A DNA stretch of 39,402 nt from Candidatus Zixiibacteriota bacterium (GCA_020053015.1 JAGVNY010000069.1:1-39402); one strand, 5' to 3'. Counted from the first letter of the stretch, positions 1 to 39,402 are shown. Program-made: numbers and translations. The notes: generated by a model not told the origin, from the sequence alone.

Positions 1-146
1 CTACCCTTGGCTACGTAAGTCCGCTTGACTTCGATTCGAGAAACACACATGCTTAACAAACTGTCCACAAAACCGGGGGAAGACCAAACCCGACCTACTA
101 TCTAAAGATTCTTCGCACCGCTCAGAATGACCGCTCTCATGCAACA

Positions 147-359
147 CTACTTCATTGGTTTGGGCGGGCAACCGATCTTCTGAAGTGCCGCCGCAATTCT
201 ATCCACTGCGGCCGCATCGCTCACAGTCACTTCGACAGACTTGGTGGTCGAGTCAGCCTTAGCCGTGATGACGCCGTCGACTTTCGCGAGCTCTCTTTCG
301 ATTTTGGCGACGCAGTTCGCACAGCTTATCGAGGGAACATCAAATCTGATCGATTCCAT
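147..359 (-). CDS. Heavy-metal-associated (HMA) domain protein, copper-chaperone-like
   Basis: 70 aa ORF with the HMA motif SCANCVAKIE (CxxC) and a ferredoxin-like fold pattern (VDGVITAKADSTTKSVEVTV). Confidence 0.85.
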   Translation of the reverse strand: MESIRFDVPSISCANCVAKIERELAKVDGVITAKADSTTKSVEVTVSDAAAVDRIAAALQKIGCPPKPMK

Positions 360-364
360 GTGTC

Positions 365-877
365 CTACGGTGCCGACTCCATACTGAATTCGTTGAAGTC
401 GAACCAGTACCCGCTCTTGGAGACATAGTCGAGTTCAGCCTGCACCGTGGCGAGATGTCCGTCCTCAATCTCCACGAACCTCTGAAAGAGCCGTTCGCTG
501 TCGGCGTCGAGTTTGCCGAGCAGGCTTTTGTAGAAGCTGCTTGTCTCGGCTTCAACGTCACGGATCTTCTTGAGCAGCTCTATCTCCGCGCCGAAGTCTT
601 TGTCAGACATCCGCTTCTCGAGCTTCTCCACCCCCTGCCTGATCGATTGGGCGGACGGAACAGTCGTGTCCAGCCGCGCAACCGTCACCTTACCGGTCTT
701 CTTCCACTCGTCCAGTCGAGATTCGAGATATTCAACATGGCGCTGCTCGTCTTCCGAGAGCACTTGCAGCATACGCTTGCCGGTTCCGTCCGCTGTCTTT
801 GGTATTGACGCCCGATAAAGGTCCCGGACTTTGTTTTCGTACTCGAGAGCTGTCTTGATGGCTTCTTCAATTGTCAT
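365..877 (-). CDS. Ferritin-like / rubrerythrin-type diiron protein
   Basis: 170 aa; helical with E...ExxH-type motifs (EYENKVRDLYRAS, EDEQRHVEYL, EIEDGHLATV). Ends 5 bp before the HMA gene on the same strand. Confidence 0.8.
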   Translation of the reverse strand: MTIEEAIKTALEYENKVRDLYRASIPKTADGTGKRMLQVLSEDEQRHVEYLESRLDEWKKTGKVTVARLDTTVPSAQSIRQGVEKLEKRMSDKDFGAEIELLKKIRDVEAETSSFYKSLLGKLDADSERLFQRFVEIEDGHLATVQAELDYVSKSGYWFDFNEFSMESAP

Positions 878-1046
878 CCTTCCTCACTTTCTTTGCCGAT
901 ATCGTCACCTCAATTGGGATGAATATAAGGCGGGGCATCGCCAATCCGAAAGCACAATCTGGAGATGACCGACTTCGGCAGAATCGGAACGTCAAAACGG
1001 ACACCGCAGTGTGCGATGCCCGTTCATCAGGGAGAGTATAGTCAAA

Positions 1047-1538
1047 TTACTGCCCGCGTTTGCCCAGCACAGCGTCAAACATGAATATCGCGTGGCTCGA
1101 GGCACCGATCATCTCGAGCTTCTGAGCCACTTCGCCAACCGAAGCTTCCTCCTCAACCTGCTCGCTTACGAACCAACCGAGGAAGTAGTGCGCCGGGTGG
1201 TCATTCTCGGCATGTGCCAGATCGACCAGCTTGTTGATCTCTGCCGTGATGAATTGCTCATGTTTCACAGCATCCTGGAACGCGGCGAGATGTGACGACC
1301 ACTCTGTCTGAGGCTTCTCGAGGGCTGGAAGCACGACTCGACCACCTCTTTCGATTATGAAATCGACGAATTTGTTCGCGTGGCCCATCTCCTCGGCCGC
1401 CTGAGCTTTCATCCAGGCCGCAAAACCCTTGAAGTTCATCGCCTCGAAGTGAAGGGCCATAGAATGATAGAGGTGCCACGAAAACATCTCGTTCTTCACC
1501 TGGTTGTTCAGAGCATCAAGCATTTTCTTCGATAGCAT
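1047..1538 (-). CDS. Ferritin (non-heme iron storage)
   Basis: 163 aa; typical bacterial ferritin pattern MLSKKMLDALNNQVKNEMFSWHLYHSMA...AAEEMGHANKFVDFIIERGG...HYFLGWFVSEQVEEEASV. Confidence 0.92.
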   Translation of the reverse strand: MLSKKMLDALNNQVKNEMFSWHLYHSMALHFEAMNFKGFAAWMKAQAAEEMGHANKFVDFIIERGGRVVLPALEKPQTEWSSHLAAFQDAVKHEQFITAEINKLVDLAHAENDHPAHYFLGWFVSEQVEEEASVGEVAQKLEMIGASSHAIFMFDAVLGKRGQ

Positions 1539-2159
1539 TGAGTTTCTCCTTTCCGCACATTCTGGACTATCATCACTTGTGAATCTTCAATCTCAGTTCT
1601 ATAGCATTCTGCTATAGTTTCCATTGTTAACCATGTTCCCCTGCAATAGTTCCGAACTTATCGCGATCGTATCGGGACGGCGTGGAGTAGCATAGCAGTA
1701 CCAGCACAAGAAAGACAATCCAGATGAGCGATCAGCCATTCGATCCGGCCAGTTGCAGGAACCAATCGTCTTCAGGCCGAAAATACTCCTTGACTTGATC
1801 CTTGAGAAAGTGCAATGATGATTCCGAATCGGTAGAGTGTTCTCTTGGAAGCGAAATGGTCGGCCCGACTGCTTTACTGAGAGGTCGAAAGCTGTGAATC
1901 GTGATCTCAGCTCCATTTTGATTCGTTGGCTTAGCAACCGCGTAGGTGAAATAGCCGCCGGTATGTCACCGGATTTGCCGGTCGGTCGGTTCTCAGTCTC
2001 GATCTTGCTTCCTGCCGGGCAGTGCCGCATTGACTCGACCGCCTGCATACATCTCGGTGGGATTTCAAGCGTTAAATTGGAGTTGTGGTGGAGAAGGGAA
2101 CTTTGTAACCGGGCCGCGTGGGGTACGACGGTCGGCAGCTCGAAGGAGGTTGGGCAGAC

Positions 2160-4661
2160 GTGAAGAATTCCAAAGATTCCAAGCGAGCGGTGGGGCGGGT
2201 TGAAGCCGGACTTGATGGCTTGCCGCGAAGCGTCCTCGACAACTTGCTCGAGGGGTGCCAGGTGATCGGTTTCGACTGGAAGTATCTCTATGTCAACGAC
2301 GCGGTCGCAAGACACGGACATGTTACAAAGGAGCAGCTCCTGGGTCGAACGATGATGGAAGTCTACCCGGGTATTGACGATACTGCTATGTTCCAAGTCC
2401 TGCGGAGCTGCATGTCAGAGCGGACTCCGCAATGGATGGACAACGAGTTTGTATACGCTGACGGATCGAGAGGTTGGTTCGAGCTGAGATTCGAGCCCGT
2501 ACCTGAGGGTGTGTTGATACTGTCGATAGAAATCACTGAGCGGAGACAGGCTGAAGAGTCCCTGAAGCGTTCAAACCGTGCTCTCAGAGTGCTGAGCTTC
2601 TGCAACCAGACAATAATATGGGCATCCGATGAAGTTACGATCTTCAAGCGTCTTTGCGAGCTGCTCGTGGAGGATGGTGGATATGGACTTGCCTGGATAG
2701 GTCTGCTCGACAAGGACGTTGACGGTATGCAGAGGAGAGCTGTCTCAGCGGATAGAGAGAGCGTTGACCTTGGTTCGCTTAGCGTTGCTGCTTGCTCAGG
2801 CAGGGGTGATGGCTTGATGGCTGCCGAGCGGTTCGCATTGCAGGAGTGCAAGAGAGACAGAACTCCCACCAAGCAGGCCATGCTTGATGGCAGGGCCCTG
2901 TTTGCAGGAGATTCCGACCGGGAGAACTTCGATCAGAACTGGCAAGACGATATCGTCCAACTTGGATTCACCTCCTGTGTTGTGTTCCCGCTTCGCGAAA
3001 ACGAGACGATCGTCGGTGCGCTGACTGTCTATGCATCAGATGCCGATGCTCTCGACGAAAGCGAGCGGCTTCTTCTAAGCGAGTTGGCATCCGACACCAG
3101 TTATGGACTGACAGTGCTTCGGGTCCGAGCGGCGCACGAGAAGATCGAACTGGCGTTGCGCGACAGCGAAGAGCGCTATCGCAATCTCGTGGAGAATCTT
3201 GACGATGCCGTTTTCGCAATCGACGAATTCGCCAAGGTGACTTACGTCAGCGGGGCTGTTTCCCGCTACGGCTTCTCACCTGAGGAGGTTGTGGGACAAC
3301 CTTTCGCAAGATACATCCACGCCGAGGACCTTCAGGGTGTGGAGATGAGCTTCGCGGATACTCTCGCCGGTCGCCTCTCGTCGTATGAGTTCCGGTTGCT
3401 GGACAAGGCCGGGGAAGTGCATTATGTTCGAAGCTCCAGTCGGCCCGTCATCAAGTACGGTCGTGCGGTGGGCATAACCGGCGTGCTTATCGATTACACC
3501 GAGCAGCGCAGAACCGAAGAGCAGCTCCGTCTTGCGCAGAAGTTGGAGGCCGTCGGGCAGCTTGCAGGTGGAGTCGCTCATGATTTCAACAACATTTTGA
3601 CAGTCATAAACAGCTATGCCAGCCTTGCCGTCGAGAACCTTCGCCCCGAAGATCCTATGCGCGACGACCTGGTACAGATCAGAGAAGCAGGGGACAGGGC
3701 TGCTGTGCTAACCCGGCAGCTGCTTGCGTTCAGCCGCAAGCAGGTTCTGAAGCCGCAGGTTGTCAGCCTCAACAGAATCGTGTCTGGGTTCGAGGGTATG
3801 CTCCGCAGGTTGATCGGCGAGCGCATAGAGCTCGTGACAAAGCTCGACTCTGATTTGAAGATGGTCAAGATTGATCCCGGACAAATCGAGCAGGTCATAA
3901 TGAATCTCGTTGTCAATGCGCGGGACGCTATGCCCGAAGGCGGAAAACTTCTGATTGAGACAGGGAATGTGGTGCTGGACGACGAGTACGTCAGACAGCG
4001 GGCGACCGCGAAATCGGGTCAGTATGTAATGCTGTCGGTAAGCGACACGGGCTGCGGCATGGATGCTGCCACGAAGGCCCGGATATTCGAGCCGTTCTTC
4101 ACGACGAAAGAGAGCGGCAAAGGCACGGGACTCGGTCTGGCTACAGTCTATGGCATCGTGAAACAGAGCCGAGGAGACATCTGGGTCTACAGCGAGCCGA
4201 ATGTCGGCACGACATTCAAGGTCTACATACCGAGTGAACTGGAAGAGGTGGAAAGTTCGGAAGCACCTGCAATGCGCGAGCGACAGTGGGGTGGCTCGGA
4301 GACCATTCTCGTGGTGGACGACGAGGTGGCGATACAGAATCTTGCGAAGCGGATACTCGGCGCTGCCGGATATAATGTGAAGACTGCGACCGACGGCTGG
4401 GAAGCGCAAACGATCTGCGAGAATAACACGGATCAAGTCCACCTGGTACTTTGTGATGTTGTCCTGCCCGGGATGAGCGGCCATGAACTGGCTGCCCGAC
4501 TCGAAAAGACCAACCCGGGGACGAAAGTGCTCTACATGTCCGGCTACACCGCCGATGCCATTTCGAACCAGCGTTTCGAAGCTCCGGGGACGGACTTCAT
4601 CGCGAAACCGTTTACCGCGCAGGGTCTCACTCGGATGGTGCGCGAGGTACTTGATAGCTGA
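2160..4661 (+). CDS. Hybrid sensor histidine kinase (PAS-GAF-PAS-HisKA-HATPase-receiver)
   Basis: Motifs: VGQLAGGVAHDFNNIL (H box), SDTGCGMDAATKARIFEPFFTTKESGKGTGLGLATVYGIV (ATPase), TILVVDDE...LVLCDVVLPGMSG (receiver). The ORF opens at 2118, but GTG at 2160 has an AAGGAGG Shine-Dalgarno at about 2142. Confidence 0.93.
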   Translation: MKNSKDSKRAVGRVEAGLDGLPRSVLDNLLEGCQVIGFDWKYLYVNDAVARHGHVTKEQLLGRTMMEVYPGIDDTAMFQVLRSCMSERTPQWMDNEFVYADGSRGWFELRFEPVPEGVLILSIEITERRQAEESLKRSNRALRVLSFCNQTIIWASDEVTIFKRLCELLVEDGGYGLAWIGLLDKDVDGMQRRAVSADRESVDLGSLSVAACSGRGDGLMAAERFALQECKRDRTPTKQAMLDGRALFAGDSDRENFDQNWQDDIVQLGFTSCVVFPLRENETIVGALTVYASDADALDESERLLLSELASDTSYGLTVLRVRAAHEKIELALRDSEERYRNLVENLDDAVFAIDEFAKVTYVSGAVSRYGFSPEEVVGQPFARYIHAEDLQGVEMSFADTLAGRLSSYEFRLLDKAGEVHYVRSSSRPVIKYGRAVGITGVLIDYTEQRRTEEQLRLAQKLEAVGQLAGGVAHDFNNILTVINSYASLAVENLRPEDPMRDDLVQIREAGDRAAVLTRQLLAFSRKQVLKPQVVSLNRIVSGFEGMLRRLIGERIELVTKLDSDLKMVKIDPGQIEQVIMNLVVNARDAMPEGGKLLIETGNVVLDDEYVRQRATAKSGQYVMLSVSDTGCGMDAATKARIFEPFFTTKESGKGTGLGLATVYGIVKQSRGDIWVYSEPNVGTTFKVYIPSELEEVESSEAPAMRERQWGGSETILVVDDEVAIQNLAKRILGAAGYNVKTATDGWEAQTICENNTDQVHLVLCDVVLPGMSGHELAARLEKTNPGTKVLYMSGYTADAISNQRFEAPGTDFIAKPFTAQGLTRMVREVLDS

Positions 4662-4873
4662 CGGGCAGGTCTTGGCTGCTGCCTGCAGAGAACACAGCCG
4701 TCAACACACCGACCAGTGCGTTGACATCGCATCGATTTGAGTGCCGGCAGTGACGGTTTCATAGAGCTAATCGAAGTGTTGACAATGATCAGGTTCACAA
4801 CCTAATTGGCTTGTCGTATCGCTCTCCGCAGCCGACTTCAGAGTTTGGCGCACGAGTGTTTATGGGAGGAGAA

Positions 4874-5452
4874 ATGATGAAACTGCTGATCGTTGCTATC
4901 CTGCTTCTTGCCATTCCGCCAATGGTGTATTGTTCCGGCGATGATTCCACCGGGGTTGATTCCCTGGTGAAATCGAAGGGAGTGGTGAGTATGGAACTGA
5001 AGCTCATGTGCGATGCCTTCGCCGACAGCGCGATGATACCTGTGAAGTTCACTTGTGACGGTGCAGACATATCGCCGGCGCTGAAGTGGAGCGGAGTGCC
5101 CGCGAGCGCCAAATCGCTGGCGCTTATCTGCGATGACCCGGACGCTCCGATGGGAACATGGGTTCATTGGGTGCTGTTTAACCTGCCTGCCGATACCGCA
5201 GGATTGCCGGAGGGCTTGCCACAAAAGGAGATTCTCAACAACGGTGCGCGGCACGGCTTCACTGACTTCAAACGGTTTGGCTACGGCGGCCCGTGTCCTC
5301 CGAGCGGAACGCACCGTTACTTCTTCAAGCTGTATGCGCTCGACATCATGCTGGAGTTGAAAGGCAAAGTCACCAAGAGTCAGCTTGAGACTGCCATGAA
5401 AGGGCACATTGTCGCTGAAGCGGAGTTGATGGGAAGATATTCGAGGAAGTAA
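4874..5452 (+). CDS. YbhB/YbcL family PEBP-like (Raf kinase inhibitor-like) protein with signal peptide
   Basis: [27 protein letters not shown] and [19 protein letters not shown] are PEBP signatures. ATG at 4874 follows GGGAGGA; hydrophobic N-terminus [16 protein letters not shown]. Confidence 0.92.
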
Positions 5453-5517
5453 GTGACCTCGCGGGGCAATCAGATTCCGAAGGTCAGCATATGCCAGTTC
5501 AGAAAGAGGAGGGAAAC

Positions 5518-5976
5518 ATGGGAATGATGAAAGAGTTCAAAGAATTCGCGATGCGCGGCAACGTGGTCGACATGGCGGTGGGTATCATAATCGGCGCCGC
5601 GTTCGGCACTATTGTCAGCTCGCTCGTGAATGATGTGATCATGCCGCCTATCGGGTTGCTCCTCGGCAACGTCGACTTCTCGAATCTGTTTGTTGTCCTG
5701 CGCGACGGAGCTTCGGCGGGACCGTACATGTCACTCGATGCGGCCAAGGCTGCTGGCGCGACTACGCTCAGATACGGCGCCTTCGTAAACACCGTGATCA
5801 GCTTCCTGATCGTCGCCTTCTCTGTCTTCATGCTTGTCCGCGGTGTCAATAGACTCAAGCGCAAAGAGGAGCCAGTCGTCGCAGAAGTGACCACGAGGGA
5901 TTGCCCGTTCTGTTTCTCGGCAATCTCGATCAAGGCGAAACGCTGCCCACATTGCACGTCGGATTTGGCGGCGTGA
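5518..5976 (+). CDS. mscL: Large-conductance mechanosensitive channel MscL with C-terminal zinc ribbon
   Basis: [48 protein letters not shown] is the MscL signature. C-terminal [22 protein letters not shown] is a zinc ribbon. SD GAGGAGGG upstream of 5518. Confidence 0.95.
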
Positions 5977-6084
5977 GCGAATCTGGTCTGCAGCGCGAAA
6001 GCCCTCTCGTCAGATGAGATTTGGCTTGCGGGAACTTGTCGGGCAGGCTACTTTGGCTGTCGCGACGATTTAGCGTCTGAAAAT

Positions 6085-6158
6085 GCCCCCGTAGCTCACG
6101 CGGATAGAGCATCTGCCTTCTAAGCAGAGGGTAGCAGGTTCGAGTCCTGCCGGGGGTA
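6085..6158 (+). tRNA. tRNA-Arg (anticodon TCT)
   Basis: Full cloverleaf by hand: acceptor GCCCCCG/CGGGGGT, D stem GCTC/GAGC, anticodon arm TCTGC-CTTCTAA-GCAGA, T arm GCAGG-TTCGAGT-CCTGC, discriminator A; CCA not encoded. Confidence 0.95.
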
Positions 6159-7591
6159 CTTGTTCTGAGTTTGGAGCCCTTTGGCGAGCAGATCGAAGGG
6201 CTTTTTGTATGTGGGGCAAAGGGTTAGTCCGTCCGCTGTGCAGTTCGATAGTACACAGTCAAGGAGTTTCCGCTTTTCTTGCGGTTCCTGCATTTTGTAC
6301 AGTGAATACGCACGTTGCGCGAGTTCTATGATTCGGCTCCCTTCGTCGACGTAATTCCTTTCTGCGGTCTTCAGCTTGTCAATCTGCGCTTGAATCTGGT
6401 TTTGTTCACTGCGCATGCGATTAGAAACATCAGCCCAGTACCTCTCGTCAATTACCCCGTCCAATCGGTCTTCATATGCCTTGTCGAGCCGTTGCTGAAG
6501 GTTTTCATGCCGGGTTCCCAGCCGCTTGAGTTCAGTTTCTTTGAACGCCTTTTCGTCCCGGCGACTCTCCTTCAGAGCAGTGACAATCCATTCCGCAATT
6601 TCACTGTTGATTCGGAATCCCAGCAGGAGGTTTGCCAGTAGATCGTCAAGGACTTCTTCACGGACGTATGGCTGGTCGCACTTTCCTCTCGCGCTGGTGC
6701 AGTGGTAGTAAACGTACTTTCCCTTCTTGATTTCAGCAGTAATCTGACATCCGCACCGTGAACACTTGAGGAGCCCGGTGAAGGAGAAACATGTTTTCCG
6801 GGTCTTCGGCTTTCCGTCAATTCGCAAAGTTCGCTGGACAGAGTCATAGAGGTCCCTCGAAATCAGAGGAATATGATTCCCTTGGTATGTGCAGCCTTTC
6901 CAAACAAACTCACCATAGTAAAACGGATTCTTCAGAATCGACTCGACCATGCTCTTGGATAAACGTTTACCTGTGCGGCTTCGCAGTCCTTTAGAATAGA
7001 GCTTGTCGCGGACCTGAAACAGAGAGAACTTGCCAGTCGCGTATAGTTCGAAAAGACGTCGGATAAGGGGACCTTTATGAAAGTCAGGCTCGGTAAGCCG
7101 GGTGGCTGTGTTGTTTATATAGCCCAGCGGTGCCTGATGAGGCCAATCTCCTTGTTTCGCCTTCTCAAGCAGACCTTTTGTCACTTCCTCAGACAAGTTG
7201 TCGATGAAGTTCTTCGCCATCAGCATTTTGATACCATGTATGAACTTCGCGTGTGAACGACTGTCCTTGCTGATGATCTCGTTCTCCTTGACCAGATGGA
7301 TCTCGAGGGCCAAATCCTCCAGAGTGACGTAATCTCGGAAATTCCTGTACAGTCTATCTGTCTTTTCAACGAGCACAATTTTCGTGTCTTTGTTCGATCT
7401 CAGCAGTTGCACCATCTCTCCGAATTTGGTTCTGCCTGCAGCCTTCGCGGTTTCGACGTCGGTGAACTCTTGTGCTATGGTCAATCCGTTCTTCTTGGCA
7501 TAGGCCCTGAGAAGCTCCTGCTGGCAGGAATCGAGAATCCTTCCTTCTCTTGCTCCTTCGAGGAAACACGTGCGTAGATAACACACTTCAC
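6120..7591 (-). pseudogene. Large serine recombinase, apparently frameshifted near the N-terminus
   Basis: From GTG at 7591 the frame reads VKCVIYARVSSKEQEKEGFSIPA (resolvase N-terminus with catalytic Ser) and then loses frame at about 7523. The rest (QQELLRAYAKKNGL...DRLYRNFRDYVTLEDL...recombinase and zinc-ribbon domains) is in the next frame. The 514 aa ORF in the track therefore has an out-of-frame N-terminus. Confidence 0.88.
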
Positions 7592-7776
7592 GTTCTCTCC
7601 CCCTTGGCTGCGAGGAGCTTCTTGATGTGGTATGTTTGAATCTTATTCGGCTCCGTGTGCCCATTCAGCCACCGGTTGACCGTTATGAACGCCACCCCGA
7701 GCGTCTCCGCCAGCTTCTCCTGGCTGATGCGGTGCTCCAATCGGTACTCTTCGAGCCGTTCAATCAGCGAGTTCAT
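7588..7776 (-). CDS. XRE-family HTH regulator
   Basis: MNSLIERLEEYRLEHRISQEKLAETLGVAFITVNRWLNGHTEPNKIQTYHIKKLL. Start set at the internal ATG (7776) because the -10 element overlaps the upstream ATG at 7797. Confidence 0.85.
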   Translation of the reverse strand: MNSLIERLEEYRLEHRISQEKLAETLGVAFITVNRWLNGHTEPNKIQTYHIKKLLAAKGERT

Positions 7777-7785
7777 ACGGTCATC

Positions 7786-7814
7786 ATAATATAACATCTT
7801 ACAACTCGCGTCAA
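7786..7814 (-). promoter_or_regulatory. Predicted sigma70-type promoter for the XRE/serine recombinase operon
   Basis: Minus strand TTGACG (7814-7809), 17 bp spacer, TATTAT (7791-7786), just upstream of ATG 7776. Confidence 0.65.
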
Positions 7815-8911
7815 CAACTTTTTCGAGCTTTTCTCAGGATACTTTCGAGCGCCAGAGCCTCTGATTCCGTGATTCCTTCGGTCGAGTTCGGAGCGAAATC
7901 CATCCTGCTGATGACTTCTGCCACGCGGAACTGATCAAGCCTACCATAAGTCAGAATCGTGGTGCCTATGTACTCGTGACCCAGATTCTGGCTGACAGCT
8001 CTGAAGTCCTCAGGGGTTCGACAGTAGCTGAGTGCAAGATGGGAAGCTGCGTGCCTGAAAGAATGAGGATTGTAGTACTTCAATCCTGCTCTCGATGCAC
8101 GGTTCCGCAAAATCTCACGGATGGGACCAGAACCTTTCCAAAACACCGGCTCAACGCTATTGGCGTTGAAAGTCAAGCTCACTGGGTTCTGAACGAGCCT
8201 GCTGCGCGGGAAAAGAGGGTCTCCAGCTCCGAAAAGCCGCTCTTTCTTCAAGTGTTCTGGCCAAGTCAGCACGCAGCTAAGCAGTTCTTCATCGAACTTC
8301 CAGAGATACGTTGTCATGGGCTTCCCAAACTTGGTTTGTACTCCCTTGCTTGGATGTTGAGAAACCTCCAGCTTCTCAAGTTCAAAGCATCCCAATGGCA
8401 GAGTCGCAACTGCTCTGTCTCGCATACCGCTAAGCAGCAGGAATGCGATCAGAGCTCTGTCCCTCTGGTCGATTTCCGTGAGCACGTCGATCGACGAGAC
8501 GAGGCTCTTGACATATTCAAGCCACGGATAATCTCGGGATTTCGGAGTCATCAGTTCCCGCACCTTCTTCTTGTCCAGTGAAAGATACGAGACTGAGTCA
8601 AGCTCGATTCTCGACTTGAAGCCTGGCTGGGTCGAAAGCCACTGGAAGAATGATTTGAGATGCCGGAGTGTGTGATAAGCGGTCACATCGCCAGCAATGC
8701 CGTTGATTCTCGCTCTTTCGGTAAGCCACTCTTTGAATCTCACGGCTTTACTCTGATTGTATTTCGCGAAATCCTCGTAACAACTGAACTCCTCCCAAAG
8801 GCTGATCGCCCTTTCAATGGCAACTATCGTAGAATCAGAGAATCCTCTGGCTTCTCTCAGCCAGATGACGTAGGCTCGTTTGATTCGCTCGTTGTGGATA
8901 TTTGCGGTCAT
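7811..8911 (-). CDS. Tyrosine recombinase / phage-type integrase
   Basis: Catalytic constellation: SGMRDRAVATL (R), HSFRHAASHLAL (HxxR), LGHEYIGTTILTYGRL (H...Y). Confidence 0.9.
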   Translation of the reverse strand: MTANIHNERIKRAYVIWLREARGFSDSTIVAIERAISLWEEFSCYEDFAKYNQSKAVRFKEWLTERARINGIAGDVTAYHTLRHLKSFFQWLSTQPGFKSRIELDSVSYLSLDKKKVRELMTPKSRDYPWLEYVKSLVSSIDVLTEIDQRDRALIAFLLLSGMRDRAVATLPLGCFELEKLEVSQHPSKGVQTKFGKPMTTYLWKFDEELLSCVLTWPEHLKKERLFGAGDPLFPRSRLVQNPVSLTFNANSVEPVFWKGSGPIREILRNRASRAGLKYYNPHSFRHAASHLALSYCRTPEDFRAVSQNLGHEYIGTTILTYGRLDQFRVAEVISRMDFAPNSTEGITESEALALESILRKARKSC

Positions 8912-8971
8912 GTCATTCGCTCCTCACTTAACACAATTCAAGACTGGTAAGCCGGTACGCTTTAGTCTTGG

Positions 8972-9409
8972 CTATTGACCCTCCATCGTCGCTTTGCCGT
9001 CAGTGCAATCTTCGCATGACACCACTGCAAATCGATTGAGTTTGCAGCCACAAACGATGCATATGCCTGTCCAGCTGACGATCATCTTTCCCCCACCGAT
9101 TTCACGCTTCGTCGGACCAAGACTGACTATTTCCGGACGCGAGAACCTCGCTGACTTGCACCTCGGACAGTAGAATTGCCCCGGGCCAAGCGAGCAACTA
9201 CACTTCTTTCTGAGTTTCCGCAGAAACGCCTTCACCACTTCACCCTTGAAAAGATAGGGCTTGCTACGCTCGTCAATTGGCTGGAGCCCAGCTGCGTGCC
9301 AGACTTGAATCGATCTCGAGTGTACGCCCAGCAACTTTGCCAATTCCTGAGATGTGTAACTCCGGTGACGGCGGATCAGCCTGATCCGGGTCGCGATTCT
9401 TCGCCTCAT
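8972..9409 (-). CDS. HTH (MerR/excisionase-like) plus double zinc-ribbon protein
   Basis: RRIATRIRLIRRHRSYTSQELAKLLGVHSRSIQVWHAAGLQPID is an HTH. CSC...CPRC and CIVCGC...CEDC are zinc-binding pairs. ATG at 9409 overlaps the stop of the upstream ORF (ATGA). Confidence 0.7.
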   Translation of the reverse strand: MRRRIATRIRLIRRHRSYTSQELAKLLGVHSRSIQVWHAAGLQPIDERSKPYLFKGEVVKAFLRKLRKKCSCSLGPGQFYCPRCKSARFSRPEIVSLGPTKREIGGGKMIVSWTGICIVCGCKLNRFAVVSCEDCTDGKATMEGQ

Positions 9410-9600
9410 ACCGCTCGCTCTCTCCGTGCCCATTCCTGAAGCAAGTCAAAGAACGCAGCGAGATTGGAACAGACTTGCTCATAGTCTGTCGCATCGAATC
9501 CAAGCCCAGCAAAGGAGTTCTGCACGACTGATGGTTCGCCGTTGGACTCTGCAGGATCTACCGCTTGGGGGGCTTTCTCGTCGCGTCGGTGACCGGACAT
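9406..9600 (-). CDS. Small conserved-looking hypothetical protein (64 aa)
   Basis: Translationally coupled (ATGA) to the HTH/zinc-ribbon gene; balanced composition (SFAGLGFDATDYEQVCSNLAAFFDLLQEWARRERAV). Confidence 0.5.
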   Translation of the reverse strand: MSGHRRDEKAPQAVDPAESNGEPSVVQNSFAGLGFDATDYEQVCSNLAAFFDLLQEWARRERAV

Positions 9601-9629
9601 ATTCGAGCTTCGCTCCAGAAACTTCCAAG

Positions 9630-9711
9630 GTCCGGAAGGCGAGTCTGGCGCTGGAAGGACCTTCCGGACTGTGACCGCATTCGGTCAGTTGATCTCAAGG
9701 TCGCCAGACTC
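9630..9711. other. Intergenic element with two interleaved 10-bp inverted repeats (pseudoknot-capable)
   Basis: GTCCGGAAGG (9630-9639) with CCTTCCGGAC (9660-9669); GAGTCTGGCG (9641-9650) with CGCCAGACTC (9702-9711); internal hairpin TGACCG-catt-CGGTCA (9672-9687). Confidence 0.6.
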
Positions 9712-9859
9712 TCGAGCTTCCATATTCCTTCTGGTGAAAAATCACGGCGGGCTCGAAAAAGATGGATTCCGATGGGCGTACGGCCAATAACTCATTGGCT
9801 TGCAACGGAAAATTCTGTGTACTTTTTCGGGGAAAGACAGAGGGGACGGCTTGAATTAT

Positions 9860-11707
9860 CTACGGTTGCTTCTTGGAGGGGTCTACGATCTTGAAGTGAG
9901 CAACGTATCCGGTGTCGCGCTCGTAGTCCGAAATCGGGTTGTCTTCAAGCCCGAAGAACACTTTGAGGGTCTGCCGGAGAAGGTTGACTCTCTTGTAAGC
10001 TCCACCCATCGCTCTTGGATTGCTCCAGTTCAACTTGCCTTCCCCATCAGCGAATTGCCACAGCAGATCCCACTGCTTGTTGAGCGCATTCTTCTTACGG
10101 TTGTCACAGAACCCCATTGCATAACCGGTGTAGGTGCGACTAAATGATCCGACCCTGATTCTCACGGAGTCCACTGAAACCATCTCGATCGTGATGGCTT
10201 TCCAAGACAGGTCTGGCAGGGAAGGAAAGCGCGCAACCACGGGCTTCTTCTTCGACCTGGATTTCGGCTGACCGATCACCATCGCCAGCATGGAGTCCGG
10301 ATTCACCGTGCCATTTGCAATTGGCCTCGCGTGCTCCCTGATCTGCGTCTCGAGCACCGAACAGACTTGCCTGCCGTGTCGTTCGTGCAGTTCAAAGAGC
10401 TTCTTGGCCGCCTCTCCGGTCGTGAGCCCAAGATGGCGGAGGATATTGTGGGTCTGTCCGTACTTGGCGTAGAATCCGTCTATCCCGATTCTGGTCATGT
10501 CCTTTGCAAATCGCAGGTACGACTCTACCATCGTCCGACTTTCGGTATCTGTCAGAGGATCGAGCGGAAGTAGCGTTTTGTACGACGAGATCGGATCGAA
10601 CTCAGCGACCTGACAGAATTGCACAGCAAATCGTCTGTCGATACACTGCGAGCAGACACCGCAGTGGGTATTGATCGGCTCGCCCGTTCGAACATGCGCG
10701 CAGCTGTTGGTTGATCCAATTAGTTCCTTCATTCCGAGATCGCACAGAGTCTGTACGACCTCTGCACGAGTCTTCCAGATGAACGGGTTTGCTACCCTGA
10801 AGTCCTTCTGGAGCAGTGCACCGAGCAGGTCTGCGAATCCATGAATGACCTTCGGGTGTGTGGATCGGGACGCACGCGCCCCTTGAAGCTGCTCAGATAT
10901 TGGTAGGTTGAAGCTGACATAGCCGTTTTCGTAGAAGCTAACCTGGTTCAGACCGTGCACTTCGGCGACAACTGCCGCAAGCATAACGTACAAGAACGAG
11001 CGACTCCGCTGACTCGTGTCTCTTGTGAGGCGTTCACCTTTGTTCACCCACACAGGCACATGCAGCACTCTATACTGATGGTCCGTGACGCTCCGGAACT
11101 CTTCGAGTAGTTTAAGCTGTCTTTTGCACAGCTGAGGAGCTGGTCTGTGACTCACCAGGACGACTCTCCGGCTATTCTCAATCGTTGCCTGACACAGGCC
11201 GGTGAAAGAGTCCAGTCCGCCTGAAAACAGCATCACTTCGTCCGCCTCAAACCACGGCCTTCCCTCGTCGAAGTCGAAATACTGCTGAATGGGCACGTCT
11301 TTGCACAACTGCCTGAAATGGAACTCGTAGAAGTCATCGGACAGGAAGCTAAGCGTTGATCGAAGAAGTTTCCCAACTTCTTCCGAATTCCAAATATCCG
11401 GGTTCCTCACGGGAATTTCGAACCGGAAATCCCTCCTCCAGTCTCGGCCTTCGTGCGGAAGCGTCTTGCCTCCCCTTGAGACTGCTTGGTCGGCAGAATA
11501 GACATAGCTACCGACTTCAAGCATGTCCAGAAGCAAACTTGGAATATCCTTGGAGATTACCTTGCTGATGTTCTCCAATTTGAGATGAACGTTTTCCAAA
11601 TCCGGAAAGGTGCTGAGCCTGATAGGTCTTGAGCCGTCTGGAGGCTTCCCAGTCGGGCCGTCGGGGCCGCACCATATCCAGTTAGTCCTAACCACTCTGG
11701 ACAGCAC
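9860..11707 (-). CDS. QueC-like PP-loop ATPase domain protein with extra C-terminal region
   Basis: MLFSGGLDSFTG (PP-loop SGGxDS), NPFIWKTRAEVVQTLCDLGM, and SCAHVRTGEPINTHCGVCSQCIDRRFAV (QueC zinc motif). GTG start; overlaps the end of the upstream gene by about 20 bp. Confidence 0.8.
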   Translation of the reverse strand: MLSRVVRTNWIWCGPDGPTGKPPDGSRPIRLSTFPDLENVHLKLENISKVISKDIPSLLLDMLEVGSYVYSADQAVSRGGKTLPHEGRDWRRDFRFEIPVRNPDIWNSEEVGKLLRSTLSFLSDDFYEFHFRQLCKDVPIQQYFDFDEGRPWFEADEVMLFSGGLDSFTGLCQATIENSRRVVLVSHRPAPQLCKRQLKLLEEFRSVTDHQYRVLHVPVWVNKGERLTRDTSQRSRSFLYVMLAAVVAEVHGLNQVSFYENGYVSFNLPISEQLQGARASRSTHPKVIHGFADLLGALLQKDFRVANPFIWKTRAEVVQTLCDLGMKELIGSTNSCAHVRTGEPINTHCGVCSQCIDRRFAVQFCQVAEFDPISSYKTLLPLDPLTDTESRTMVESYLRFAKDMTRIGIDGFYAKYGQTHNILRHLGLTTGEAAKKLFELHERHGRQVCSVLETQIREHARPIANGTVNPDSMLAMVIGQPKSRSKKKPVVARFPSLPDLSWKAITIEMVSVDSVRIRVGSFSRTYTGYAMGFCDNRKKNALNKQWDLLWQFADGEGKLNWSNPRAMGGAYKRVNLLRQTLKVFFGLEDNPISDYERDTGYVAHFKIVDPSKKQP

Positions 11708-12467
11708 CCCTTCTGAATTCGCTTCTGATCTTCTTGAAAGCTACATGGGCGAATCGTGAGACAGACTCTTGCGACAGCCGTTCCTCATCTCTGGCGTTGT
11801 GGAACCAGCCGGGTGTGAACTCGTCGGTGATCCTGACCGTCTGTCGTATGTAAGTCTCGAAAGCCGTATTGAAGTCTGTATGCACTTCTATGTTCGCAAA
11901 TGCTTTGCCCACCCCCACATGGTTGGACAACTCTCTGCTGAGGTAGTAGCTCAGATACCTGTTCGTGAAAGTCACGAAGAACTCGTGCATCGTGTACTGA
12001 AGCCCCTTCCCCGTGAACTCACTCTTGATTGCTTCCTCCACCTGTGGACCAGACACAGTGAATATGTTGTGAGGCCCCAACATCGCCTCGCGAGTCATGA
12101 CCTCGATGAAGGAGTTCTTGGCAATCTCAGCCAAGTCGGACTTTGATCTCAGAGAGGCAAGCGATTTATCTGCGCGATCGCCGAAGCTCATCGCGTACTC
12201 GAAAAGAAACGCATCTCTGTCAATGGCGAATCCCTTGGACCGCAGGGCGTCGGTTGCTTCCCCTTCCTGGAAAGCATCTACCAGGTCGAAGATTGTCGTT
12301 AGAACGCGGGTGAATCCTTCATCGTAGGGGACTCTCTTGAGACCGGACTCAGCGGCATGCAAAGAGGCTCTGACGATTTCGGGAACTTCTGCACACTGCG
12401 AAAGCAGCTCCATCACCTGCTTCCACCGCACAGTCCGCGGGAGTGTGCCTAATCGCAAATGACCCAT
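11688..12467 (-). CDS. Unknown protein coupled to the QueC-like gene (ORF288)
   Basis: ATG at 12467 follows a GGAGGA Shine-Dalgarno; MGHLRLGTLPRTVRWKQVMELL...; overlaps the QueC-like gene. No family recognised. Confidence 0.8.
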   Translation of the reverse strand: MGHLRLGTLPRTVRWKQVMELLSQCAEVPEIVRASLHAAESGLKRVPYDEGFTRVLTTIFDLVDAFQEGEATDALRSKGFAIDRDAFLFEYAMSFGDRADKSLASLRSKSDLAEIAKNSFIEVMTREAMLGPHNIFTVSGPQVEEAIKSEFTGKGLQYTMHEFFVTFTNRYLSYYLSRELSNHVGVGKAFANIEVHTDFNTAFETYIRQTVRITDEFTPGWFHNARDEERLSQESVSRFAHVAFKKIRSEFRRGAVQSG

Positions 12468-12567
12468 TGTCCTATTCCTCCTCAGTACGGAATTCTGAGG
12501 CCAAGAACGGCCAAAGGCAATCATGTATTTCGAGTGCCCCGGAACAGGGGGCACTAATGATCAGTGT

Positions 12568-14019
12568 CTACCTGGTTTTCGCACGACGACGCTCTGGCTC
12601 AGTCTGCCCGGTGCGTTTACCGGCGTTTACGCGACGCTTCCGAGTAGTGGCAGAAGCGTCCGCAGTCAATCTCTGCTCACGTATTCGCCTGAGAAGCTCT
12701 TCCGCTGGCTCATCATTCGGATCTTGAGGCACGAGTTCTCCGCGAAAGGCCTTTGCGAGAACCGACTGAGTGAGCTTGTCTACATGGGCTTTGGCTTTAG
12801 TGTACCGCACTTCGATCTGATCGGCGAACGCAAAGAATGCCTCGACGCGGCGGACGATTTCTTGTTGCTCACTATGCGGAGGAATCGCCACTGGGAACCC
12901 TCGCATGTCCTTGATGTAGATGGCTTGCTGCGCCGTCGAGCTGGATCGGGAAATCAAAGCGGCCAGGCTGTAGGGATTCTTCAGACAGAATTCAATCAAC
13001 CGGGGCATCACCAAGCTGCGATCAGGCTTGAACAGCAGAACACTCCCCATGAGACAGAAAGTCTCGTCAGTCTGAACCAGGCAAGCCCTGCCAACAGTGG
13101 CGCCGCGACTGACAACCAGGATGTCTCCCTTCTCGGGATTGCAGCGAGCGCGGGATTTGCGTGCGACTTCGTCACTGACAAACTTGGTCGCTGAGAAATC
13201 CAGGAAGTCATCGCGAACATCTTTGGCTGAAAGCAGAGGCACACCCTCGTGAGAAAGCGGCGGTGTCAGGTGTTCCCCGTCTGTTATTTTCGTACAGATT
13301 CGGTCCAAGCATGTAAGAATCCATGAATCGGGGATTTCGTGAAGTGCAGACTCGATATCCTTACCTGTCGCATCGTTGGACAGCCTTTCGATAACAGCAG
13401 GCGCGTGCCGCGTATCTGGCTGCCCTGCCCTCCAATCCTCCGTCAGCCTGCCTGAGCATGCAGCGGCAAGCACCGACTGACGGAATCGTTTCAGCAGCAG
13501 CGGAATCTTCTCCAGTCGCTTCTGGCAGGCGTCCACTCTGCCCAGCAGCTTCTCAAGCTTCGCGACAATGCGGCGCTGCTCAGGAAGTGGTGCGAGGAGC
13601 ACACTGAGTTGCTGCAGGTCCGTTTTGCTGATGGCGGTGAAAGTCGAACCGGTACCTTGTCGAGAAAGCCAATTCTCAATGCTCCTAAGGAAGTAAAAGA
13701 GGTATAAGCTGGGGATTTCTCCGAGCGGCCTAATAGCTGCCAAACCTCGACCGATGCAGGACTTTTCGCGGCATAGATTCGAAGGGCCAACAGGTGCACG
13801 AACCGAAACAAGAATGTCGCCCTCTTCAGCAACCTTGATGGGACGTGAACAGTGCTTTGCCGGTTCTGGGAAAAGGTGTCCGAATTCTGCTTTGCCCTGA
13901 TAGAATGGCAGTCCTTTGCCTTCACTGTTGTAGGTATTTGACGGGGGCGACTGCCCCATGATCAGTTCCGCAATTGCGCCAAGTTCGGTTCTTGCCCAAC
14001 CTTGCGGAAGCTCGCTCAC
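12568..14019 (-). CDS. hsdS: Type I restriction-modification specificity subunit HsdS
   Basis: Two target-recognition halves separated by LPEQRRIVAKLEKLLGRVDACQKRLEKIPLLLKRFRQSVLAAACSGRLTEDWR and SEQQEIVRRVEAFFAFADQIE...LTQSVLAKAFRGELVPQDPNDEPAEELL. Confidence 0.95.
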   Translation of the reverse strand: MSELPQGWARTELGAIAELIMGQSPPSNTYNSEGKGLPFYQGKAEFGHLFPEPAKHCSRPIKVAEEGDILVSVRAPVGPSNLCREKSCIGRGLAAIRPLGEIPSLYLFYFLRSIENWLSRQGTGSTFTAISKTDLQQLSVLLAPLPEQRRIVAKLEKLLGRVDACQKRLEKIPLLLKRFRQSVLAAACSGRLTEDWRAGQPDTRHAPAVIERLSNDATGKDIESALHEIPDSWILTCLDRICTKITDGEHLTPPLSHEGVPLLSAKDVRDDFLDFSATKFVSDEVARKSRARCNPEKGDILVVSRGATVGRACLVQTDETFCLMGSVLLFKPDRSLVMPRLIEFCLKNPYSLAALISRSSSTAQQAIYIKDMRGFPVAIPPHSEQQEIVRRVEAFFAFADQIEVRYTKAKAHVDKLTQSVLAKAFRGELVPQDPNDEPAEELLRRIREQRLTADASATTRKRRVNAGKRTGQTEPERRRAKTR

Positions 14020-15434
14020 GTCTCCACACCCTCTTCCTTTTCCACCAGTTTGATGATTTCCCGCAGTTCATCAACGACAGCTTCGAGTTCGGTTATTGCA
14101 TCTGCAGCCAAGTCCTGTGGCTCAGGGAGATCATCGGAGTCTTCCAGCGATTCATCTTTGAGCCAAGTGATGTCAAGCTTGTAATCTCGTTCTTTCACTT
14201 CACTGATGTGGAATTTGCGGAAGCGTCCTGCTTCACCAAGGTCCTTGCGCTTGCTCCGTCCGTTGGGGTCGGTTCCGTAACACGATTCGAACTCCGCAAA
14301 ATGTTGCTCAGACAACGGGCGTTCCTTCTTGGTGATTCCCGGCACATTGGATCGGGCATCGAAGATCCATACATGCTCAGTGGGCAGCCCTTTCTGAAAG
14401 AAGACGACATTCGCTTTCACCCCCTGGCTGTAGGGAGTGAAGGTGCCGCGCGGAAGGCGCAGGACTGTGTGAAGGTTGCAGTCTTTCATCAGAATCTCAA
14501 ACACTTCCCCCGCCTTGCCTTCGAAAAGGCAATTGTCCGGCAGCACAATCGCCGCACGTCCACCGGGCTTCAGGATGGTAAGAACGTGCTGAACGAAGTT
14601 CAACTGCTTGTTGCTGGTCTCGATCGTGAAATCATCGCGAGTGGGAGCCTGGTTTGCGCCCTTCGTGCCAAATGGGGGGTTAGTCAGGATCACATCAAAG
14701 CGCCTGCTATCGGGGACATCGTAGATCGAATCACCGAGGCTGATTTCCGGCTCCAATCCATGCAGAAAGAGGTTCATCAGGGCGAGTCTTCGAGGACGCT
14801 GGACAAGGTCGGTACCGAAATAGGTGCGATCCTTGACTCGCTCAGCAAGTTTCCGATCCATCGCACCGCCCTTGGTCTGCCCAACCAGCCACTTGTAGGC
14901 TTCAACCAGAAAGCCACCCGTGCCGCAGGCGGGATCACAGATCGTAAACTCCTTATGAGTCCGAGGGTCCGGTTTCATGCACCTTACAATGGTTCGGATC
15001 AACTCGCGCGGTGTGAAATACTGGCCTGCACCCTTCTTGCCCTCATTAGCTGCCTTTTCCAGCAGTCCCTCAAACGCCTCAGCCTTGATATCGATATCAA
15101 GAGCAGTCCATTCTGTTTCATCTATCAGGCCAATGATCTTCTTCAGGTTCACAGGATTGGTGAAGCGAGAAATCGCGCCCGCAAAGATGTCGCCGAGCAT
15201 TCCGGTTTGCTTGCCGAGAGTTCGCAACACATCCACATACTGATCTGCGAGCTCCGTGCCTGAATGGCTTGAGAGTCTCGGCCAATCACATCCCTTTGGC
15301 AGATCGACGCCGCGCTCATCGGCCATCTTGATGAAAAGCAAGTAAGTGATCTGTTCGATATAGTCGCCATAGTCGATTCCGTCGTGCCGCAGTGTGTGAC
15401 AGAATCCCCATAGCTTCTGCGCAACGTCAGTCAT
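14016..15434 (-). CDS. hsdM: Type I restriction-modification DNA methyltransferase subunit HsdM
   Basis: FTICDPACGTGGFLVEAYKW and FDVILTNPPFGTKGANQ (N6-adenine MTase motifs); 4-bp overlaps with hsdS and hsdR. Confidence 0.96.
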   Translation of the reverse strand: MTDVAQKLWGFCHTLRHDGIDYGDYIEQITYLLFIKMADERGVDLPKGCDWPRLSSHSGTELADQYVDVLRTLGKQTGMLGDIFAGAISRFTNPVNLKKIIGLIDETEWTALDIDIKAEAFEGLLEKAANEGKKGAGQYFTPRELIRTIVRCMKPDPRTHKEFTICDPACGTGGFLVEAYKWLVGQTKGGAMDRKLAERVKDRTYFGTDLVQRPRRLALMNLFLHGLEPEISLGDSIYDVPDSRRFDVILTNPPFGTKGANQAPTRDDFTIETSNKQLNFVQHVLTILKPGGRAAIVLPDNCLFEGKAGEVFEILMKDCNLHTVLRLPRGTFTPYSQGVKANVVFFQKGLPTEHVWIFDARSNVPGITKKERPLSEQHFAEFESCYGTDPNGRSKRKDLGEAGRFRKFHISEVKERDYKLDITWLKDESLEDSDDLPEPQDLAADAITELEAVVDELREIIKLVEKEEGVET

Positions 15435-18136
15435 GCGGCCACCGCCTCGTTAAACGCCCTGATAAGTTCACTAAGGTGTCCATGGAAATCCTTGTTAGCT
15501 CGGTTCCAGCCACCGTGTAGCGATAAAACTGGTACAGTGTCAAAGTCTGCTGCATCGATCGACAAATTCTCGGTCAAGTGATTTTGGATACGTCCCAGCC
15601 ATTGCATCTGCTCCGGCGTGAACGACCGGCCAGCAGTCACCTTCTCGATAGCGAATTTGACTCTTTCTTCGGCAGTAAGAAGTGGCTTCTCCTTACTTGC
15701 GGCGTGTTTGATCATAGAGATAATGTCCACCAGCGCCTTCTGATAGTGAATCCGGTGCGCTCTCTGCAGGTTTTCTTCAGTGAACCGAAGGTGGGACGAT
15801 GCGAGCTTTGTCCTCAGCTCGGTGAGTGCCTCCGTGTTCCAGTCCTTCGGACTATTGAGGAGGATTCGAATCCCCTCGATATGATCCGGGTTCTCCTGCA
15901 CGAAGCGGGAGAACGCCTCAAGGTAGTCCTCAGGCTTGTACTCTCTTCCATCTGCTCCCCGAACGAGCCAGCTCGAAAAAACCGTATCCTCCGCATCATA
16001 AGCCCTGATGAAAACTCGAGGCGGTCTGGGATAATGAAGCAGCAAGTTCTGGAAGTTCGGATCTCGCAAGATGGCCATGGTTCCCGTGAAGTCCCTTTGA
16101 AGCCGTTGAGGCAGCTCCTTCGCAAACGAAGACATGTCACCAGCGGGTATGTAGGCAGCGAACATCTCCCGCGCATCACCGGACATCTCTTTGTTGATTC
16201 TCTGAAGACGCTTGACAAGACAGCGCGTATTGTATTCCCGGTCACGATTGTTCCAGATGTCCTCAATGATCTCGATGATCGTGCGGCTTTCTTGCTGAAG
16301 AGGCTCTTCGGTAATCGACGTAGCCTGCCTGAAGTACTCAAGCAGCGTGCCGTCAAAGCAGTCGAACACGGTGAAGTGGGACTTGTCCGTATGGAGCTCG
16401 CCTCTTCGAGTACCGCGCCCGAGCATCTGCTCAAAGAGAATTCGAGACTTGACGGGTCTGAGGAATACGATGAACTCGAGGTCGGGTATGTCCACACCTG
16501 TCGAGAGCATATCAACTGTCACCACAATTCCCGGCATGTTCCGGTTTCGGAATTCTCTGATTCGCTGAAGAGGACGGTCAACGGTTCCGGTAATCTTCCT
16601 GACGAATGCATCGCCTTGGCCGAAGACATCTCTTGCCAGCTCAACAAGCTGGTCAGCGTGGGATGTATGTGGCAAGTCATTCACCGCAAAGATCAGCGTT
16701 TTGGGGAAACGCCCATACAACTCCTCATGCTCATGAGCGTACCGTCGAATCTCTTCGAGGATTCTCTTGTTCGACTCCGGTGCAGTAGCTTTCTCTTCAA
16801 TCTCTGCTGCGTCAAACTTGCGTTCATCCTCAAGCATGTCAAGCTGCTCGACTCCCGTGGCCGGATTGACAACTCCGACTTGGGCACCTTCGCTAAGGAA
16901 GATGCCATTCATTCGAACATCGGACTTGATCGATACCACATCATAGTCCACGAGAAAGCCTTCACGGACCGCACGTTCATAGGTGTATCGGAAGGGGATT
17001 TCCTTGAAGTAGCTCGTTGTGTGCGAGGCTGGAGTTGCCGTAAGACCGATCTTGATGGCATCAAAGTGATCAAGCGTCTGGCGCCAAGTCGATAACTCGG
17101 CAGCTGTATAACCTTGATGGCATTCATCAGCTACGATCAGATCAAAGGCGTGAATCGGGATGTTGATCCTGTCAGCGTCTTCTTCTTCGTTCTCATCGTC
17201 GCCAGCCGTGAACATTGACTCGCGACCGAAGAGATTGATTGTCATTCGCTGAATTGTGCAGACATATACGAAGGCGTGGGATGGCTGAGGATTAGTCAGA
17301 TAGGAAGTCGGCAGCACTTTCGGATCGAATCTCTCGTCCGCATCGAAGTCCTCTCGATGAAACCGCTGGCTGTAGACCTCATAAATGTTGTCGAATTTCA
17401 GATTGGGCTCAGCCTCGAACGATGCGAAGGTGCGCACCGCTTGCGCCGCCAGAGCTCTGCGATCGACAAGGAAGAGGACTCTTTTGGCAACACCGGACTT
17501 CATCAGCCGGTATATCTCATTGGCCATCATGAAAGTCTTGCCCGTGCCCGTCGCCATTGCGACCAACATCTCACGCTTTCGATTTGTGATCTCCGCTTCA
17601 ATCGCCTCGTTTGCTTCGATCTGGTAAGGACGCAGCCTCGGATGATTGTTTGGTTGATTCTGAAGAGCGTCGCACGCCCTGTTGAGGTCTCGCAGAAGCA
17701 TCTCAGAAAGTGCATCCGGAGTGTGGAAACCCGATATTGTGTGGGAGCGATTGAGCGCATGCCGGATGTCGTGGTGCCAGATGATCTCGCCGTTTGTCGA
17801 GTAGAGAAATGGCACCCGGAAGCCGTCAAAGTTCAGAGGATTAGATTCGCAGCCGTGAGAATAGCGTTCTGCTTGGGTCAGTACGCCTTGTGGGCTGCGA
17901 GTAACCTTCTTTGCTTCGACAATTCCGAGTATGCGGCCGCTTGCGCACAGAGCATAATCTGCTGGGCCGTTGGCGGTCTCATACTCTTCGATAGCACAAC
18001 GGTCATACGAGTCCAAGGAGCGGCTGGAATCAAACTTCGCAAGCTTCCATCCGGCGATCCTCAGCTTCGGATCGATTCTCTGCTTGCGGGTCAGCCATTC
18101 CCCTTCAGTACGGTCGCTCATGCGTACCCTCAGCAA
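15431..18136 (-). CDS. hsdR: Type I restriction endonuclease subunit HsdR
   Basis: MLVAMATGTGKTFMMANEIYRL (Walker A), LIVADECHQGY (DEAH-like), IGLTATP, LFEQMLGRGTRRGEL; N-terminal nuclease region YALCASGRILGIVEAKK. Confidence 0.95.
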   Translation of the reverse strand: MLRVRMSDRTEGEWLTRKQRIDPKLRIAGWKLAKFDSSRSLDSYDRCAIEEYETANGPADYALCASGRILGIVEAKKVTRSPQGVLTQAERYSHGCESNPLNFDGFRVPFLYSTNGEIIWHHDIRHALNRSHTISGFHTPDALSEMLLRDLNRACDALQNQPNNHPRLRPYQIEANEAIEAEITNRKREMLVAMATGTGKTFMMANEIYRLMKSGVAKRVLFLVDRRALAAQAVRTFASFEAEPNLKFDNIYEVYSQRFHREDFDADERFDPKVLPTSYLTNPQPSHAFVYVCTIQRMTINLFGRESMFTAGDDENEEEDADRINIPIHAFDLIVADECHQGYTAAELSTWRQTLDHFDAIKIGLTATPASHTTSYFKEIPFRYTYERAVREGFLVDYDVVSIKSDVRMNGIFLSEGAQVGVVNPATGVEQLDMLEDERKFDAAEIEEKATAPESNKRILEEIRRYAHEHEELYGRFPKTLIFAVNDLPHTSHADQLVELARDVFGQGDAFVRKITGTVDRPLQRIREFRNRNMPGIVVTVDMLSTGVDIPDLEFIVFLRPVKSRILFEQMLGRGTRRGELHTDKSHFTVFDCFDGTLLEYFRQATSITEEPLQQESRTIIEIIEDIWNNRDREYNTRCLVKRLQRINKEMSGDAREMFAAYIPAGDMSSFAKELPQRLQRDFTGTMAILRDPNFQNLLLHYPRPPRVFIRAYDAEDTVFSSWLVRGADGREYKPEDYLEAFSRFVQENPDHIEGIRILLNSPKDWNTEALTELRTKLASSHLRFTEENLQRAHRIHYQKALVDIISMIKHAASKEKPLLTAEERVKFAIEKVTAGRSFTPEQMQWLGRIQNHLTENLSIDAADFDTVPVLSLHGGWNRANKDFHGHLSELIRAFNEAVAA

Positions 18137-18275
18137 CGGTTAAGTGTCATAATAATAGGAAACTGGCGCAGTGAAACAAGAATTGATTTCATTCCTGCGT
18201 GGAAGTCTGCACTCTTGCGAATCTTGACGGCCTAAGGTGACTGGTCAGAATCTCGAATTCCGGCGAGAGTTTTCC

Positions 18276-18321
18276 TTGACTATCGTACCCAAACTGGGTA
18301 AGATTGTACCCAAAATGGGTA
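18276..18321 (+). promoter_or_regulatory. Promoter with tandem palindromic operators upstream of the HTH-MNT gene
   Basis: TTGACT (18276-18281), 17 bp, TAAGAT (18299-18304). Two palindromes TACCCAAACTGGGTA (18286-18300) and TACCCAAAATGGGTA (18307-18321), 21 bp apart. Confidence 0.8.
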
Positions 18322-18334
18322 ACAAGGCGGATCG

Positions 18335-18922
18335 ATGATCTCTGCGCTTTTTCCAAAGACCAAAAGGAAGCTGCTTGCTCTCTTCTTCCTGAATGCGGAT
18401 CGGGAATACTACTTCACCGAGGTTGCGCGCCTTACAGGGACGCGCCAGGGAGCAGTGCAGCGTGAGTTGAAGACGCTCCTGTCGGCGGGTCTGCTGAAGG
18501 GCGAGAAACGCGGACGGCAGATATTCTACTCGGTCAATCAGGACAGCCCCATCTTCCCCGATCTGCGAAACATCGTATTCAAAACATTCGGGGCTGTAAA
18601 CCAACTCAGGTTGGCTCTTGAGCCGCTGATAGATCAGATTCGCGTAGCATTTGTCTATGGGTCGTTTGCCAGAGGTGAGGAAACTGCGAAGAGCGACATT
18701 GACGTGTTCATTGTCGGCAAAGTCTCTCTGGCGGATGTTGTCTCTGCCTTGTCCACCGCCGAGAAACAGCTTGATCGTGAGGTCAATCCGAGCGTGTACA
18801 CAGAGCGAGAACTCAGGGAGAAATACTCGCGCAGAAACCATTTTGTGAAATCGGTCGTAGAATCCGAGCAGACATTTCTAATCGGGTCGGTTGATGAGCT
18901 TAGAGCAGTGGTTAGAAAATAG
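18335..18922 (+). CDS. Winged-HTH fused to MNT-type nucleotidyltransferase (antitoxin-like)
   Basis: HTH: YYFTEVARLTGTRQGAVQRELKTLLSAGLLKGEKRGRQIFYSVN; NTase: FVYGSFARGEETAKSDIDVFIVG (GS...SDID). Confidence 0.9.
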   Translation: MISALFPKTKRKLLALFFLNADREYYFTEVARLTGTRQGAVQRELKTLLSAGLLKGEKRGRQIFYSVNQDSPIFPDLRNIVFKTFGAVNQLRLALEPLIDQIRVAFVYGSFARGEETAKSDIDVFIVGKVSLADVVSALSTAEKQLDREVNPSVYTERELREKYSRRNHFVKSVVESEQTFLIGSVDELRAVVRK

Positions 18923-19337
18923 GTGGATTCACGAGCACCAGACCAGCGCTGAAGAAATCCGTTCGCTGTTAAGCAGCGCCGCGGAAGATCTTCGTGGCGC
19001 AGAAAGCGCGGAAGTCGCTGCCGGTTGGCGTCTCGCGATGGCCTACACGGCGAGTCTCCGCTATGCGCGGGCCGCATTGGCTGCTGCGGGGTACCGTTCC
19101 GGCCGTGAACGGGAACACGAGCGCCTGATCGACTCGCTCGGCTTCACGATTGATTCAATTGATCCTTCGACAATCCGATTGCTTCACACGATCAGAAAGA
19201 AACGCCACGCTGCAACGTACGACTCCATTGAGTTGGTATCCGACTCAGAGGCCGAATCCGCGCTCAAACTCGCGCGAGAATTGGGGGAGATCGTCCAGAG
19301 CTGGCTCGAAGCAAAACACCCGAGCCTCATCAAATAG
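18894..19337 (+). CDS. HEPN-domain protein (toxin-like partner of MNT)
   Basis: Helical protein with LHTIRKKRHAATYDS motif; overlaps the MNT gene by about 29 bp. Confidence 0.8.
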   Translation: MSLEQWLENRWIHEHQTSAEEIRSLLSSAAEDLRGAESAEVAAGWRLAMAYTASLRYARAALAAAGYRSGREREHERLIDSLGFTIDSIDPSTIRLLHTIRKKRHAATYDSIELVSDSEAESALKLARELGEIVQSWLEAKHPSLIK

Positions 19338-19531
19338 TCTGCGCTGAACTACCCCTTATGTCTAACGCGCTCTGAAGACCGTATCTGATCCCGGTATCCT
19401 CAAGATGCCTTTTCTCTTGTATTAGTGATGAAGTCAGCTTACATTTGCGGATGTCACAGAGGTTAACGAACATCGCTCGTGGCGGGTGATTGCCGGCACA
19501 CAGAATACTTGCCGAGTTTCTTGTGTTCACT

Positions 19532-21796
19532 ATGAGAAAGCTCCCTGGTGTATTGCTCGTTCTCCTGACCTTTGCGCCTGCTCTATTTGCGGTGGAGCGT
19601 CTTGAAGTCGAGTGGGATCGCGATCCGGATTATCTCAGATATGTAATCGAGGAGATTCGATTCCATCCGTCTGGGGCCTTCAGAAAACCGATCGGCTCTT
19701 CTAATCTTGTTGTCAAACCGAAACGCAGAGCTTTCGAGCACGGTCTATACGTCAATGCTTGGAATCAGGATTACACGAAAACGGATGATTTCGCACAAGT
19801 CGAATTCGCGGAATATCCGGCCTTTTCTGCAACCAAGGGTAATAGCGTGTCGCTGGCCATCAACTACATGGCTGTTTATGAAGACGTCAAGCTCGGTCGA
19901 AGTGCCGTAGTGGGTACTGGAGACAGGAATGACTCATCTTTTGTCTTTCGAGTGAGCCCAGGTCCTGAGAAGACTGAATACAAATGTGTGGCCACCGGGA
20001 TGGATCGCACCGGAGATGGGCAGTGGACAACTGACTCACATCTCTGTGGGCTGGTGGACTACGACTTTGATGGGGTTGATGAGCTGTTTGTTAACGTGGT
20101 TCCCGGCAGGGACCTTAGTCCTCGGCTGCTCGTCTGTTTAGAGCTGCCTGACCTTGACGTGGAATGGAGCCTCTCCGTAGCATCGGGCACTGTCGGACAC
20201 TTAATCCAATCCAGCCAAGATTCGGAGAGACCATTTGTAATGTTTGTGACGTGTAGTCCTGGACACGGTGCGGCCGATACATGTTTCTCCGACAGATTCC
20301 AGTATGTTGTAGACGTCAATCACATTGGCAACATCACATATAAGAGAGTCGTTGGAAGATACGGGGAAATCCCCTCGTCGTTGGTCACGGCTGATAGTGC
20401 TTCTTTCTACCTGACGCACGGCTTTCCCCTTGAGTATGAAACAGAAGTACCCGAATCTGTCGTATCAGTTCCGCAGGTTTCCCGCATTGATTGGTCAGGC
20501 AATGTGATAGAGTCGGTTGATCTTCCGGAGAAACCGTCACACTTATGGGTTTCTGATTACGGGAATGATGGAAGTGCAGACTTGTTCACTTTGTCACAGA
20601 GTGGCACCGTCAGGATCTTCGATTCTCGTTTGCGATTAGTCGCCGGATCCGAAGAGACCGAGCTACGTGCGTATGTGGGAAGGCTCGATTCATGGTACGA
20701 TTCGAAGCAGGAAGTCTTCGTCATGGTCTCATCGGGCGAAACAGGCTTCTACACCAGAAGACTCGAGAAGCTTGCGTCCTTGCTGGCAGGTGAGTTTGGT
20801 TGTATCGAGGCGATCGAATTGGATTCGGTAGGACGGCTTGCTGCATTCGTCGCATCCGGAACAACCGGCGAGTTCTTCGGTCGTGTCAGACCAAGAAGGA
20901 CTCTTGAGTACTTGAAAGTGTTCTACTTTGAATATCAAGACTACATCGTTGCTATTCTTCCATCGCTGCTGGTCGGCCTGCTCGTAGTCAACTTCTTCAG
21001 GGGTCGAGTTACAAGGCAGAAGCGTGAGATTGAGGCTGTGCACAGAGAGCTGGCTGAAACCCACGAAGCATTGAAGCGAGCACAGCAGACGATCATTGCT
21101 CAGGAGAAATACCGACAGGCCAAGGACATTGCGGGAGGGTTTGCGCATGAGATTCGGAATGCACTCTTCCCTGCTGACAGTTCGATGACAAGGCTCAGGA
21201 GCATGGGTGATTTTTCAGAAGCAGATTCTGAGCGTGTGAATTGCCTATTGTCCGCGGTAGACAGCTCGATAACGCGGGTGATCGATCTAACCAGCCTCAT
21301 CTCGCAATACACCAAGCTCGACGCCGAATTCCGGCCAGAACCTGTTACTATTGCGAAGGTCATTGCTGAAGTAGTTTCGTGTAACCAGATCGAGCTTGAC
21401 GAAGCAGGAATCGCTGTAGAGATTTCAGGCCATCAGGACGCTGTATGTGAGGGGAATGTTAAGCAGATGTTCATCTTGTTCAACAACCTGCTTCGCAACA
21501 GCATTGATGCCTTGACAGGAATCCAGGCGCCGAGTATAATCTGCAATTGGAGAGTCAGTAACGGACTTCTTGAGGTTTCATGGTCCGATAATGGGGTAGG
21601 CATCAAGGCAGAGGACTTACCTCGGATATTCGACACATTCTTCTCGACAAAGCCCAGCAAAGGTACAGGTCTTGGGCTTTGTATTGCCAAGAAGATTGTC
21701 GACCTATACCGCGGAAGCATCACTGCATCGAGCGACCAGATGTCGGGAGCCAGATTTGACATAAGGCTGCGACTCTGGAGAGATGAGCAAGAATAA
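19532..21796 (+). CDS. Sensor histidine kinase with large extracytoplasmic propeller-like N-terminal domain
   Basis: Signal-like N-terminus MRKLPGVLLVLLTFAPALFA; DYDFDGVDELFVNVVPG repeat-like motif; TM IVAILPSLLVGLLVVNFF; KDIAGGFAHEIRNALFP (H box); SDNGVGIKAEDLPRIFDTFFSTKPSKGTGLGLCIAKKIVD. Confidence 0.9.
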   Translation: MRKLPGVLLVLLTFAPALFAVERLEVEWDRDPDYLRYVIEEIRFHPSGAFRKPIGSSNLVVKPKRRAFEHGLYVNAWNQDYTKTDDFAQVEFAEYPAFSATKGNSVSLAINYMAVYEDVKLGRSAVVGTGDRNDSSFVFRVSPGPEKTEYKCVATGMDRTGDGQWTTDSHLCGLVDYDFDGVDELFVNVVPGRDLSPRLLVCLELPDLDVEWSLSVASGTVGHLIQSSQDSERPFVMFVTCSPGHGAADTCFSDRFQYVVDVNHIGNITYKRVVGRYGEIPSSLVTADSASFYLTHGFPLEYETEVPESVVSVPQVSRIDWSGNVIESVDLPEKPSHLWVSDYGNDGSADLFTLSQSGTVRIFDSRLRLVAGSEETELRAYVGRLDSWYDSKQEVFVMVSSGETGFYTRRLEKLASLLAGEFGCIEAIELDSVGRLAAFVASGTTGEFFGRVRPRRTLEYLKVFYFEYQDYIVAILPSLLVGLLVVNFFRGRVTRQKREIEAVHRELAETHEALKRAQQTIIAQEKYRQAKDIAGGFAHEIRNALFPADSSMTRLRSMGDFSEADSERVNCLLSAVDSSITRVIDLTSLISQYTKLDAEFRPEPVTIAKVIAEVVSCNQIELDEAGIAVEISGHQDAVCEGNVKQMFILFNNLLRNSIDALTGIQAPSIICNWRVSNGLLEVSWSDNGVGIKAEDLPRIFDTFFSTKPSKGTGLGLCIAKKIVDLYRGSITASSDQMSGARFDIRLRLWRDEQE

Positions 21797-21826
21797 CTAC
21801 ACCGGACTGAGGTTTGAGGAAACACT

Positions 21827-23212
21827 GTGTCTGACAACGGCAAAGCTACCATTCTGATCGTCGACGATGACCAATATGTCCTCGCAGCTCTGATGCAGTT
21901 GTTTTGTGACGACTACAACGTGATTCTCGCATCCTCTGGCGCTGAAGCGATTGAAGTAGTCAGGATGGGGAAGCAGATATCTGCTGTCGTGATGGATATC
22001 AAGATGACTCCGATGGATGGGCTGACTGCTGCAAGACATATCTTAACGATCGACTCGACTATCCCTGTGATCTTCCATACTGGCTACCCTAGAGAGTATA
22101 ATGAACAACAAATCGATGCTGCCGAGAAACCGTTCGAATACGTTCAGAAAGGTAGATCAAGCCAGCAGCTCATAAGGGCTGTCAGAAATGCGGTTGAGAC
22201 GAGTCTGCTGAGGAGAAGCACAGTTGAGTTGTCACGGTATGCCGCTAACAACTTCGACATCATAGGCCGCTCGCCAGTCATGCTTGAAGTTTATAGGCTC
22301 ATTCGAAGAGTGGCTCCCACTGAGGTGAAAGTAATGATTCTCGGCGAGACTGGTACTGGTAAGGAGCTCGTTGCGAGGGCAATCCATAAGCTGAGCGCGA
22401 GGAAGGACAACCGTCTTGTGATCTTCAACTGTAATCACAAGTCAGCAGACCTTGTTGAGTCAGAGCTTTTCGGACATGTGAAAGGTGCTTTCACGGGAGC
22501 GATCTCGGGTCGTATAGGGCAGTTTGAGTACGCCGATGGGGGTACAGTCTTCCTGGACGAGATCGGTGATCTCGATATCACAACGCAAGCGAAGTTACTT
22601 CGTGTGGTTGAGACGGGCGAATTCAGTCGGGTTGGAGCCCATGATGTGAGTGTTACTAATGTGAGAGTGATCTGCGCAACTCATAAGAGTCTTGAGGGAT
22701 TGGTTTCTGAGGGCAGGTTCCGAGAAGACTTGTACTATCGGCTCAAAGGTGTGCAGATTCTCATGCCGCCATTGCGCGAAAGACGCGAAGACATACCTCT
22801 GCTCATAGGGAAATTCCTCGATCGCTTCACAATCGAGTGCGATATGCCGCCCAAGTACTTCGATCCCGATGCAGAAGCCGTATTGAGGAAATTCGACTGG
22901 CCCGGCAATGTCCGCGATCTCGAGCGGGCGGTGGAATCGCTGATCGTACTCACCGATTCAGACGTGATCATTGTGGGCGATGTCCAACGCTATCTACATC
23001 TGATACAGGATGCAGTCTCGGACAGTTCAGAAGGTGTGATTCCTCTTCCGGTTCGGGTTCGTGAGTTCAAGCGAAAGTGCATCGAAGACGCCTTGAGCCA
23101 GACAGGTGGCAACATCAGCGAGGCAGCTCGTCTGCTTGGGGTAGATCGAGCCAATCTTGGGCGGGATATCCGTGCTCTCAACATTGCACTCGCAAGTGGT
23201 TCTGCCTCTTAA
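21827..23212 (+). CDS. NtrC-family sigma54-dependent response regulator
   Basis: TILIVDDDQYVLAAL...VVMDIKMTPMDG (receiver), GETGTGKELVARAIH, ESELFGHVKGAFTGA (GAFTGA loop), Fis-type HTH GNISEAARLLGVDRANLGRDI. GTG start 31 bp after the kinase. Confidence 0.95.
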   Translation: MSDNGKATILIVDDDQYVLAALMQLFCDDYNVILASSGAEAIEVVRMGKQISAVVMDIKMTPMDGLTAARHILTIDSTIPVIFHTGYPREYNEQQIDAAEKPFEYVQKGRSSQQLIRAVRNAVETSLLRRSTVELSRYAANNFDIIGRSPVMLEVYRLIRRVAPTEVKVMILGETGTGKELVARAIHKLSARKDNRLVIFNCNHKSADLVESELFGHVKGAFTGAISGRIGQFEYADGGTVFLDEIGDLDITTQAKLLRVVETGEFSRVGAHDVSVTNVRVICATHKSLEGLVSEGRFREDLYYRLKGVQILMPPLRERREDIPLLIGKFLDRFTIECDMPPKYFDPDAEAVLRKFDWPGNVRDLERAVESLIVLTDSDVIIVGDVQRYLHLIQDAVSDSSEGVIPLPVRVREFKRKCIEDALSQTGGNISEAARLLGVDRANLGRDIRALNIALASGSAS

Positions 23213-23350
23213 GTAGGTCATTCTGACATCTGATACCCGTCGCATGTGAGTCACGGTGACCTCACAGCACTCATCTCGCTCCGATCTGAACTTCTCATAA
23301 TCTCTTTCACGACTTAGGCTTCACGAGCTGCTACTGCCCGCTCAACGAAT

Positions 23351-23366
23351 TGGCACAGGCTTTGAT
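23351..23366 (+). promoter_or_regulatory. Candidate sigma54 -24/-12 site
   Basis: TGGCACAGGCTTTGAT against consensus TGGCACRNNNNTTGCW; the -12 C is A here, so the match is imperfect. Confidence 0.35.
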
Positions 23367-23501
23367 ATCACTAATAAGGCAGAAGGAAACAAGCAATGGC
23401 ACATGACATCTCAAACAGGAGGAAGAACGAGGAAGAAAGACTGGAGGGGATTATCCCAAACACGTACCGTGAAACAACCCAGATTGGAAGGAGAAGAAGC
23501 C

Positions 23502-25556
23502 GTGTTCGAAAGATTCACTTTGACTTGGAAGGCCACGCTCTTTGTGGCAGCGATAGCAATTCTATTCGCAGGTAGTTCATTTGGACAATTGACTCCATTG
23601 CATGAGAACTGGGAAGATGATGCTGTGCTACCCAATGTCGACTGGGGAGTTGTGGTGCAGAGCAGCGGAACAACCTATCCGTTCATTGAAGATTTCGGCA
23701 ACCCTGGCAAGAGCCTAAATATGGGCGGTACCGGTGACGGGCATAAGGCCCGAACCTACCATAAGACATTCCGACCGGACTATAGTTTCGGACTCGTTAC
23801 GGAGTTCGATGTGTATCTCTCGGGAAGCGGGTCACATTACACTGACGCGCAGGTGCTTCTTTCGACATCACCTGATGACTTCGACGCAGGCACGACTCTT
23901 CTCATGTGGTTCAACAAGTATAGTAGTAATCAGCGCAGAGTATGGATGTGCTTGTACTCTTCAGATCCCGAACACGATGAGCAGTTGATCTTGTCCGATG
24001 CTTACATCAGTGACACATGGAACCATGGAAAGGTGGTAGTTCGACCAGACCAGCGTGTCGAATTCTATGTGAATGATCTGCTACTCTGGACTTCAACCAA
24101 GACAATCGATCCGGCGAATGCCACAAACACTTACCTGTGTATAGAGGGCCAATCGTACAACGGCCCAGCGCGGCTTGATAATCTACTGGTCACCGGAGTG
24201 CCTGACACCCTTCGCATCGGGCGTCCTGCGTACCAGTCTCAGATACTGCCTGCATGCGTTAGAGTGCCTGTCTACCTCTACAACTATCGTCCCACAGCCG
24301 CTGGCAGATTTCCTCTTACATACGACTGGGATTCCGATCCGGATTCCGTCAGCTTTGTGAACACACGACTCGAAGGAATGGACGTTTTGCTGGCCAATAT
24401 CGATCCGACTGAGAACGTGATTGATGTGATGTTTGTTGCCGATTTCGGACCAGGCTATCTCCCGCCCGTCGACGCGAGCTCTGCAGACATACCGATGTTT
24501 TGGGTCTACCTAAGTCTGGACTGCGACTTGCACGGAATGTCGTTATCGCCTCCGGAAACCACCACCGTATGTGCTGTGGAGGATTGTTTCGGCGTGAGAA
24601 CCGTCGATACATATGCGCTAATTTCAGTACCTGAGGTTGTCTCTAATAGCCTTCTCGTGAAGAGATACATGCCGGGCGACGTTAATGCGTCTGGCAACAG
24701 AGACATAGACGACATAGTGTATCTGATTCACTATGTATTCACCGGAGGCCCTGAACCGGCGATGTGCCTTATGGTCGGTGACTGCAATGGAGACTGCAGT
24801 ATTGACATTGACGACATTATGTGGCTGATCGATTTCATCTTCCGGGCCGGTCCGCTACCCGTCGATGGATGCTCCGTCAAGTCGAGTCTGGCGAAAGCTA
24901 GTATCGGAACGGCAGACATTATAGTTGCATCATGGAGAAAGGCTGGCCGAAGTGGGACCTCTCTCTATCTTGATGCCGACAGAGATGTTCGTGGCCTGCA
25001 GCTGGAATTCGAAACACACGGGGATGTCGCGAACCTGAGCGTCTCATCGACACTTGAAGGCGTGCAGTTGTTCTCAGGCTGGGTTGACGGGCGGTTCAAG
25101 GTTGGGTTGCTCGATGTGCAGGGTCAGGCGTTGATCCCTGCTGGCAAGAACGACATCGTCACATTCAGCTACACTGGCGAGGGCGATGTAGAGCTTGTCA
25201 AGACTATTGCTGTGGCAAAGGGTGGCGGTCATCTTGACGTGACCGTCTCAAAGGATGCTTCAACAGCGACTCTACCGATTGACTTTTCTCTCGACCAGAA
25301 TCACCCCAACCCGTTTAACCCGTCAACGGAGATTAGCTTCAGCCTGCCGGTGGCATCCAACGTCCGGCTGGATGTCTTCAACATCATGGGTCAAACGGTC
25401 GCGACTCTGGTCAATGGCAATCTGCAAGCAGGCAAACACAGCGTGGTTTGGAACGGCAAGTCATCTGCCGGAGAGACAGCTGCTTCAGGAGTCTACTTCT
25501 ACAAGATCGAGGCGGCAGGCTTCACGGATGTTAAGAAGATGCTGCTGATGAAATAG
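23502..25556 (+). CDS. Secreted protein with dockerin-type repeats and T9SS-type C-terminal sorting domain
   Basis: Signal peptide from GTG 23502 (FTLTWKATLFVAAIAILFAGSSFGQ); GDVNASGNRDIDDIVYLIHYVFTGG and GDCNGDCSIDIDDIMWLIDFIFRAG (dockerin pair); NHPNPFNPSTEISFSLP...KKMLLMK tail. Confidence 0.88.
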   Translation: MFERFTLTWKATLFVAAIAILFAGSSFGQLTPLHENWEDDAVLPNVDWGVVVQSSGTTYPFIEDFGNPGKSLNMGGTGDGHKARTYHKTFRPDYSFGLVTEFDVYLSGSGSHYTDAQVLLSTSPDDFDAGTTLLMWFNKYSSNQRRVWMCLYSSDPEHDEQLILSDAYISDTWNHGKVVVRPDQRVEFYVNDLLLWTSTKTIDPANATNTYLCIEGQSYNGPARLDNLLVTGVPDTLRIGRPAYQSQILPACVRVPVYLYNYRPTAAGRFPLTYDWDSDPDSVSFVNTRLEGMDVLLANIDPTENVIDVMFVADFGPGYLPPVDASSADIPMFWVYLSLDCDLHGMSLSPPETTTVCAVEDCFGVRTVDTYALISVPEVVSNSLLVKRYMPGDVNASGNRDIDDIVYLIHYVFTGGPEPAMCLMVGDCNGDCSIDIDDIMWLIDFIFRAGPLPVDGCSVKSSLAKASIGTADIIVASWRKAGRSGTSLYLDADRDVRGLQLEFETHGDVANLSVSSTLEGVQLFSGWVDGRFKVGLLDVQGQALIPAGKNDIVTFSYTGEGDVELVKTIAVAKGGGHLDVTVSKDASTATLPIDFSLDQNHPNPFNPSTEISFSLPVASNVRLDVFNIMGQTVATLVNGNLQAGKHSVVWNGKSSAGETAASGVYFYKIEAAGFTDVKKMLLMK

Positions 25557-25581
25557 CGCGGGAAACGTCCTGGGGATAGAG

Positions 25582-25611
25582 ACAGGGGCCGGGTTGTATC
25601 CCGGCCTCTGT
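25582..25611 (+). terminator. Strong hairpin, likely terminator, after secreted protein gene
   Basis: ACAGGGGCCGGG-ttgtat-CCCGGCCTCTGT (12-bp stem with one G:T); no clear T tract. Confidence 0.55.
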
Positions 25612-25882
25612 GCTGCGATGTCTCGTCGCGGCACCAGTGTCTGATACTGGGAAACCAACGATGATTGAGGCGACGGGAGTTGCGAAAGAGGCTTCAGTTC
25701 TGATTCGCTCTTGCCTCTGTGATCACATCTTCGGATAGAATGAAGCTTCTTGACGCTCTGTGCTGCGGCAGATATATTCTTGCAGGCTTGATTCCAGCCA
25801 GCGACTTGTAATATGTTCTGGGCTGACAGGTGTGCTCTTATGACGACCGTTCTTGCCCAGGCTGAATTGAGACCCTCAGCAG

Positions 25883-26995
25883 TTGAGAAACTCGTTCGAG
25901 AAGGGTTGCTCATTGATCCCGATCCACGAAAGAGGGGAGATCGTCCGCCGGTTTCTCCTTGATCCTGCCAGCGAAAAAGCGTTCCTGTCCTTCTTCAGCA
26001 TCTGCCACTCTATTGCCAAGGGGGAACTGCAGTATCTTCGCCAGAGAGGAAACGTGCATCTTCTGAGGTGTGCTGATCGAGGAGAATCGATTGAAGCTGT
26101 GGCGTGCAGTTGTCTTGGTGATCTCTTCGCGCGCGACAGATGCGGGAGGTATTACAGACTGCCTGAAGGTCTTCATGATCTCGGGGTTGATGACTTTGAG
26201 AGAATCGACACAAGCTTGTTGTACCTTCGGATCGAGAGTCTAATCAAAACACATGCATATCAGTCTCTTGCGAAAAAGGCCGGGCGTGAAGACCCATTGG
26301 CAGTAGCTCTTCGGAACAGATTCAAGAGCATACTGCGCTCTGACCAATTCTGTTCGCCAAACGAGTCCAAGGGCGCGGGAAGATGGATTTGTCTCCGCAA
26401 GAACAGGGACCGACTTCGCCGCGAGAAGCCCGACATATACTTTGATTGCCTTCTCCGGATTGCCGACGATGCGTATGAGGTAACGAGGACGAAGAAGGAA
26501 TGGTGTACACGCATCTTTGAGTTTCTTGACGAGGCTGAGGATGTCCGGAATTGCCTGCGGAAGTCCGACCTTCTGAGGGCAGTGGTTGCCGTGAATCGGG
26601 GCAAGATAGGTCCGGGGGATGTGATGGGTCGCGGTGAACGGTCACCGGCCTATTTGGCGCTGTGCCGAGAGGCTGAGAAGGTCCAAGCAGACATTCTGGA
26701 TTGGGTCATGGAGAGCCTTGTGGCCAAGTACTTACAGAAAGGTAAGTTTACAATTGATGAAGCAGAAGTGGTTAGGAATGCCGTGGAAAGCTACCTGGGC
26801 GACTTGATCGAGCACGGATGTACGGATTCGAAGCGGACCTATTTCGAGGAGGCGATGTCCGCAGATGTCCATGACATATACATAAAACGATACAAGGATG
26901 CATTCGAGTTGATCGTTGACAAGGCTGCGGAGGAATTTCAACGTCGAATGAGAAAAATCGCCACAGAACTCGGATTTATCGACTACTTTGGATAG
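25883..26995 (+). CDS. Unknown protein, first gene of the zf-HC2/Lon-like operon (possible sigma-like or regulatory role by context)
   Basis: 370 aa ORF; stop overlaps the next start (TAGTG). Start uncertain (TTG 25883 or TTG 25913, the latter after GAGAAGGG). No motif firmly recognised. Confidence 0.75.
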   Translation: MRNSFEKGCSLIPIHERGEIVRRFLLDPASEKAFLSFFSICHSIAKGELQYLRQRGNVHLLRCADRGESIEAVACSCLGDLFARDRCGRYYRLPEGLHDLGVDDFERIDTSLLYLRIESLIKTHAYQSLAKKAGREDPLAVALRNRFKSILRSDQFCSPNESKGAGRWICLRKNRDRLRREKPDIYFDCLLRIADDAYEVTRTKKEWCTRIFEFLDEAEDVRNCLRKSDLLRAVVAVNRGKIGPGDVMGRGERSPAYLALCREAEKVQADILDWVMESLVAKYLQKGKFTIDEAEVVRNAVESYLGDLIEHGCTDSKRTYFEEAMSADVHDIYIKRYKDAFELIVDKAAEEFQRRMRKIATELGFIDYFG

Positions 26996-27870
26996 TGGAA
27001 CACGGTAGGGAGGTCAGATTGCACCCCACCAGGGACATGCTTAAGCTCTATGTATATAGAGCGTTAGAGGACAACAGCATCTCGGACGACGTCACAGAGC
27101 ATTTGCGAGAGTGCGAGCTCTGTGCGGAGTTTGTACAAGAGTATCGTGAGCAGTGCGAGCTCATAGACGAAGCTTATGCAGAGCCGCTCAGCGATGAGAC
27201 TCTCGAGTTCGCTCGAACGCTCTTTGGCAGACCGGCCGCTGGTGCGATCATACAACTCTCGTTCGCCGAGGCAGACAAGCCGGCATCCTTGCGTCTTGCT
27301 GCGGATGGTCGAAGTAGCCGCCCGAACGTAGTCAATCTCGTTACGCTTTTCTCCGAAAAGCCGGAGGTTGTGCTCAATGTGATGCGTGATGTCAGCAAGG
27401 ACATCGACTATCTGCAATTGATCGCCAATGACCCGGCCTTGTCCTCCCACGTCATGATTCAGATCCCGGAACTTGGGCGCGAGTTCATCACGGATGACGA
27501 TGGCCGAGCAGTAATCGAGCAGCCGCGCATCGAGAATTTCAACAAGCTCAAATGGCAGATCAAGATGCCAGATGCGGTCTTTGCCCTAATGCCTCTCACC
27601 TATGACCCCGAACGCGTGGAATACTCGGAGGAAGTCATTCTTACCACGCAGAAGCAGGACAAGATCAAGGTGATGTTCGAAGGCAGGGAATTAGGGAAGA
27701 GAATAGTGATTCAGATACTCGAGCTTGAAGGCAAAGCTGATTTCGGCAAGATCAGAGTGGCGATTGCCCAGAATGGCGTCGCCAAAACATCGTTTGTCTC
27801 ACGCGGCGAGACTGTTCTCTTTGATCTCGTCAATTCAGAAAGCCGGGTTAATATAAGGCTGTTTCAATAG
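26995..27870 (+). CDS. Protein with N-terminal zf-HC2-like zinc finger (anti-sigma-like)
   Basis: VTEHLRECELCAEFVQEYREQ fits HxxxCxxC of anti-sigma zinc fingers; no obvious TM segment in the 291 aa. Confidence 0.7.
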   Translation: MEHGREVRLHPTRDMLKLYVYRALEDNSISDDVTEHLRECELCAEFVQEYREQCELIDEAYAEPLSDETLEFARTLFGRPAAGAIIQLSFAEADKPASLRLAADGRSSRPNVVNLVTLFSEKPEVVLNVMRDVSKDIDYLQLIANDPALSSHVMIQIPELGREFITDDDGRAVIEQPRIENFNKLKWQIKMPDAVFALMPLTYDPERVEYSEEVILTTQKQDKIKVMFEGRELGKRIVIQILELEGKADFGKIRVAIAQNGVAKTSFVSRGETVLFDLVNSESRVNIRLFQ

Positions 27871-27876
27871 ATTCCT

Positions 27877-30192
27877 ATGTCGACCAATCCACTCCAATTT
27901 GCCAAGGAATTTGCGCGACTGCGTGCTGATCTTGCCTCTGATATTGCGCCAGATCACAAAATGCTGCACATGATGCGTTTCTGGCCCGAGCTTGCCGGTG
28001 TCAAAGATCAGAATCAGTACGGCGACTACTTTCGAGAATTCATTCCGACATATCTTGATCTCATCGAATCCCGCAACCTCGTTGATCTTGATATCCAGGA
28101 GCTGGAAGCTGTAAGTACTCTCCTCTCCGAGATCAGCTCGCTAACGTCTCAGTTCGCTGATTTCGGCAAAGTTGCGGGGAAAGCGAAAATTGCCAAGCTG
28201 GAACTCGCGAAGAAGCTCTTCTATGTGGGTGATGTTGAGCGGGGACTCGCCGTGTGCGCTGACATTGCTGGCACTGCAGTCCCGGCCGGCAATTTCGATG
28301 GACACGGCGAACGGGACACATTGCGGGAATTGGCTGAAAAGGTCGGCGATTCGAACCTTGGTTCGGTTCTCAAATCGATTCTAACCGATTGGGACTGCGA
28401 TCGGGAATCCATCCATCAGGACAGAATCCAGGCTCTATTTGTGGAGCGGGACGACCTCACAGGCGAATATCGTGGCCGGATGCGCACTCTCGAAGGTGCA
28501 GTTGATCTGTTCAAGAAGGATGCCCCGGGTGATGAACTGACCTTTGATAATCAACTCAGAGCGCCTGACGATCCATTTGTCGGATCGGCATTTAACGCAC
28601 TCGGCGCGGTCAGGCGCGTGTGCAAGCGGATGAATCTGAAAGCGCAGGGGAATGCGAAGTACCACGCACATTTCTCCGTCCTCGGCAGTAAGCATACATT
28701 CACAGGCGATTCGATTGGTCTTGCTGTCGGGCTTGTGACGTATGTCCAGCTTCTGAAGCGGGAAATATCATGGCAGGACAGCTTTCTCGGGTCTGGCGTC
28801 GCCGTTACCGGCGGAGTGGATGAGAACGGCATGATAACGCCGTGCAATTCGGATACGCTCAGGTACAAGATCAAGCGGGCGTTCTTCTCTCCTGTGCGAT
28901 ATCTGATCCTTCCCGATTCCAATCTCGACGATGCCCGAAGGCATGTCGATGTTCTTCAAGCAGACCACCCAAACCGCCATCTCGGCCTGATTCCAGTTGC
29001 TTCAGTCGAAGATGCCATCAATGACCGGAATGTCATCCGTGAGCAGAAGGTTTGCATAGTTCCGTACGTCGGCAGAGTAGCCAAACGCTACACCCGCTCA
29101 GCAGCCGTCCAGGTGCCGATACTGCTGGCGTTGCTGTGCTTGCTTGTCTTTCTCATTTACTCAGTGGTATTGCCGTGGCTCGATCGAGGAATCGACCACA
29201 TTGAGTTCGCCGATGACAGATTCCGCGCCGTGAACAAGCATGGTCGCACCGTCTGGTCATCTTCGGGATTCGGCTCCCCTCTTGACGCAAATCACTACAA
29301 CGAAGCAAAAAGGAGAAGCCGCAATCCGTACTTGATCACGGACTTTGACAACGACGGTAGAGACGAACTGTTCTTCTCGCCGATCTACACAAACAAGCAA
29401 CAACGAACTGTGGTCTACTATTACAAAGACGAATGCCTCCTCGACTCTGTGATCCCATACAGGCCAACTTCATATCCGGGGGACAGTTTGGGTAAATATC
29501 GAGTCGCCAACCTCATGGTCATAGACGACACCAATGGCAGCCGTTATCTCGTGACCAACGCGGATGTGTCAATGCCTGCCCGGGCACAGATATTTCTGTG
29601 GGACTCCGATCTCAATCTTGTCTCTGGTCCGTATCTACATACGGGCTCCATACCCGACATGATGCTGATTAGTTCAGATGATGGCGCCGGGAAACGCCCA
29701 AAGCTTGTCGCCTATGGCGTTAACAACAGATATTCGATGGCTCCGTTTGTGGTACTGGATCCTTGGCGCATGTACGGTGTAAGTCCGCCTTGGGATAATG
29801 AATTCTTCATAGCATCCGGGATGTCCAAAGGAAGCCAACTTGCCTATGTGGCTCTTCCCGAGACCGACCTTTCAATCGATTCCACAATTCATAACAACGT
29901 CCTCAACACAATCTATGACCCAAACTCAAAAACTTGGGAGATTCACGTGCTGGAGGCTTATGACATTGGAGTCGAGTTTCCCCCCGTCATGTATCATCTT
30001 GACAACCAGCTCCTGCCGAGCTCGGCTGATTTTGGAGATGGTGCCGATGCGGTACTCAAACGACGTTACTCCGAACTGTCTTGGCCGGAGGAAAAGCGAA
30101 AGACGGCGAGCGAGCTCCGCGTCAATCTGCTGCAGAAAGTTGTTGTCTATCACGGCGACTCAATAGTCTATCCCCCCCTGCAGTCCAAGTAG
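27877..30192 (+). CDS. Membrane protein with Lon-type (S16) protease-like domain, one TM helix and C-terminal FG-GAP-like domain
   Basis: FTGDSIGLAVGLVTYVQLL...VAVTGGVDENGMITPCNSDTLRYKIKRAFFSPVRYLILPDSN aligns with the Lon protease-domain pattern (Ser279, Lys331); TM VQVPILLALLCLLVFLIYSVVLPWL; then LITDFDNDGRDELFFSPIY. Confidence 0.78.
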   Translation: MSTNPLQFAKEFARLRADLASDIAPDHKMLHMMRFWPELAGVKDQNQYGDYFREFIPTYLDLIESRNLVDLDIQELEAVSTLLSEISSLTSQFADFGKVAGKAKIAKLELAKKLFYVGDVERGLAVCADIAGTAVPAGNFDGHGERDTLRELAEKVGDSNLGSVLKSILTDWDCDRESIHQDRIQALFVERDDLTGEYRGRMRTLEGAVDLFKKDAPGDELTFDNQLRAPDDPFVGSAFNALGAVRRVCKRMNLKAQGNAKYHAHFSVLGSKHTFTGDSIGLAVGLVTYVQLLKREISWQDSFLGSGVAVTGGVDENGMITPCNSDTLRYKIKRAFFSPVRYLILPDSNLDDARRHVDVLQADHPNRHLGLIPVASVEDAINDRNVIREQKVCIVPYVGRVAKRYTRSAAVQVPILLALLCLLVFLIYSVVLPWLDRGIDHIEFADDRFRAVNKHGRTVWSSSGFGSPLDANHYNEAKRRSRNPYLITDFDNDGRDELFFSPIYTNKQQRTVVYYYKDECLLDSVIPYRPTSYPGDSLGKYRVANLMVIDDTNGSRYLVTNADVSMPARAQIFLWDSDLNLVSGPYLHTGSIPDMMLISSDDGAGKRPKLVAYGVNNRYSMAPFVVLDPWRMYGVSPPWDNEFFIASGMSKGSQLAYVALPETDLSIDSTIHNNVLNTIYDPNSKTWEIHVLEAYDIGVEFPPVMYHLDNQLLPSSADFGDGADAVLKRRYSELSWPEEKRKTASELRVNLLQKVVVYHGDSIVYPPLQSK

Positions 30193-30519
30193 CTCCCAAG
30201 TTCCGCCATGCATTGTCTTGACTTTGTGCAGTCAGCCGACACAAGACTGGACTTGAGCCTCGCCCTCAAATCGCTGCACAACGCTCACATTTTTCCCGCA
30301 GAATCGGGAATCGGCGACTATTGACTCAATGGAGGGTGGTCAACGATCAGCAACATCAGCAACGGAGGAAGACATGAGCGCAAGCACTTGATCTACAGAT
30401 TGCGCAAGATACGAGGCAGGCCACGCTCTTGCCGTATCCTACGGAGTCAATTTCGCGTGCAAGAACACCGGCAAGCCCAATTCGCAAACATCAGAAAACA
30501 AACCAAATAGGAGGAGAGC

Positions 30520-33500
30520 ATGGGACGCTTTGTAGGAATTCTTGTGGCGGTGCTTGTAGCACTCCAGCCCATTCGCGCAGAGGCGGATGTGATCTTCGAG
30601 GATGATTTTGTGGGCGCGACAATTAACTGGACGAAATGGGAGGTATATGACACTCGAGAATGTTCAGACGAGGTGTCATCAGTAACGCAGAATGATCATC
30701 TTATCGTAGACATCAACCCGACTAATGACAACTGCGGCCATTTAGGCGTGATTTCGGCGCTGGACTTCCTGGACTACACGGACAACGTCTCATACGAAGT
30801 CGATTTCTGGACTACTTCTTTTCGAAATTGGCAGGACCAGCCCATAAACATCAGGACACCGATTGGCGAAGTCGCCTATAACAACCCTTCAGGATGGTGG
30901 CTTGTGTGGATTAGTCCATCGGGAAGCCAGCAGTGGATAAAACCTGATCTCGGACAAGTCTACGACCGCTTGTTTCGGGTTAAGCTCGCCCTTGTCGACG
31001 GAGATCTCCAGTTCTGGATCAGTACCGACGGCGGCGGTTATGAACTCCTTCATACTGTTCCGAATGGGTCTTATGGACTTCCCTACGTTCCGTCAGGAAA
31101 GGTTATCCTGTCTCAATCTGATCGCGGCCCATCGTACTTTGATAATCTTGTGGTCACTGCGAGCGGATCGGGAGTAGAATATCCAGAGACTTGGTACAAG
31201 TCTCCATGTAATCCTGTATTTACTGCGTCAGGTAACCCATCCTATCCAACTGTGGTTCACACTGGTGGAACGTATGAGTATATCATGTATTTCGACAAGT
31301 ACTCGCCGCCGCAGCATATCGAGTGGGCGACGTCCGATGATGCGGTGAATTGGACTGAACAGGGAGCGCTGATTACCCCAGGAATGAATGGCGAGTTCAA
31401 CTGGCATGATATCTCTATTAGTCAGGTGCTCTACAACGAGAACACCGGTGAGTATTGGATGTACTACGGCGCCGACGATGGCACCCCAAGCTGGCGTGCA
31501 ATCGGTCTGGCAACCTCACCTGACGCAGTTACCTGGGATGATCAGGGTGAAGTCTTCAGCGTTGGATCAGGTACCTGGGATTCATACTCAGTTGGTAGTC
31601 CGCAGGTCATCTGGGATGAAAGCGCAGGCCTGTACTACATGCTCTATGCCGGCAACGGAACAGGTTACGGTCTTGGATTGGCTTCTTCCACAGATGGTTA
31701 CTCATTTACCCGCGTTGGGACAGCACCCGTCATTTCGCCGGGATCAGGCTCAGATTTCGACGCGAACGGGGTGCATCGTGTGGATGCCTTCTTTGAGGAG
31801 AACGGCAAATACGTATGTTACTACTCCGGTCGCAACAGCAGCAATTCCTGGGCGGTCGGAAAGGCTGAAGCCACATCAGTAGCCGGCCCGTGGACCAAGC
31901 TGGGCCGGACATTGTACGCAACCGAGCCATGGGAAGGAAACTCTATCGGTTGGTGTTCTGTATTAGATGTCAACGGCGTTCGCACAGCATATTACCAGAG
32001 CACAAACTACAGAGTTGGCATAGCACAGTTTGAGGATATGGGTTCTGAATGCATCGTGGCTAGCCCGGAACCTCAAGACTGCCAGCCGCAAGCGGATTAT
32101 CAGTCACCTTATGCTCCCGACGACTGCACAGTCGGTCTCTGGCCTGCTGATGAGGGTTCTGGCACTGATGTAATCGACGCCTCTGGAGGTGGAAGCAATG
32201 GTACTCTCTACGGGGTGGGCTGGGGTACTCACGTAGAATCAACTACCGATTTCGGCGGTTGCCTCGTGTTTGACGATCACGATTCGGCGAAGGTCTCTCT
32301 CACGAATACTGGCTTCATAACCGGTTCACACACGATTGAAGCCTGGGTCAAGCCGGCAGTCACGAATGTCACGCAAACGGTATTGTGCTTGTATTCGTCA
32401 TCACAGCAAGTGCAAATTCCTATCATAGTACATGACGATGGAAAGGTGTCATTCCGTGTATGCGGAACCGGAAGTCAGTGGGACGAAATCAAAGGCACGA
32501 CTTCTCTGCAGCCCGGAGCCTGGTACCATGTTGCCGGGGTCTGGGATCAGAGTACGCATGAGATGTCCGTCTACGTGAATGGACAGGAAGAAAACTCGAA
32601 AGTCCTCAGCTACTCACCAACCACACTCAGAAACGGCACATTCGACTTCGGAAAGATGTGGACGGAGCAAACTGTTCCCAACGGAGCCGCACTGTACTTC
32701 AGTGGCAGCATTGACGAGGTGAGGATTTCGAATGTGGCGAGAACATCGAATCCGCAACCGGACGATGACTGCGGCCCCACCACTGCGTTCCATGAATCTA
32801 AGTTCTCTTATCTTGGAGGCTATCCGGCGGTCACTTTTCAATGTCACTCTGATGATCGGCAGTCTGGTGGATCGCCAATTTCGGGAGCAGAGTATTTCTG
32901 GGATGTTGATCCCGGACAGGGGCGAGGTATTCCCCTTGATCCTGAAGATGGTTCATTCGATAGCCCCCATGAGCTATTGTCAGCGATTGATATTGACTTG
33001 AGATCACTTGGTTCGGAGGAGCATATTTTAAGCATACGTTCAAGAGACGAAGTAGGCAACTGGGGCGCCATTGTTAGCGAGGCTGTACAGACGACTTCGT
33101 CGCGGTTTGACCCTCTGACCGACGGTTTCAATTTCAAGAACTGGGGTATCATCCCGCACTGCTCGGGTATGGCGTGGGCAAACGAATTTCTGTGGAGGCT
33201 CGAGTCACCGATTCCTGACAATGACATTGCGCTTTTGCCGCCTGATGCTGAATGTCCCGACAGAACGAGTAGGCCTCCTGAGCTCAGTCCAACTTGGGTA
33301 CTTATCAACATCTTTCAGTGGGGATTCTTGCCAGAGGGTGCAAAGGAAAATCTGAGAATCCGGCTCAAATGGTTTCTGGATCGTAGTGAATGGATCAGAA
33401 CGCAGTACAACGAGGTTCAGGACTTGCTCGAGAGTGGATACAATGGGATCATGTACCTTGTACGAAGCGGGCCCGGTGGACACGCGGTGCAAGCTTACAG

Positions 33501-35133
33501 AACGGCGAGAATCGGGACGGACCTGAAATGCATATTCCTTTACGATCCGAATTACCCGAATAACTGTCCCAGAACCCCCAGCAATACGGGGATTCTCATA
33601 AACTCGTCAGGTAGTATCTGGGAACCGCTTGACGGTGACGACATCTATGATGGGTATGAGAGTTTCGGGTTGAGTGCCTTCTGGATGGAGGTTTACCGTG
33701 TTAGTATGCTCATCGCTCGGTGCCCGATAGAGGTCGAGGTTGCGACCTCAATTGGCGACTATATCTCGAAGGACTCAGTCTCGAGACCGGGTCTTACTTA
33801 CTCCACAACGACCGCATTTGACGACGATGGCGATTCCATTCAGAAGGTTCTCTATTTCGGACTGGACTATCCGCAAGCTGCGTACTCAATACGAGTTGTC
33901 CCTCATGATACAGCAAGCGAGGACTCAAGAGTCACACTGCTGTTTGTTTCATCTGGTGATGTCACGGTGCTTGCGGACAGCGTTGCCGTACGGGAAATAC
34001 CGCAAGAAGGTTACTTCTTCTCCACCCTCGACACCGGCTCCGTCTCCGGAATCGTCTCCTCGAATGCCACTGGCCTTCTCGGAATCCCGGTTGACCTGTA
34101 CGATGAAGGCGGCTCAATCGTAGCGTCCACAGTGACCGATGAGGCGGGACAGTACTGTTTCGCGGGACTGAACAACGGAGACTATGCGTTATCAATCTCG
34201 ACTCCTCTGGGATACCAAGCCGACCAGGAAACAAGGCAGATTGAGGTCAAAGGACTACCCCACACGATCAACTTCGAACTGACCAAGCTCCAGATTACTC
34301 CGGCACCGCGCACACGTGGGTACTGGGCTAATCAACTTCTGAAAGCCATGCAGAACAAGCCGCAAGATTACAATGTCGGTCATTTCGCGCAGTTTGCCGG
34401 TCTCATCAATCAGCACTTCAACCAGAATGAGATCAACCCTGTCGACTTCTTCTCAGTGCCTCAACCTGCCTCGCGGCAGGATAGTCTGATGGCGCTGAAG
34501 ACGCTGTTGCACATGATGGGTGACTGTCAGGAACCATTCCTGAAGCGGTTAGCTAAGGCACAGTTGATGGCCCTTATGCTCAACGTAGTCTCCGGAAAGC
34601 TCAGCCAGACTGAAGCAATCACGGCAGATGGTAACACTGTGAGCCAAGTGGTCACCTACTGCGACATGTTGGTGAACGATGAGATTGACGTTCCCGATGA
34701 CGGTGGCCCCGGACATGGCAGCCCGTGGTGCCGGTATATCCGTGCCGATTTTGTCCTCACTTTCGTCAACTTGCATCTGCAGGTGCCGGCGTGGTTGATT
34801 CCGAATGACGTGATTCAGATCACGTACCGTCAGGCTGCCGAGCTGAACATGCCAACGGATTTCTCACTCGAGCAGAATCACCCGAATCCGTTCAACCCGT
34901 CAACCGAGATCAGCTTCAGCCTGCCGGTGACCTCGCAGGTGCGGCTCGATGTCTTCAACATCATGGGCCAGAAGGTGACTGCGCTTGTCAATGGTAGTTT
35001 GCCCGCCGGCAAGCACAACGTGACTTGGAACGGGAAGTCATCGGCTGGCGAGACGGTGGCATCCGGAGTCTACTTCTACAAGATTGAAGCAGCAGGATTC
35101 ACTGATGTGAAGAAGATGCTGCTGATGAAATAG
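30520..35133 (+). CDS. Large secreted multidomain protein (GH43-like propeller, LamG-like, papain-like peptidase-like, SdrB/Cna-B-like, T9SS sorting tail)
   Basis: Signal peptide MGRFVGILVAVLVALQPIRAEA; YEYIMYFDKYSPPQHIEWATSDDAVNWT propeller repeats; SHTIEAWVKP...PGAWYHVAGVWDQSTHEMSVYVNG (LamG); HCSGMAWANEFLW/GGHAVQAYRT/LYDPNYPNN; SVSGIVSSNATGLLGIPVDLYDEGG; NHPNPFNPSTEISFSLP tail. ATG preceded by GGAGGAGAGC. Confidence 0.85.
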   Translation: MGRFVGILVAVLVALQPIRAEADVIFEDDFVGATINWTKWEVYDTRECSDEVSSVTQNDHLIVDINPTNDNCGHLGVISALDFLDYTDNVSYEVDFWTTSFRNWQDQPINIRTPIGEVAYNNPSGWWLVWISPSGSQQWIKPDLGQVYDRLFRVKLALVDGDLQFWISTDGGGYELLHTVPNGSYGLPYVPSGKVILSQSDRGPSYFDNLVVTASGSGVEYPETWYKSPCNPVFTASGNPSYPTVVHTGGTYEYIMYFDKYSPPQHIEWATSDDAVNWTEQGALITPGMNGEFNWHDISISQVLYNENTGEYWMYYGADDGTPSWRAIGLATSPDAVTWDDQGEVFSVGSGTWDSYSVGSPQVIWDESAGLYYMLYAGNGTGYGLGLASSTDGYSFTRVGTAPVISPGSGSDFDANGVHRVDAFFEENGKYVCYYSGRNSSNSWAVGKAEATSVAGPWTKLGRTLYATEPWEGNSIGWCSVLDVNGVRTAYYQSTNYRVGIAQFEDMGSECIVASPEPQDCQPQADYQSPYAPDDCTVGLWPADEGSGTDVIDASGGGSNGTLYGVGWGTHVESTTDFGGCLVFDDHDSAKVSLTNTGFITGSHTIEAWVKPAVTNVTQTVLCLYSSSQQVQIPIIVHDDGKVSFRVCGTGSQWDEIKGTTSLQPGAWYHVAGVWDQSTHEMSVYVNGQEENSKVLSYSPTTLRNGTFDFGKMWTEQTVPNGAALYFSGSIDEVRISNVARTSNPQPDDDCGPTTAFHESKFSYLGGYPAVTFQCHSDDRQSGGSPISGAEYFWDVDPGQGRGIPLDPEDGSFDSPHELLSAIDIDLRSLGSEEHILSIRSRDEVGNWGAIVSEAVQTTSSRFDPLTDGFNFKNWGIIPHCSGMAWANEFLWRLESPIPDNDIALLPPDAECPDRTSRPPELSPTWVLINIFQWGFLPEGAKENLRIRLKWFLDRSEWIRTQYNEVQDLLESGYNGIMYLVRSGPGGHAVQAYRTARIGTDLKCIFLYDPNYPNNCPRTPSNTGILINSSGSIWEPLDGDDIYDGYESFGLSAFWMEVYRVSMLIARCPIEVEVATSIGDYISKDSVSRPGLTYSTTTAFDDDGDSIQKVLYFGLDYPQAAYSIRVVPHDTASEDSRVTLLFVSSGDVTVLADSVAVREIPQEGYFFSTLDTGSVSGIVSSNATGLLGIPVDLYDEGGSIVASTVTDEAGQYCFAGLNNGDYALSISTPLGYQADQETRQIEVKGLPHTINFELTKLQITPAPRTRGYWANQLLKAMQNKPQDYNVGHFAQFAGLINQHFNQNEINPVDFFSVPQPASRQDSLMALKTLLHMMGDCQEPFLKRLAKAQLMALMLNVVSGKLSQTEAITADGNTVSQVVTYCDMLVNDEIDVPDDGGPGHGSPWCRYIRADFVLTFVNLHLQVPAWLIPNDVIQITYRQAAELNMPTDFSLEQNHPNPFNPSTEISFSLPVTSQVRLDVFNIMGQKVTALVNGSLPAGKHNVTWNGKSSAGETVASGVYFYKIEAAGFTDVKKMLLMK

Positions 35134-35160
35134 CATCGGAAACGCCCGGGGATTGACAAA

Positions 35161-35185
35161 GGGGTCAGGCGCTCTGCCTGACCCC
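35161..35185 (+). terminator. Perfect 10-bp hairpin after the 30520 gene
   Basis: GGGGTCAGGC-gctct-GCCTGACCCC; no strong T tract. Confidence 0.55.
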
Positions 35186-35562
35186 GATTGATGAGAGAAG
35201 ATCCAAGCACCATCGCAATTGCGCGAGGTTAATGTGCTGTGGCTCATATGACGGTAGTCGTGAGGACCGCTCCCTCATAGGCCTGCCAGCGTTGTGCTGG
35301 TTTCGTTCTCGGTGAGGAATTGTCAGCAATCCGTGCCGCCGCTGAAGCAAAGACATTCAGGAAGCACACAGATAGCACCGTCCGCAAGGTCTTAACACCC
35401 GAAGCAGATGTTCTTCATTGGGAAGACGAGTCACTCATGCAATTGATATGTGACGCCGGAGAACCCGCACACCAGAACAGCATGAGCTGGCTGAATCGAA
35501 TTTGTTCGATCACAAACGGCACGGCCATCGAGAAATGCAGAAGATCGGAGGCTGTTTCGGAA

Positions 35563-37404
35563 CTACCCGCCTTCGCCATTTGTCACCCGAAGAATTGTGC
35601 CATTCATTCCTACGACACTGCCCTCATCTGGACCAATGAACGAGGTTCCATACAGATGGTTGCTTGTCTCGTTCGTCTGTTTCACCCATTTCTGACCGCC
35701 GTTCGTTGTACGGAGGATGGTTCCATTCTCCCCAACGGCTGTTCCTGTATTCGCGTCCGTGAACGATACTCCATAGAGATAGTATCCAGTGGCAATTGTC
35801 TGACGAACCCATGTCCGTCCGCCATCTGTCGTCCGAAGGATAATTCCACCACCGCCCACTACAATCCCTGAATTAGCGTCGGCAAATGATATACCAGAAA
35901 GCCGGTTGCTTGTCCCGCTCGTCTGACGAACCCATGTCACTCCACCGGAACTTGTTTTGAGGATAGTGCCATATATGCCTACGGCCGCTCCTACATTCGC
36001 ATCCGTGAACGATACGCCGAAAAGCTGGTTGCTCGTTCCACTTGTCTGCCTGACCCATGTGTCGCCGCCGTCCGTTGTCCGAAGGATAGTGCCGGCATCC
36101 CCTACGGCTGCTCCCGTAGACGCATCCGTGAACGACACGCCATGGAGATCATCACTCGTTCCGCTTGTCTGACTAACCCAAGTCGCTCCGCCGTTCGTCG
36201 TCCGAAGGATAGTGCCACTATTCCCTACGGCTGTTCCCGTAGACGCATCCGTGAATGACACGCAACGGAGATCATTGCTCGTTCCGCTTGTCTGACTAAC
36301 CCAAATCGCTCCGCCGTTTGTCGTCCGAAGGATAGTGCCACCATTCCCCACGGCTGTTCCCGTGGATTCATCCGTAAACGACACGCCATAGAGATCATTG
36401 CTCGATCCGCTTGTCTGAGTCACCCATGTGTCGCCACCGTCTGTCGTCCGAAGGATAGTGCCACCATCCCCTACAGCTGTTCCCGTAGACGCATCCGTGA
36501 ACGATACACCATGGAGATCATTACTCGTTCCGCTTGTCTGACCAACCCAAGTCGCTCCGCCGTTCGTCGTCCTAAGGATTGTGCCACCATCCCCCACGGC
36601 TGTTCCCACAGACGCATCCGTGAACGATACGCCATTGAGGTCATTACTCGTTCCGCTTGTCTGACTAACCCAAGTCGCTCCGCCGTTCGTCGTCCGAAGG
36701 ATTGTGCCACCATCCCCCACGGCTGTTCCCGTAGATGCATCCGTAAACGATACGCCACGAAGGTCACTGACAGTCCCACTCGTCTGACTTGGCCATGTCG
36801 TTCCACGGTCGGATGTCCGAAGAATGGTTCCTCTGTCCCCAACAGCTGTTCCCGTGTCCGCGTCTGTGAAACACACGCCCAGGAGCCAGTTGACGGTTCC
36901 GCTTGCTTGACTAACCCACATCGAGCCCGAAGTTGTCGTGCTGAGTATCGTGCCACTGGACCCAACGGCAGTTCCAGTAAGCGCATCTGTAAACGATATG
37001 CTACGGAGGTCGTTGCCTGTTCCGCTTGTCTTCTTGGACCATGTCGCGCCGCCATCCGTTGTTCGAAGAATAGTGCCGCTATTGCCCACTGCCGTTCCCA
37101 TGTTTGCAGAGGTGAATGATACACTGTAGAGACTGTTGCTCGTTCCGCTCTTCTTCTTAACCCAAGTCTCGCCGCCGTCTGTCGTCCGTAGGACAGTGCC
37201 GCAATCGCCAACGGCTGTACCAGTATTTGCCTCCGCGAACGAAACGCTGCGAAGACGGTTGCCCTGTGGTAAGGGGTTCTGCCAATACCATTCTGGCGGA
37301 TTCGACAACGGTTGTGGACTTACGGAGTTCTTGGAACAAGCGCAAAAAAGAACCATCACGACAAGGCCAGTGAAAGCTCCGACGAATCCTACTCTCTCAC
37401 GCAG
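35563..37404 (-). CDS. YCF48-like/BNR tandem-repeat lipoprotein-like protein
   Basis: About 13 copies of a 41-aa unit (GTAVGDGGTILRTTNGGATWVSQTSGTSNDLNGVSFTDAST). N-terminus extended to CTG 37404, which follows AAGGAGG and gives signal MRERVGFVGAFTGLVVMVLFCACS. Confidence 0.85.
   Translation of the reverse strand: MRERVGFVGAFTGLVVMVLFCACSKNSVSPQPLSNPPEWYWQNPLPQGNRLRSVSFAEANTGTAVGDCGTVLRTTDGGETWVKKKSGTSNSLYSVSFTSANMGTAVGNSGTILRTTDGGATWSKKTSGTGNDLRSISFTDALTGTAVGSSGTILSTTTSGSMWVSQASGTVNWLLGVCFTDADTGTAVGDRGTILRTSDRGTTWPSQTSGTVSDLRGVSFTDASTGTAVGDGGTILRTTNGGATWVSQTSGTSNDLNGVSFTDASVGTAVGDGGTILRTTNGGATWVGQTSGTSNDLHGVSFTDASTGTAVGDGGTILRTTDGGDTWVTQTSGSSNDLYGVSFTDESTGTAVGNGGTILRTTNGGAIWVSQTSGTSNDLRCVSFTDASTGTAVGNSGTILRTTNGGATWVSQTSGTSDDLHGVSFTDASTGAAVGDAGTILRTTDGGDTWVRQTSGTSNQLFGVSFTDANVGAAVGIYGTILKTSSGGVTWVRQTSGTSNRLSGISFADANSGIVVGGGGIILRTTDGGRTWVRQTIATGYYLYGVSFTDANTGTAVGENGTILRTTNGGQKWVKQTNETSNHLYGTSFIGPDEGSVVGMNGTILRVTNGEGG
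35590..37240 (-). repeat. Coding tandem repeat, 123-bp period
   Basis: Recurring core such as cccgtagacgcatccgtgaacga at about 36113, 36236 and 36484, always a multiple of 123 bp apart or nearly so. Confidence 0.85.
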
Positions 37405-38093
37405 GCTGGACCTCCTTGCTCACACTTCTGCTCGAAATCGGAAAACTGACGTCTGCGAATCAATCGATTGGGATCGTGAAGTCAAGCTCTTTTATGGTCG
37501 GAATCTCCAGAGGATCAGAACGTTTCAGGGTTTTGCTGAACTCTGTGATCTCGGAGTCAGCAGGCGAACGAGGGTGACTTCTATGCTACGAGCGAATTCT
37601 TCGATTCTTGTGGATCCGTGTGGGAAAGCGCGAGGATTAGCTGAATTAGACAGTAATCAGTGGCTTGGGAGGGTTGGGATATCCGGTGGAGACTCAGGGC
37701 AAGCCGGGCTTCGTCGCACGCCGTTTTGCGGTTGCCAGAGCCATACTTGGTAGCTTCATTTCTTCCGTTCATCTTTGTGCAATATCCCAAGCCGGAGATA
37801 GTCAGGCACAGGTCGGCCAGCAACAATTGGCTGCGCGACGGTAGAAGCACTTCCCAAACCTCGTAACGCACTGATACACAGTCGCAAACTATCCGGTGAT
37901 CTCTCGAACGCCGCACAAGTGGGACTCGAAAACCTTGACAGAGCTGATCGTGTTCCGTAATATACTGTCAAGTCGTTTTCGGTTTTGTTGACTATCAAGA
38001 TCAGCTGGTTGGCTGAAAGAAGTTGTCTGGAGAGTTTCCCGCTGAGAGTGGGGACCTTGAGAATCGTGATGGCAATCTGAAGGCTTTGGGGTC

Positions 38094-39402
38094 ATGTTCG
38101 TCGTAGCCTTGACATGTCTGATGCTGTTTGTGTCTTCCAGCTGTTTAGCGGGGTCGCTTGGCAATCTGTGGAAAGGGATTACCACTAAGCTGGAAGTCCG
38201 AACGGAGACTGTCGAAGGTGGAACAACGACCAAGCCCTTGGACGTCGATGGTGATGGAAATGATGAGCTATTTTGCTTTTCGCCAAAGATCTTCTATCTT
38301 CTTTCGCTTGATCATTGGAAGTACATGCACTCGTATTGGAATGACAAGCTGTGGAAGGCATTCCCGCTCAATTTCGATGGAGATAGTCTACCTGACTACG
38401 TCTGTGCAGAAGAAGACAGTACTTCATTCAGACTGAGGGTAATCACAGGCGTTGACCTGATCAGCAGTTCAGGATCGATCAAGGAACCGCAGTTAATCTG
38501 CGAGAAGCGGATCGAATGGATTGGTGGTGAACCTGCGGGACAACTGAGCCCTTTCGCAACCTACGATGTTAATGGCGACGGTTCTCTGGATCTGCTTTGT
38601 ACAACTGCGACTGGCGGGTTTGCGAAGCAGCCGCGCGGCATAGTGGCAGTTGATGGGGCGAACGGATCTGAGTTATGGCACAACTACTTCGGACCTTGGC
38701 CGAAAGATCCTCGTTTATCCGATATCAACGGAGACGGGATGCCAGAAATCGTGCTTGTGGGACATTCGGTGTCCAACGGCAGCGAGGCCAATGGGATCAG
38801 CGATTTCACATGCCTTCTGATGGCGATCAACCTCCGCGGTGAGTTCTTGTGGAAGCCGTTCGAGTTGGGAGGGGGTCTCACGAGAGCGTATTACGACCTG
38901 CTTTATAATCCCACGAACGGAGACTCCGACATAGTTGTTGCCACCTTGTCTCAGGATGCTTCTGCTCCGGAACAGCGGATCGTAAGAATCTCAGGGAGTC
39001 ATGGTGAGGTCAAGTTCTGGGGTGGCAGCTCGGAAGGCTTTTCTTCCGTGAGAGTGGTGGATGACTGGGATTCAGACAAACCAGCTGTTGCCGCAGCCAC
39101 TGTTGACGGAAAGATAATGATCTTGAGTGGTGAGCTGCATCTTCTGAGGACATACACCTACGCTGCCGACATTGAGCTCAATCTATCGACTCCGGTGGAC
39201 GTTGACGACGACGGCAGCCTTGAACTACCAGTGCTTACGGCTGACAACTCGTTCTTGTTTTTGAATTCAAAGGTGGAACCTGTAGTCGGGAGCCATATTG
39301 CTGATCGCCTATGGAGCATCGCACCTGTGAGAACACGTGATGGTAACGGCCACAAGTTTTTGGCAAGATGCATGCAGTCTGCTTATATCACCCATGTGGT
39401 GC
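38094..39402 (+). CDS. Partial FG-GAP/VCBS-like secreted or sensor protein, truncated by the window edge
   Basis: Open frame from ATG 38094 to the end without stop: MFVVALTCLMLFVSSSCLAGSL... with LDVDGDGNDELFCFS, YDVNGDGSLDLLCTT, SDINGDGMPEIVLVG, VDVDDDGSLELPVLT. Missing from the ORF track because it has no stop. Confidence 0.82.
   Translation, partial: MFVVALTCLMLFVSSSCLAGSLGNLWKGITTKLEVRTETVEGGTTTKPLDVDGDGNDELFCFSPKIFYLLSLDHWKYMHSYWNDKLWKAFPLNFDGDSLPDYVCAEEDSTSFRLRVITGVDLISSSGSIKEPQLICEKRIEWIGGEPAGQLSPFATYDVNGDGSLDLLCTTATGGFAKQPRGIVAVDGANGSELWHNYFGPWPKDPRLSDINGDGMPEIVLVGHSVSNGSEANGISDFTCLLMAINLRGEFLWKPFELGGGLTRAYYDLLYNPTNGDSDIVVATLSQDASAPEQRIVRISGSHGEVKFWGGSSEGFSSVRVVDDWDSDKPAVAAATVDGKIMILSGELHLLRTYTYAADIELNLSTPVDVDDDGSLELPVLTADNSFLFLNSKVEPVVGSHIADRLWSIAPVRTRDGNGHKFLARCMQSAYITHVV

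Follow-up and report, generated by a model that had tools for sequence, protein, structure and literature searches.

The Calp system, a type III CRISPR SAVED-Lon system in which cA4 is the switch, acting on a SAVED domain, contains a Lon protease, CalpL, which cuts the anti-sigma factor CalpT and is thought thereby to release the sigma factor CalpS (PMC11417357). In the Craspase system, composed of Csx29, Csx30, and CASP-sigma, a sigma-factor inhibitor is likewise cleaved, here by Csx29, an RNA-activated, caspase-like CHAT enzyme (PMC10028731). In systems of the RseA/RsiW type, the anti-sigma factor is itself located in the membrane and is processed by several proteases in turn (PMC10028731), and RsrA and ChrR are soluble zinc anti-sigma factors (PMC4960319, PMC6432622).

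The locus described here lies in a stretch of 39,402 nucleotides (the window) from Candidatus Zixiibacteriota bacterium (GCA_020053015.1 JAGVNY010000069.1:1-39402) and encodes three proteins, p1, p2, and p3 (Table 1). The nearest precedent is CalpL/T/S, which likewise combines a Lon-type protease, an anti-sigma-like protein, and a partner regulator, but the candidate sensor of p3 is an extracytoplasmic propeller located across a membrane helix rather than a SAVED domain, a zinc anti-sigma site is present in p2, and p1, in contrast with CalpS, could not be related to ECF sigma factors. Given the different sensor and the lack of sigma-factor similarity in the sequence of p1, the p1-p2-p3 set is not a member of the Calp group, although it may work in a similar way. 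Craspase is a second precedent with respect to the proposed proteolysis of a sigma-type inhibitor, but no protein family was found in common between Csx29, Csx30, or CASP-sigma and p1 to p3. The three-part logic common to both systems would also fit a defense or conflict system with p3 as its activated protease, and one p3 member gives a weak match to the PADLOC CARF_LON model (E 0.016). This alternative is nevertheless very improbable; the PADLOC models gave no significant match, a nucleotide-sensor domain (SAVED or CARF) was not recognized on p3 by Pfam, the sensor is predicted to be extracytoplasmic, and the linked p4 gene encodes a secreted surface protein. The proposed scheme resembles RseA/RsiW in linking an external signal to anti-sigma proteolysis, but here the membrane-spanning component is the protease, and the anti-sigma-like protein is soluble.

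Table 1. Features of the p1-p2-p3 locus and its downstream neighbor, with positions counted from the first nucleotide of the window
Feature	Coordinates	Strand	Basis
p1, soluble all-helical protein (proposed partner released from p2)	25883-26995	+	29-member alignment, AlphaFold model
p2, soluble zinc anti-sigma-like protein (predicted)	26995-27870	+	Zinc-site alignment, zf-HC2, anti-sigma matches
p3, transmembrane Lon-like protease with extracytoplasmic propeller (predicted)	27877-30192	+	Alignment, model, Foldseek, topology
p3 N-terminal helical domain, residues 1-177	27877-28407	+	Model secondary structure
p3 S16/Lon-like proteolytic domain, residues 183-391	28423-29049	+	Alignment, 1z0e profile match, Foldseek
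p3 single membrane helix, residues 409-435, N-in/C-out	29101-29181	+	Model, hydrophobicity, Lys/Arg bias
p3 extracytoplasmic FG-GAP-like propeller, residues about 441-720	29197-30036	+	FG-GAP_3 matches, model, kinase homologues
p4, secreted 1537-aa protein, downstream neighbor	30520-35133	+	Signal peptide, GH43-like, LamG, FlgD_ig/Por_Secre_tail sorting tail

The initial annotation had described three tightly packed plus-strand genes, and the open reading frames for p1, p2, and p3 (370, 291, and 771 aa) agree with it in position and in the 6-bp gap between p2 and p3. It had also noted a TAGTG overlap of p1 and p2. This sequence is present at 26993-26997, where the p1 TAG (26993-26995) overlaps the annotated p2 GTG (26995-26997), but the overlap is probably not used, because p2 homologues mostly begin at the residue directly before "HP", for which the window has the codon TTG at 27019, and because GGGAGG is found just 5' of this TTG. 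The true start of p2, as judged from these sequences, is therefore probably TTG 27019, which would give a 23-bp gap between p1 and p2. The start of p1 is uncertain; its first ∼15 residues are unconserved and an in-frame TTG is also present at 25913.

Zixibacteria is a little-known phylum, and a phylum-wide survey covered 136 of its genomes. The survey retained 52 stretches for p1, 47 for p2, and 53 for p3, the counts leaving out weak matches to the zinc domain only, to the Lon part only, or to the propellers of kinases. The gene order predicted to recur in other genomes does so: there are 41 complete syntenic p1-p2-p3 triples, in which one frameshift-split gene (G042) is counted twice, in 32 of the 136 genomes, and p2 lies directly 3' of p1 in 46 of 47 instances, the sole exception being truncated by a contig end. 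Copies of p2 or p3 that lack a neighbor are mostly cut at contig ends. Multicopy genomes exist, and the order is retained in each full triple; in the genome of the window, p2 is present as a single copy. The recurrence of the same proteins in the same order across the phylum argues that the three are not chance open reading frames. Overall, p1 is present in 41 genomes, p3 in 38, and both in 35 of the 136 (hypergeometric value 8e-23, which is not an independent-sample probability because the genomes are related). Comparison of distance matrices gives a correlation of 0.91 between p1 and p2 and of about 0.8 between each of these and p3, suggesting that the three genes have been inherited together. 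In profile searches of genome contigs, a query with a single protein returned nothing and a closer alignment returned 10 loci. One further copy was found in a bin of Candidatus Abyssobacteria in the one collection searched outside the phylum, and reflects either transfer or mis-binning. A locus designated L117 (G119:C85), in which p1 and a slightly shortened p2 have no adjoining p3 and a phage integrase lies just upstream, is a decayed copy. A split p3 in a single-contig genome (G024) was considered as a rearrangement and rejected; since runs of N are located at the shared stretch, the split is probably an assembly artifact. Several other p3 genes stop at contig edges near residues 284-350 (contigs C18 and C26 of G094 and contigs of G004), which suggests that near-identical stretches of paralogues disrupt assembly.

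Although Pfam gave nothing reliable for p1, p2, or p3 of the window itself, the alignments of their homologues are informative for p2 and p3. The p2 sequences contain the motif of zinc anti-sigma (ZAS/zf-HC2) proteins, H-x3-C-x2-C with an upstream His or Cys: H36, C40, and C43 are invariant in 32 of 32 members, in agreement with the conserved cysteines expected from the initial annotation, and the upstream ligand, ∼25 residues before H36, is His (in MHP) in the main clade and Cys (in CP) in a distant clade, a substitution that a zinc ligand would be expected to show. The Pfam zf-HC2 model matches 18 of the 32 members (best 1.8e-5), individual members match the anti-sigma, RsrA, and ChrR models of NCBIfam, and a p2 profile matches anti-sigma factors in the PDB (3hug, E 6e-4; 5wuq, 0.003; 8rlz, 0.007). 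A membrane helix is absent from every aligned member, so that the earlier description of a zf-HC2 domain with no such helix is upheld. From its sequence, p2 is thus predicted to be a soluble zinc anti-sigma-like protein. It resembles RsrA and ChrR in its zinc-site motif and solubility but differs from them in having an added C-terminal region of ∼200 residues, a conserved domain with no assigned family, and in being tied to a dedicated protease gene.

For p3, the Lon_C model of Pfam is matched by 9 of 29 members (best 3e-5), and a p3 profile matches the proteolytic domain of archaeal LonB (1z0e, E 6.3e-6), in register at the Ser and Lys columns. Ser279 and Lys331 are invariant in all 29 members, and Lys331 aligns to the KIEAA lysine of LonB; the possibility that Arg replaces the catalytic Lys was accordingly discarded. 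The model of p3 (pLDDT 84.9, pTM 0.54) gives Foldseek matches to Lon domains with TM-scores up to 0.82 and E values down to 7e-11. The Lon-like domain proposed for this protein is therefore supported, as a predicted S16 proteolytic fold with a conserved Ser-Lys pair. This fold and dyad are also those of the proteolytic domains of archaeal LonB and MtaLonC, from which p3 differs in lacking an AAA+ module, for which there was no family match in any of the 29 members, and in having an additional C-terminal ectodomain; because of the missing AAA+ match, p3 is regarded as a Lon-like protease rather than a classical Lon. The second half of its N-terminal helical domain is missing in a distant clade, and it is possible that this domain binds the substrate or a partner.

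In all 29 members the most strongly hydrophobic segment is the one at residues 409-435 of the window protein, and in 28 of them it has an excess of Lys and Arg on its N-side, which indicates a cytoplasmic Lon domain and an external propeller. This topology, together with matches to FG-GAP_3 in 14 of 29 members (best 1.7e-4), agrees with the earlier proposal that the protease has the membrane helix and carries an FG-GAP-like propeller beyond it. A search of the available literature for a Lon-like, transmembrane, and FG-GAP combination retrieved no paper, and no published example was found of the proposed layout as a whole, with an outside sensor on a membrane protease that would control a soluble anti-sigma-like protein and its partner in the cytoplasm. 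The p3-profile search also retrieved proteins of 522-702 aa from five genomes in which Lon is replaced by a HATPase_c kinase domain; these have the propeller in common with p3, with or without the helix. Thus, by predicted topology, a propeller ectodomain and a transmembrane helix are combined with more than one kind of cytoplasmic output. The strongest argument that this ectodomain is a sensor is its occurrence on both the kinases and p3. In the five kinases (L111, 1616-3667; L112, 3727-5805; L113, 214-2292; L114, 6142-7710; L115, 87-2195), the HATPase domain is N-terminal and the propeller is C-terminal and outside, an inverted layout.

These features bear on the possibility that p3 is a membrane-anchored protease for envelope quality control, with p1 and p2 as cytoplasmic adaptors and no transcriptional output. 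Archaeal LonB, which is the best sequence match of p3, comes from a membrane-bound quality-control family, and p1 has no regulatory match, but such a role is unlikely in view of the absence of an AAA+ motor from p3, the anti-sigma type of zinc site in p2, which has no adaptor signature, and the presence of the same propeller on histidine kinases. In addition, the genomes already contain separate proteins of about 830 aa that match only the Lon part of p3 and are probably ordinary Lon.

The weak point of a regulatory scheme is p1. Its alignment of 29 members has very few conserved columns, its net charge is about 0, and its AlphaFold model (pLDDT 88.3, pTM 0.65) consists almost entirely of helices, with no transmembrane helix in the window protein. 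Pfam and NCBIfam gave no family and no sigma model, a p1 profile had no significant match among PDB sequences, and a Foldseek search of the PDB and BFVD returned nothing at E below 0.1. Among the matches listed, none of which is below that value, a sigma factor has the highest query TM-score in both libraries, but at 0.23 and 0.24 these model-based scores are only a hint. Homology with sigma factors at the level of sequence profiles was rejected, hhalign comparisons with 19-20 sigma factors of Zixibacteria being no better for p1 than for block-shuffled p1. The initial annotation had proposed a check of the 370-aa protein for a sigma- or DNA-binding fold, and none was recognized by sequence or fold search. 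The assignment of p1 as the released regulator therefore arises from gene order and from its zinc anti-sigma partner, and not from p1 itself.

The best explanation of the locus, to which we give about an even chance of being correct, is that signal-gated, transmembrane Lon-type proteolysis of the anti-sigma-like inhibitor p2 frees p1, in a manner like that of CalpL/T/S. The linkage, the zinc signature of p2, the Lon fold and dyad, the topology, and the reuse of the sensor on kinases are computational results; beyond these, we infer cleavage of p2 by p3, binding of p1 to p2, an action of p1 on transcription, and a role of p4 as target or ligand. The propeller of p3 would sense something beyond the cytoplasmic membrane, possibly the state of p4 or of a p4 substrate, and the signal would cross through the single membrane helix to the cytoplasmic domain containing Ser279 and Lys331. 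A limited cut in p2, rather than full degradation, would be expected because p3 has no AAA+ motor. As substrate of p3, p2 would be the soluble inhibitor that holds p1, and p1 set free by the cut would alter expression of the locus, including p4. The absence of sigma or DNA-binding similarity in p1 and its lack of net charge count against this explanation, as do the absence of p3 from L117 and of a promoter-like (bipartite) motif common to the upstream regions of p1 and p4. A more specific reading, that p3 is a receptor-protease in which the propeller gates the Lon site and that p1, held by p2, is a new class of regulator that is sigma-like in use but not in sequence, is tentative and somewhat doubtful. 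If signal-gated proteolysis of p2 is confirmed, one membrane protein would both sense the outside and bear the protease site inside, and such a receptor-protease would replace the multiprotease relay used for membrane anti-sigma factors. The logic of the CRISPR-associated Calp system would be linked to ordinary envelope or surface signaling, a single sensor module would be common to kinases and proteases, and the p1 family would have a function, in a phylum represented here solely by metagenome-assembled genomes.

A fourth gene, p4, is also included in the conserved locus. The gene 3' of p3 is usually on the same strand, and among 28 such genes scanned, 16 encode FlgD_ig or Por_Secre_tail and 26 encode a sorting tail, dockerin, propeller, or FG-GAP domain; most of the p4-type products have an N-terminal, hydrophobic, signal-like stretch. 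The recurrence of these domains, the rarity of FlgD_ig (30 stretches in the 3.1-Mb genome of the window), and a decayed locus in G060 (L119), in which a p1 remnant is directly beside a tail remnant, argue that p4 belongs to the locus, where it would be the output target or the thing sensed. This linkage, the sorting tails, and the L119 remnants could also be accounted for if the four genes were a surface-protein export or processing module in which p3 and its partners make, process, or sort p4. We consider this quite improbable, however, as the Lon domain is cytoplasmic by topology and p4 is exported, the domain content of p4 varies widely whereas p1 to p3 are constant, and p2 resembles an anti-sigma factor.

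Other genes of the window may be noted. The region immediately upstream of the locus (19490-25556) encodes a histidine kinase of 768 aa, which has a HATPase_c domain and a large N-terminal region, and an NtrC-type sigma-54 response regulator, followed by a secreted protein with a dockerin/FlgD_ig tail. Two distinct signaling systems thus adjoin in the window, and a sorting-tail protein follows each of them; the p3 propeller was also compared with the ectodomain of this histidine kinase, and no homology was detected. Judged by eye, open reading frames like those of type I restriction-modification systems (specificity, methyltransferase, and helicase-like) are present on the minus strand at 12568-18136, and integrase-like and recombinase-like open reading frames are located near them at 6120-8911. 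Downstream of p4, the minus strand at 35563-37359 encodes a 598-aa protein with many near-identical repeats of GTAVGxxGTILRTTDGGxTW.
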